Shown here piece by piece: positions 1 through 64,000 of a DNA stretch of 64,000 nucleotides (its first letter is position 1; every line of letters begins with the position of its first letter). Below the pieces are notes generated by a model. That model did not search any database. It worked only from the letters and a program-made list of their open reading frames with translations, and was not told the DNA's origin. Both the position numbers and the translations under genes were made by a program. Location of the stretch: assembly GCA_017506865.1 (NCBI GenBank), contig JAFCMP010000089.1, positions 1 to 64,000 of the forward strand, read 5' to 3'. This DNA is from Tribonema minus. Its lineage: Eukaryota; Sar; Xanthophyceae; Tribonematales; Tribonemataceae.

Positions 1-839
1 ACAGCCGTGGGAAGCGAGTTAAACGTTAATCACGCTAGGTTCCTGCACTAGAATGCTTATGACGGGGCGGCGTAGTGGTGCACCGCTACGTCGTGACCCG
101 CCCCCTGATGTCAACGACGCAGTGCGTGCTGCACGGGTCTGAGCAGCAATGAACATGCAACTTCATTTAGCTGGCCTTATTCTGCGGCTCATCTGTGGTT
201 GATGACGTGGTCACGTGGACCCATATAGGCATCGAGGGTAGACCCGTGCGGTAGCGCGCTGTGTACACCAGCTTGCGCGCCGTACACTATCACGTCACGA
301 ACGCACCAGAGTCTCCCGGGAGAACGCGCGGAGATCCTTTAGGGGGACACGTGATAGCTTGTGTATCAGAAGTCACAGAAACGGTAGTGACTTGTCATAG
401 ACAGTGTTAAGTGGTTGCACTCGAGAAGTCTCGAGAATAAGCGCACAAAGGGCATGCGCTGCCACTTTTCTGGCTGTAACGGTTGCCTATGACTAGAATA
501 AAAACCCTACCGCATGCTCTTCCTTAGTAATTTGCTCTAAAGCTGATATGACTAGCTTTTTGCAAAGAAGGGGGAGAGGAGTCTAGCTTAAGAGCAAAGC
601 GATGCAATTTTGCTTCATGATTGTACGGCCGCAATTGTGTTGCAGAATTGACAACGCGGTCGATCTGTACAACTGCTATGTCAAACTGGCTGGCTTGCAG
701 TTCAGAGTGCCCTAGTAGCATCAGACCTCGTGCAGAGGCGTGTGGGGCATAGACGGCTCGTGCGCTGACAATTTAAAATCATGGTTTTGTCGTCGCACTC
801 AGCTTCATGCGCGTGAATCGTGTGCAGGATACACCATAA
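1..839 (+). other. Retrotransposon leader (5' UTR) of copy 1, partial
   Basis: Non-coding leader between the LTR and the polyprotein ATG. It contains a GC-rich stem-loop at 64-104 and ends with a good 3' splice site (GTGTGCAG just before GATACACC, 12 nt upstream of the ATG). The 65-codon ORF on the opposite strand at 524-721 is present in all three copies only because the copies are nearly identical, and I do not call it a gene. Confidence 0.7.
64..104 (+). promoter_or_regulatory. Stem-loop in the retrotransposon leader (copies at 12622-12662 and 24262-24302)
   Basis: Outer arms GGGGCGG and CCGCCCC enclose an inner near-perfect inverted repeat centred on the self-complementary octamer GGTGCACC. 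The same structure is present in all three copies. Position in the leader downstream of the primer binding site would suit a packaging or dimerisation element, but that role is inference. Confidence 0.45.
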
Positions 840-3800
840 ATGGTCAAGACTGACCATGGCTCCAAGAAGCCAACGAGTGGGTCAAGCCGCAGCGGAGGTG
901 TTAGTGGCGGTGCTAGGCCTGCTGGCAGCACTGCTGCTAAGAGCAACAAGGGCGGTCAGCGCTCCGCTACGCGCCCCGCACCAAGCTCGGGTGACAAGCC
1001 GTCACGCCCCCCTCCCCGGCCCGCGGCAGCGTCCGCACAACCCAGCCAGGTCGGTGCCAGCGCGCCCGACACGTCTGCCTCGGTACGGTCCACAGAATCA
1101 GTAGTCACTGGTGCCGCACCTCCTTTTATACGTAATTTCGCTGAGTCCAGCGACGAGCCCGGCGGTGGCGGCTCAGAAGCCGAAGCCATAGTGGCAAGGC
1201 AGTTACGTTTGAGGCAGAAAAGAGAACAGCTTGCAGCAATGGGCATTATGCTTAGCGAAGCCCAGGTAGCAGAAGGCGAAGAAGCTTTTGCACGTGCAGC
1301 TGTTGAGAAAAAACTCGCACCAACGAAAAGCCCACGCAAGACACCGCGTGCAGCTGCAACAACCGCGCCAGTTGTGCCGGTAGCCGCGCCAGCTGTGCCG
1401 GCAGCGCCCGCGAAGTCTGCGGCGCCAGCACCTGCAAAGTCCACAGTGCCAGTTGCAGCACTGGTTGCGCCCGCGGTGGCCCCACCTAAGGTCGCGCGCA
1501 GTCAGCCGGCCAAGACGTCGGTTACGCGCGGTGCACGGGCCCCAGTTGCGGCGCCTGAAGTAGCACCGGCGGCTCCGACGCCTCAGAGCTCCAAGCCGTC
1601 AGCTAGGCTAGTGGCTCCCACATACTATACTGCACCAGCGAGGGCCCCTGAAGCCTCAGATAAATCGCCTGTGACGCAGCCGCGTCGGGGTGCAAGTGGT
1701 AAGGCGCGGCGTGTGCCAGTTGTGCCACGTAGCGTGCCAGTCGTGCAAAGTTCGCCAGTTGTGCCACGTAGCGCGCCCGTCATACCGCGAAAGCCAGTTG
1801 AGCAACAAGCGGCAGAGCGACGGAGGGCAGTTAGGCAACTGCTCGAGTCTTCTGAGTCATCTGGTGATGAGGGTGGTGTGCCCTTTGATCCTGAGGGCAC
1901 AGATGAGGCTTATGACCAGTGGCGTGAGGGCATCGAAGCTCGCGTCGAGGCACATAAGCGAGCTGCCAAGGCCGCCAAAACGGCTGCAACGTTCGCCGAA
2001 ATTCACGAGCGTGCCCTTTACGAACGCCTTGGCGAGCTCCAGCTTCGCGTCACCAGAGCTCCTAGTGAGAGCAAGAACATGGTGAAGAACTCACTGCTGC
2101 CGATGGCGCGGACGTTCGCTGCGGAGCAGGCCGAAGAGGTGCGCAAGCATAATGTTGCACTTCTGGAAAAACGTGGTCATGACTTCAAAGCTAGCCAGTT
2201 CGGCGAGCTGCTGACCATAGGTGAACACCGTAAGCGGTCCAATAGTTGGCATCGCTTCGCCTTCGGCACAGGCGACGGTGAGGAGGCGGAACTCTGGCGA
2301 ATGCTAAGGGAGTTCGAGAACACGCCTCTGGTCACCGAGGAGGCGCGCCTAGCTGCGGACACTTACCCGCGCAGCTTGGTGACGCACCCGTTCCTCAACA
2401 CTGACGGGCACTCCGACACGTCGGACGACGACGCAGCCGGCGCAGCTGCGAGTCCGCGTGAAGATGGCGCAGTGGCCGGCGTAGCCACCAGCGCATCGGC
2501 TCTAGGTGAGAGCATTAGGACTGCGGGGGCAGTAGAACCCTCGTACTCCTCAGTTGCCATGACGGCGCGGAAACCCAAAGTTGACTTGAGGGGTTTCGGC
2601 GGCACTGGCGTCGTCATTGTAACGCAAGTAGGCAGGCTTGAAGCTTCCATTAGAGCTTTTGAGCGTAGCTGCGACACGCGTGGCGTGCCCAAGTCGGCCT
2701 ACTCAGAAGCGCTGTTGCAGAGTCTGACCAAGAGTCAGTACGCTGATCTGACCAGCGCAGTCACCAATGAGCGCACGGGAATGCTAGAAACTCGTGCGTT
2801 TAGTGATTTGTCTTATGAGCAGATGGTGCAATGCCTTACGGCAGCGTACGATAGCACATCTGCCAGGCAAATAGCACTTCAAAAGTATCATGAACTCACG
2901 CGTACCTCCGGTACCAGCCCCGAAGTGTGGGGCAGGGAGGTAGTTGCAGCCGCGCACGACGCCGGCTGCGCGGACAACCAGCAAATTGTTCGTATGAAGT
3001 TCGTTCATGAACTGCCATTATGCTGCCGTCAAGAAGTAAACGGCATGTATGAGACCTGGGATCTAAAGAACACCGCTTTTCCCAAGGTCGTGGCAACTGC
3101 CCAGCAAAAGTGGCAGGCAGCGCCTATTGACGAGCGCGAGACTCGAAATGTTGTGTCTGCAATGGCCGCGGCACACATCTCAACCCCCCCCTACTCTGAC
3201 ACAGGCAAGCGCCCTGCCAAGGATGGGTGGAGCGTGGTCAGTAACGACCATCGCTATAAAAAGAAGAATAAGCTTTCGGCTGTTCGCGCTGTGTTGGCGG
3301 GGCTGAGCGCTAACGAGCGTCGCCAGCTTGGAGTCAGCGACCGCGCGCCGCAGGGCAAGGCTAGCTCCGCAGGCGATAACGGCGGCGGCGGAGCCAAGCC
3401 CCAGAGCAACTTCAAGTGTCTTGGCTGCAGAGTGAACCAGGGAGACTGGGACACACTTATGCGGCACAAGACTACCTGCCCTCAGTGCATTGCGCACCGA
3501 AAGAGGATGGCAGAAAAGCACCGCCAAGGTGAATCACACTTGCAGTTGTCTGCTGCCTTGGTAGAAAGTGACTTGCCTGCTGCAAGTTCAGCATCAGCAA
3601 TCAGTGAATTGCCTGGTGTAGTTAGAGCAGATGCATGTTCGGCACAGGTAGCTGAGCATGCCACTGACGCTGTTTACGATGTCTCTTTGCGCGCGCAGAT
3701 GGCGGCAATTGAGGGTGGGCCAGAGCCACCACCCAGAGTTATCAAACACGCGTCTATCTGCTGTGGGGCGCTAGGAGGCGCCATAGCTGGGGGTAAGTTG

Positions 3801-6800
3801 ACCTCCAGAGCAGGTTTTGTAACACGCACGGTGCTCGCAGTTGACAAAGACGTCAAGGCAATTGAGGCTCTGCATGAAGTTCATCCAGAAGTGCCCACGC
3901 TCACTGCATGCATCACTGATGCGAAGGTTGTTGCACGTCTCATCGACGAGAAACCTGACGTCACCACCATCTCGCCGCCCTGCACAGATTTTTCTGCGGA
4001 GGGCAAGAAGGTCGAGGGCGAAGCTGCCGAGTGCACGGTCCATGCCGCACGGCTCATCGTGCGGGCCAAGCTTCGGGTGGTGTTGTATGAGAATGTGCCA
4101 GGAGTGCTAGTGTCACGCGCGTTTGCACGCGCAGTACGCATTCTCAAGTCGGCTGGTTACATGCTGTACATTGCCAAGTTAAAGGCTTCTGAGTTTGAAG
4201 TACCTTGCAGGAGGCAGAGGGTGTACATTGTCATAGTACCAGCAGGGGTGGCCTCACGTGAGGCGCTCCAGAGGTTCGGTGCGGTAATAAATACCAAGCG
4301 TTTACAAAGCAGACCCACATCTGTTCGCTCTCGCTTGCGCTGCCCCGAACGCACATTCTTCTTGCAACCACGCAGTGCTCAGCACCCTGGTGTTTTGGAT
4401 GCTGATGGCTTGTTGCCTAGCCCAGTGCGCAGACTGCCTGGTAGGCCCACTGCGAGTTATGTTGCACATGCAAAAGACGCTGGTCCAGTGGCATCTGCCC
4501 GCTTGCTGTCGCTTGCGGAAATGGCAGTGCTCATGACTTATCATCATGAATTACCAGCGAGTGCATGCAGTAGTGATGTACGGCGTTACATTGCAGACTT
4601 GTTCATCCCAGAGATGGCATTTCACTTGTTCGTGGCAATTGAGGCCTCGGGCCTGTGCACACTGCCAGAACAACAGGTACGTTTGCCGCGTAGGTCAGAC
4701 TCTACGTTGAGGCATTCAGTTGACTGCCCGCCCCCGTCTTGGTTGGCTGGTCAGAGTGGTTCGCTGGTGCAGGCCGCTACCGCGGTACACGCAGCGCCCA
4801 CGTCAAGTGCACACTGCTCAGCAGCAGTGGCGCGTAGCATACATGCAAAGGCGCATGATGCAGGGTATGCAGAGGTACCCATAATTCCGATGCGCAGTGC
4901 ATGGGAAGAGCCAGAGGTAGACTTGGCTGTGGTGCAGCCCGGCATGGCTGACATTGTGGAAGTCGATGACTCTGACTCAGGGTCTGACTCTGAGTGGGAC
5001 TCACAGTCAGTTATGAGCGTTTGCAGTAGCGCAGACGACATGGACATTGACACAGAAATCAGTGCTCCACCCATTGCGGCCGCAGCGGCATGCAAGAAGC
5101 TCGGCGGCGGTACAGACCCGCGCCTTGCCCCAGGTGAGTTGAAGGCAGCGCTCAGGCGCGCTGGCCTTGATGCTCAGTCTCTAGGCATATTAGACCATGT
5201 GCCAGGTGTCAGCAAGTTAGACACAGCCCCACCAGTGAGTGTGGCAGAGACAATTAAGAATCTCACAGAAGAGATCACAAAACCGAAGGAACCAGTCAAG
5301 TTACCTCATGTAGGCCTTGCAGTAGGGTCCCCTGAGCCTAGCTCGGTAGAGCGCTCCAAGTCGGAGGCTCCAGTGGAGTACATACGCCCAGTAGCCGGTG
5401 TTGTACCTCCAGGGCAGATGTTTGTGTCCGCGTCGTTACGCGTACAAAGCAACTCTCAGACGCCCAAAGAACTCTATGTGCGCGCCATGGTAGACTGCGG
5501 TGCGACCGTAACCATCATGGGCAAGCGCATTGCAGACAAGCTCCCCAACAGCTATGTATGTACACCTCAGCAAGGTGACTACACTGAGATCCTCTTGGCA
5601 GACGGCAAGACGTCGCTGCAGATCAGTGGTGTGGTCAATGCATGGCTGCGGTTTAAGAACAAGATGTTCTTGCACAAGTTCTATGTGGTGAACGCACCCA
5701 TGGACGTGCTCTTAGGTACGGATTTCTTTGCCCCGCATGGCTCAGTCATCTCATATCACGGCGGTAGCCCAGCCTTCTTCCCAGGGGGACTAAAAGGTGT
5801 GGCCATACGCCCCATGCACGACAAGAATCGCGCAGACAACGCGAACGCGCGTGCGGCAGCACTAGCCAGTTGCAAGGGCAATGGCAGCGCTGAGAGCACT
5901 GAGGCACCAGACAAGCCTCAGCAGTGCTCAGCTAGGATGGCATATAACACTGTACTGGCACCATCGTCGGAGACGATTGTGGAACTCACGCTGCTACCAA
6001 AGCCAAAGCGCGTGCAGCCCTATGAGGCATTGCTCATACCAGAAGAGACAGTGACTACAGAAATGATGAGAGGCAAAGGTGTTAAGGCAAATATCACCGC
6101 TCTCACCGTAAATGCCAGCGGCACGATATACGCTACATTGAGCAACACTTCAATGTACCCGGTTTACGTGCGCCGCAACACGTATTGGGGAAAAGTGACT
6201 CCAATTAAGGCTGATGATCTGCTAGAAGTGCAGACAGCTACTCAGCAGGCTCTAGAAGCCAAACTGCTAGTAATAGCAGCCAAAAGGCACTCTGAAAATG
6301 CTAAGTTAGTGGCAGAATTAGCTGCTAGCATAGGCAAGACTGCCAAAGAGGTTGCACAAGAAGTGCAACGGCTGGCAGACCTTAGCCAGCGCCACAATGA
6401 CCAGCTAGAAAACTGCACGGATGCAGAGCTGGAGGAAATCCTTGTGAAAGATGGCAGGCTTGCGCCTCATTTGCAAGGAAGGGGGAAAGATGGGGTACTT
6501 TTAAAAACAAAAGCACTTGACATGCTAAAAAAGCACAGGAATGTCTTTGCTAAGGACCCTAAAAACCCTCGAGTCACTCAGCATTTTGAGATTGATGTTG
6601 ACACTCAGACGGCCGAGCCGGTGGCGGACAAGGCACGCCATTGGGCTTTCAAAGAAGCCGAGTACATCATGAAACAGATTCAGATGATGGCAAAGCGCCA
6701 ACAGATTGAGCCATCAGCTAGTGCGTGGGCAAGCAACCCAGTACTAGTGGTTCAAGGCGACAAGATCCGCTTCTGCATAGACTTCAGGAAGTTGAATGCG

Positions 6801-9800
6801 GTCACGAAGCGTGATAGTCATGGCTTAGGCAACATGGATGACATGATGCGGGCTGTGCAAGGTGCCAGGATTTTATCTTCGTTAGATCTGGCAGCGGGTT
6901 ACCATCAGATCCCGCTGGCCAAGACGGCTAAGGCCAAGACGGCCTTCAGAGCCCCAGACGGCTCGTTGTGGCACTACAAGGTGGCGCCATTCGGGCTGGT
7001 GAACTTGCCAGCGCAGTTCGCGAGATTGATGCACCAAGTGCTGGGAGATGCCTTAGGCTCCCACGCGCTAGTGTACATAGATGACGTGTTGGTGTATGGC
7101 ACGGACATCGAGGAGCACATCGAGCAGTTAGATGATGTTCTTGGCCGCATAGGCGCGGCGGGCATGAGTGTATCTCGCCCAAAGTGTCAGCTGTTTCAAG
7201 CTGAAGTCAAGTTCCTAGGCCATATAGTTGGCGCCGCTGGAACAAGACCAGACCCTGACAAGGTCAAGGCCATGCTTGACATGAGCCCCCCACTGAAAGG
7301 CGGGGTACCAGACAAGCAGTTGGTACAAGTGGTTATGGGAGTGTTTAACTATTACAGGCGATATGTACCCAACTTTGGGGCGATATCAGAGCCTATAGTA
7401 GCCCTGACCAAGAACAAAGCAGTCATGGTTTGGGGGTCTGCGCAGGAGCGGGCTTTCAAGCGGCTGAAGAGTGCCATGTGCGACAGTCGCATAGTGATGC
7501 ACCCAGATTTCAGTTTGCCTTTCGTATTGTACACCGACGCCTCCAAGACGGCGACGGCAGGTGTGCTTACACAGTTCAGACCTGTGAGTGAGGTCGAAAG
7601 GGCAACAGCGGGACAGCCATATGCTCACACGGGCAGGCGCCGCATAGCTGAAGGCGAGGAGGTCAGAGAAGTAGTCGTTGGCTACTTCAGCAAGCTGAAC
7701 TCTGAACCCAACGCGAAGTTAGGAGCGACGGCAGTAGAGTGTCTGGCAGTAGTGCTGGCGCTCAACCACTTCAGGCCTTACATTTGGGGTAACCCCGTTA
7801 CAGTGGTCACAGATGCCGCTGCGCTCAGGTGGCTGTTGACGTTACAAGACTACAACGGCAAGCTACTAAGATGGGCCATGCGCATACAGGAGTATGACGT
7901 TACCATTCAGCACAGGCCTGGCAAAAGGAATGCCAATGCTGATGCCCCATCCAGGCTGCCACAGCAGGCAGAGTTAGATGCTGAGCGCTCTACGGAGCCA
8001 GCAGACGAACAGTGGCCAGACGCAGTCCCGAGCATGGACGCACCGCCGTCAGGTGTGCGCTTTGCGGACGAGGCCACGAGAACGCACAAAGTGGCCGACG
8101 TGAACAGCTGTCGTGGGTACACGGCGGACGCACGTTACGGGCCAGCGTTCAAGTTCAACGAGGCCGTCGCCATATCAGGCGTAGTGGCCGCTAGGTTAGC
8201 CGCTCTGACAGCTGTGGAGCTAGCGCAGTTGTTGGACAGAAGGCTAGATGACTCCACGGTGGAGGAAGCTGAGGTTGATGAAGTTGAGATCAACACAGCG
8301 TACGCAGAGCCAGTCAATAAGTACACCGGCTCGTGGGAGCATTCCCAAGCGCAGCGACTCTTAAGGCAGATCGCATGCGACAGGCGACGCAGCATCAGCT
8401 CAAAGAGGGCCAAGTGCAGCGTCACCACGGCTCAGCCGGCGGCAGACTCATTGGAAGAAGGAGAGATTCCAGAGGTAGAAGCTGCTGCTGATGCAGATGA
8501 GGCAGATGAGCCACCGGATGGCGAAGCTGTTTTAGGCAAGCGCAAGAAGACGCTGCCAAGGCCAGAAGTAGTGCAGTTGCTGAAACGGGTGGCCGAGGGA
8601 GACTCGCCTGCCACGCCAGCAATGCTCAGCAGAGCCGCATTTCTTGAAGTTCAGAAAGCGGACGGTTTCTGTCAAGCAGTGAGCAAGATGCTCATTGAGG
8701 GTGACATACCCGAAGGCGCGGAGCTAGCCGCTCACGTCTTAGCACAGAGAGAGCAGTATACCATCGAGGAAGATGGCCTCTTAGTGCACAGTTCAACGAG
8801 CCACCCCAAGAGAGGTATGGTGTTGTTGCAGTGGGTCGTGCCAGTGGTGCTACGAACCCTAGTCATGCGTCTAGGGCATGATGACGCAAGCGCTATGCAT
8901 TGCGGCATAGGCGCTACGCACACGCGTATATTCGAGAGGTATTTCTGGCCTGGTATGGGCGCGGACATACGAACGTACGTGCAGAGCTGCATGACATGCC
9001 TCGAGCGCAAACGCGCCAGCTCCACTCAGTACAGACAGTGGTTAGCTGAGCCCGTGCGTATGTGGCAGCGGCTCAACATAGATATCACAGAGCCTGGTAT
9101 ACAGTCCACGGCAGGGCACAGATATGTCCTGACCATAGTGGAAGCAAGGTCCGGCTTCGTGTGGCTCTCGGCCATGCACGGCCAGGGAACGCGCGATGTT
9201 ACCCCGCACCTCATGACAGTGTTCCTTGAGGTTGGAGCATTAGTGGAGGAACTATGCTCAGACAAGGGCAAAGTCTTCCTTGGCAATGTGGTCAGTGACC
9301 TTTGCAGAGCGTTTAAAGTTAAACGCATAGAGACCAGTGCATACCACCCACAGACCAATGGTGTGGCAGAACATGCAAATGGTCGTGCTAAGAAGGCACT
9401 AGCATCTTGGGTCAGCGCTCAGCAGATAAACTGGCACGAAGGCTTAGAGCTCGTACAGTTTGTGTTGAGGACAACTCCCCGAGATGAAACAGGTTTAACA
9501 CCCTTTTTCTGTGTGTACGGTCGGGAAGCTTCACTGCCACATGATGCATTTATGCACGAGGATGGCAGCAGGAAGTTGGACCTACACGAAGAGATTGAGC
9601 ACAAGTTAGATATGCTTGAGCTTGCAGACAAGGTGGTGTCAAAGGCGCTGCAAGTACGCGCCCAGAAGATCACCAAGCGCAATGAAGCTATTAAGCGCGC
9701 GGTGAAGTTCGCCGTCGGTGACTATGTCATGATACGGCTACCCAGGCAAAGAGACAGGTCGGCTGCTCTTGATGCCAGGTATGTGGGGCCTTGGCAGATC

Positions 9801-10841
9801 GAGGCTCGCACAGGCGAATCAGGCCTCTCATTCATCTGCAGGATGATGGGCAGAAGAGTTAGACACACCACAGCTCATGTTGAGAACATGAAGCCCTTCC
9901 ACATGAGGCCTAGTGCCATGTTGGAGCCAGGTGTGCACGCCATGCTGAGCCCCCGACAAGTGGAGGAGCTAGCGGATGGTGAGAAGTTATACAGAGTTCT
10001 AGACCGCCAAGCGGGCCCCAATGGCTCGTGGCAGTACAAATGGCAGTCCATAGATGGCAAGTCACATGCGTGGGTGTCAGAAGATGACATGCTGCAAGAA
10101 GTGACGCCACGGACCTTAGACGCTTTTCACGCGCTCTATGAGCTGCGCAACGAAGGAAGGTTGCCAGCATATGCTATCAGGCCCACACCCAAGGAGGATG
10201 CTGGCATGCGCCGAGAGAGCGCGCTGCAACTCTATCCCATCGGCACAGCGCTGGTCAGGGAGCACAGAGCGGTGGTGGGCGGCCCAATCACTTACGTGTG
10301 GGGGGCCGTGAAGAACTTTGTGTCACCGTACTGGAGGATCAGATATGAAGATGGTGAGTGGGAACAGATGACCCGTACACAGGTCAAGTCTGCCATACAG
10401 TTGGCAGAGGCGGTGCGTAACAAAGCCAAGAGGTTGCAGGCGCAAAGTGCGCCGGACAGCGCGAGTAGTGCAAGTCCCAACTCTCAGGTCACGCGAGGTC
10501 TGCCACCTTCCCAAACTAGTTCTGAGGCAAGCTCAGCCCAAGATTCTGCTCAGCCGCAGATCTCGCTGGTAAGGCTGCCCAAACTGCCATCTGATTTCGG
10601 ATCAGACTTTGAGGGTGAAGTGATCTGGTATCACTTTCCAACAGGCTGGAGCCGCGGCGTCCTGGGTGAGTTTTACCCCGCCAGGTCGCAGTTCACGTTT
10701 GATGTACTATTCGACGGTGAGAAGACTGTCAGGCGTATGCGCTTACGTCCGGGTGACTACCGCACGCCAAAAGACAGCCCATACTCATCATGGAACGTGC
10801 TCGCCGCTCGCAGTATATCCTCAGAGGAGAGTGCGAAGTAG
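840..10841 (+). CDS. Gag-DNMT-Pol polyprotein, intact, 3333 aa
   Basis: The ATG at 840 directly follows an in-frame TAA (837-839), which fixes the start. Residues 1-400 are Ala/Pro/Ser-rich and probably disordered. Residues about 580-765 resemble a Gag capsid. A Cys/His finger follows (C860, C863, H876, C880, C883, H886). A C5 cytosine methyltransferase spans about 966-1290 (catalytic C1048). The protease has VDCGAT at D1552 and LLGTDFF near 1624. The reverse transcriptase (about 1915-2130) has D2016 in SLDLAAGYHQIP and YIDD with D2081 and D2082. RNase H (about 2225-2370) shows D2233, E2300 and D2325. Integrase has H2680, H2687, C2717, C2720 and the triad D2748, D2808, E2844 (DD35E). A chromodomain-like stretch lies near 3045-3095, and SH3/Tudor-like stretches near 3135-3182 and 3258-3308. 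Gag and Pol are one frame with no programmed shift visible, so processing must rest on the protease. Family membership is secure; the tail domains are inferred from pattern only. Confidence 0.95.
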   Translation: MVKTDHGSKKPTSGSSRSGGVSGGARPAGSTAAKSNKGGQRSATRPAPSSGDKPSRPPPRPAAASAQPSQVGASAPDTSASVRSTESVVTGAAPPFIRNFAESSDEPGGGGSEAEAIVARQLRLRQKREQLAAMGIMLSEAQVAEGEEAFARAAVEKKLAPTKSPRKTPRAAATTAPVVPVAAPAVPAAPAKSAAPAPAKSTVPVAALVAPAVAPPKVARSQPAKTSVTRGARAPVAAPEVAPAAPTPQSSKPSARLVAPTYYTAPARAPEASDKSPVTQPRRGASGKARRVPVVPRSVPVVQSSPVVPRSAPVIPRKPVEQQAAERRRAVRQLLESSESSGDEGGVPFDPEGTDEAYDQWREGIEARVEAHKRAAKAAKTAATFAEIHERALYERLGELQLRVTRAPSESKNMVKNSLLPMARTFAAEQAEEVRKHNVALLEKRGHDFKASQFGELLTIGEHRKRSNSWHRFAFGTGDGEEAELWRMLREFENTPLVTEEARLAADTYPRSLVTHPFLNTDGHSDTSDDDAAGAAASPREDGAVAGVATSASALGESIRTAGAVEPSYSSVAMTARKPKVDLRGFGGTGVVIVTQVGRLEASIRAFERSCDTRGVPKSAYSEALLQSLTKSQYADLTSAVTNERTGMLETRAFSDLSYEQMVQCLTAAYDSTSARQIALQKYHELTRTSGTSPEVWGREVVAAAHDAGCADNQQIVRMKFVHELPLCCRQEVNGMYETWDLKNTAFPKVVATAQQKWQAAPIDERETRNVVSAMAAAHISTPPYSDTGKRPAKDGWSVVSNDHRYKKKNKLSAVRAVLAGLSANERRQLGVSDRAPQGKASSAGDNGGGGAKPQSNFKCLGCRVNQGDWDTLMRHKTTCPQCIAHRKRMAEKHRQGESHLQLSAALVESDLPAASSASAISELPGVVRADACSAQVAEHATDAVYDVSLRAQMAAIEGGPEPPPRVIKHASICCGALGGAIAGGKLTSRAGFVTRTVLAVDKDVKAIEALHEVHPEVPTLTACITDAKVVARLIDEKPDVTTISPPCTDFSAEGKKVEGEAAECTVHAARLIVRAKLRVVLYENVPGVLVSRAFARAVRILKSAGYMLYIAKLKASEFEVPCRRQRVYIVIVPAGVASREALQRFGAVINTKRLQSRPTSVRSRLRCPERTFFLQPRSAQHPGVLDADGLLPSPVRRLPGRPTASYVAHAKDAGPVASARLLSLAEMAVLMTYHHELPASACSSDVRRYIADLFIPEMAFHLFVAIEASGLCTLPEQQVRLPRRSDSTLRHSVDCPPPSWLAGQSGSLVQAATAVHAAPTSSAHCSAAVARSIHAKAHDAGYAEVPIIPMRSAWEEPEVDLAVVQPGMADIVEVDDSDSGSDSEWDSQSVMSVCSSADDMDIDTEISAPPIAAAAACKKLGGGTDPRLAPGELKAALRRAGLDAQSLGILDHVPGVSKLDTAPPVSVAETIKNLTEEITKPKEPVKLPHVGLAVGSPEPSSVERSKSEAPVEYIRPVAGVVPPGQMFVSASLRVQSNSQTPKELYVRAMVDCGATVTIMGKRIADKLPNSYVCTPQQGDYTEILLADGKTSLQISGVVNAWLRFKNKMFLHKFYVVNAPMDVLLGTDFFAPHGSVISYHGGSPAFFPGGLKGVAIRPMHDKNRADNANARAAALASCKGNGSAESTEAPDKPQQCSARMAYNTVLAPSSETIVELTLLPKPKRVQPYEALLIPEETVTTEMMRGKGVKANITALTVNASGTIYATLSNTSMYPVYVRRNTYWGKVTPIKADDLLEVQTATQQALEAKLLVIAAKRHSENAKLVAELAASIGKTAKEVAQEVQRLADLSQRHNDQLENCTDAELEEILVKDGRLAPHLQGRGKDGVLLKTKALDMLKKHRNVFAKDPKNPRVTQHFEIDVDTQTAEPVADKARHWAFKEAEYIMKQIQMMAKRQQIEPSASAWASNPVLVVQGDKIRFCIDFRKLNAVTKRDSHGLGNMDDMMRAVQGARILSSLDLAAGYHQIPLAKTAKAKTAFRAPDGSLWHYKVAPFGLVNLPAQFARLMHQVLGDALGSHALVYIDDVLVYGTDIEEHIEQLDDVLGRIGAAGMSVSRPKCQLFQAEVKFLGHIVGAAGTRPDPDKVKAMLDMSPPLKGGVPDKQLVQVVMGVFNYYRRYVPNFGAISEPIVALTKNKAVMVWGSAQERAFKRLKSAMCDSRIVMHPDFSLPFVLYTDASKTATAGVLTQFRPVSEVERATAGQPYAHTGRRRIAEGEEVREVVVGYFSKLNSEPNAKLGATAVECLAVVLALNHFRPYIWGNPVTVVTDAAALRWLLTLQDYNGKLLRWAMRIQEYDVTIQHRPGKRNANADAPSRLPQQAELDAERSTEPADEQWPDAVPSMDAPPSGVRFADEATRTHKVADVNSCRGYTADARYGPAFKFNEAVAISGVVAARLAALTAVELAQLLDRRLDDSTVEEAEVDEVEINTAYAEPVNKYTGSWEHSQAQRLLRQIACDRRRSISSKRAKCSVTTAQPAADSLEEGEIPEVEAAADADEADEPPDGEAVLGKRKKTLPRPEVVQLLKRVAEGDSPATPAMLSRAAFLEVQKADGFCQAVSKMLIEGDIPEGAELAAHVLAQREQYTIEEDGLLVHSSTSHPKRGMVLLQWVVPVVLRTLVMRLGHDDASAMHCGIGATHTRIFERYFWPGMGADIRTYVQSCMTCLERKRASSTQYRQWLAEPVRMWQRLNIDITEPGIQSTAGHRYVLTIVEARSGFVWLSAMHGQGTRDVTPHLMTVFLEVGALVEELCSDKGKVFLGNVVSDLCRAFKVKRIETSAYHPQTNGVAEHANGRAKKALASWVSAQQINWHEGLELVQFVLRTTPRDETGLTPFFCVYGREASLPHDAFMHEDGSRKLDLHEEIEHKLDMLELADKVVSKALQVRAQKITKRNEAIKRAVKFAVGDYVMIRLPRQRDRSAALDARYVGPWQIEARTGESGLSFICRMMGRRVRHTTAHVENMKPFHMRPSAMLEPGVHAMLSPRQVEELADGEKLYRVLDRQAGPNGSWQYKWQSIDGKSHAWVSEDDMLQEVTPRTLDAFHALYELRNEGRLPAYAIRPTPKEDAGMRRESALQLYPIGTALVREHRAVVGGPITYVWGAVKNFVSPYWRIRYEDGEWEQMTRTQVKSAIQLAEAVRNKAKRLQAQSAPDSASSASPNSQVTRGLPPSQTSSEASSAQDSAQPQISLVRLPKLPSDFGSDFEGEVIWYHFPTGWSRGVLGEFYPARSQFTFDVLFDGEKTVRRMRLRPGDYRTPKDSPYSSWNVLAARSISSEESAK
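3735..4704 (+). other. C5 cytosine DNA methyltransferase domain inside the copy 1 polyprotein
   Basis: This part of the polyprotein (about residues 966-1290) has the conserved motifs of C5 methyltransferases in canonical order. Motif I is CCGALGGAIAGG at 974-985 (S-adenosylmethionine site). An acidic VLAVDKD follows. Motif IV is ISPPCTDFS with the catalytic cysteine C1048. Motif VI is YENVPGV with E1084. Motif VIII is CRRQRVYIV at 1123-1131. Motif IX begins at R1221 (RLLSLAEMAVL) and is followed by a motif X-like helix. A target recognition region fits between VIII and IX. Known chemistry of the family is methyl transfer to C5 of cytosine in DNA. Sequence specificity cannot be read here. It sits between the Gag zinc finger and the protease, so it would be made as part of Gag-Pol and could act in the particle or in the nucleus on the element's own DNA. 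All catalytic motifs are present, so activity is plausible. Confidence 0.92.
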
Positions 10842-11083
10842 TTGTGGGGACTCAAGTTGAGTCAAAGCTGAGGCCGGCGACTCCCTTTTCCTGCAGAGAG
10901 GATTTCCCTGACTAGCAGGTTTGCCTCCCAGGTTTTTAATGGGGTTTCCAACCAGTTCTATATTGGCCTCCATGCTTAGTAGTGCACTTAGTGCGAGCAT
11001 GCTGCAACTACACTAGGGACCGCGATCTGCTGCTTCGAGTTCAAGTCCGCATCGAGGGCGATGCTCAGCAAAGAAGGGGGATC
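10842..11083 (+). other. 3' UTR and polypurine tract, copy 1
   Basis: About 240 nt without a long ORF between the polyprotein stop (TAG, 10839-10841) and the 3' LTR. It ends in the purine run AAAGAAGGGGGA (11070-11081), which directly abuts the LTR and is the expected plus-strand primer. The same run is at 23629-23640 in copy 2. Confidence 0.85.
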
Positions 11084-11496
11084 TGATACGGCTTGGGGGT
11101 GTATTCAGACAGTTACAGGCAGTTACACCTCACAGGTTGGCACAGGTCTCAGTAGACCTGTGTAGTCGGTGTAGACCTTGACATGTGATTGAGAGCTGGC
11201 CTGACCTTAGTTGAAGGCAGGTGCAACTAGTTGGGTCACATGCCAAAGGGCACATCAAAGTAGTATGCACAGCATCAGAACCCCCCCTGCAAGCAGCAAG
11301 CCCGAACCTTGCTGTGCCAGCCATCGTCCAGCCCCAAGCCTTCCGTCTCTCAGCAGCAGAATAAAATATCCGGTAAGCGCATCGCGTTTCCTTTCGCATA
11401 ACATTTCATTTGAGTTCTCTGAAGCGTGTCTACTTGTTTTGCTCTTCCAGCTTGCTTGTTTGCATTCATGACAGCATCACAAGGTAAGCCGCTTCA
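11084..11496 (+). repeat. 3' LTR of copy 1 (413 bp)
   Basis: Starts TGATACGG and ends CTTCA, so it has the usual TG...CA ends. The boundaries come from alignment with the other two LTR copies: similarity starts after the polypurine tract and stops at CTTCAAT. It contains AATAAA at 11360-11365, a perfect hairpin near its start (CACAGGTCT/AGACCTGTG), and two GTAAGC motifs that could be 5' splice sites, the second 4 nt after an ATG-containing stretch at the LTR end. Confidence 0.92.
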
Positions 11497-12002
11497 ATAG
11501 CAACGTATATTAATTGGCCAAAATCTGAAGACAACCTCCGATTGAATTTTTTTTTCTTTACGCACAACAGTGTCAATCTTCAAGAGTTTAGAACACTCGT
11601 CGTACTCTACTAGTTCAACCATACCTGGAAATTAGCAGCATTGCCACTTGTTCAACTTTGCTGCCATACCAAACAACCAGCATTAATGTATGCACCCACG
11701 CATTCAGTGTATGCGCCTTGAGCTCCAGATTTCAACAGGATGCCAGCCTTGTTCTTGTGAATAAATAATGCACAAACAGTGGTGCTGCACATGTCATGGC
11801 ATAGCAAGTGCCAATGCACACGGTCAGACTCAGGTGCATCACAGTCAGTCACCAGCAGCAGTTCAAACACCAAGTATGTGTCAGTCCATGCAATGCAGTG
11901 CATGCTCAACATGCTTTAATCCATCTCAACAGTACTGTTCACCAGGCACCCAGCAAAATGACTGTAGTTCGTACAAACTGAACCATTTTCCGTCTGTCCT
12001 GT
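11497..12002. other. 506-bp spacer between retrotransposon copies 1 and 2
   Basis: AT-richer than its surroundings and not repeated elsewhere in the window. I see no recognisable gene. An 86-codon open frame on the - strand (11652-11912) lacks recognisable motifs. No clear target-site duplication can be matched across the elements because the partner flanks lie outside the window or are lost. Confidence 0.6.
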
Positions 12003-12415
12003 TGATACGGCTTGGGGGTGTATTCAGACAGTTACAGGCAGTTACACCTCACAGGTTGGCACAGGTCTCAGTAGACCTGTGTAGTCGGTGTAGACCTTGA
12101 CATGTGATTGAGAGCTGGCCTGACCTTAGTTGAAGGCAGGTGCAACTAGTTGGGTCACATGCCAAAGGGCACATCAAAGTAGCATGCACAGCATCAGAAC
12201 CTCCCCTGCAAGCAGCAAGCCCGAACCTTGCTGTGCCAGCCATCGTCCAGCCCCAAGCCTTCCGTCTCTCAGCAGCAGAATAAAATATCCGGTAAGCGCA
12301 TCGCGTTTCCTTTCGCATAACATTTCATTTGAGTTCTCTGAAGCGTGTCTACTTGTTTTGCTCTTCCAGCTTGCTTGTTTGCATTCATGACAGCATCACA
12401 AGGTAAGCCGCTTCA
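12003..12415 (+). repeat. 5' LTR of copy 2 (413 bp)
   Basis: TGATACGG...CTTCA, matching the LTRs at 11084 and 23643. AATAAA lies at 12279-12284. The perfect hairpin CACAGGTCT-CAGT-AGACCTGTG is at 12060-12081. The ATG at 12387 near the 3' end opens a 66-codon frame that runs across the primer binding site. Confidence 0.93.
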
Positions 12416-12587
12416 ATTTGGCACCCGAAGACAGTCCTTACCTCGTGCTAACCCCGCCCGCAAGGGCAGCAGCGTGGTGATCGCTGTTCAATGTATCACT
12501 GCTCGAATCGTGTCAAAGCCTTTCGAGGACCCAGATTACGTAAAGCGATACGTAAAGAACAGCCGTGGGAAGCGACTTAAACGTTAA
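12387..12587 (+). CDS. Short basic leader ORF in retrotransposon copy 2 (66 codons), doubtful gene
   Basis: An ATG near the 3' end of the 5' LTR opens a frame that crosses the LTR/leader border and the primer binding site and ends TAA at 12585-12587. The product would be small and basic with a Lys/Arg-rich end (GKRLKR). Copy 3 carries the same frame at 24027-24227, which says little because the copies are so young. It could be an upstream ORF in the unspliced RNA, a short leader peptide, or chance. I recognise no domain. Confidence 0.25.
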   Translation: MTASQGKPLQFGTRRQSLPRANPARKGSSVVIAVQCITARIVSKPFEDPDYVKRYVKNSRGKRLKR

Positions 12588-13391
12588 TCACGCTAGGTTC
12601 CTGCACTAGAATGCTTATGACGGGGCGGCGTAGTGGTGCACCGCTACGTCGTGACCCGCCCCCTTGATGTCAACGACGCAGTGCGTGCTGCACGGGTCTG
12701 AGCAGCAATGAACATGCAACTTCATTTAGCTGGCCTTATTCTGCGGCTCATCTGTGGTTGATGAACGTGGTCACGTGGACCCATACAGGGCATCGAGGGT
12801 AGACCCGTGCGGTAGCGCGCTGTGTACACCAGCTTGCGCGCCGTACACTATCACGTCACGAACGCACCAGAGTCTCCCGGGAGAACGCGCGGAGATCCTT
12901 TAGGGGGGGACACGTGATAGCTTGTGTATCAGAAGTCACAGAAACGGTAGTGACTTGTCATAGACAGTGTTAAGTGGTTGCACTCGAGAAGTCTCGAGAA
13001 TAAGCGCACAAAGGGGCATGCGCTGCCACTTTTCTGGCTGTAACGGTTGCCTATGACTAGAATAAAAACCCTACCGCATGCTCTTCCTTAGTAATTTGCT
13101 CTAAAGCTGATATGACTAGCTTTTTGCAAAGAAGGGGGAGAGGAGTCTAGCTTAAGAGCAAAGCGATGCAATTTTGCTTCATGATTGTACGGCCGCAATT
13201 GTGTTGCAGAATTGACAACGCGGTCGATCTGTACAACTGCTATGTCAAACTGGCTGGCTTGCAGTTCAGAGTGCCCTAGTAGCATCAGACCTCGTGCAGA
13301 GGCGTGCGGGGCATAGACGGCTCGTGCGCTGACAATTTAAAATCATGGTTTTGTCGTCGCACTCAGCTTCATGCGCGTGAATCGTGTGCAG
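12403..13391 (+). other. Candidate leader intron of copy 2
   Basis: A strong donor (AAG/GTAAGC, exon ends 12402) lies at the end of the LTR, and an acceptor (GTGTGCAG, exon resumes at 13392) lies 12 nt before the polyprotein ATG at 13404. Splicing would remove the primer binding site and nearly the whole leader with its upstream ATGs, giving a subgenomic mRNA, while unspliced RNA would serve as genome. The same signals are in copy 3. This is inferred from splice-site form only. Confidence 0.45.
12419..12434 (+). promoter_or_regulatory. Primer binding site of copy 2 (also 24059-24074 in copy 3)
   Basis: TGGCACCCGAAGACAG lies 3 nt after the LTR end. The leading TGG is the complement of a tRNA CCA 3' end, and position and form are those of a minus-strand primer site. 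Which tRNA pairs cannot be decided without the host tRNA set. Confidence 0.8.
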
Positions 13392-13403
13392 GATACACCA
13401 TAA

Positions 13404-16400
13404 ATGGTCAAGACTGACCATGGCTCCAAGAAGCCAACGAGTGGGTCAAGCCGCAGCGGAGGTGTTAGTGGCGGTGCTAGGCCTGCTGGCAGCACTGCTG
13501 CTAAGAGCAACAAGGGCGGTCAGCGCTCCGCTACGCGCCCCGCGCCAAGCTCGGGTGACAAGCCGTCGAGCCCCCCTCCCCGGCCCGCGGCAGCGTCCGC
13601 ACAACCCAGCCAGGTCGGTGCCAGCGCGCCCGACACGTCTGCCTCGGTACGGTCCACAGAATCAGTAGTCACTGGTGCCGCACCTCCTTTTATACGTAAT
13701 TTCGCTGAGTCCAGCGACGAGCCCGGCGGTGGCGGCTCAGAAGCCGAAGCCATAGTGGCAAGGCAGTTACGTTTGAGGCAGAAAAGAGAACAGCTTGCAG
13801 CAATGGGCATTATGCTTAGCGAAGCCCAGGTAGCAGAAGGCGAAGAAGCTTTTGCACATGCAGCTGTTGAGAAAAAACTCGCACCAACGAAAAGCCCACG
13901 CAAGACACCGCGTGCAGCTGCAACAACCGCGCCAGTTGTGCCGGTAGCCGCGCCAGCTGTGCCGGCAGCGCCCGCGAAGTCTGCGGCGCCAGCACCTGCA
14001 AAGTCCACAGTGCCAGTTGCAGCACTGGTTGCGCCCACGGTGGCCCCACCTAAGGTCGCGCGCAGTCAGCCGGCCAAGACGTCGGTTACGCGCGGTGCAC
14101 GGGCCCCAGTTGCGGCGCCTGAAGTAGCACCGGCGGCTCCGACGCCTCAGAGCTCCAAGCCGTCAGCTAGGCTAGTGGCTCCCACATACTATACTGCACC
14201 AGCGAGGGCCCCTGAAGCCTCAGATAAATCGCCTGTGACGCAGCCGCGTCGGGGTGCAAGTGGTAAGGCGCGGCGTGTGCCAGTTGTGCCACGTAGCGTG
14301 CCAGTCGTGCAAAGTGCGCCAGTTGTGCCACGTAGCGCGCCCGTCATACCGCGAAAGCCAGTTGAGCAACAAGCGGCAGAGCGACGGAGGGCAGTTAGGC
14401 AACTGCTCGAGTCTTCTGAGTCATCTGGTGATGAGGGTGGTGTGCCCTTTGATCCTGAGGGCACAGATGAGGCTTATGACCAGTGGCGTGAGGGCATCGA
14501 AGCTCGCGTCGAGGCACATCAGCGAGCTGCCAAGGCCGCCAAAACGGCTGCAACGTTCGCCGAAATTCACGAGCGTGCCCTTTACGAACGCCTTGGCGAG
14601 CTCCAGCTTCGCGTCACCAGAGCTCCTAGTGAGAGCAAGAACATGGTGAAGAACTCACTGCTGCCGATGGCGCGGACGTTCGCTGCGGAGCAGGCCGAAG
14701 AGGTGCGCAAGCATAATGTTGCACTTCTGGAAAAACGTGGTCATGACTTCAAAGCTAGCCAGTTCGGCGAGCTGCTGACCATAGGTGAACACCGTAAGCG
14801 GTCCAATAGTTGGCATCGCTTCGCCTTCGGCACAGGCGACGGTGAGGAGGCGGAACTCTGGCGAATGCTAAGGGAGTTCGAGAACACGCCTCTGGTCACC
14901 GAGGAGGCGCGCCTAGCTGCGGACACTTACCCGCGCAGCCTGGTGACGCACCCGTTCCTCAACACTGACGGGCACTCCGACACGTCGGACGACGACGCAG
15001 CCGGCGCAGCTGCGAGTCCGCGTGAAGATGGCGCAGTGGCCGGCGTAGCCACCAGCGCATCGGCTCTAGGTGAGAGCATTAGGACTGCGGGGGCAGTAGA
15101 ACCCTCGTACTCCTCAGTTGCCATGACGGCGCGGAAACCAAAAGTTGACTTGAGGGGTTTCGGCGGCACTGGCGTCGTCATTGTAACGCAAGTAGGCAGG
15201 CTTGAAGCTTCCATTAGAGCTTTTGAGCGTAGCTGCGACACGCGTGGCGTGCCCAAGTCAGCCTACTCAGAAGCGCTGTTGCAGAGTCTGACCAAGAGTC
15301 AGTACGCTGATCTGACCAGCGCAGTCACCAATGAGCGCACGGGAATGCTAGAAACTCGTGCGTTTAGTGATTTGTCTTATGAGCAGATGGTGCAATGCCT
15401 TACGGCAGCGTACGATAGCACATCTGCCAGGCAAATAGCACTTCAAAAGTATCATGAACTCACGCGTACCTCCGGTACCAGCCCCGAAGTGTGGGGCAGG
15501 GAGGTAGTTGTAGCCGCGCACGACGCCGGCTGCGCGGACAACCAGCAAATTGTTCGTATGAAGTTCGTTCATGAACTGCCATTATGCTGCCGTCAAGAAG
15601 TAAACGGCATGTATGAGACCTGGGATCTAAAGAACACCGCTTTTCCCAAGGTCGTGGCAACTGCCCAGCAAAAGTGGCAGGCAGCGCCTATTGACGAGCG
15701 CGAGACTCGAAATGTTGTGTCTGCAATGGCCGCGGCACACATCTCAACCCCCCCTACTCTGACACAGGCAAGCGCCCTGCCAAGGATGGGTGGAGCGTGG
15801 TCAGTAACGACCATCGCTATAAAAAGAAGAATAAGCTTTCGGCTGTTCGCGCTGTGTTGGCGGGGCTGAGCGCTAACGAGCGTCGCCAGCTTGGAGTCAG
15901 CGACCGCGCGCCGCAGGGCAAGGCTAGCTCCGCAGGCGATAACGGCGGCGGCGGAGCCAAGCCCCAGAGCAACTTCAAGTGTCTTGGCTGCAGAGTGAAC
16001 CAGGGAGACTGGGACACACTTATGCGGCACAAGACTACCTGCCCTCAGTGCATTGCGCACCGAAAGAGGATGGCAGAAAAGCACCGCCAAGGTGAATCAC
16101 ACTTGCAGTTGTCTGCTGCCTTGGTAGAAAGTGACTTGCCTGCTGCAAGTTCAGCATCAGCAATCAGTGAATTGCCTGGTGTAGTTAGAGCAGATGCATG
16201 TTCGGCACAGGTAGCTGAGCATGCCACTGACGCTGTTTACGATGTCTCTTTGCGCGCGCAGATGGCGGCAATTGAGGGTGGGCCAGAGCCACCACCCAGA
16301 GTTATCAAACACGCGTCTATCTGCTGTGGGGCGCTAGGAGGCGCCATAGCTGGGGGTAAGTTGACCTCCAGAGCAGGTTTTGTAACACGCACGGTGCTCG

Positions 16401-19400
16401 CAGTTGACAAAGACGTCAAGGCAATTGAGGCTCTGCATGAAGTTCATCCAGAAGTGCCCACGCTCACTGCATGCATCACTGATGCGAAGGTTGTTGCACG
16501 TCTCATCGACGAGAAACCTGACGTCACCACCATCTCGCCGCCCTGCACAGATTTTTCTGCGGAGGGCAAGAAGGTCGAGGGCGAAGCTGCCGAGTGCACG
16601 GTCCATGCCGCACGGCTCATCGTGCGGGCCAAGCTTCGGGTGGTGTTGTATGAGAATGTGCCAGGAGTGCTAGTGTCACGCGCGTTTGCACGCGCAGTAC
16701 GCATTCTCAAGTCGGCTGGTTACATGCTGTACATTGCCAAGTTAAAGGCTTCTGAGTTTGAAGTACCTTGCAGGAGGCAGAGGGTGTACATTGTCATAGT
16801 ACCAGCAGGGGTGGCCTCACGTGAGGCGCTCCAGAGGTTCGGTGCGGTAATAAATACCAAGCGTTTACAAAGCAGACCCACATCTGTTCGCTCTCGCTTG
16901 CGCTGCCCCGAACGCACATTCTTCTTGCAACCACGCAGTGCTCAGCACCCTGGTGTTTTGGATGCTGATGGCTTGTTGCCTAGCCCAGTGCGCAGACTGC
17001 CTGGTAGGCCCACTGCGAGTTATGTTGCACATGCAAAAGACGCTGGTCCAGTGGCATCTGCCCGCTTGCTGTCGCTTGCGGAAATGGCAGTGCTCATGAC
17101 TTATCATCATGAATTACCAGCGAGTGCATGCAGTAGTGATGTACGGCGTTACATTGCAGACTTGTTCATCCCAGAGATGGCATTTCACTTGTTCGTGGCA
17201 ATTGAGGCCTCGGGCCTGTGCACACTGCCAGAACAACAGGTACGTTTGCCGCGTAGGTCAGACTCTACGTTGAGGCATTCAGTTGACTGCCCGCCCCCGT
17301 CTTGGTTGGCTGGTCAGAGTGGTTCGCTGGTGCAGGCCGCTACCGCGGTACACGCAGCGCCCACGTCAAGTGCACACTGCTCAGCAGCAGTGGCGCGTAG
17401 CATACATGCAAAGGCGCATGATGCAGGGTATGCAGAGGTACCCATAATTCCGATGCGCAGTGCATGGGAAGAGCCAGAGGTAGACTTGGCTGTGGTGCAG
17501 CCCGGCATGGCTGACATCGTGGAAGTCGATGACTCTGACTCAGGGTCTGACTCTGAGTGGGACTCACAGTCAGTTATGAGCGTTTGCAGTAGCGCAGACG
17601 ACATGGACATTGACACAGAAATCAGTGCTCCACCCATTGCGGCCGCAGCGGCACGCAAGAAGCTCGGCGGCGGTACAGACCGCCTTGCCCCAGGTGAGTT
17701 GAAGGCAGCGCTCAGGCGCGCTGGCCTTGATGCTCAGTCTCTAGGCATATTAGACCATGTGCCAGGTGTCAGCAAGTTAGACACAGCCCCACCAGTGAGT
17801 GTGGCAGAGACAATTAAGAATCTCACAGAAGAGATCACAAAACCGAAGGAACCAGTCAAGTTACCTCATGTAGGCCTTGCAGTAGGGTCCCCTGAGCCTA
17901 GCTCGGTAGAGCGCTCCAAGTCGGAGGCTCCAGTGGAGTACATACGCCCAGTAGCCGGTGTTGTACCTCCAGGGCAGATGTTTGTGTCCGCGTCGTTACG
18001 CGTACAAAGCAACTCTCAGACGCCCAAAGAACTCTATGTGCGCGCCATGGTAGACTGCGGTGCGACCGTAACCATCATGGGCAAGCGCATTGCAGACAAG
18101 CTCCCCAACAGCTATGTATGTACACCTCAGCAAGGTGACTACACTGAGATCCTCTTGGCAGACGGCAAGACGTCGCTGCAGATCAGTGGTGTGGTCAATG
18201 CATGGCTGCGGTTTAAGAACAAGATGTTCTTGCACAAGTTCTATGTGGTGAACGCACCCATGGACGTACTCTTAGGTACGGATTTCTTTGCCCCGCATGG
18301 CTCAGTCATCTCGTATCACGGCGGTAGCCCAGCCTTCTTCCCAGGGGGACTAAAAGGTGTGGCCATACGCCCCATGCACGACAAGAATCGCGCAGACAAC
18401 GCGAACGCGCGTGCGGCAGCACTAGCCAGTTGCAAGGGCAATGGCAGCGCTGAGAGCACTGAGGCACCAGACAAGCCTCAGCAGTGCTCAGCTAGGATGG
18501 CATATAACACTGTACTGGCACCATCGTCGGAGACGATTGTGGAACTCACGCTGCTACCAAAGCCAAAGCGCGTGCAGCCCTATGAGGCATTGCTCATACC
18601 AGAAGAGACAGTGACTACAGAAATGATGAGAGGCAAAGGTGTTAAGGCAAATATCACCGCTCTCACCGTAAATGCCAGCGGCACGATATACGCTACATTG
18701 AGCAACACTTCAATGTACCCGGTTTACGTGCGCCGCAACACGTATTGGGGAAAAGTGACTCCAATTAAGGCTGATGATCTGCTAGAAGTGCAGACAGCTA
18801 CTCAGCAGGCTCTAGAAGCCAAACTGCTAGTAATAGCAGCCAAAAGGCACTCTGAAAATGCTAAGTTAGAGGCAGAATTAGCTGCTAGCATAGGCAAGAC
18901 TGCCAAAGAGGTTGCACAAGAAGTGCAACGGCTGGCAGACCTTAGCCAGCGCCACAATGACCAGCTAGAAAACTGCACGGATGCAGAGCTGGAGGAAATC
19001 CTTGTGAAAGATGGCAGGCTTGCGCCTCATTTGCAAGGAAGGGGGAAAGATGGGGTACTTTTAAAAACAAAAGCACTTGACATGCTAAAAAAGCACAGGA
19101 ATGTCTTTGCTAAGGACCCTAAAAACCCTCGAGTCACTCAGCATTTGAGATTGATGTTGACACTCAGACGGCCGAGCCGGTGGCGGACAAGGCACGCCAT
19201 TGGGCTTTCAAAGAAGCCGAGTACATCATGAAACAGATTCAGATGATGGCAAAGCGCCAACAGATTGAGCCATCAGCTAGTGCGTGGGCAAGCAACCCAG
19301 TACTAGTGGTTCAAGGCGACAAGATCCGCTTCTGCATAGACTTCAGGAAGTTGAATGCGGTCACGAAGCGTGATAGTCATGGCTTAGGCAACATGGATGA

Positions 19401-22400
19401 CATGATGCGGGCTGTGCAAGGTGCCAGGATTTTATCTTCGTTAGATCTGGCAGCGGGTTACCATCAGATCCCGCTGGCGAAGACGGCTAAGGCCAAGACG
19501 GCCTTCAGAGCCCCAGACGGCTCGTTGTGGCACTACAAGGTGGCGCCATTCGGGCTGGTGAACTTGCCAGCGCAGTTCACGAGATTGATGCACCAAGTGC
19601 TGGGAGATGCCTTAGGCTCCCACGCGCTAGTGTACATAAATGACGTGTTGGTGTATGGCACGGACATCGAGGAGCACATCGAGCAGTTAGATGATGTTCT
19701 TGGCCGCATAGGCGCGGCGGGCATGAGTGTATCTCGCCCAAAGTGTCAGCTGTTTCAAGCTGAAGTCAAGTTCCTAGGCCATATAGTTGGCGCCGCTGGA
19801 ACAAGACCAGACCCTGACAAGGTCAAGGCCATGCTTGACATGAGCCCCCCACTGAAAGGCGGGGTACCGGACAAGCAGTTGGTACAAGTGGTTATGGGAG
19901 TGTTTAACTATTACAGGCGATATGTACCCGACTTCGGGGCGATATCAGAGCCTATAGTAGCCCTGACCAAGAACAAAGCAGTCATGGTTTGGGGGTCTGC
20001 GCAAGAGCGGGCTTTCAAGCGGCTGAAGAGTGCCATGTGCGACAGTCGCATAGTGATGCACCCAGATTTCAGTTTGCCTTTCGTATTGTACACCGACGCC
20101 TCCAAGACGGCGACGGCAGGTGTGCTTACACAGTTCAGACCTGTGAGTGAGGTCGAAAGGGCAACAGCGGGACAGCCATATGCTCACACGGGCAGGCGCC
20201 GCATAGCTGAAGGCGAGGAGGTCAGAGAAGTAGTCGTTGGCTACTTCAGCAAGCTGAACTCTGAACCCGACGCGAAGTTAGGAGCGACGGCAGTAGAGTG
20301 TCTGGCAGTAGTGCTGGCGCTCAACCACTTCAGGCCTTACATTTGGGGTAACCCTGTTACAGTGGTCACAGATGCCGCTGCGCTCAGGTGGCTGTTGACG
20401 TTACAAGACTACAACGGCAAGCTACTAAGATGGGCCATGCGCATACAGGAGTATGACGTTACCATTCAGCACAGGCCTGGCAAAAGGAATGCCAATGCTG
20501 ATGCCCCATCCAGGCTGCCACAGCAGGCAGAGTTACATGCTGAGCGCTCTACGGAGCCAGCAGACGAACAGTGGCCAGACGCAGTCCCGAGCATGGACGC
20601 ACCGCCGTCAGGTGTGCGCTTTGCGGACGAGGCCACGAGAACGCACAAGGTGGCCGACGTGAACAGCTGTCGTGGGTACACGGCGGACGCACGTTACGGG
20701 CCAGCGTTCAAGTTCAACGAGGCCGTCGCCATATCAGGCGTAGTGGCCGCTAGGTTAGCCGCTCTGACAGCTGTGGAGCTAGCGCAGTTGTTGGACAGAA
20801 GGCTAGATGACTCCACGGTGGAGGAAGCTGAGGTTGATGAAGTTGAGATCAACACAGCGTATGCAGAGCCAGTCAATAAGTACACCGGCTCGTGGGAGCA
20901 TTCCCAAGCGCAGCGACTCTTAAGGCAGATCGCATGCGACAGGCGACGCAGCATCAGCTCAAAGAGGGCCAAGTGCAGCGTCACCACGGCTCAGCCGGCG
21001 GCAGACTCATTGGAAGAAGGAGAGATTCCAGAGGTAGAAGCTGCTGCTGATGCAGAAGAGGCAGACGAGCCATCGGATGGCGAAGCTGTTTTAGGCAAGC
21101 GCAAGAAGACGCTGCCAAGGCCAGAAGTAGTGCAGTTGCTGAAACGGGTGGCCGAGGGAGACTCGCCTGCCACGCCAGCAATGCTCAGCAGAGCCGCATT
21201 TCTTGAAGTTCAGAAAGCGGACGGTTTCTGTCAAGCAGTGAGCAAGATGCTCATTGAGGGTGACATACCCGAAGGCGCGGAGCTAGCCGCTCACGTCTTA
21301 GCACAGAGAGAGCAGTATACCATCGAGGAAGATGGCCTCTTAGTGCACAGTTCAACGAGCCACCCCAAGAGAGGTATGGTGTTGTTGCAGTGGGTCGTGC
21401 CAGTGGTGCTACGAACCCTAGTCATGCGTCTAGGGCATGATGACGCGAGCGCTATGCATTGCGGCATAGGCGCTACGCACACGCGTATATTCGAGAGGTA
21501 TTTCTGGCCTGGTATGGGCGCGGACATACGAACGTACGTGCAGAGCTGCATGACATGCCTCGAGCGCAAACGCGCCAGCTCCACTCAGTACAGACAGTGG
21601 TTAGCTGAGCCCGTGCGTATGTGGCAGCGGCTCAACATAGATATCACAGAGCCTGGTATACAGTCCACTGCAGGGCACAGATATGTCCTGACCATAGTGG
21701 AAGCAAGGTCCGGCTTCGTGTGGCTCTCGGCCATGCACGGCCAGGGAACGCGCGATGTTACCCCGCACCTCATGACAGTGTTCCTTGAGATTGGCGCGCT
21801 AGTGGAGGAGCTGTGCTCTGACAAGGGCAAGGTCTTCCTAGGCAATGTGGTCACAGACCTTTGCAAAGCGTTCAAAGTGAAACGCATAGAAACCAGTGCC
21901 TACCACCCCCAGACCAATGGTGTGGCGGAGCACGCAAATGGTCGTGCCAAGAAGGCACTAGCATCCTGGGTCAGCGCTCAACAGACCAACTGGCACGAGG
22001 GCTTAGAGCTTGTGCAGTTCGTGCTGAGGACAACGCCCAGAGGTGAAACAGGTTTAACACCCTTTTTCTGTGTGTACGGTCGGGAAGCTTCACTGCCACA
22101 TGATGCATTTATGCACGAGGATGGCAGCAGGAAGTTGGACCTACACGAAGAGATTGAGCACAAGTTAGATATGCTTGAGCTTGCAGACAAAGTGGTGTCA
22201 AAGGCGCTGCAAGTGCGCGCCCAGAAGATCACCAAGCGCAATGAAGCTATTAAGCGCGCGGTGAAGTTCGCCGTCGGTGACTATGTCATGATACGGCTAC
22301 CCAGGCAAAGAGACAGGTCGGCTGCTCTTGATGCCAGGTATGTGGGGCCTTGGCAGATCGAGGCTCGCACAGGCGAATCAGGCCTCTCATTCATCTGCAG

Positions 22401-23400
22401 GATGATGGGCAGAAGAGTTAGACACACCACAGCTCATGTTGAGAACATGAAGCCCTTCCACATGAGGCCTAGTGCCATGTTGGAGCCAGGTGTGCACGCC
22501 ATGCTAAGCCCCCGACAGGTGGAGGAGCTAGCAGATGGTGAGAAGTTATACAGAGTTCTGGACCGCCAAGCGGGCCCCAATGGCTCGTGGCAGTACAAAT
22601 GGCAGTCCATAGATGGCAAGTCACATGCGTGGGTGTCAGAGGATGACATGCTGCAAGAAGTGACGCCATGGACCTTAGACGCTTTTCACGCGCTCTATGA
22701 GCTGCGCAACGAAGGAAGGTTGCCGGCATATGCCATCAGGCCCACACCTAAGGAGGATGCTGGCATGCGCCGAGAGAGCGCGCTGCAACTCTATCCCATC
22801 GGCACGGCGCTGGTCAGGGAGCACAGAACGGTAGTGGGCGGCCCGATCACTTACGTGTGGGGGGCCGTTAAGAACTTTGTGTCACCATACTGGAGGATCA
22901 GATATGAGGATGGTGAGTGGGAACAGATGGCCCGTACACAGGTCAAGTCTTCCATACAGTTGGCAGAGGCAGTGCGTGACAAAGCCAAGAGGTTGCAGGC
23001 GCGAAGCGCGCCGGACAGCGCGAGTAGTGCAAGTCCCAACTCTCAGGTCACGCGAGGTCTGCCATCTTCCCAAACTAGTTCTGAGGCAAGCTCAGCCCAA
23101 GATTCTGCTCAGCCGCAGATCTCGCTGGTAAGGCTGCCCAAACTGCCATCTGATTTCGGATCAGACTTTGAGGGTGAAGTGATCTGGTATCACTTTCCGA
23201 CAGGCTGGAGCCGCGGCGTCCTGGGTGAGTTTTACCCCGCCAGGTCGCAGTTCACGTTTGATGTACTATTCGACGGTGAGAAGACTGTCAGGCGTATGCG
23301 CTTACGTCCGGGTGACTACCGCACGCCAAAAGACAGCCCATACTCATCATGGAACGTGCTCGCCGCTCGCAGTATATCCTCAGAGGAGAGTGCGAAGTAG
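13404..23400 (+). pseudogene. Gag-DNMT-Pol polyprotein of copy 2, broken by two frameshifts and an RT active-site change
   Basis: Three open segments replace the single ORF of copy 1. The first runs from the ATG at 13404 to about 15757, where a C run has 7 C instead of 8. The second carries the zinc finger, the whole methyltransferase (catalytic Cys codon 16544-16546) and the protease, to about 19146, where one T of a T run is lost. The third carries reverse transcriptase to the stop at 23398-23400. The reverse transcriptase box reads YIND instead of YIDD (codon 19639-19641, GAT to AAT), removing a metal-binding aspartate, so this copy should be dead for autonomous reverse transcription even apart from the frameshifts. 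A 3-nt deletion near 17681 is in frame. Integrase catalytic residues are kept. The frameshifts lie in homopolymers, so sequencing error is possible; the YIND change is not so explained. Confidence 0.9.
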
Positions 23401-23642
23401 TTGTGGGGACTCAAGTTGAGTCAAAGCTGAGGCCGGCGACTCCCTTTTCCTGCAGAGAGGATTTCCCTGACTAGCAGGTTTGCCTCCCAGGTTTTTAATG
23501 GGGTTTCCAACCAGTTCTATATTGGCCTCCATGCTTAGTAGTGCACTTAGTGCGAGCATGCTGCAACTACACTAGGGACCGCGATCTGCTGCTTCGAGTT
23601 CAAGTCCGCATCGAGGGCGATGCTCAGCAAAGAAGGGGGATC

Positions 23643-24055
23643 TGATACGGCTTGGGGGTGTATTCAGACAGTTACAGGCAGTTACACCTCACAGGTTGGC
23701 ACAGGTCTCAGTAGACCTGTGTAGTCGGTGTAGACCTTGACATGTGATTGAGAGCTGGCCTGACCTTAGTTGAAGGCAGGTGCAACTAGTTGGGTCACAT
23801 GCCAAAGGGCACATCAAAGTATCATGCACAGCATCAGAACCTCCCCTGCAAGCAGCAAGCCCGAACCTTGCTGTGCCAGCCATCGTCCAGCCCCAAGCCT
23901 TCCGTCTCTCAGCAGCAGAATAAAATATCCGGTAAGCGCATCGCGTTTCCTTTCGCATAACATTTCATTTGAGTTCTCTGAAGCGTGTCTACTTGTTTTG
24001 CTCTTCCAGCTTGCTTGTTTGCATTCATGACAGCATCACAAGGTAAGCCGCTTCA
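23643..24055 (+). repeat. LTR shared by copies 2 and 3 (413 bp)
   Basis: Right LTR of copy 2, followed immediately by primer binding site and leader of copy 3, so the same LTR serves as 3' LTR of one element and 5' LTR of the next. AATAAA at 23919-23924. Confidence 0.93.
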
Positions 24056-27000
24056 ATTTGGCACCCGAAGACAGTCCTTACCTCGTGCTAACCCCGCCCG
24101 CAAGGGCAGCAGCGTGGTGATCGCTGTTCAATGTATCACTGCTCGAATCGTGTCAAAGCCTTTCGAGGACCCAGATTACGTAAAGCGATACGTAAAGAAC
24201 AGCCGTGGGAAGCGACTTAAACGTTAATCACGCTAGGTTCCTGCACTAGAATGCTTATGACGGGGCGGCGTAGTGGTGCACCGCTACGTCGTGACCCGCC
24301 CCCTTGATGTCAACGACGCAGTGCGTGCTGCACGGGTCTGAGCAGCAATGAACATGCAACTTCATTTAGCTGGCCTTATTCTGCGGCTCATCTGTGGTTG
24401 ATGAACGTGGTCACGTGGACCCATACAGGGCATCGAGGGTAGACCCGTGCGGTAGCGCGCTGTGTACACCAGCTTGCGCGCCGTACACTATCACGTCACG
24501 AACGCACCAGAGTCTCCCGGGAGAACGCGCGGAGATCCTTTAGGGGGGGACACGTGATAGCTTGTGTATCAGAAGTCACAGAAACGGTAGTGACTTGTCA
24601 TAGACAGTGTTAAGTGGTTGCACTCGAGAAGTCTCGAGAATAAGCGCACAAAGGGGCATGCGCTGCCACTTTTCTGGCTGTAACGGTTGCCTATGACTAG
24701 AATAAAAACCCTACCGCATGCTCTTCCTTAGTAATTTGCTCTAAAGCTGATATGACTAGCTTTTTGCAAAGAAGGGGGAGAGGAGTCTAGCTTAAGAGCA
24801 AAGCGATGCAATTTTGCTTCATGATTGTACGGCCGCAATTGTGTTGCAGAATTGACAACGCGGTCGATCTGTACAACTGCTATGTCAAACTGGCTGGCTT
24901 GCAGTTCAGAGTGCCCTAGTAGCATCAGACCTCGTGCAGAGGCGTGCGGGGCATAGACGGCTCGTGCGCTGACAATTTAAAATCATGGTTTTGTCGTCGC
25001 ACTCAGCTTCATGCGCGTGAATCGTGTGCAGGATACACCATAAATGGTCAAGACTGACCATGGCTCCAAGAAGCCAACGAGTGGGTCAAGCCGCAGCGGA
25101 GGTGTTAGTGGCGGTGCTAGGCCTGCTGGCAGCACTGCTGCTAAGAGCAACAAGGGCGGTCAGCGCTCCGCTACGCGCCCCGCGCCAAGCTCGGGTGACA
25201 AGCCGTCGAGCCCCCCTCCCCGGCCCGCGGCAGCGTCCGCACAACCCAGCCAGGTCGGTGCCAGCGCGCCCGACACGTCTGCCTCGGTACGGTCCACAGA
25301 ATCAGTAGTCACTGGTGCCGCACCTCCTTTTATACGTAATTTCGCTGAGTCCAGCGACGAGCCCGGCGGTGGCGGCTCAGAAGCCGAAGCCATAGTGGCA
25401 AGGCAGTTACGTTTGAGGCAGAAAAGAGAACAGCTTGCAGCAATGGGCATTATGCTTAGCGAAGCCCAGGTAGCAGAAGGCGAAGAAGCTTTTGCACATG
25501 CAGCTGTTGAGAAAAAACTCGCACCAACGAAAAGCCCACGCAAGACACCGCGTGCAGCTGCAACAACCGCGCCAGTTGTGCCGGTAGCCGCGCCAGCTGT
25601 GCCGGCAGCGCCCGCGAAGTCTGCGGCGCCAGCACCTGCAAAGTCCACAGTGCCAGTTGCAGCACTGGTTGCGCCCACGGTGGCCCCACCTAAGGTCGCG
25701 CGCAGTCAGCCGGCCAAGACGTCGGTTACGCGCGGTGCACGGGCCCCAGTTGCGGCGCCTGAAGTAGCACCGGCGGCTCCGACGCCTCAGAGCTCCAAGC
25801 CGTCAGCTAGGCTAGTGGCTCCCACATACTATACTGCACCAGCGAGGGCCCCTGAAGCCTCAGATAAATCGCCTGTGACGCAGCCGCGTCGGGGTGCAAG
25901 TGGTAAGGCGCGGCGTGTGCCAGTTGTGCCACGTAGCGTGCCAGTCGTGCAAAGTGCGCCAGTTGTGCCACGTAGCGCGCCCGTCATACCGCGAAAGCCA
26001 GTTGAGCAACAAGCGGCAGAGCGACGGAGGGCAGTTAGGCAACTGCTCGAGTCTTCTGAGTCATCTGGTGATGAGGGTGGTGTGCCCTTTGATCCTGAGG
26101 GCACAGATGAGGCTTATGACCAGTGGCGTGAGGGCATCGAAGCTCGCGTCGAGGCACATCAGCGAGCTGCCAAGGCCGCCAAAACGGCTGCAACGTTCGC
26201 CGAAATTCACGAGCGTGCCCTTTACGAACGCCTTGGCGAGCTCCAGCTTCGCGTCACCAGAGCTCCTAGTGAGAGCAAGAACATGGTGAAGAACTCACTG
26301 CTGCCGATGGCGCGGACGTTCGCTGCGGAGCAGGCCGAAGAGGTGCGCAAGCATAATGTTGCACTTCTGGAAAAACGTGGTCATGACTTCAAAGCTAGCC
26401 AGTTCGGCGAGCTGCTGACCATAGGTGAACACCGTAAGCGGTCCAATAGTTGGCATCGCTTCGCCTTCGGCACAGGCGACGGTGAGGAGGCGGAACTCTG
26501 GCGAATGCTAAGGGAGTTCGAGAACACGCCTCTGGTCACCGAGGAGGCGCGCCTAGCTGCGGACACTTACCCGCGCAGCCTGGTGACGCACCCGTTCCTC
26601 AACACTGACGGGCACTCCGACACGTCGGACGACGACGCAGCCGGCGCAGCTGCGAGTCCGCGTGAAGATGGCGCAGTGGCCGGCGTAGCCACCAGCGCAT
26701 CGGCTCTAGGTGAGAGCATTAGGACTGCGGGGGCAGTAGAACCCTCGTACTCCTCAGTTGCCATGACGGCGCGGAAACCAAAAGTTGACTTGAGGGGTTT
26801 CGGCGGCACTGGCGTCGTCATTGTAACGCAAGTAGGCAGGCTTGAAGCTTCCATTAGAGCTTTTGAGCGTAGCTGCGACACGCGTGGCGTGCCCAAGTCG
26901 GCCTACTCAGAAGCGCTGTTGCAGAGTCTGACCAAGAGTCAGTACGCTGATCTGACCAGCGCAGTCACCAATGAGCGCACGGGAATGCTAGAAACTCGTG

Positions 27001-27260
27001 CGTTTAGTGATTTGTCTTATGAGCAGATGGTGCAATGCCTTACGGCAGCGTACGATAGCACATCTGCCAGGCAAATAGCACTTCAAAAGTATCATGAACT
27101 CACGCGTACCTCCGGTACCAGCCCCGAAGTGTGGGGCAGGGAGGTAGTTGCAGCCGCGCACGACGCCGGCTGCGCGGACAACCAGCAAATTGTTCGTATG
27201 AAGTTCGTTCATGAACTGCCATTATGCTGCCGTCAAGAAGTAAACGGCATGTATGAGACC
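23643..27260 (+). mobile_element. Same LTR retrotransposon, copy 3, truncated in gag
   Basis: LTR, primer binding site (24059), leader and the first 739 codons of gag are present. Similarity to copies 1 and 2 stops abruptly at 27260, after a GTATGAGACC that the other copies continue as TGGGATC. Everything to the right belongs to the proteasome/zinc-repeat array. No target-site duplication or terminal structure is seen, so deletion or recombination rather than normal integration made this end. Confidence 0.92.
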
Positions 27261-27545
27261 CGTGGCAGTTTGTCCATGACTTTGCTCCCACGCAATCATC
27301 AAGTACGCAGATGCGTTTGCAGCGATGACGTGGTCATGGCAATTGGTGTGTGGCCATTCAGCGATGAACTAGGCGGCGCGCGACGTCGTATGCATGGTGG
27401 CCGCCATACGCTGCATGGCGCGCCGTGCACTGCCTCGCCAAGTGCCAACCCTAACCCTAACCCTAAGCGTTACATGCATCACTACCGCGGCAGTCAGCAT
27501 TGCGGCATAGCGCCTTGTGCCAGGCGCGCCAGCTGCAGCTGTTGA
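25044..27545 (+). pseudogene. Truncated Gag of copy 3 fused in frame to array sequence
   Basis: The ATG at 25044 corresponds to the polyprotein start. The first 739 residues match Gag of copies 1 and 2 up to MYET, then about 94 codons of unrelated array sequence, including the telomere-like repeat block, are read before a stop at 27543-27545. It ends inside the capsid-like part and lacks zinc finger, methyltransferase and Pol. The fused tail is accidental reading of non-coding DNA. Confidence 0.85.
27449..27466. repeat. Interstitial telomere-like block, three CCCTAA
   Basis: Three perfect CCCTAA units. A related block is at 42236-42252, and TTAGGG-type versions are near 34118-34135 and 50254-50268. 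Degenerate CCCTAA stretches are near 34230-34256, 41215-41247, 42066-42080 and 59285-59303. They fall at the same relative places in the array units, so they were copied with the units. Confidence 0.8.
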
Positions 27546-27709
27546 GCCTTTGTAGTGTGTCAAATTTTCCGTGCTTGTGCGTGCGTAGCTGTTTTGCAAC
27601 GATGCGTCGCAATCAAGTACTACATGCCTCTGGCCACGTGGTGCGTCATGGTTGGGACGCTGACCAGATGCGTGCTGCCGTCGCTTCCGCCCCCCCCTTC
27701 GCCCCGCAG

Positions 27710-27763
27710 CAAGAACTTCACCCTGCTGGAGGCTGAGGCATTTGGGTTCAGACGCTCGAACAG
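27710..27763 (+). pseudogene. Proteasome alpha-5-like exon B, copy 1 (frameshifted)
   Basis: Acceptor CCCCGCAG and donor CAG/GTAAGA frame a 54-nt exon; intact copies are 55 nt. It begins (S)KNFTLLEAEA and then loses frame by one deleted base. Exon B corresponds to the helix just before the VMEE motif of PSMA5. Confidence 0.8.
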
Positions 27764-28634
27764 GTAAGATGTACGGCAATTCGCTATGACAGCGACACTT
27801 CACTACATATCTAGCTTACTCCCGTTTGTGTACTTTGTGTACAAAAAACAAGGACCTCATTCCACTGAGCATGCTCACACTTGATGACAGCAAATGCGGC
27901 ACCTCATTACACACCTAGCGTGACCCCCCATGTATGCTCTCGCTGAGGTGTATGCTAACCGCGTACATACTTCAAGGTGTACTTGAAGATGTTTGTTCCA
28001 TTCAGGGCGGCAAGCGCGGTCGCACTTGATGGCATTCAGCGCAGTGCTGCGGTCATGACCTGGCTGCAGCATGATGACTTGGCGCCCACGCATTCAAGGG
28101 CGCAGACATGTTTTAAATGACGTGGTCATGGCAGTTGGCGCGTCTCGCTTCAAGTTTTAGCTGCGCTGTGGCAGTCGATCTCGACCGCTGAGCACTGTTG
28201 CTGTCAAAGCCTGGGTGCCGCAGGGGAGAGGCTAGGCCGTGACAAGGCGTGGTCGGGCTTGCGCGAGCCTAGCAAAGTTTGTGGCCACGGTACAAGATGA
28301 GCGCTAGTGCTGACAGTGTGCCACTGTCTCCATGGCTCCTGACCTTGACGCCCGCTCAACGCTCCGTTGCCTGTGCTCGGTGTCAAAGAGAACTGCAGCA
28401 AGCTGGGCACACCATTGGCATCACTACATAGCAGTGTGGAGAACGAGTGTTTGTTTACTTAAGTGCTGCTGCTGCGCATTCCGCGCATGTCTCGACGACA
28501 AGGTCGGAAGGGACCATCCTGCATGCGAGTGCCTGGTAACACAGATGTCATGATGATGGCTGGTGGAGTTTGAGAAAGAACTGACCGATTGAGCGCTGCT
28601 GCCGCTGCCCCCGCCCCTTGTCCCCCCCCCCCCG

Positions 28635-28745
28635 GTCATGGAGTATAGGATCAGCAAAAACAATGTGGAGGTAGCAAGTGTCACCAAGGACGGCTACAAG
28701 GTGTACGATGCGGCCATGCTGCAGACCCTCATTGACAGGCTCTAG
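28635..28745 (+). pseudogene. Proteasome alpha-5-like exon C, copy 1 (terminal exon, frame open, acceptor lost)
   Basis: 36 codons and a TAG: it reads VMEYRISKNNVEVAS, then KVYDAAMLQTLIDRL and stop. This matches the C-terminal end of proteasome subunit alpha type-5, where VMEEK(L/I), a short strand and a helix ending near RL are typical. The frame is intact, but the upstream poly-C run ends CCGG rather than CAGG, so the 3' splice site is missing. Of the copies it is the best preserved protein remnant of this exon. Confidence 0.85.
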
Positions 28746-30025
28746 CCGCGCCGCTGCCTGCGCAGCGCGTGCAGGACACTAAGGACGTTTCCAGATTCAA
28801 TGCCACAAGTATATATGATACATGTGACAACTGCCCGAGTGTCTTGGTCTTGTATGCTGTTGCTTCTATTGCTGCTGCTGCGGGCCGAGTTGCGCGCAAC
28901 ATTGTAACTTCAACTGCCGGCATGACTCTGTAGATGCTCAATGTTCAAGTAGCAGTGGTGCTCTGAGCCCTGATGCTCTTGGGGCACCTGTCGCGCACCG
29001 AGGCGGCAAGCGCACGTGGCTGGCGATGGTGCAGCGCTGGGTGCCTGCGCGCACGCGACATGTAGCGTCTATTGCAAATAGCGCAGGCGTTCGAGTGTAT
29101 CACGGTGCGCCTTTGTTGCCGCACCACAGCGCTTGGTGTGTTCCAGAACATGCACACTATTGAGGATGCTTGACCAAACACAGGCTGGACCACACAGGCC
29201 CCTCAAGGCGTGCCTTGCAACATTTCTCATTAGTTAAAAGCTGGAATGGAGTGTAGCTGCATTTGAAGCTGCCCCCCATGTCTCATGTCTTGGTTGAGGT
29301 GCAAAAGGCGCCAATAATGTTGAAGCAGCGCTTCGGTTACTCAAAGCTGAACTTTTTAACCCCCCCCCCCCGGGGGCCCCCCTACACACACACACTTAAA
29401 TGGCATGTTCCCCTGCATTACTGCGCTGATGCGACGTGCTCGCAAATGACACTGCGGACAGGACCCCCCCCCCTCCGCCCTGGCCACACGCCAGCGCGTG
29501 CGCTGCCTCGCTGCCCCTTGCTCTGCAGCCAGCACCTCGGACTCCTCAGGCTGCTCAGGGATCAGGCTGCAGTGCCAAAGCGTAATGAGCATCGGTGCAA
29601 GCAGCTGCGCGCAGTGATCAGAGGGAACGCCGGTGAGCTTTACGTGAGTGGTCCACGGCACCATGGCCTCTGGCGCCACTAGCCGAATGTTTGTGAGCAG
29701 GTGAGTCATTGTCACGCTATTTATAACCTTTTCAAATCCAGAAACAAGATCTTTCAAGTAAAGGTCTACTCGTAAGTGTCACTCACAGCTTGCACTGACG
29801 CTGCCCAAGGTCAACGAAGCGTTCGCCTTTAACAAGGGTGCATCACATGCCATTGGTAACACTGCCTCAGATGCTTTCTGGAAGAGAGCGGTAGGAGTAC
29901 TGCATCTCGCCCAAAGCGACGCTGCTGCCTGTGCTGCTGCATCGATGTCATGACTGTGCGCCCAGGTGTCATCGACGCGACGCATCTTCAATTGGTACCT
30001 GTACGACTTATGCATCTGGATACCT

Positions 30026-30115
30026 GTACAAAATGATTTTGTACAACATGATTTCGTGCAGGTGCCAAGATGCTTTGCCTCAACACCAACCTGTACAACA
30101 TGATTTTGTACAGGT
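30026..30115. repeat. Cluster of short palindromes
   Basis: 30026-30044 is a perfect 19-nt palindrome (GTACAAAAT-G-ATTTTGTAC). 30089-30115 has 10-nt arms ACCTGTACAA/TTGTACAGGT around a 7-nt loop. A further near-copy lies between them. The equivalent place in unit 2 (37088-37130) keeps only traces. Confidence 0.7.
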
Positions 30116-30512
30116 AACAAGATTCTTTGCATCGCCAACACCTGGGCACACATGTCGATGGCCGGCGGCGTTACGCCGGCAGCGAACTCTGCACTGTGGC
30201 TGCGCATTGTGCCCCATTATGTCAGTGCGCAAAACCAGCACACTCTTGACCAGTGTGTATGCAGAAAATGCTGCAAGACGTGTAGGCTAGACGGTGGTGG
30301 CACAGCAAATGGGGCAACTGCATGTGGTTAGGCACTTCGTGCAGCTAAGCTGGCAATGCCTTGAGCAAACACAGGCGATGGCGACATCTTGACGTCACTG
30401 GCAGTCAAGACACCAATGAAGAAAAACAAGCAGGCATCACAACATCAGAGAGGCAGTGGCTGATTGCAGCACATGCAAATGCGGCATACCAACACCGTGG
30501 TGCCGAACGTCT

Positions 30513-31884
30513 TCATTTACCACAGCGCCGTCTGCAGTCCTTGCACCCGCTGCGGTGCCTGCCGTGCTCGCAGATCCCCCCGCCACCACACTCCTTGCAG
30601 CAGTACCGATGCCTGCCGTGCTCGCATATCCCCGTACCACCACAGTGCTTGCACCTGCAGCATTGCCTGCCATGCTCGCAGATCCCTGCACCGCCGCAGT
30701 CCTTACAGTCATAACGCTTCCTGCCGTGCGGGCACAGCTTGCGCTGCTGCTTCGCCTGCGGGCGCTTGGCAATCCCTTTGCCCTTCTGTCTTCCCTGTCC
30801 CAGCTGCATCTCCAGCACTGCCAGTGGAAGCACGCACCCGCGACGCACTGGGTGAAGCTGCTGCACGTCGGCGGGACATGCCATTTGCGAGACCCGCGAT
30901 GCGTGCGGACTTCCTCACTGGCTTGCAGTTGTTGCTGCTGTCGGAGTCCCAGGCGTCGTCGCCTGCATCGCTGCTCTCACCAGCGTTTAAGCCGCCGCCG
31001 CTGCAGGCGCCACCAGCGTCGTCGTTTGCCTTGCGTTCATGACAGCTGTTCTCATCCACCTCTTGGCTTGCGCTGACAACGTCGGCGCCAACGTCCAGTG
31101 AGTGGATGCTGTAGTCATTGCCGCTGCAGTCGTCATCGCCTCCGTCGGCATCACCGGCAGTAAACGCCTCCCCTTCGCCTCCGTTGACAGCCCCTGCTGG
31201 AGCGTTGCTGTCACCACTACCGCTGGCGGTTCGCATTGGCGGGTGAGGTTCACGCATACCTGCACGTTGCTGCTGCTGCGCGCTGGTTTCCGATCCGTGC
31301 GCTGTCCACATCCCGTCTGTTACTTGTCGCGCTGCCGTGCCCATCGCCCCCATTGCAGCCTGTCGCTGCTTTATGTCTCGGCACCGCGAACTCGCGGCAA
31401 CATGATGCTGCCGCTGCTGAGCTTCCATAGCGCCCCGCTGACTCACAGTGGTGACCCTCAGCTGCCTGTTCTCCTCCTCAAGCTCCCGCACCCTTTCCTG
31501 TTGCCGCCCGTTCTCCTGTTGCAGTTTTTAAATTTCGACAGCGTGCTCATCTCTCAGCCGCTGGATCGTGATGCGCTGCTGCCGGTTTTCTTCGAGCAGT
31601 AGGCACAGGTGCTGCTGTTGTTGCGGGTTTTGCTGCTGTTGAAGCTCCTGCTGTTGCTCCTCCAGCTCCTCCTGCTGCTGCAAAAACTCCGCCACCTGCA
31701 CCGTGATTGCCCTCTGCTGCTGCAACAGCAAGAGCCTCCGACCTTGAGTCGCCTCAATAGCTCTCATGCGCGCACTGGCGCCCGTCGCCGTCGTCGCCGG
31801 CACCATCTGCGCTGCGCCTGGCAACACAGACTTGAGTTCGCGCCGAACTGGACTCAGGCCCCCCTCAGCTACCGGCTGATCCAT
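30513..31884 (-). pseudogene. Coiled-coil/CxHx6CxxC-repeat protein, copy 1 (nonsense and frameshift)
   Basis: Compared with the intact copy at 46310-47773, this one starts at a plausible ATG (31884), reads a conserved N-terminus (PVRRELKSVLPGAAQM) and a Gln-rich coiled coil. It stops at TAA (31528-31530) where the intact gene has a Gln codon, and has an extra base near 30800 that shifts the frame before the Cys-rich repeats. Four C-terminal 18-residue repeats remain (CxHGRxRxxCKxCGG type), ending with TGA at 30513-30515. The acidic middle (DDDCSGNDYSIHSLDV) and the basic KSARIAG segment are kept. Function unknown. Confidence 0.82.
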
Positions 31885-32150
31885 CGTGACCCCACTCTCA
31901 CGCCGGAAACGCAGCTTTGTGATGCACTTTCGTGCGCGCTCATCTCGGGTGGATCTTGTACTTTGGATTTCTTTGGTCACCAACGACTGGCCTTAAGCTC
32001 TGTCACCCATGCGGGCAGACGAGCCTGGCAACACAGCTGGTGCTTCGCGCCCAATTGGAGCCAGGCCCGCCTCAGCTACCGGCTGACCCATCGTGACACC
32101 CCTCAGAGGCTCATGCCGGAGATGCAGCCTGTGTGCTTTCGTGCGCGCGT
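31795..32150. repeat. Local duplication of the 5' end of the zinc-repeat gene in unit 1
   Basis: The stretch about 31800-31940 (start of the gene) recurs at about 31990-32150 with substitutions, both containing CTGGCAACACAG and CAGCTACCGGCTGA. Units 2 and 3 have a single version, so this is a unit 1 event. Confidence 0.65.
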
Positions 32151-33411
32151 CCAGGTTTTTGTCAACTTCACTTCAGGTTTGAAGTTTTCATGATGAAGTT
32201 TTCCCTGGAGAGCAGAGACCGTAGAGTGGCTAGCAGAGCGACTTGCAGCACCCTCTCTGTGCGCTCTCTGCCTTGAACGGACAGGCGTGATGGTGCTGGG
32301 CTCAGCTCAGAAGGGCCATAGCGGGAGCTGCAACTTCACCTTGGGGCTTCTATCCTCCCCCACTGACAGTAAAGTTCACTGCCTGAAAGGATGTCAGCAC
32401 AGAGCGGAGGATGCGCTGGAATTCATCAAGGGCCTCCAGGGCAACTGTCAGGTCCTGCACAACCAAGAAGGCAGACTTGTGTCAGCCGTCATTGCCCATT
32501 TTCAATAAATTCAACTTGAAGTTGGACTCATTCACCATCATTTTTTCATAGATTGTCAGCGGTGCATGATGTGCACAGCACGGCGGCTGTTCAACGGATC
32601 ATGACATTCAAAACGCTTCAAGCTGACGACTTGAAGTTCTTTGAAACAGAAATAAATGCTTATTGCACGCCTTCATATTGATTAATACTGTCTGCCTTGC
32701 CAGCTGCGCATGGCTCCAGCTGGTACATTGTCAATCTGGCCCTCGGCCATTGCTGCTGACAAATTGACAGTACACAGATCCTACTGGCCACTTCTGCAGG
32801 CAGCAAGGGAAGCGCGGATCCCCTCACATGCTTTTGACACACCACGAATATGAAGCTCAAGGTGAACCGTGAAAGACACAGCGACAACACTTGCAACTGG
32901 CCTGTAGCGTCTTGAGGGCGATCACGACAGATGTAGGCCGCCTACCCCTGTTGCAGTCATCCGTGATGTCTCGCTTTGGTTTCTGGTTTATTCATTGAAA
33001 TTAAAAACATATGCTATCAGCATATGCACATGTGATGCGTTCGCCATCACATTGTGACATGTGTCAACTGTATCTCACCTCGCAACGACAAGCATTCAGT
33101 AGTCAGGATGTTGGGGCACGCTGAAAGTACACTTCATCACAAAAGCAGGTGTGCATACACACATATGCACATGTCCACTTACTGTGACGCTCTATACAAC
33201 TTCAAAGTTTGTGGAGTAGTAGTGCGGTCTTTGATTATGGTCATTCGGCAGAGCTACTCTGTCAGTTCCAGAAATGGCCTGCCAAATTCCATCAGGAGTT
33301 GCACCTATTCTCTTATGATCCCAAGGGGATGCATGACTTAAGCTTGAGACTGACATGGCAGGCGTCACTAATGAGTCAACAGCTGCCCCCCCCCCCCCCC
33401 CTCTCGCGCAG
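31985..33411. other. Spacer between zinc-repeat copy 1 and exon A1
   Basis: After the local duplication of the gene start there is sequence shared with units 2 and 3, including GATGCGCTGGAA at 32412, 39191 and 48226 and AAAGACACAGCGACAACACTTGCAA. A frame open at 32290-32508 is not kept in the sister units. I see no gene. Confidence 0.6.
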
Positions 33412-33557
33412 GCGTCGCGCTGCTCATAGCAGGGCATGAAGACCAGGGGAAGCAGATGTTCTTGTCCAACCCCCAGTGGCATGTGCACGCGCTACAAGGC
33501 CAGGGCTATCGGCAGCGGCAACGAGGGCGCACAGACTAACCTATAAGGGTTCTTCAG
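33412..33557 (+). pseudogene. Proteasome alpha-5-like exon A, copy 1 (frameshift and stop)
   Basis: Preceded by a long C run and the acceptor CGCGCAG; followed by the donor AG/GTGAGC. Reads GVALLIAGHEDQGKQMF, then an extra C in a C run shifts the frame; in the other frame it continues KARAIGSGNEGAQTNL, then TAA in place of a Gln codon. The pattern GVALLIAG...GPQLF...DPSG...KAIGSGSEGAQ is the signature of PSMA5, so identity is secure although the exon is dead. Confidence 0.85.
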
Positions 33558-34558
33558 GTGAGCGCCCTTATTATATGCCTTCTGAAAACATATATATTGA
33601 ATTATCGATGCATGTATGCATTCTTTTCAGGTTCGGTGCCACCGACGTTCTTGCCGCATGCTGTGTTGCGAATGCCTGCCAAACTAGCTGCACATGGCGG
33701 CGAGCAGACGCCGAGCACCAGCGACTGACCGCTTTCTTTTCTCTTTGGCGTGCATGTGCGCTCTATGAACATCAGAATCTGCATATGCGCATGGCGCTGC
33801 ATGTGCTCTCCTTCGAGAGCATGAAAAAGTATGTTTCTGGCCATGTAAACTTCGGAAAGTATAAACATGTTCACCGCATTATATGACGTTCTCAAGTCGC
33901 ACTGCGAGTCAGCTGGCGTGTGCAATGGCTTTCAAGCAGCACTGTCGGGGCGCGCATTGCGCTTTTCAGCACATCTAGGCAGACTTCAAGCCCCAACAGT
34001 GCAGGACTCTGCCAGCGCCGCAGCGGCAGCGCTGCTGCATTCCACCGCAGCTCTAATGCTGACGGCCGCAAACTGCAGCGGCAGCTGCTGCCTGGCGCGC
34101 AGGGCAGCGCTGCACAGTTAGGGTTAGGGGTAGGGCTGCGATGGCGCTGCGTGCGGCCGGGTCATGCGGGCAACACGGGCGCGTGTGTTTGCCAACTCGC
34201 TGGTGGCCGGGAGTCTGTTTGCCCGAATCAACTAACCCTAACCGTAAGTGCTAAAGCTAACCCTCACTTGTAAGACCCCTACGCTCAACCGTCCCTACGC
34301 TGCCATCAGCTGCGTTGCAGCGTAACGCCCCGTTTTGGGTGCACTACCTTCAACCCTCGAGCCTTGCAATATGTCAGAGCGCGCGCGCTTGCGGCCGTTT
34401 TGCGACAAGATGTCGCAACGCAGCGCGCATCGTCGTGTGCGTTGCATTGCGTTGCCACGCGCAGCGCAGCACATTGTGGTTGCCTTGCTCGCTAGATGCG
34501 CGCTGCCACCGCAGACCTCGACCCTAACCGCTTGCGCCCCCTCCCCTGCTCTGCGCAG

Positions 34559-34612
34559 CGAGAACTTCATGCTGCTGGAGGCGAAGGCATGGCGCTGCAG
34601 ACGCTCAAGCAG
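34559..34612 (+). pseudogene. Proteasome alpha-5-like exon B, copy 2 (frameshifted)
   Basis: Acceptor GCGCAG, donor CAG/GTGCGA. 54 nt instead of 55; reads ENFMLLEAKA and then shifts frame by one missing base. Confidence 0.78.
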
Positions 34613-35538
34613 GTGCGACATGAAGAATTTCGCCATGAATGGCCATCTCGGCACCGCACCACATGTCTAGCTCGACCCCTGTACATATACCTCGAGTTGT
34701 ACAATGGAACAAGCACATCATTCCGTTGAGCATGCTCACACTTGATGACGGTGAACGTAGCACCTCATTACAGGTCCACTAGCTTGACTCCCATGTATGT
34801 ACTCTTTAAGGTGTACCACAACAGCATACTGTAAGATGTGTCCTCCATCTGTGGGGTCAGCACGTTCGCACGTGATGGAATGCAGCGAGGCGCTGCGGTC
34901 ATGGCCTCCGTGTCAGTTGCCGATGACTTTGCAACATCGCATTCAGGTAGGCATGCGTTTTCTCATGATGGCTTGGTCATGGCAGTTGACATGTCTGTGC
35001 TAGCCGGGCTTGTGGCGGCCGATCTCGACCACTGAGCACTGCTGCTGTCAAATTACGCCAGCGGGTGCTGCACGGGGGAAGCTGAACCGCGACAAGGCGG
35101 TGATTAACGCGCGCGTAAGCCTGGCAAAGTTTGTGGCCACGGCGTGAGCGCGTCAGCGCTGAGCACTCCTGCTGTCAACATCAGGTACATGTTATGAGCA
35201 ATTCAGTAGTGATATCAGTGCGCCGCTGCCTCCGTGTCTGCTCGGCTGCATGCCACGTAGACGTGCCATTGCTTTTGCTCAATGTGGAAGAGAACTGCAG
35301 GCAAGCGAAAGCCAGTTGGACGCACCATTGGCGTCATTTACCCAGCAATGTTGAGGACACGCAGTTGTTTTCCGGCTGCTGCGCATTTCGCGCATGCCCC
35401 CAAAGAGAGGTCGGCAGGGACCATCCTGCATGGGCACGCCTACCTACACTGACCATGATGACGGCTGTTGGAGCTAGAGAAAGTACTGACAGATTGAGCG
35501 CTGCTGCTGCCCCCCGCCCCCCCCCCCCCCACTGGCAG

Positions 35539-35638
35539 GTCATGAAGGAGAAGATCAGCAAGGCGAGCGAGCTTCACCAGGGACGGCTACAAGGTGTACG
35601 ATGCGGCCATGCTGCAGACCATCATCGACAGGCTCTAG
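35539..35638 (+). pseudogene. Proteasome alpha-5-like exon C, copy 2 (internal deletion)
   Basis: Acceptor GGCAG after a long C run is intact. Reads VMKEKISKAS, then a deletion relative to copies 1 and 3 (the part coding DNVEVA) shifts the frame; the end TACGATGCGGCCATGCTGCA and the TAG at 35636-35638 are conserved. Confidence 0.82.
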
Positions 35639-37521
35639 CCGCGCCACGGGTGCCTGGGTGGCACGGGCAGCACACAAAGGATGGTCTCCGTGTTGGCGCC
35701 ACAGGAATACATGTGACCCAAACGAGCACCATACGCGTGTCTTAAAGACTTGGTCTTGCATGCTGTTGCTGCTGCTGCAGCTGCTGCTGCTGGCAGCGTT
35801 GGTGCGTCTGTAATACATGCCGGGGCTGTGCGCACTACCGTTGATGCATTGGTGAGCGCATGCAGCAGCTGAGCATCGCTGTCGTGGAGGCGCTCTGCAC
35901 CTGCGCAGCTCGCCGTACAGCAGGCCGAGTAGCGCGCGCAACTTCACCAGCTGGCATGCAGTGCCTCTGCTGATGCTCGATGCTAAAGCAGCAGTGATGC
36001 TCACAGGTGTTCAACTTGAAGCATAGCATGGTACACATTGTCGTGCCACTCTACTCTAATGTTCTTTCGTGTATTCCAGAGTGTGCACAATGTGAGAAGA
36101 CGCTTGTCTTCATCAAGAGCAGCCGAGGCTGGAGCCCACATACGCCCCCCAAGGCATGTCTTGCATTATTCCCATATGTAAAAGCTGGAATGCAGTGCTG
36201 CTTCACCTAAAAGATGCCGCCACATGTCTCATATCTTGGTTGATGTGCACTACTAGTAGGCGCCACTGACCTCTGAACCAGTGCCCGGGGTCCGAATGCT
36301 CGTAGCAGCCTTAATGAGCTCTGCCCCCCCCCCCCCCCCCCCACCCCCAGCCTCCTCCCCTGCACTCAAAAAGTTACTGCGCCGATGTGACGTGCTCAAA
36401 GTGACGCTGTGGACAGAACCCCCCTACGAGCTCTGCAACCCCCCCCCCCCTCCACCCCCCAGCGTCCTCCCCTGCATTCAATGTGACGTACGTACTCAAC
36501 TTGAAAGTGTTACTGTGGACAGAACCCCCCCCCTCCCCCCCACCCTTCTAGCCGGACGCCAGCGCGTGCGTTGCAGCCAGCACCGCTGACTCCTGCTCGG
36601 AGATCAGGCTGCCGTGCCAAACCGCGATAAGCAGTGGCGCAAGCAACGGTGATCACAGGGAACGCCGCCGAGCTTTTTGTGAGTGGTCACGGCACCGTGA
36701 CTTGGCCTGCCAGTAGTGCGGCGCCACGAGCAGCACGTTCGTGAGCGAGCAGGTAAGTGTTGGAGAGGCTACCGATCACCTTCTCAGATCCAAAAACAGG
36801 ATCTCTCAACTTGAAGTAAATATCTACTCGTAAGACTAAGCTTAAAGTATTGTCACTCACAGCTCTGACGTTGCGCCAGGAGTAAGAGCTTGGGTTCGCC
36901 ATGGTGCATCACCTGCATCATGGCTGTGCACTGCCTTGGATGTTTTCTGGACAGAGAGCGGTAGAGTACTGCGGCTAGCCCCCACTGGCAGCGACGCTGC
37001 ACTGCTGCATCGATGCCATGACTGTGCACCCAGGTATCGTCAATGCGATGCATCTTGGTACCTGTGCTACCTGATGCATCTTGATACCAGGTCCTGTACA
37101 ACATGATTAAAATGATTAAACAGCATGAGTTTGTATGGGCGCACATGTCTATGGCCGGCGGCGCTTCGCCGGCAGTGAACTCTGCGTGTGGCTGTGCATT
37201 GTGCGCCATGATGTCAGTGCGCAACACCAGCACACTCTTGACCAGTGTGTATGCAAAAAAAGGCTGCAAGACGTGTAGGCTAGACGGTGGTGGCACAAGA
37301 AATGGGGCAACTGCATGTGGTTGGGCACTTCGTGCAGCTCAGCTGGCAATGCGTCTTGAGCAAACACAGGCGATGGCGACATCTTGACGTCACTGGCAGT
37401 AAAGACCAATGAGGAAAAACAAGCAGGCATCACAACATCAGCGAGGCAGTGGCTGATTGCAGCACAATGTCATGCAAATGCAACATACTAGTATACACTA
37501 ACACCGTGGTGCCGACCGTCT

Positions 37522-38895
37522 TCATTTACCATAGCGCCGTCTGCAGACCTTGCAGTAGGAACGCCGCTTACCATGCTCGCATATGCCCGTGCCACCACAC
37601 TCCTTGCACTGGTACCGCTGCCTCCCGTGCTCACATATCCCTGCACCGCCGCAATCCTTGCACCTGCTGCGTTGCCTGCCGTGCTCGCATATCCCCGCAC
37701 CCCCACAGTCCTTGCAGGTGTGTCGTTGCCTGCCATGCCCGCAGATCCCCGCACCACCACAGTCCTTGCAGTAATAAGGCTGCCTGCCGTGCTGACACAA
37801 CTTGCATTGCTGCTTCGGCCACGGGCGCTTGGCAGTTCGTTTGCCCTTCGCCTTCCCTGTCCCAGCTGCACCTCCAGCGCTGCCAATGGAAGCGCGTGCT
37901 TGCGATGCGCCAGATGCAGCTGCTGCACGTTGGCGAGGAATGCCGTTTGCGAGAACGGCGATTCGTGCGGACTTCCTCACTGGCTGGCAGTGGTTGCTGC
38001 TGTCGGAGTCCGAGGCGTCACTGCCTGCGTCCCTGCTATCGCCAGCGTCCAAGCCGCAGCTGCAGGCGTCGCCCGCGTCGTTGTTCGCCTTGCGTGCATG
38101 ACAGCCGTCTTCATCCACCTCTTGGCTAATGCTTTCAACGTCGCTGTCGACGCTCATCGAGCGGATGCTGTACTCGTCGCCGCTGCAGTCAGCATCGTTG
38201 CCGCCAGCGTCACCGGCAGTAAACGCCTCCCCACCCCCTCCGTTGACAGCCCCAATAGGAGCGTTGCTGTCGCCACTGCCGCTGGCGAGTCGCATTGGCG
38301 GCTGCGGTTCACGTATACCTTCACGTTGCTGCTGCCGCAGGCTGCTTTCCGATCCGTGCGTTGTCCGCGCCCCGTCTGTTACCTGTCGAGATGCCGTTCC
38401 CATCCCCCCCACTGCAGCTTGTCGCTGCTTTATGTCTCGGCACCGCAAACTCGCGGCAACATGATGCTGCCGCTGCTCAGCTTCCATAGTGCCCTGCTGA
38501 CTTGCGATTGTGACCCTTAGTTGCCTGTCCTCCTCCTCAAGCTCCCGCGCCCTTTCCTGTTGCAGTTTATGGATTTCGACAGCATGAGCATCTCTCAGCT
38601 GCTAAATCGTGATGCGCAGCTGCCGGTTTTCTTCCAGCAACAGGCACAGGTGCTGCTGTTGGTGATCCTGTTGCTGCTGTTGACGCTGCTGCTGCTCCTG
38701 CTGGCGCGCCTCCTTCTCTTCTTGCTGTCGCATGAGCTCCGCCAGCTGCACCATGATCGCCCTCTGCTGCTGCACCAACGACTGGCCTTGCGCTCCCGTG
38801 AGGGCAGATGCGTCTGGCAACACAGCTTTGAGTTCGTGCCGAAATGGAGTCAGGGCCGCCGCAGCTACTGGCTGACCCATCGTGGCCCCACTCAT
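37522..38895 (-). pseudogene. Coiled-coil/CxHx6CxxC-repeat protein, copy 2 (one nonsense codon)
   Basis: Reads from ATG at 38895 (MSGATMGQPVA) through the Gln-rich coiled coil to a TAG at 38602-38604, where the intact copy has Gln. Downstream the frame is open again to the TGA at 37522-37524, with the acidic SIRSMSVDSD segment, KSARIAV and five Cys-rich 18-residue repeats. A 321-codon ATG-started part (38487 leftwards) could still be made. It is closest in form to the intact copy 3. Confidence 0.82.
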
Positions 38896-40138
38896 GTCGG
38901 GAATGCACACTTGTGATGCACTCTCGTGCGCGTCCGTCGTATGTAGATTCTTGAGTTTTGTTCAAAGTGAAAGTTGAAGTTTTCCAATTTTGACCGATTT
39001 GTGTGTTGTTGTTGCGTTGCTTGCGACTTGCATCAGGTGTGATGAGCTGGGCTCAGTTCACAAGAGCCGTAGCCGGAGCTTGGGGATCACAAATCATTAT
39101 CTCCCCCAAGGCCGGAAATTCGCGGGGGGGCTCTGCTGTCCTCTCCCTTCACAGCTCAAGTCTACAGCTGAAGGGCTTCGTACAATAGGATGCGCTGGAA
39201 TTCAGCAGAGCCTCCAGGCCATCTATCAGGTCCTGTGCAATCACACTTGTGAAATGCTGCCAGATTGCCAGGTTTGAAATGATTCAAGTTTGTCTCAAAA
39301 GTATGCCACATAATGATTTTTTTCATAGATTGTTAGCGGTGCGTGATGCACAGTACAACAGTCACTGTTCAATGGCGGATCAAACGGGTTCAAGTCGGCG
39401 GCCTTTTTTTTCAACAAAGAAGAAATCAAATGCTTTCGCATGCCTTGGTGGGCATCTGCCTTGCGTGCTCCAAATGGCTCCAGCTTGTACATGGCCTATC
39501 TGACCTTTGGCCACTGCTGCGCGCAATTTTACGTTGCCAACAATTCACTGGCCGCTGCTGGTCGCCTCACATGCTTGTTCAACACGATGACACACTGCGA
39601 ACACGAAGTGCATGCTGAACAGTGTTGCAGCGTGAAAGACACAGCGACAACACTTGCAATTTGCCTCTAGAGTCTCGAGGGCAATCACAGGAAAGTATTT
39701 GCCGCCCACTTCTGTTGCAGTCATCTCGCTCTGGTATCCGGTGCATTCGTTGAAATCAGAAACTCATGTCTAGTGCACGCATGATGCATTCAGGTACTGC
39801 CGCATCAAATTGTGGCATGTATCAACCGTATCTCGCCTCTAATGACAAGCATTCAGTGCGGCAGGCCGAAACTGTAGTACTTCATCACAAAGATAGGTGT
39901 GCATACATGCACAAATCCGCATACTGTGACACATTCGACTTTGTGAAGTAGTGCGGTCACTGATGATCATGATGGTCGCCTGGTACACCTACTCCATCAC
40001 TTCCAGATGGCTATTTTTTTCTGCTCCCAGGGTTATATCCATGACTGAAACCGAAGACTTATATGGCATGCGTAAACAACGAGTCAACAAGTGTGCACGC
40101 GCCGCCCCCCCCCCCCCCACCCATGCCCTCTTGTGCAG

Positions 40139-40281
40139 GCGTCGCTAGTACTGCTAGTAGCGGGGTTTGAAGACCATGGGCCGCAGCTGTTCTGCTCCGA
40201 CCCCAGCGTCATGTTCACGCGCAACAAGGCCATTGGCAGTGGCAGCGTATGCACGCAAACCAACCTGCAGGGGTCCTTCAG
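40139..40281 (+). pseudogene. Proteasome alpha-5-like exon A, copy 2
   Basis: Acceptor TGTGCAG after a C run at 40105-40118, donor CAG/GTGAGC. From the middle of the exon it reads LLVAGFEDHGPQLFCSDPS, then MFTRNKAIGSGS and QTNLQGSFR, the best preserved version of this exon. The first codons differ by a small indel, so the phase with the expected preceding exon is broken. Confidence 0.83.
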
Positions 40282-41524
40282 GTGAGCGCCGTCGCTGCTG
40301 CGCCGAGATGACGCTTCGCGCGTCGCTACGCCCTCATTGTACAAACATATTCGAGTGCACACTTTATCACAGTGTTGTGTAGGTGTCACGTCCTTCGGTA
40401 GCGGCGGCGCATAATGCTGCGTCCTTGCTGTGGGCGTCGCCACGAATGCCTGCAAGCTAAGGCAGCTGCGCATGGTGCAGAGAGCTGCTGACGGCGCACG
40501 CCGGCGACTGCGCGCTCATTCTTTTTTGTGGTGCGCTCTGTGAATCGCAGAATGTGCTTGCCACTGCACATGGTGCCATGCTGTCATTGTATATATACCA
40601 CAGTATACTTCTGGCTATGTTATGTTGACACCATGTTCATCGTAATGTGTGACGTTCTGGAGCCTTACTGTGAGCCAGCTGTTGTGTGCCATGACTTCTT
40701 TCCTGACAATACTGCGCTCCTGGGCATGCACTGCGCTCCGCAACTACCATCGCGGCGGCGTGCTCAAAAGCCCCAACCTTGCAGGGTCCCGCACGCACAG
40801 CAGCGCCAGACTGAGTGCTGCTGCAGTGCTGCTGCAGGCCGCCACAGCGCTGGCGCAAACGGCCGCAACCTGCGACCAAGTATTGAAATCATCAACTAAC
40901 GTTATAACAGTTAAACGTTGAGATTATTTGGTTACTATCCAAGACTCAAGATTAGCTATTGAATATTTGATCAGTCAGAAAGCAACCATGTCTTGTTTTC
41001 ATGAAGTTAAATCTGCAGGTGTTTTAAAAAAAGATTTGATTTACATGGCAGCCGCCGCTGCCTGGCGCGCAGGGCAGCGCTGCGCAGTTAGAGTTTGGGG
41101 TAGTACTGCGGTGGCGGTGCGGGCGGTCGGGTCATGCGTGCGATGCGGGCTCATGTGTTTGCCTGCTTGCTGGTGGCCAGGAGGTCTGTGTGCATGAATT
41201 AACTGATCTTAACCCTAAGTGCTTTAACCCTAATTCTAACCCTTAGGATCAGGCGCACGGCCGTCCCCGCGCTGCCATCAGCTGCGCTGCGGCGTAATTC
41301 CCCGTTTTGGGTGCCCCAGCTGCAACCCTCGAGCCTTGCAATGTGTCAGAGCGTGCGCGCGTGTGGTTGGTTCGCGATGAGATTTCGCAATGCAGCACGC
41401 GGTGTCATGTGCGTGGCCGCCCTGTGCCGCACGGCGCATCGCGGTTGCCTTGCTCACCAGATGCGCGCTGCTGCTGCAAATATCTAAACTAACCACGGGC
41501 GACCCCCCCTCCCACCCCGCGTAG

Positions 41525-41579
41525 CGAGAAGTTCGCCCTGCTAGAGGCGGAGGCTTTGGCGGTCCAGACACTCAAGCAG
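41525..41579 (+). pseudogene. Proteasome alpha-5-like exon B, copy 3 (frame open)
   Basis: 55 nt between GTAG and GTGCGA; reads EKFALLEAEALAVQTLKQ without a break. No usable neighbouring exon in frame, so part of a dead copy. Confidence 0.8.
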
Positions 41580-42507
41580 GTGCGACATTGCGCCATGACA
41601 GCGAACGCGGCACCTCCTCACATAACTAGCTCGACCCCTGTACATAAACCTTGAGGTTCACAACTGATCAACCGCACCAGTCAATTGAGCACGCTCACAC
41701 GTGATGACAGCGACCACGTCACCTCATTACATACCTAGCTCAACTCCCATGTATGCACTCTCTGTAGAAGCGTACTTCAAGCTGTGTCCTCCATCGGGGG
41801 GGGTGAACACAGCGCGCACTTGAGGGAATGCAGCGCGGCGCTGCGGTCATGGCAGGGCAACTGTATGGCCTACCACTAAACCCCTTGCGCCAGACAGGTT
41901 GCGCCAGTTGGCAGCGCCAGTTGCGCCAGCTGGCGGTCCAAGTGACTCGTGCACAGCACAACTGGCGACACTTGCAAGATTACTAACCAATATTCCTCAT
42001 TGCTTGCGGGCTTTTCTCGCGAGTCTTGTCTAGGGCTAGTGTCTTCACAAGGGGTAGCCCTGACCGTAACCCTAACCTTATTCCCTATGTGAGCTCTGTG
42101 GGGCCTTAATAGTGACTGTAGAAGAACTAGAAGCCTTAATAAGAGCTGTGTCTGTTGCGCCATGGCTGAACCAGTTTAGCCTGAGTCGCAACACACGCTG
42201 CGTGGCGCGTCGTGCACTGCCTCGCTAAGTGCCAACCCTAACCCTAACCCTACGAATTACATGCATCACTTACCCTAGCAGTCAGCATTGCAGCGGCGTG
42301 GCGCATTGTGCCAGGCACGCCAGCTGCAACTTGCGAGCCTTCGCAATGCGTCAAAGCGTCCGTGCTTTGCTCGCGCGAGGCTGTTTTGTGACGAGGTGTC
42401 GCAATAAAGTACTGCACGCCTCTGACCACGGGGCGCGTGCTGGTTGACTAATTGGGTCGCTCACAAGATGCGTGCTGCCACCGCTCCAGCCCTTCCTCCG
42501 CCCGCAG

Positions 42508-42564
42508 CGAGAACTTCACACCCTGCTCGAGGCGGAGTTAATGGCGGCCCAGACGCTCAAGCAG
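42508..42564 (+). pseudogene. Proteasome alpha-5-like exon B, copy 4 (2-nt insertion)
   Basis: Acceptor CCCGCAG, donor CAG/GTAGAA. 57 nt; two extra bases after ENFT shift the frame into TAA. Confidence 0.78.
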
Positions 42565-43454
42565 GTAGAACATTGCGCTATGACAGTGACACCTCACTAC
42601 ACACTCTAGCTCGATTTCCATCTGTGTAACCGGAGGTGTATAATAAAACAAGCACATCACTCCATTTAGCACGCTCGCACCTGATGACAGCGAACACGCC
42701 AACTTATTGCGTACCTACTGTAGCATGACTCCCACGCATGCACTCTCTGAGGTCAAACGGTGTACCATAGAAGCGCACTTCAAGAAGATTCCTCCATCTG
42801 CGTGTTTCAGTGAGTACGGTCGCACTTGACAGAATGCAGCGCGGCGCTGCGGTCATGGCCACCGTGTCAGTTGCCGAAGACTTCATAGCGTTGCATGCAG
42901 GTAGGCAGACGCGTGCAGCAATGATGTAGCCATGGCAGTTGGCATGTCTGTGCTAGCCTGGCGTGTGGCGGCCAATCTCGACCGCTGAGCACTGTTGCTG
43001 TCAAAATGCGGGTGCTGCATGGGATAGGCTGGGCCGGGAAATGGCGGTGATCAATGTGCTTGCAAGTGTGGCGAAATACCGCGACCACGACATGCATGAG
43101 CGCGTCAGCGCTGAGCACTGCTGGTGTCAACATCAGGGACATGACATGAGCGATACAGTACTGAAGTCAGCAGTGCGCTGCTGCCTCCGTGTCTGCTTAG
43201 CTACATCCCAGCTAGACGCGCCATTGCTTTTGCACAATGCCGAAGAGAACTGCAGCAATGTTGAGGACGCGCAGTTGTCTTCCGGGTGCTGCTGCGCATT
43301 CTGCGCATGCCCCCAAAGAGAGGTTGGAAGGGACCATCCTGCATATACACGCCTCCTAACACCGCAGCCATAAAGTGGCTGGAGTTGTGCGCTGAGGAAA
43401 ATATTGACCGACTGCCAGTGAGCGCTGCTCCCCCCCCCCCTGCCCCTCTGCCAG

Positions 43455-43575
43455 GTCATGGAGGAGGAGATCAGCAAGGACAACATGGAGGTGGCGAGCG
43501 CCACCAAGCGTCGCTAAGGATGGCCACAAGGTGTACGATGCGGCCATGCTGCAGACCATCATCGACAGGCTCTAG
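43455..43575 (+). pseudogene. Proteasome alpha-5-like exon C, copy 3 (stop inside)
   Basis: Acceptor CTGCCAG intact. Reads VMEEEISKDNMEVASATK, the closest match to the canonical VMEEK motif, then a small insertion brings in TAA; the conserved end and TAG at 43573-43575 remain. Confidence 0.84.
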
Positions 43576-43712
43576 CCACACCACCGCTGCCTGCTCGGCT
43601 CAGGCAGGACACAAAGAATGGTCTCCCGGGGCCCGTTTCAATGCCACAGGAATATATACATGACGCAAGCAACCAGCGTACGCGTGTCGCAGTCTTGTAT
43701 GCTGTTGCTACT

Positions 43713-44146
43713 AGGATCCGCTCCGCCCATCCGCGACCCTGAAACCCAAAAAGCAACCGAGCACTTATGCTATAGTGAGGTCAGTCAAGACCCTCAAACT
43801 GTTGAAGTAAGATAATAGTAGGTTGTTGGCCTCACTCAGACGCACCAGAAGAGCTCTTGGTTGTTGAAGTTGAGATGGGTGGAGCCGTGCTATTGCACGT
43901 TGAGCAGTGACATGACAGTTGAAGTTGACATGAAGTTGAAGTTTGAATATCACCTTCGAAGTTCAATATCACATCAGGATCAATATCAACTTCAACAAGT
44001 GAGTAGTCAGCAGATGCCCCTGACATAGGGCTACAGCATGCCATAACCCAACTTCAATATCAGTTCTGCCCTGGAGACTTTACTACTGGACAAGGGCCTC
44101 GGTTGCTTCTTGGCTTTCAGGGTCGCGGATGAGCGGAGCGGATCCT
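43713..44146. mobile_element. MITE-like insertion with 49-bp terminal inverted repeats
   Basis: The left end (AGGATCCGCTCCGC...) and the right end are inverted copies over 49 bp with three mismatches. Total length is 434 bp and there is no coding capacity for a transposase. It interrupts the GCTGTTGCT...CTGCTGCTGGCAGCG sequence that is continuous in units 2 and 4, so it is a later insertion. The flanks do not give a clean target duplication (ACT left, TCT right). Family not recognised. Confidence 0.82.
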
Positions 44147-46309
44147 TCTGCTGCTGCTGGCAGCGTTTGTGACACACGCCTGGGGCTGTGCACTGCTGTT
44201 GATGCATTGGTGAGCGCATGCAACAGCTGAGCATTGCTGTCCTGCAGGCGCTCTGCGCCTGCGCAGCTCGCGGCACAGCCGGCCAAGTCGGGCGCGACAT
44301 CGCAACTTCAGCTGCGGATTGACGCTGCTGATGCTCAATGCTCAAGCAGTAGCGGTGCTCTGAGCCCTGATGCTCTTGGGACACCTGTCGCGCAAGAAGG
44401 CGGCGAGCGCACGTAGGTGGTGGTGGTGCTTGCATCCGTTTCAATTGCTGCTGGTGCAGAGCGCAACACAAGCTGCACAATGCAGTTGGTTGACAATGTC
44501 AACATTTTACACTGGTGTGTGCAGCTGGTGAGATCTCTGTGTTCAGACATTGATCCTTCAGGTTGAAGTTTCATGTTGTTCATTTCACTGGAATGCGATT
44601 GAATCTTAGTTGAAAATCATCAAAAAATGCTGTTGCCTCCTGTCTCAGGTTATGATCATTAGGCATGCATGTGATGCAGGTGACTGAGCTTTATTCGACA
44701 GTTTGTAGTCCACTGCACACACTGTCAGGTGTTGCTGCCATTTGGGTGTGACAGATGTCACCCGCATGTGCTCTTTGCGCAAATACTCTTCTGCAGGTTG
44801 AACAAATTTCAAGCACAAAGCAGATGTGTGCTCTTCTCTGCTCACTCATGCTGCACGGTGATGCTCCACATAGACTTGTATGGCGATGGCATGGTGTGGG
44901 CAAACATGCGCTGCAAAGATTAATTTTTCCAGCATTTGAATGAACAATGTTGCCTCCGATGAAGTTGTGACATGTGTCAACTGCATGCCTCCTACTGCGA
45001 GCACTGTTTATTCATACTTGTACTTCGGAGTATATGTGTTTATAACATGCATACAGGCTGTACATTTTTCGAGTACAAAGCAGGTGTGCACGAACAGACC
45101 GCTCTTCTCTGCTCGCATGTGCAGCACAATGTTGATCCACGCAGACTTGTGCTTCGAAGTATATGGCGGTCATGATGACATGTCACATGGTGAACAAGCC
45201 CACGTCGATTTAAACAATGCGCTGCAAAGACTCTTTGTCTGCTTTTCGTTCTACAGTAACTGAGTTGATGGTACCCTATGAGAGCATGAACCCAGTGGAT
45301 CGCAGTGGCACCATAGCATTGCTGGGATGACACATCGGATGCTTGAGAGTATACTGTAATATACTACTTCAAAGTGGTAGCGTCTTTCTGACTCCCTCAT
45401 CAAAAGTGGTGCGCAAACTGCTCTGTGCACACCAGGGAAGGCGATTGTGATGAAACATTGTCTTAGGTATCTCTAAACATGAGCTACAGGATTTCTGCAT
45501 CCGACTCACAGCATACTTTACGCTGCCGAGGATGCCTCAAGTTTGCAGCCATGTCATGTCTGTGATAGGCGGCGCCTCACCAGCACCGAACTGTGCACCA
45601 TGGGCTGCACAGCATGCGTGCTGCAGTGTTGCCACCACACTACAAATACCGCTTAAATGTCAAATTCGCCTTTACCAGGCTGATGATTCACGTTGCCATG
45701 AAGAGTGGGGTAATACCAGACAAAGAGATGCCATGTGTGGTTTGTTTTGCCGCAAACTGATTCGAGCATTTATTTAAAAAGTGCCAAGCGTGGACTTCAA
45801 CTATGCTGAGCATTTGCCCACAAAAAACACTCCCCCTTTCCCAAACAACAAGCCTCATCTCGACCCCAATGTTACTGGTGGTTGATCCACCCACTCGGCG
45901 TGCTCAAAGTGACCACATGTACCCGAACAAAGGCTGGTTGATGATATTGCCCAAATACTACCCAAAAAGCCACCGCTGCCACATTGCGGTATGATGCAGC
46001 CACGCAGAACAGGCACTGTTGTGGTCAAAATAATTGCAGACGTGCTTAAAATGCAGCTTTGCAAGGGCAGGTCTGACAGCTGGGGGCTGCACAGAAGTGA
46101 GACAGCCAGAGCTTCATGTGGGTGCGCTGCATCCAGCCAAGCAGGCTACTAGGCATCTGGAGCAAGCACAAGGGATGGCGACATCTTGTCAATGACGTCT
46201 CTGCAAGTTGAGACATACAAGAAAAAAAGCAGGCATCTTAATATCCGAGAGACAGTGGCTGATAGCACATTCAAATGCAACAGCTCACCACCGTTGTGCT
46301 GAAGCAGCT

Positions 46310-47773
46310 TCATTTACCACGGCACCGTCTGCAGTCACTGCATTGATCACGCCGCTTGCCATGCTCGCATATCCCCGCGCCACCACACTCCTTGCACCGG
46401 TACCGCTGCCTGTTGTGCTGGCATAGCCCCACACCACCACAGTCCTTGCAGTAGCGGCGTCGCCTGCCGTGCTTGCATATCCCCACACCACCACAGTCCT
46501 TGCAGGCGGGCCGTTGCCGGCCGTGTTCACATATCCCCCCACCCCTACAGTCCTTGCAGTAGTAGGATTGCCTGCCATGCTGGCACAATTTGCGCTGCTT
46601 CTTCGTTTGCGGGTGCTTGGCACTCGCTTTGCTCTCCGCCTTGTCTGTCCCAGCTGTGCTACCATTTGAAGGCCGCATTCGCGACGCACTGGGTGCAGCT
46701 GCTGCACGTCGGCGGGGGGTGCCGTTTGCGACACCGGCGATGCGCGCGGACTTCATCGCTGGCTTGCATTTGTTGCTGCTGTCGGAGTCCCCGGCATCGC
46801 TGCCTGCGTCCCTGCTATCACCAACGTCCAAGCCGCCGCTGCAGGCGCCACCAGCGTCGGTGTTCGCCTCGCTTTCGCGACTGCTGCTCTCAGCCACCTC
46901 TTGGCTAACGCAGCGGCTGTCAGCGTTGGCGTCAACGTCCAGCGAGTGGATGCTGTGGTCGTCGCCGCTGCAGTCGTCATCGCCTGCGCCGGCATTCAAC
47001 GCCTCCCCATCCCCTCCGTCAACAACCCCTGCGCGAGCGATGCTGTGGCCACTGCCGCTGGCGGCTCGTACTGGTGGCTGCGGTGCACGTATACCTGCAC
47101 ATTGCTGCTGTAACAGTTGCTGCTGCGCGCTAGTTGCCGATCCGTGCGCTGTCTGCACCCCGTCTGTTACCTGTCGAGCTGCTGCTTCCATTGACACCTG
47201 TTGACCCTGCGAACTCGTGGAAACATGATGCTGCCGCTGCTCAGCTTCCACGGCACCCCGCTGACGCTCGATTGTGACCCTCAGCTGCCTGTTCTCCTCC
47301 TCAAGCTCCCGCACCCTTTCCTGGTGCCGCCCGTTCTCTCGTTGCAGTTTTTGAATTTCGACAGCATGCTCATCTCTGAGCTGCTGAATTATGATGCGCT
47401 GCTGACGGGTTTCTTCCAGCAACACGCACAGGTGCTGCTGTTGTTGCTCCTGTTGCTGCTGTTGGCGCTGCTGTTGCTCCTGCTGGTGCGCCTCCTTCTC
47501 CTCTTGCTGTTGCATGAGCTCCGCCAACTGCACCATGATCGACCTCTGCTGCTGCAGCAACGACTGGCCTTGAGCCCTGTCATGCGCTCCCGTGCCGGCA
47601 TCGGCACCCGTCGCCGACACCATCTGCGCTGCGCCTGGCAACACAGCTTTGAGTTCGCGCCGAACAGGAGTTGGGCCCGACACAGCTACGGGCTGACCCA
47701 GCGGGACCTCATTCATGCCTGAGACGCAGCTTTTGATGATGCACTTCCGTGCGCGTCCATATGATGCATGCAT
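46310..47773 (-). CDS. Coiled-coil protein with C-terminal CxHx6CxxC repeats, intact copy, 487 aa
   Basis: Open from ATG (47773) to TGA (46310-46312). Residues about 1-65 hold a conserved block (PVRRELKAVLPGAAQM); about 66-190 are Gln/Glu-rich with heptad-like spacing and should form a coiled coil. About 190-340 are Ser/Gly/Asp-rich with an acidic segment (DDDCSGDDHSIHSLDVDA). About 340-395 are basic (KSARIAG, PRRRAAA), a possible nuclear signal. Residues 396-487 are five tandem repeats of about 18 residues, consensus ICEHGRQRxxCKDCGGxG, in which Cys, His, Cys and Cys recur with spacing C-x-H-x6-C-x2-C, as expected for zinc ligands. I recall similar Cys-His-Gly repeats in uncharacterised algal and protist proteins, but no known function. 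It is convergent with the proteasome-like fragments. Conservation among copies suggests past selection. Introns cannot be excluded. Confidence 0.75.
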   Translation of the reverse strand: MHASYGRARKCIIKSCVSGMNEVPLGQPVAVSGPTPVRRELKAVLPGAAQMVSATGADAGTGAHDRAQGQSLLQQQRSIMVQLAELMQQQEEKEAHQQEQQQRQQQQQEQQQQHLCVLLEETRQQRIIIQQLRDEHAVEIQKLQRENGRHQERVRELEEENRQLRVTIERQRGAVEAEQRQHHVSTSSQGQQVSMEAAARQVTDGVQTAHGSATSAQQQLLQQQCAGIRAPQPPVRAASGSGHSIARAGVVDGGDGEALNAGAGDDDCSGDDHSIHSLDVDANADSRCVSQEVAESSSRESEANTDAGGACSGGLDVGDSRDAGSDAGDSDSSNKCKPAMKSARIAGVANGTPRRRAAAAPSASRMRPSNGSTAGTDKAESKASAKHPQTKKQRKLCQHGRQSYYCKDCRGGGICEHGRQRPACKDCGGVGICKHGRRRRYCKDCGGVGLCQHNRQRYRCKECGGAGICEHGKRRDQCSDCRRCRGK

Positions 47774-49291
47774 GCATATGTATCAGGGCAAACCCACAGT
47801 TCCATGGTTATATTCGCACCAAGTAAGATTCCCAGGTTGCCAACTGTGGCATACTGTGTGGTGCCGTTGAAGCGCAGAGCCATCAATTGCTCGCATTGTA
47901 TACTGTACTCGCTACATTATATTTTTAATTTTTTTTCAAGTCAGATTTTTGAAGTTTTCATGTTGAAGTTTTATGTAACGGGAGAGGAAGACCCAAAGTA
48001 GCTGGCGGAGCTGAAACTCGGGAGAGGAAAGATCGTAAGTAGCTGGCAGAGCCGACTTGCAGCACCCTGTCTGTGCGCCTTGTTGCCTTGAACGTACAGG
48101 CGTGATGAGGGCGCGCTCAGCTCACAACGGCGCGCCAGCCGGAGGCGCTGGATTTGGGGGCCTGCTCCTCTCTCCTTGACAGCAATGTCTACTACCTGAA
48201 GGACTGTCCGTGTAGAAAGTAGGATGCGCTGGAAAATCATTAAGGGCCCCCAGGGCAACTGTCAGGTCCTGCGCAACCAAGAAGGCACTCTTGTAATGCT
48301 TTCAGATGCCAGTTTTCATTTAATGTTCGTCTCAAAATGCCACTCATATCGATATTCATGGGTTGTTGGCAGATCATATTGTGCACACCAGCACGGCAAC
48401 AGTCCCTGTTCAGCGGTGAACGAACTTAAACAGTTTCGAATTGGCGACTCCTGTTTAGAAAAGAAAAAAGAATGGATGCTTTCGGACGCCTTGATTCCAG
48501 TTCATAGTTGTCCGCCTTGCATGCTGCAACCGGCAGCGTGTACATGACCAATGTGACCTTTGGCCACTGCTGCTGAAGATTTCCATTGCCAACATCTCAC
48601 TGGCCGCTTCTGCAGGCAACAAAGGAACGGCAGCTCCCCTGACATGCTGTTGACACACTGCGAACAAGAAGTCTGTGTTGAACTCTACGCTCGATGGTGC
48701 TCCCTTATATCTTGCAGCTATTTTCTTGAAGCCCTGCCTCTCTGTGGCAGTACAGTGTTGCAGCTTGAAAGACTGAGCGGCGCCACTTGCAACTGGCCTC
48801 GAGAGTCTCGAGGTCGATCAAAGCAAAGTGTAGGCCGCCTATCCTCTTGCATTCGTCTAGCTCTGGTGTCTACTTTTCTCATTGGAAGCAGAAATGCATG
48901 TCCAGTGCACACGTCATGTGTTCAGGTATTGCCGCCATCAAATTGTGGCCTATGTCATCCGCATCTTGCCTGCTTTGACAAGCATTACATAGTAAAGTTG
49001 TGCGGCAGGCCGAAAGTATACTGCATTACAAAAGCAAGGCCTGTGTACATACAATGTCATGCACAAGTCTGCGCTGTGCTGCTGCGTACAACTCTGCTGA
49101 GTAGTGCGGTCACTGATGATGGTCACCTGGCAGAGCTACTCTGTCATCTCCAGAAATGATATGCCAAATCAGATCAGGGGTTGCAGCTTTCTTTTTCTGA
49201 CCCCAGGGGTATCACCGACTCAAACCTAAGACTCATATGGCAAGCCTAAACATTGAGTCAAGAAGTGCCCTCCTCCCCCCCTTCTTACGTG

Positions 49292-49431
49292 GGCGTTATT
49301 AATACTGCTCATAGCGGAGTTTGAAGATCATGGGCCGCAGTTCTTCTCCAACCCCAGCGTCATGTTCACGCGCAACCATGCCATGGCAGCGGCAGCGTGG
49401 GCGCGCAGACCAACCTGCAGGAGTCCTTCAG
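49292..49431 (+). pseudogene. Proteasome alpha-5-like exon A, copy 3
   Basis: Reads LLIAEFEDHGPQFFSNPSV, then MFTRNHA and a deletion that shifts frame before the conserved QTNLQESF part; donor CAG/GTGAGC kept. The acceptor AG is lost (ACGTGG). Confidence 0.8.
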
Positions 49432-50866
49432 GTGAGCGCCGCCGCAGCTGCGCCGCGACAATGCATTGCGCGTCACTACGCCCTATTGTACTTTTTATCA
49501 TATTGGAGCGCACACTTTATCACAGTGTGATGTAGGTGTCAGGCGCTTTGGTAGCGGCGGCACATACTTTTAGCTAGTAGCGCTGCGTCCTTGCTGCAAG
49601 CGTCGCCGTGAATGCCTGCAGGCTAAGGTAGCTGTGCATGGCGGAGAGCACACGGCGCGTGCCGGCGACTGCCCGTTCGTTCCTTTTTAGCGGCACGCGT
49701 GTGCGCTGGGCGAAGTGCAGAAATGAGCATGCCACTTCACATGGTGCCATGCTCTCATTCTTTAAATGTATACCAAAGTATACATCCGTCTATGTCATGT
49801 TGCCATCCTGTTCACCGTATTGTGTGACGCTCTGGAACCTTACTGTGAGCCAGCTGGTGTGTGCAAAGGCGTCCTTCGTGGCAGTACTGCGCTTCTGGGT
49901 GGGGTGCGCACTGCGCTCTGCAGCTACACTCGCGGCGGCGTGCTCAAAAGCCCCGACCGTGCAGGGTCCCGCGCGCGCAGCAGCGCCAGTGCTCAGCAGT
50001 GGTGCTGCAGGCCGCCGCAGCGCTGGCGCAGACGGCCCGCAACCTGTGGCCAATCATTGAAATTATCAACTAAAATGATAAAAGTCAAATGTTTAGATTA
50101 TTTGAGTACTACCCAAGACTTTCGTTAGATTAGCTCACGAATTCTTTGATCAGTAAGAAAGCAAACATGGCTTACTTTCATGAAGTTACATCTGCAACTT
50201 TTTAAATTAGATTTAAATATAAATAGTGGCGCGCAGGGCAGCGCTGCGCATTCAGGGTTAGGGGTAGGGCTGCGATGGCGCTGTGGGCATGATTGACACA
50301 GCGACAACACTTACAGCTGGTATTGGGAGTCTTGAGGGCGAACACAGGAAAGTGTAGGCTGCCTAACCCTGTCGCAGTCATCTGCGATGTCTCGCTCTTG
50401 TCTATTTTATTCATCGAAATCAGAAACACATGTTATGTGCACGTGTGATGCGATCAGGCACTGCTGCCTATGCATTTGTGACTTGCATCAATTGTATCTT
50501 GCCTCATATGACAAGCATCCAATAATCAAATTACGAAGCAGGCTGACAGTACACTTCTTTACAACAGCAGTGTACATACATCCACGCACTGCGACGCTCC
50601 ATACACCTTTGTCCAGTAGTGCGGTCACTGATGATGGTCACCTGGCAGAGCTACTCCGTTGATTCCAGAATGACCTGCCAAACTAGAGCAGGGGTTGCAG
50701 GTATTCTCTTCTGATCCCATAGGTATCCATGACTCAGACCCAAGACTCATATGGCATGAGTCAACAATGTTCATGAAACAACTTAAACTGTGTGTGCACC
50801 TCACAGCCGCATCTCACAGCGCCCCCTCCAATTCTCCCCCCCCCCCCCCCCCATGCTATCTTGCGC

Positions 50867-51012
50867 ATGTGTCGCACTGCTCACTGCGGGGTCTGCAGAC
50901 CAGGCAACGCAGCTGTTCTTCTCCAACCTTAGCGGCATGTCACGTGCTACAAGGCCAGGGCCATCGGCAGCGGCAGCGACGGCGCACAGACCAACCTATA
51001 AGAGCTCCTCAG
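50867..51012 (+). pseudogene. Proteasome alpha-5-like exon A, copy 4
   Basis: Preceded by a C run (50836-50852). The acceptor reads GCGCAT instead of CAG. Keeps VALLTAG and KARAIGSGSDGAQTNL in different frames and the same TAA-for-Gln change as copy 1, so copies 1 and 4 are sisters. Confidence 0.8.
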
Positions 51013-52080
51013 GTGAGCGCTCTTATTATGTGCCTTCTAGAAACATATACTTTGAAATATTCATGCATGTATGCATCTTCGCCAGCTTCAGTGCCACCGG
51101 CGTTCTTGCCGCAAGCTGTTTAGTGAATGCCTGCCAGAGTAGCTGCACATGATGGCACGCAGACGACTGTGCGCTTTCTTTTCTAGTTGGCGTGCACGTG
51201 CGTTTGTAGCGATGACTGGGTCATGACAGTCAGCATTTTCAAGTTTCAGCTACCTCAATCGCAGCAGTTGACTTTGCGGTGCCATTGCAGACCCACCGTT
51301 GAGCACTGCTGCCTGTCAAAATCTAGGACGAGGCATGAGTGCTGCAGTAACAATGTCAGTGTGCCACTGCCTCCGCGCCTCCTTATTTAGCTACAAACCC
51401 GCTTGACGCGCCGTTGGCTTCGCTCAATGCGGAAGAGAACTGCAGTCTCGTAAAGAAATATTGCAGTGTCGCGCGCTGCTGCTGTCGGCTGCTCAGTACA
51501 CTGAGCACCACAATTGGACTCTCAGGCGACAGACGCGCAGCTCATGCTGCTGTGTATAAATGTAATATTGAGCTGTGTATGAATGTAATGTTCAAATTTG
51601 GATTGGAAAAGTGCATTGGAAAAGTGCACTGGACGAAAATAAAGCCACGCGCGCGCATTGTCATGCACTTGAAGCAAACGTGGGCACTGCTGCTGCCAAT
51701 GCATGCCGCCCACATCATGCAGGAGACAATCAGCCACAACAAACGCCGTGCATGCGCCTTTTTTTCGTAGCTGCTACGTCATGGTGTGATCACATTTGCT
51801 GCATCCTTCTGTGTCTTCTTGGTGGCTAGCTCATGGTGTTGTTGCCTTGGGTGGCACCAAGGCAATACCCTGCACTCTGAAGGAAATAGGGTAATTTTCC
51901 AAGTGCTGCTGCTGCTGCTGCTGCGCATTCCGCACATGTCTCGATGACGAGGTCAGAAGGGACCATTCTGCATGTGCACGCCTATCAACACTGAGCTCGC
52001 GATAGTGACTGTTGGAGTTGTGCGCTGGGATAGCACTGACCGATTGAGTGCTGCCCCTCCCCCCTCCCCCACCCCTGTTC

Positions 52081-52203
52081 ATGGAGGTGAAGATCAACAG
52101 GGACAATGTGGAGGTGGCCAGCGTCACCGACGATCGCTAAAAAGGTATATGAATCGTACAGTACGATGCGGCCATGCTGCAGACCATCATTGACAGGCTC
52201 TAG
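52081..52203 (+). pseudogene. Proteasome alpha-5-like exon C, copy 4
   Basis: Reads MEVKINRDNVEVASVTDDR and stops at TAA; the end GTACGATGCGGCCATGCTGC and the TAG (52201-52203) are kept. The splice acceptor CAG is lost (CTGTTCATGG). Confidence 0.8.
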
Positions 52204-52319
52204 CCACGCCACCGCTGCCTGCGCGATGCGGGCAGGACACAAAGGATGGTATCCGTTTCGGCGCCGCAGGAATATACATCACACCTGCCAGAACTGCCAG
52301 CGTGTCTTGGATTTGTACG

Positions 52320-52932
<613 letters not shown>

Positions 52933-54008
52933 CAGCGTTTGTGCGCCTGTTATACATGCCCGAGGCTGTGCGCACTACTGTTCATGCATTGGTGAGCGGA
53001 TGCAGCAGCTGAGCACTGCTGTCCTGGAGGCGTTGTACGCCTGCACAGCTCGCCGCACATCGGGCCAAGCCGCGCGTGACCTCGTAAATTGACCGGCCAG
53101 CATGACTCTGCTGATGCTCGGTGCTCAAGCTGTGGTGGTGCTCTGAGCCCTGATGCTCCTGGGGCACCTGTCGCGCAACAAGGCAGCGATCTCATGTGAG
53201 TGGTGGTGGTGCCGGCATCCGTTTCAATCGGTGCTGGTGCAGAGCACAACAAGCTGCACAATGCAGTCGGCTGACAATGTCAATGTTTCACAAAGGTCTG
53301 GCAGCTGGTGAGGTCCTCTCCGTGTACTAGTCGCAATTCAACATGGCTTCTTGAAGTTCCATGTTGAAAGTTGCATTGGAATGCGCAGTCAATCCATTTC
53401 ATGCTCTTGTTTCTACAGAAAGAAAGCTCTTGCCTCCTGTTTCAAGTACGTTTGTTGGGTACGCATGTGATGCAGGACCTGGTGCCTGTACTATTTGACA
53501 ACTTGTGGTCCACTGCACACAGACGCACACAGGTGTTGCTGCCTTTGTTGAATTGTGACATGTGTCACCCGCATATGCCTCAGGCACTTACAGCAAACAC
53601 TGTTCTGGCTGAGCATTTTTTATATACAACGCAGGTGTGCAGACACAGACCACGCTTCTCTGCTCACAAGTGCTGCACAATGATGCTCCACAGGCATAAT
53701 GGGCCGATTGCTGCTTTCAGGTGACACGCATTGCCAAGTCGCATATATTGACTTCAACAGCGTGTGCACTGGACATTAGACTTGGTATGCGATGACATGC
53801 CACCTGGTGAACGAACCTATGTCATTTCAACCAATGCGCTGCAGAGAATTATCTTCATTTTGCACCAGCGCACTTGGATTGTTGGTGCCCTGCGAGCCCA
53901 TAAACTCAGTTGAGTGCAGTAGCACCATGGCATTGCTGAGATGATGCTTGAGTATACCAGTAGTATACTACTTCGAAGTATAGTAGCGGCTTTTGGCTCA
54001 CTCATCTT

Positions 54009-54410
54009 CAGGGTTGGAATGGAGTGCAAAATGTTCTTAATACGAAATGCATGCACGATGGTGGGGTAATGAAGTGTGATGTGGGATGGGTGAGATGCCA
54101 TGTTGAAGGTGGCTCTTGGTTACAGTCTGAGAAAGAGAAACACATTGAGACAAGTTAGGGATCACCTGTATTAAAATGGATGTCCTTGACAGCTAGCTGC
54201 ACAGTCCAATGCTTGGGTGGGCGGGCTTCCCTCAGTCTTGCTCCAGCGAGTCCAGGAAAGAGAAGTGTGACACTCTCAGTCTCCGGCCAGCTAGGGCCTA
54301 GGGTTAGAACTACAAATGTGAAGTTGCATAGAAACATCATATAGGAGCCCTGATACTTGAAACTCTCTGATGGCATGTCACCCTCTCAACTCAGGTGCAC
54401 ATACCCAAAG
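54009..54410. other. Unit 4-specific stretch of about 400 bp
   Basis: Unit 3 runs from CCTCATC (near 45407) directly to the CTGTGCACA...GGGAAGG landmark, whereas unit 4 has about 400 bp between. It starts near CAGGGTTGGAA, which resembles the outermost bases of hAT-like elements, but I find no matching inverted end. Origin undecided. Confidence 0.4.
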
Positions 54411-55160
54411 CCGTAACATTCTGTGCACAGGGAAGGTAATGAAACACTGTCTTTCATATCTTTGCGATAAGAGCGGTGCCTCACTGGCACCAAATTCTGC
54501 ACCGTAGCTGCGCAGCATTTGCATTGCAGTGTTGCCATCAGGCTACCAATGAAGGACCCACTCGCCTTGACCAGGTTGATGATTTATGCAGCCATGAAGG
54601 TGGGGGGTAACCCCAGACAAATTCAAGCGTTCCCTTGTCTGATTGCAAAGTGATCAAAGCACAGAAGTGAAAAACTTTGACTATGCTGAGCATCAGCTGC
54701 CAAGAAGGACTCCCCTTCAAAGGAATTCCCCCACAACTAGCATCTCAACCCCAACGTAATCCCTGGTGAATCCACCACATAGGCCCACTCCACCTGCTCA
54801 AAGTGACCACATGTACCCAAATGAAGGCAACCTTGACAAGTCATTGCCCAAATACTATACGAAAAGCCACCACTATGATGCCAGCCACGAAGAACAGGCA
54901 CTGTTGCGGTCAAAACAAGCACAGATGTGCTCAGCATGCAGCTTTGCAAGGGCAGGTCAGCTGGGGCGCTGCACAGGAAATGGGACAACACGAGCTTTTT
55001 GGATGCGCTGCGTGCCGCCAGGCCCGCGAGGCATCTGGAGCAGGCACAGGCGATGGCGACGTCTTGACAACATCACTGGCAGTCAAGACATCAACAATGC
55101 AAAGCAAGCAGGCATCATAAACTCAGCCAGGCAGTGGCTGATTGCAGCACACGCAAAATG

Positions 55161-55286
55161 CGCAAGACCAACACCGTGGTGCCAAAGCGTCTTCATTTAC
55201 TACTGCGCCGTTTGCAGTCATTGCGCAAGACCAACACTGTGGTGCCAAAGCGTCTTCATTTACCACTGCGCCGTTTGCAGTCATTG
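55161..55286. repeat. 63-bp tandem duplication at the 3' end of zinc-repeat copy 4
   Basis: CGCAAGACCAACAC at 55161 recurs at 55224 and the following about 60 bp are nearly identical, including the last codons and stop of the zinc-repeat gene. The left copy lies downstream of the actual stop. Confidence 0.85.
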
Positions 55287-56692
55287 CAACGGGTGCGCCG
55301 CCTGCCGTGCTGGCACATCCCCCCACCACAACAGTCCTTGCATGAATAGCGTCGCCTGCCGTGCTCACACATTTCCGCGCCCCCGCAATCCTTGCATCTG
55401 CTGTGTCGCCTGCCGTGCTCACATATCTCCGGGCCCCCGCAATCCTTGCACCTGCGGCGCTCCCTGCCGTGCTCACAAATATCCGCGCCCGCACAATCCT
55501 TGCATGTGCGGCATCGCCTGCCGTGCTGGCATATCCCCGCACCGCCGCAGTCCTTGCAGTTGTGTCGTTGCCTGCCATGCTGGCAGATCCCCCCACCACC
55601 GCAGTCCTTGCAGCAATAAGGCTGCTTGCCACGCTGACACAACTTGCGTTGCTGCTTCGGTCTCGGGCGCTTGGCACTGCCTTTGCCCTTCGTCTTCCCT
55701 GTCCCAGCTGCATCTCCAGTGCTGAAAGCACGCGATCGCAACGCGTCAGATGCAGCTGCTGCACGCCGGCGAGGGTTGCTGCTTGCGACACCGGCGATGC
55801 GTGCGCATTTCCTAATTGGCTTGAAGTTGCTGCTGCTGTCGGAGCCCCTGGCGTAGCTGTCCGCATCGCTGCTATCATCAGCTACCACACGCTCTTCGCA
55901 CATGCCGGTGAAACGCTCTCCAGAGTCGCTGCAGACATAGGTGCTGTCCGAGGCATCCGAGCCGGCGCTGCAGGCGCCACCAGCGTCGGTGTTCGTCTCG
56001 CTTTCATGAGAGCTATTCTCAGCCACCTCTTGGCCGACGCTGTCATGGTTGGCGTCGACGTCCAGCGAGTGGATGCTGTGGTCGTCGCCACTGCAGTCGC
56101 CATCGCTTCCGCCGGCATCGCCAGCAGTCAACGCCTCTCCGACTGGTCTGGTTACGGCCTTTGTGAGACAGATGCCACCGCCACTGCCGCCTGCAGTCGT
56201 TGTCGCTGGCGCTTGCGGTTCGCGTTCTTCCGAGAACGGTACCAGTGAGGACTGGCGGTTGCCCCGAGCGCCCCCTCCGAGCATGTCCGCACCCTGCTGC
56301 TCCGCCCCATGCGCTGTCCCCACGCCATTTGCTACCTGTTGTTGCTGCTGCTGCTTGGCTAAAAGAGCGTGCTGCTGATTTGCGATCGTGACCCTCTGCT
56401 GCCGAATCTCCTCCTCCAGCTCACGCAGCCTGCCCTGTTGGTGCTCGCTCGCGACTCGCTCCTGCCTGATCTCCTCTCCCAGCTCACGCAGCCTTTCCTG
56501 TTGCCTCCCGTTTTCCAGTTGCAGGTTTTCGATTGTGAGGCGCTGCTGCCGGTTTTCCTCCAGCACGAGGCTCATCAAGTGCTGCTGCTGCTGCTCGTGC
56601 TGCAGCTTTTGCTGGTGCTGACGCTGTTGCTCCTGCTGCTGTAGCTCTTCCTGCTGCTCCTCTTTCTGCAAGAGCTCCACCAGCTGCACCAT
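55256..56692 (-). CDS. Coiled-coil/CxHx6CxxC-repeat protein, copy 4 (seven repeats, 5' end damaged)
   Basis: From the first ATG (56692, MVQLVELL) the frame is open to the TGA at 55256-55258. Upstream the reading frame of the conserved N-terminal block is lost: a TGA precedes RCLSAWTPGQS. So it is either an N-terminally shortened gene or a pseudogene. The coiled coil is longer than in copy 3, with an extra RLRELEEEIRQ-type repeat. The acidic SIHSLDVDAN segment and a second Ser/Asp stretch follow. The C-terminus has seven repeats of about 18 residues, against four, five and five in copies 1-3. The first repeat has Arg for the His ligand (LCQRGKQ). Confidence 0.6.
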   Translation of the reverse strand: MVQLVELLQKEEQQEELQQQEQQRQHQQKLQHEQQQQHLMSLVLEENRQQRLTIENLQLENGRQQERLRELGEEIRQERVASEHQQGRLRELEEEIRQQRVTIANQQHALLAKQQQQQQVANGVGTAHGAEQQGADMLGGGARGNRQSSLVPFSEEREPQAPATTTAGGSGGGICLTKAVTRPVGEALTAGDAGGSDGDCSGDDHSIHSLDVDANHDSVGQEVAENSSHESETNTDAGGACSAGSDASDSTYVCSDSGERFTGMCEERVVADDSSDADSYARGSDSSSNFKPIRKCARIAGVASSNPRRRAAAASDALRSRAFSTGDAAGTGKTKGKGSAKRPRPKQQRKLCQRGKQPYCCKDCGGGGICQHGRQRHNCKDCGGAGICQHGRRCRTCKDCAGADICEHGRERRRCKDCGGPEICEHGRRHSRCKDCGGAEMCEHGRRRYSCKDCCGGGMCQHGRRRTRCNDCKRRSGK

Positions 56693-58374
56693 GATCGCCC
56701 TCCGTTGCTGCACCAGCGACTGGCCTGGTGTCCACGCGCTGAGGCACCGTCACCTATCGCCTGCATCATCTGCGCTGTAGGGCCTGTGGAGGATCGTGCC
56801 GTGGTGTCAGACCGCCCTCCAGCTACTTACCGGCCAAAAGCAGCTCCGTTTCCTGCTAGAGATCCAAATGAATCCCTCTCACTCGGTCATGATCATGAAA
56901 GCATAGCCAAGTTCAACATCACCTAAAGTTCAACTGAAGCTTGAAGAATGGATACGTGTGTGAGGTTTGGAGGGTTAGTCTGAGACAAAGAAGGGAAGTC
57001 AGCGGGCCTACAGGGGCTTCAGATCTGTACACGTCGGTGATCAACCGTTGCGGTACAGGCCACCGAACCGATGCGTACCTATTTGAACGAATTCATCGCA
57101 CTTCAACTGTGCTTCAGCTTGAGATCATGTTTGAACTGAAAACGAGGATGGCAACATTTGATGCGCTTTCCTATCCCTTGTCACAACACTGTCATGTTTA
57201 TCGGGTACGTATGCAATGTAGGTGGCTGTGCTATTTGAAAACTTGTTGTCCAGCGCATTTGAATGAACAATTTGACAAATACCGCCGTTGAGGTTGTGAC
57301 ATGCAATCATGACATGTATGGGCTGTGCTCAATGAAGCGGATTTCGCCATAGTCATGAAGGCGCCATGAGATGGGGCGGAATATCTTAACCGACCCCCCC
57401 CCCCCCTCCTGCCCTCAACAAGGGCAAACGAGAGAGCAAACAGCCTGAGTGTTCCAGATGGTTTAGGGAGAGAGCAGCACTATCAGTTAGTAAGAGTCTC
57501 ATCTATAGAGAAGCTGCAGAGGATGCAATTGCATCCATGTCTTGCTTGGCATTGCTTTGTCTTTATAGTTTGCAGTACCTCTGCTCCACCAGTGAAGGGG
57601 GCGTCAGCTACCCCCCCCTCCCCCATGCGTCCTGGCGTGCTGCATTGGCCCAGGCGGGGGCGGGCCGCAACTGTGCCCCCGACAGGCAACTTGAGGCAAG
57701 TGATCTACGGCAGTGCAACATAAATACAAGATCATAAGTGCAACAGGCACGGACCTAGGTAGTTGCGTGATGGCTACGTAACACGGCGCAAACAACCTTA
57801 GCAAGTCAACGCTGCTGGGGAGAACGGCCGCCTCTACCTGCCGCCTGCTGTACCATATCATGCCCGAACGAACCACAATGCAGTGGTGCACACCACAACG
57901 CAGCTGCCCAAGACCATGTGGGGATATATCATTCATTGCCCCAAAGGCGTTGGTTACAACAGGAACAACCTGCATTGAAGAAGGCGTCTGCTGCCTTCAA
58001 ATACCACTGTGACACCGCAAAGAGTGTTTCACTACCCCTGTGCGCGCCGGCGTGAAGCAGCGAGCACCGCGCAAGGCTTGCAGTGCCAGCGGAATCACAG
58101 ATGCCACCAGCCTGTTGTATTGCGGTTCTATGCGCTGACCACTTCCGCACTTCGCATATCTCACAACATTTAGACCATCTGCAATGTGTCAGAGCGCGCG
58201 TGCTTGCGCGCGTGTGCCCGTTTTGCGACGAGACGTTGCAATGCAGCGCGTGGTATTGTGTGCGTGGCCGCCATAGGCCGCACATTATGCTTGCCTTGCT
58301 CACCAGATGCGCGCTGCTGCTGCTGCAAACTTTTAACCCTAACTGCTTGCGCCCCTCCCTTCCGCCCCGTGTAG

Positions 58375-58429
58375 CGAGAACTTCGCACTGCTAGAGGCGG
58401 AGGCTTTGGCAGTCCAAACGCTCAAGCAG
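58375..58429 (+). pseudogene. Proteasome alpha-5-like exon B, copy 5 (frame open)
   Basis: 55 nt between GTAG and GTGGGA; reads ENFALLEAEALAVQTLKQ. The donor is weaker than in copies 1 and 6. Confidence 0.8.
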
Positions 58430-59545
58430 GTGGGACATAGCATTATGAATGCCAATGCGGCTCCTCATTACATATCCAGCATGCTCCCTATTCACGTACT
58501 TCGCATCGTACAATTGACAAAGCGCACCAGTCTATTGAGCATGCTCACGCGTGATGACAGCGACTGCGTCACCTCATTACATACTATGTAGTACGTAGCT
58601 CAACTCCCATGTATGCACTCTCTGACATGTACCATAGAAGCGTACTTCAAGATGTGTCCTTAATCCGCGCACTTGAGGGAATGCAGCGCGGCGCTGCGGT
58701 CATAGCAGGGCTACTGAAGCGCTTACTTTGAACCCCTTGCGCCAAACAGGTCGCGCCACTTAGTAGCGCCAGTTATGCCAGCTGGCGGTCCAAGTGACTT
58801 GTGCACAGCACATCTGGCTACACTAGCAAGATTACTCACCAGTATTCCTCATGGCTTGCAGGTTTGCTCGCGAGCCCTGCCTAGGGTTAGTGTCTTGTCA
58901 ATAGTTAGCTCTGACCGTAACCCTATCCTTGTCCCCTATGTAATCTCTATGGGCCTTATAGTGACTGTAGAAGGACTAGAAGCCTTAATAAGCGTTGTGG
59001 CTGTTCCGCCATGAACCAGTTTAGCCTGACTCGCAACCTAAACTCAGTTGCACCAAGGCCGTCTGAGTTTAGGCGCCATGTAGCTCTGGGTCATGGCCTC
59101 CGTGGCAGTTTGTCAATGGCATCGCTCCCCTGCAAACATCAAGTAGGCAGATGCGTTTGTAACGATGACGTGGGAATGGCAGTTGGCGTGTGGCCGTTCA
59201 GCGATGAGCCAGGCGGCGCGCGGCGTCGTATGCATGGCCGCCATACACTGCGTGGCGCGTCGTGCACTGCCTTGCTAAGTGCAAACCCTAATCGTTACCC
59301 TAAGAATTACACGCATCACTACTCTGGCAGTCAGCGTTGCGGCGCAACGCCTCGTGCCAGGCGCGCCAGCTGCAGCCCTTTAGCCTTTGCAGTGTGTCAA
59401 AGCAGGTGTGTTTGCGCGTGCATGGCTGTTTTGCGACGAGGCGTCACAATGAAGTACTACATGCTTCTGGCCACGTGGCGCGTCATGGTTGGGGCGCTCA
59501 CCATATGCGTGCTGCCGTCGCTCCCGCCCCCCCTTTGCCCCGCAG

Positions 59546-59600
59546 CGATAACTTCAACCTGCTCAAGGCGGAGGCATTGGCGATCCAGACGCCCAAGCAG
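59546..59600 (+). pseudogene. Proteasome alpha-5-like exon B, copy 6 (frame open)
   Basis: Acceptor CCCGCAG, donor CAG/GTAAGA, 55 nt; reads DNFNLLKAEALAIQTPKQ. Splice sites and frame are intact, but no intact A or C partner is nearby. Confidence 0.8.
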
Positions 59601-60524
59601 GTAAGATGTATGGCGTTGCGCTATTACAGCGACACCTCACTACATATCTAGCGTACTCCCGTATGTTTACTGTGAGGTGTACAATAAAACAAGGACATCA
59701 TTCCATTGAGCACGCTCGCACCTGATGACAGCGAATGCGGCACCTCATTGCACACCTACTGTAGCGTGACTTCAATGCATGCACTCTCTGAGGTATACCA
59801 CATCAGCGTACTTCTAGAGGATTTCCATCTAAGTGAGTACGGTCGCACTTGACGGCATGCCGCGCAGCGCTGCAGTAGTTACCAGTTGCCGATGACTTTG
59901 CACCATCGCAATCAGGTAGGCAGACGTGCGCAGCAATGATGTGCACCATGGTTATAGCAGTTAGCATGTCTGTTTTATCGGGCTTGTGGCGGCCGATCTC
60001 CACCGCTGAGCACCGTTGCTGTTAAAGTCTAGGTGCCGCACGGGAGAGGCTGAAACGCAACAAGGCGGTGATCGGCGCATGCGCGAGCCTGGCACATTCC
60101 GTGGCCACGACACAAGATAAGCGCTAGCGCTGAGCACTGCTGTTGTCAAACCCAAGAGATGACATGAGCGATACGGCGGTGATGTCAGTGTGTCACTGCC
60201 TTTGTGTGTCCCCATGGCTGCAGCCACAAACCGCTAGGGGCGCCATTGCTTTTGCTCAGCGTGGAAGAGAAGTGCAGTCACAAAAGGTAGCTGGACACGC
60301 AATTGGCATCATTATCCAACAATGTCGAGGAAACCCAGTAGTTTTCCAAGTGCTGCCGCTGCAGCTGCCATTTCGCACATGTCCCGATGAACAGGTCAGC
60401 AAGGACCATCGTGCGTGTGCAGTGCACGCCCACTAACGCTGAGCTCATGACGATGACTTTTGGAGTTGTGCTGGAGACAACACTGACCGATTGGGCACTG
60501 CTGCCCCCCCCCCCCCCCTGCCAG

Positions 60525-60529
60525 GTCAT
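60525..60529 (+). pseudogene. Remnant of exon C, copy 5, cut after GTCAT
   Basis: The C run, CTGCCAG acceptor and first bases GTCAT of exon C are as in copy 3 (43455); then the sequence changes completely. This marks the right end of the array. Confidence 0.7.
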
Positions 60530-61885
60530 TCCTGGGTCGTAGACCCAGGCTTCCGTCAAGATTTCTTACGGGCTGATCTGGCGACGCAGGCCGAGAGGCG
60601 CTTGCGGCTGGAGCTTGGGCGAGAGCCGAGGGGACTGGCGAATTTCCACTGGGGTCGCCGCCGTCTGCAGCCGCCGTGTGCCTCGACACGAGGGAGAAAA
60701 GCCGAATTTCTTAGGCGGTGAAGTGGGCCACATGGCCTTTGTTATTGACACGTGGACAGGCTCAGAGGGCTTAGAGTACGCAGATTCACTGGGTGACGCG
60801 TGTTATTTTGACACGTGTCACACGCTCGGCGGGTTTTGCAAGTGCCTCGTTCTCTCGGAGGCTCGCTGGGCAGTGCCTCGCCGGCCTTGCAGTCTCCGTC
60901 ATGCAGCGCCACGGTGCGCCGTAGAGCAGGAATCAGTTTGCAAGCAGGCTAAGCGAGGTTGGCGGCAACAGCGATCGTGTAGACCTGGCCCTGCACACTT
61001 TAGTTGACAGGAAAGCACGGTACCTGTGACCGACCTCCGTGCAGGCGCCTGTTGGCGCCCAGGATTGCCATGTCTACTCTGCTACAGTGCTGCCCGCATG
61101 CGGAGGACGGAGCTCGGAGCTGGAGCGCGTTTGTGAAAAGCAAGCTCAGGCGCTGAAGGTTGGCGCGCTTACGGTGTTGTTGGGAACACCAGCCGTGCCG
61201 GAAGCCGCAGCAGCAATACTCCTCGGGAGTGTTGCTCACATGCAGACGACGGAGCTGGTGGCTGGATTGTGGTTGTGGGATCGACGCCAGCAGCTGCAGC
61301 AGCGCTGGCAGCTCAGAATGGACCTATGAAGTGGAGCGCGCTTGGAGTGTCAGCACTGCAGCGGCATACAGAGGCACTATCCTGTTGGCGCCCAGGATTG
61401 CTACATCCACTCCCCTGGAGTGTTGCCCAGATGTGGAGGACACAGCAAGGGGCCGGTGCACGCTTATGGGATTGCTGTTAGCAACAGCAGCGCTCAGGGC
61501 GGTGCTAGAGATTGGAGCGCACTTGTGGACTTGGTGGCAGCAGCAGTAGCAAGCAGCAGCCGGTCGACCTGCATGGATTCGTACCGCACCTGCATGCAGA
61601 GGCACTTTCTTGGGGCCTGGTGTCGACCGCGAGGTGAGGGCGGACATGTGTGCTGGAGCTTGATTACAGTGAAGCAGTTGCTGGAAGTTCCGCAACTGCA
61701 GGGGGAGGGTAATGGTCGTAGTGGTAGCTGTTGTTGGGTGGGAATGGGATGCGCTTAGGCACACCCTGTGTGCTCTGGGAGCCGTCGCTGATGACATTGC
61801 ATCTATATTGCATATGCTCTGCATGACAAAGTTTTTTACATACGCCCCTCAAGTCAAGCGCGACAGCGCGCTGCTCAGCCTTACA
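60530..61885. other. Sequence between the array and the hAT element, with degenerate direct repeats
   Basis: Begins at a perfect hairpin (CCTGGGTC-GTA-GACCCAGG, 60531-60549). Three related stretches near 61073, 61217 and 61409 share ACTC..GGAGTGTTGC and GGAGGAC(A/G)..AGC patterns, and GTTGGCGCCCAGGATTGC occurs at 61053 and 61385. Several frames stay open on both strands (for example 61342-61758 on +) but show no recognisable domain. I call no gene. Confidence 0.5.
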
Positions 61886-64000
61886 TAGGGTTGGCAAAAT
61901 CCGTATTTCTGAAAACCATATACTGATAAAATACCGTATTTTGCCGTATTTTCCGTATATACGTATTTCTAAACCGTATCTGACAAACGCATATCACCAG
62001 TACAGGCGTTTAAACTTCAACTTCAACTTCAAAAGTGAAGCAGCTAAACCAGACACTTGTAAAACATAAATACAAGCAAACACACTTGAAAATAACATCA
62101 TGTATGTGCGTAATTAGCCTAGTGTAGATATTGCCCTAGTCCTTCATCCCCCCATTTGCATGTTACATGTTGACAACCTCTTCCTCCGCCGCCTCCATCA
62201 CTGTAAGCATGACTTCCTCATCTGTCTTGCGCTCAGCAGCCTTATCATTGCCTTTAATGAACACTAGCTTCTCACCACGCTCAAGTGCAAGCCTGCTGCG
62301 GCACTTAGGGTACACATTGCCCCACAGGGACCAGTTGCGCTCGGTTGCACATGCAGTCACGTGGAACGACAGCAGGCGCACTGCCACCCGCGACAAATGA
62401 GGAAAATGCTCGCGACCATAGGTCTGCCACCAGCCGCGGCGCATGCTGCTGTCAGCGAGCTCAACCTTGCCCTTAGGCAGCGATGTACGCTTGGTCAACG
62501 TAGGCAACGCAGCCCACATGGGCTCGGGAAGGGGTGCAAGCTGCAACTTGACAAGCTCAGCCTCAACAGCCTCTGCATGCTCCCCTCCCCCCAGCTCCAG
62601 AAAAGCACTCTTGCGCACCCTTGCTCTCTAGCCTGCTGAGTTTACTGAAAGGCAGAAACCACTCCCCATCAACCTTATAGGCGTAGACAGGGTCAAGCAC
62701 ATATGCTGCAGGCCACGACTTGTCGAAGTGAGTGTTGTAGCGCCGCTCAAATAGTGGCAGCACAGGGGAGCGCTCGACATTGTCAATGTGGTCATCGAAG
62801 TCTGCCGCATGCTGCAACAGCTGCTTCCAGATCGGCAGCATCTGACTCAACAGCGGCTTGTCGCTCTCAACCTGGTGAATGGCATCAGACACAGGCTGCA
62901 CTAGCTACTTCAGCGCTGCTGCCTCATCGAAAAAGTAGTATGCTGCCGCCCGCCCCCGTGCTGGCTCTACTGTGGCTGCAGTCGTAAACGCTGCCGCATG
63001 TGTGGTGCCCTCAGACACTTTACCCCAGCTGCGGTCGCCAACCATCAGCTTGATGGCCTCCTCGGAGTCGAGCAAGTCGGAGCAGATGAAGTGCAGGATG
63101 GCGAAGCGCGTGGGGCAGTGAGAGCGGACGGCCTTGACTTTGCCGTACTTGAACTTCTGCTGCTCACGCAGGGCGCTGTGTATGGTCTCTGAGCCGTTGA
63201 TGGTGTTGGACATCATCAGCGCTTTGCCGTACGCTTTCTTGGACCAGTCGCATCGCGCATTCTTCTCGCCGTGTAGATCCTTGATGAGAAGGGCCAGTGC
63301 GTGAGCCTGGCACCCCAGAAGCAGCCAAGTCGGGTGCTTCTGCTTCATCAGGTCCAGCGCCTTACGATTTGCCTGCAAAGTTATTGCAGGTGATGGAAAA
63401 CATCATGAGGCACTGCAGGCATGTACCAAGATTTGCTCCAGTTTTTATGGCCACAACATGTGCATTTGCCAGCATACTATCAATTCCTGTGTGAGCTGTG
63501 CTACTAACCACGTGTCAAGCGAAGAAAGGGAGCATCTGGATAAGCGCGCAAGCGTGGGGAGCTGGTTGACTTGCTTCCATTCAATTTATTACAATGATAT
63601 GCTGCATTGCATGCACTGCTGGACTTATTGTAGCATATATTGCTGTCATTGCATGCAAATGACGCACTGGCAAAAAACTTTCACACACCGTAGCAGCTTC
63701 TACAGCAGCACGTACCTCGGTATTGTCCATGACCATTCCCAGCAGCCTGTCCAGGTTCCCCCTGGTGACCTTCTTCGCCCACCGCATGTGCAGCTCCTCG
63801 ATCCACTCCGCATTCTTGCAAACGCCTCGCGCTGGCTCCGTTGTCACGAAGTAGGAACCGCCCTTTGGCAACAGTGCGCAAAGGTTAACCAGCGGAGTGC
63901 CGTCTCCGCAATGCTTGCGCCTCCACCCATCGCTGGCAAGCTGGACGAGGTGCAAGGCATCGATCGCTTCCCAGACGTCGCGGCTGACGCGGTCGTGCTC
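61886..64000 (-). mobile_element. hAT DNA transposon, 3' part (rest beyond the right edge)
   Basis: The left end TAGGGTTGGCAAAA has the form of a hAT terminal inverted repeat. Just inside lie five CCGTAT motifs (61901, 61934, 61944, 61953, 61974), as expected for subterminal transposase binding sites. The transposase remnant follows on the - strand. The other terminus and an 8-bp target duplication cannot be checked because the element runs out of the window; CCTTACAT lies just outside the left end. Confidence 0.82.
62163..64000 (-). pseudogene. hAT family transposase, 3' two thirds, with one intron, one stop and one frameshift
   Basis: The first visible exon (64000-63716) is open at the edge and contains LASDGWRRK and GMVMDNTE, matching the DUF659-type catalytic region with its two aspartates. 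An intron (63715-63373) with donor GAG/GTACGT and acceptor TTTGCAG joins it in phase 0 to ANRKALDLMKQKHPTW, continuing LLGCQAHALALLIKDL. In-frame TAG at 62907-62905 (ALK-stop-LVQPV) and a 1-nt shift near 62620 break the frame. The last part (62618-62163) holds GWWQTYG and LSFHVTACATERNWS, the hAT C-terminal dimerisation region, and ends TAA. The N-terminal zinc finger would lie outside the window. As written it cannot make a full transposase. Confidence 0.85.

What the first reader, a model, noticed from the sequence alone, without database searches (positions are those of the whole stretch)
3735..4704. A Ty3/gypsy retrotransposon that encodes its own C5 cytosine DNA methyltransferase
The sequence shows methyltransferase motifs I, IV (PPC, catalytic C1048), VI (ENV), VIII, IX and X-like in canonical order within one 3333-codon ORF, between the Gag zinc finger and the protease. 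C5 methyltransferases in retrotransposons have been reported before in dinoflagellates and in a charophyte alga (independent captures), so the principle has precedent; the position, lineage and domain combination here may be new. Inference: the element could methylate its own cDNA or new insertions, either to hide from other defences or to restrain itself.
Basis: partly seen in the sequence, partly recalled or inferred. Interest (0 to 1): 0.92.

Follow-up and report, generated by a model that had tools for sequence, protein, structure and literature searches.

The report
Retrotransposons carrying bacterial-type DNA methyltransferases
In the genome of what is probably a yellow-green alga, several families of jumping genes (Ty3-type retrotransposons) carry their own cytosine DNA-methylating enzyme, apparently of bacterial type and kept by selection, which may let the elements mark their own DNA copies.

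The parts
1..11498 (+). Ty3 element A; its 5' LTR lies before the contig start
   Evidence: aligns with 12559-24057 at 99.05%; the window starts at base 1 of contig C89
840..10841 (+). Gag-MTase-Pol polyprotein ORF, 3333 aa
3735..4703 (+). C5 cytosine methyltransferase domain
5478..5729 (+). aspartic protease domain
   Evidence: gag-asp_proteas 7.8e-5, 23.6 bits, below the cut-off of 28.2
6759..7229 (+). reverse transcriptase
   Evidence: RVT_1 5e-27
7431..7895 (+). RNase H
   Evidence: RT_RNaseH_2 6.9e-13 and RT_RNaseH 3e-14, in two scanned pieces
8838..9350 (+). integrase: H2C2 zinc-binding domain and core
   Evidence: Integrase_H2C2 5.9e-17; rve 1.1e-5, 26.1 bits, below the cut-off of 32.6
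10299..10388 (+). possible Tudor-like domain at the C-terminus (weak)
   Evidence: PF21743 0.012 here, 4.3e-5 in L009, all below cut-off; AlphaFold model of the tail poor, pLDDT 40
11070..11080 (+). purine tract before the 3' LTR of element A
   Evidence: read
11084..11498 (+). 3' LTR of element A
   Evidence: 415 bp; 2 and 3 mismatches to the other two LTRs
12003..24057 (+). element B with both LTRs (12003-12417, 23643-24057; 1 mismatch); coding region split over ORFs 13404-15869, 15797-19231, 19180-23400
12419..12430 (+). primer-binding-site-like stretch beginning TGG after the 5' LTR of B
   Evidence: read; the matching tRNA was not identified
16298..17266 (+). methyltransferase domain of element B, 100% identical in protein
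23643..27260 (+). fragment C: shares the LTR 23643-24057 with B, breaks off in Gag
   Evidence: 12003-15620 matches 23643-27260 at 99.9%

Best explanation
A Ty3/gypsy LTR retrotransposon whose polyprotein includes a complete, selected C5 cytosine DNA methyltransferase of bacterial (M.HindV-like) type, held between Gag and protease since before its RT clade split into families now 58-72% identical to the window in RT. SHOWN: domain identity and predicted fold, catalytic residues, position, purifying selection, near-identical LTRs and copies. INFERRED: the protease frees the MTase inside the particle, where with SAM and Cys1048 it puts 5mC on the element's double-stranded cDNA (or on the fresh insertion), so that the copy passes as self, resists nucleases or sensors, or gets a set chromatin state.
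For: PF00145 over cut-off; fold, best structural hit of all a phage C5 MTase, 5.1e-23, TM 0.77. In 20 loci chosen from the 126 matches, RT follows on the same strand in 19, a protease match lies between in 18, integrase follows in 17. 101 of 132 RT matches linked to an MTase. dN/dS 0.138-0.228 between subfamilies. Catalytic PC and the Glu of ENV kept in 28 of 28 loci. Bacterial-type affinity. LTRs differ at 1-3 of 415 sites. Precedent: SymbioDIRS-Dnmt3 domains methylate CG in yeast (PMC5890265).
Against: No activity shown; in PMC5890265 the KnitGypsy-Dnmt3 and SymbioLINE domains gave no methylation in yeast, which its authors call inconclusive. Element interiors are not CpG-depleted against neighbouring host DNA (CpG o/e 0.81-0.82, fragment C 1.02; host 0.75-0.78); the LTR (0.46) is, but so is the 504-bp gap beside it (0.43). 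31 of 132 RT matches show no linked MTase. The solved structures nearest to the profile by sequence are eukaryotic DNMT2s, 3.6e-10. Pfam's MTase match covers only residues 7-167 of 323.
Confidence: 0.55

Rival explanations
1. The domain methylates RNA (the element's RNA or the tRNA primer), as DNMT2 does, not DNA.
For: The profile's best PDB hits are DNMT2 chains (3.6e-10, 1.4e-9); the enzyme sits on the Gag (RNA-binding) side of the polyprotein.
Confidence: 0.15
2. The MTase acts on chromatin at or after insertion, with a Tudor-like reader at the C-terminus, to silence or restrain the element and spare the host.
For: Weak Tudor-like matches, best 4.3e-5; a Tudor-bearing Gypsy is published for Ectocarpus with a homologue in Tribonema minus (PMC12477816).
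Against: The Tudor match is below cut-off and the AlphaFold model of the tail is poor; element interiors show no CpG loss.
Confidence: 0.15
3. The MTase came from a host DNMT (Dnmt1, Dnmt3 or another), as in the published cases, and only looks bacterial because it is fast-evolving.
For: The published captures in Gypsy and DIRS elements are Dnmt3 (PMC5890265). A type-2 member matches DNMT1 chains best in the PDB, 4.2e-7. Branches in the tree are long. Apart from a DNMT1 fragment and a DNMT2-like exon no eukaryotic DNMT was in the tree, and none by name among the 139 proteins ranked.
Against: No chain named Dnmt3 among 23 distinct PDB sequences at E up to 0.01 for type 1 or 29 up to 0.001 for type 2; grouping with P0026/P0029 at 100/98.
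Confidence: 0.08
4. The domain is a passenger or has lost methyltransferase activity and serves another, for instance structural, role.
For: Motif X is altered (ADLFIPEM) and type 5 has altered motif IV, TAPC or TSSC; dN/dS of the MTase is two to four times that of RT.
Against: Catalytic Cys, the ENV Glu and the R.R of motif VIII are kept in 28 of 28 loci; purifying selection; no stop in 32 of 33 full-length matches at 92% or more.
Confidence: 0.07

Closest known systems
KnitGypsy-Dnmt3 of Klebsormidium nitens (de Mendoza et al. 2018, PMC5890265)
   Same: A Gypsy element with a C5 MTase inside its polyprotein, intronless, in several copies under purifying selection
   Different: There Dnmt3-related, placed by the paper in the Pol polyprotein, with DIRS-like repeats, in a charophyte; here no Dnmt3 affinity seen, between Gag and protease, ordinary direct LTRs, probably a xanthophyte, three RT clades
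SymbioDIRS-Dnmt3 and SymbioLINE-Dnmt of Symbiodinium (PMC5890265)
   Same: High-copy retrotransposons with intact MTase domains; congruent RT and MTase trees are reported there
   Different: DIRS and LINE elements, not LTR/Ty3; Dnmt3 or an orphan MTase lineage
Gypsy-10_Ec32, Tudor-bearing Gypsy of Ectocarpus, with a homologue in Tribonema minus (PMC12477816)
   Same: Stramenopile Gypsy with a C-terminal Tudor domain; the T. minus homologue may belong to the present clade (not tested)
   Different: The passages and section part that I saw mention no C5 MTase for it (they report a NADAR domain in another Gypsy lineage)
M.HindV-like bacterial C5 MTases
   Same: Nearest named relatives of P0026 (46%) and among the best plasmid matches of the window domain (28%)
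   Different: Free-standing plasmid genes; identity to the element domain is low

Membership tests
Ty3/gypsy LTR retrotransposons | Order PR-RT-RNase H-integrase in one polyprotein, integrase last | tested here: met
   same order in related loci
Ty3/gypsy LTR retrotransposons | Direct LTRs with primer-binding site and polypurine tract | tested here: met
   PBS and PPT by eye, primer tRNA not identified
Ty3/gypsy LTR retrotransposons | Target-site duplication | tested here: inconclusive
   B and C share an LTR; at C64 the 3' LTR is cut by telomere repeats and at C34 the LTR ends were missed
C5 cytosine methyltransferases | PF00145 match over the curated cut-off | tested here: met
   69.3 bits, cut-off 22
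C5 cytosine methyltransferases | Motifs I, IV (PC), VI (ENV), VIII (R.R), IX, X in order, and the fold | tested here: met
C5 cytosine methyltransferases | SAM-dependent methylation of cytosine in DNA | not testable with these tools
   needs an assay
Dnmt3 / KnitGypsy-Dnmt3 | MTase of the Dnmt3 class | tested here: inconclusive
   no chain named Dnmt3 in the PDB lists, but no Dnmt3 sequence in the tree
Dnmt3 / KnitGypsy-Dnmt3 | DIRS-like arrangement of repeats | tested here: not met
   plain direct LTRs at both ends of element B
DNMT2 | CFT motif (recalled) | tested here: not met
   absent from the printed sequence, although DNMT2 chains head the PDB list
M.HindV-like bacterial MTases | Groups with them in profile ranking or tree | tested here: inconclusive
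   19-row group with P0026/P0029 at 100/98 and profile ranking agree, but M.HindV itself was not in the tree and identities are 23-29%

The most novel reading that the evidence does not exclude
Ty3 retrotransposons of xanthophytes took up a bacterial modification-type C5 methylase at least once, long ago, and have carried it between Gag and protease through several deeply split clades as a standard virion enzyme that modifies the element's own cDNA: a eukaryotic counterpart of phage self-modification, whose target-recognition regions have since diversified from clade to clade.
Probability: 0.35. Interest if true: 0.78.

Novelty: new variant of a known kind. Interest (0 to 1): 0.63.

Why it matters
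Retrotransposons are the usual targets of DNA methylation, so elements that bring the methylating enzyme themselves invert the expected conflict. One genome in which three divergent Ty3 clades carry such an enzyme, under selection where tested and apparently of bacterial type, suggests a recurrent benefit. It offers natural replicates (MTase types 1-5, and RT relatives without a linked MTase) for testing whether self-methylation helps retrotransposition, which PMC5890265 left open.

Tried and rejected
Host by 18S rRNA: Rfam RF01960 was requested 15 times and never answered. An rbcL fragment, LHC exons and the Tribonema minus protein P0040 were used instead; the host is likely, not proven.

CpG loss as a footprint of self-methylation: interiors of elements A and B 0.82 and 0.81, fragment C 1.02, host stretches 0.78 and 0.75; LTR 0.46, but the neighbouring 504-bp gap 0.43. 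The mutation count was wrong because three of the eight loci lay reversed. Redone: transitions at 37 of 524 CpG bases against 71 of 1711 other C/G bases, odds ratio 1.75, p 0.01, dominated by one divergent copy (L003). Inconclusive.

Viral origin: 130 IMG/VR stretches encode relatives of type 1, 80 kept, 24-33% over part of the domain. Of nine that I picked, eight went into the tree (L050 dropped, 36 aa) and they form a separate group, 100/100. Type 2/3 found none in 51 stretches. Phage records with a match to the window domain: 4, best 26.7%. In structure, however, the best hit of all is a phage MTase, so a phage source is not excluded.

Chromatin readers at the C-terminus: Tudor-like match below cut-off, model poor; kept as weak. 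A free-standing host gene instead of an element part: contradicted by linkage to RT. A chromodomain there, suspected by eye, was not found by Pfam.
Full report
WHAT IS THERE. Window 840-10841 is one open frame of 3333 codons. Scanned in pieces against Pfam it shows DNA_methylase (PF00145, 5e-19, 69.3 bits, cut-off 22) in 3735-4703, then an aspartic protease (7.8e-5, below cut-off), RVT_1 (5e-27), RNase H (6.9e-13 and 3e-14 in two pieces), Integrase_H2C2 (5.9e-17) and rve (1.1e-5, below cut-off); residues 1-965 match nothing. Direct repeats of 415 bp at 11084-11498, 12003-12417 and 23643-24057 differ at 1 to 3 sites; a purine tract precedes them and a TGG primer-site-like stretch follows. The window therefore holds element A (its 5' end lies off the contig), a 504-bp gap, element B (coding region broken over three ORFs) and fragment C joined to B through a shared LTR. 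Target-site duplications could not be established.

IS IT A STANDING PART OF THE ELEMENT. The window lies in a 158 Mb, 554-contig genome. The domain gives 126 matches from 100% down to 39% identity; 124 of 443 first-look candidates were scored, so this is a lower bound. Of the 33 full-length matches at 92% or more, 32 have no stop inside. Of 20 loci that I chose from these matches, with MTases 38-53% or 87% identical to the window's, RT follows on the same strand in 19, a protease match lies between in 18, and integrase follows in 17. The exception without any Pol match, L020, shows no Pfam family in 529, 720 and 706 residues around its MTase either. Of 132 RT matches (131 of 553 candidates scored), 101 have a listed MTase 0.5-6 kb upstream on the same strand: 43 of 51 at 92% RT identity or more, 9 of 23 at 66-72%, 38 of 43 at 60-65%, 11 of 15 at 58-59%. 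The 31 others may lack it, carry a damaged one, or have one beyond the scoring caps.

SELECTION. Nei-Gojobori counts: window against L028 and L027 give MTase dN/dS 0.143 and 0.138 (dS 0.56, 0.57), RT 0.059 and 0.031, integrase 0.052 and 0.048, Gag N-terminus 0.317 and 0.313; pairs among L009, L014 and L016 give 0.137-0.228 for the MTase. Many distant pairs were saturated in RT, and three near-identical pairs were too close to use (one, L014/L025, gave 0.91 for the MTase on very few changes). The domain is thus constrained, less tightly than RT. The catalytic PC and the Glu of ENV are kept in 28 of 28 loci (ENL in L022; one stop, in L004; L025 and L026 incomplete). Type 5 has altered motif IV, TAPC or TSSC, with the cysteine kept.

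OTHER MTASE TYPES. PF00145 scores 123 matches in the genome, 123 of 378 candidates scored. I fetched 20 further places. By my grouping they are one of the window type (L039), four of type 2, five of type 3, three of type 4, three of type 5, three free-standing MTases (L029-L031) and one DNMT2-like exon (L032; recalled motif). One representative each of types 2-5 was read further: types 2 (L130), 3 (L129) and 4 (L131) lie upstream of RTs 31-35% identical to the window's, type 5 (L132) of an RT 58% identical; L129 and L132 have the whole RT-RNase H-integrase set. RT groups are {1,5}, {2,3} (63% to each other) and {4}. In a 48-row MTase tree {1,4,5} has support 99/95, {2,3} 100/99, and both together with the metagenome proteins P0026 and P0029 100/98; all element MTases as one group only 63/13, so a single capture is neither shown nor rejected. 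MTase and RT groupings agree as far as they go. Long branches, above all type 4, call for caution; 'prok' in the tree's labels is my guess for mostly unnamed proteins, 19 picked from the 120 listed.

ORIGIN. A profile of nine type-1 domains, scored against 139 held proteins, ranks P0026 at 135 and P0029 at 110 bits, next to type 4 (113) and above types 2 (89) and 3 (63.5); the next unrelated ones score 73 or less. No eukaryotic DNMT is known by name among those 139. P0026, P0029 and type 1 share PPC[TQ]DFS..GK[KR].EG and the pattern around PSP[TV] in the target-recognition region. P0026 has matches in 371 plasmid records, the best 46% over 65% of it, and one of the 12 listed is annotated HindV modification methylase. 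The window domain has 27 plasmid records, best 32% (Rhizobium) and then 28% in the same kind of plasmid gene, again including the HindV annotation. Bacterial loci found with type 2/3 are 25-35% identical (80 kept of 449). A bacterial or phage-type source is the best reading, unlike the Dnmt3 captures published before.

HOST. An rbcL fragment (L133) matches the chains that I take, from memory, to be red-type form ID Rubisco. LHC exons match chlorophyll a/c antenna chains. A Tribonema minus hypothetical protein, P0040, contains the start of the type-2 MTase, 86% over 25% of it (taxonomy). A xanthophyte near Tribonema is likely. For T. minus PMC10538959 reports DNMT5, HELLS, a putative CDCA7 and a DNMT4-clade protein (passages), so such a host probably handles 5mC.

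LITERATURE. PMC5890265 (parts 1-4 of 7 read) is the precedent. PMC12344493, PMC9998398, PMC11244446 and PMC10538959 were seen as passages, PMC12477816 as passages and part 1 of section 5. The listings showed no title or abstract start on a C5 MTase in a xanthophyte or other stramenopile Ty3 element; most papers of subscription journals are not held.

MECHANISM AND LIMITS. Most likely the MTase is packed with RT and methylates cytosines of the element's own cDNA; only anatomy, relationship and selection are shown. Element interiors are not CpG-depleted against neighbouring host DNA and the mutation spectrum of eight copies is inconclusive.

Noticed in passing
L217 and L218 (C64:341950-342110, 354000-354160): The 3' LTR of a window-family copy is cut off and runs straight into TTAGGG telomere repeats; its 5' LTR is preceded by another element's purine tract, a head-to-tail array as B/C in the window. 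The genome has 2303 + 3123 hits of a 30-base TTAGGG pattern, some interstitial.
   Followed up: partly
L029, L030, L031 (C223 twice, C181): Free-standing C5 MTases in frames of 367-390 aa, best PDB match M.HhaI (3.6e-17 for L029), with a GNSVVP motif before a distal PT...MGYP motif, an unusual order.
   Followed up: partly
L020 (C507:594814-604813): An MTase of the L019 family in a 2270-aa frame without any detectable protease, RT or integrase; perhaps a non-autonomous derivative.
   Followed up: partly
C311:3913-7380: An open frame of 6208 aa around the MTase and RT of a 39% family, about twice the usual length; perhaps two elements in frame.
   Followed up: no
window 52178-53092: Long CTG/CAG triplet tract with open frames on both strands.
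   Followed up: no
window 30480-31900, 37500-38900, 46300-47770, 55280-56720: Four related copies of a probable minus-strand gene, 65-89% alike in DNA; the ORF of one (46310-47773) has no Pfam match.
   Followed up: no
L003 (C511:970253-974221): Differs at 341-357 sites from seven copies that differ from each other at 6-38, although its MTase protein is 99.7% identical: perhaps a recombinant with another Gag or linker.
   Followed up: no
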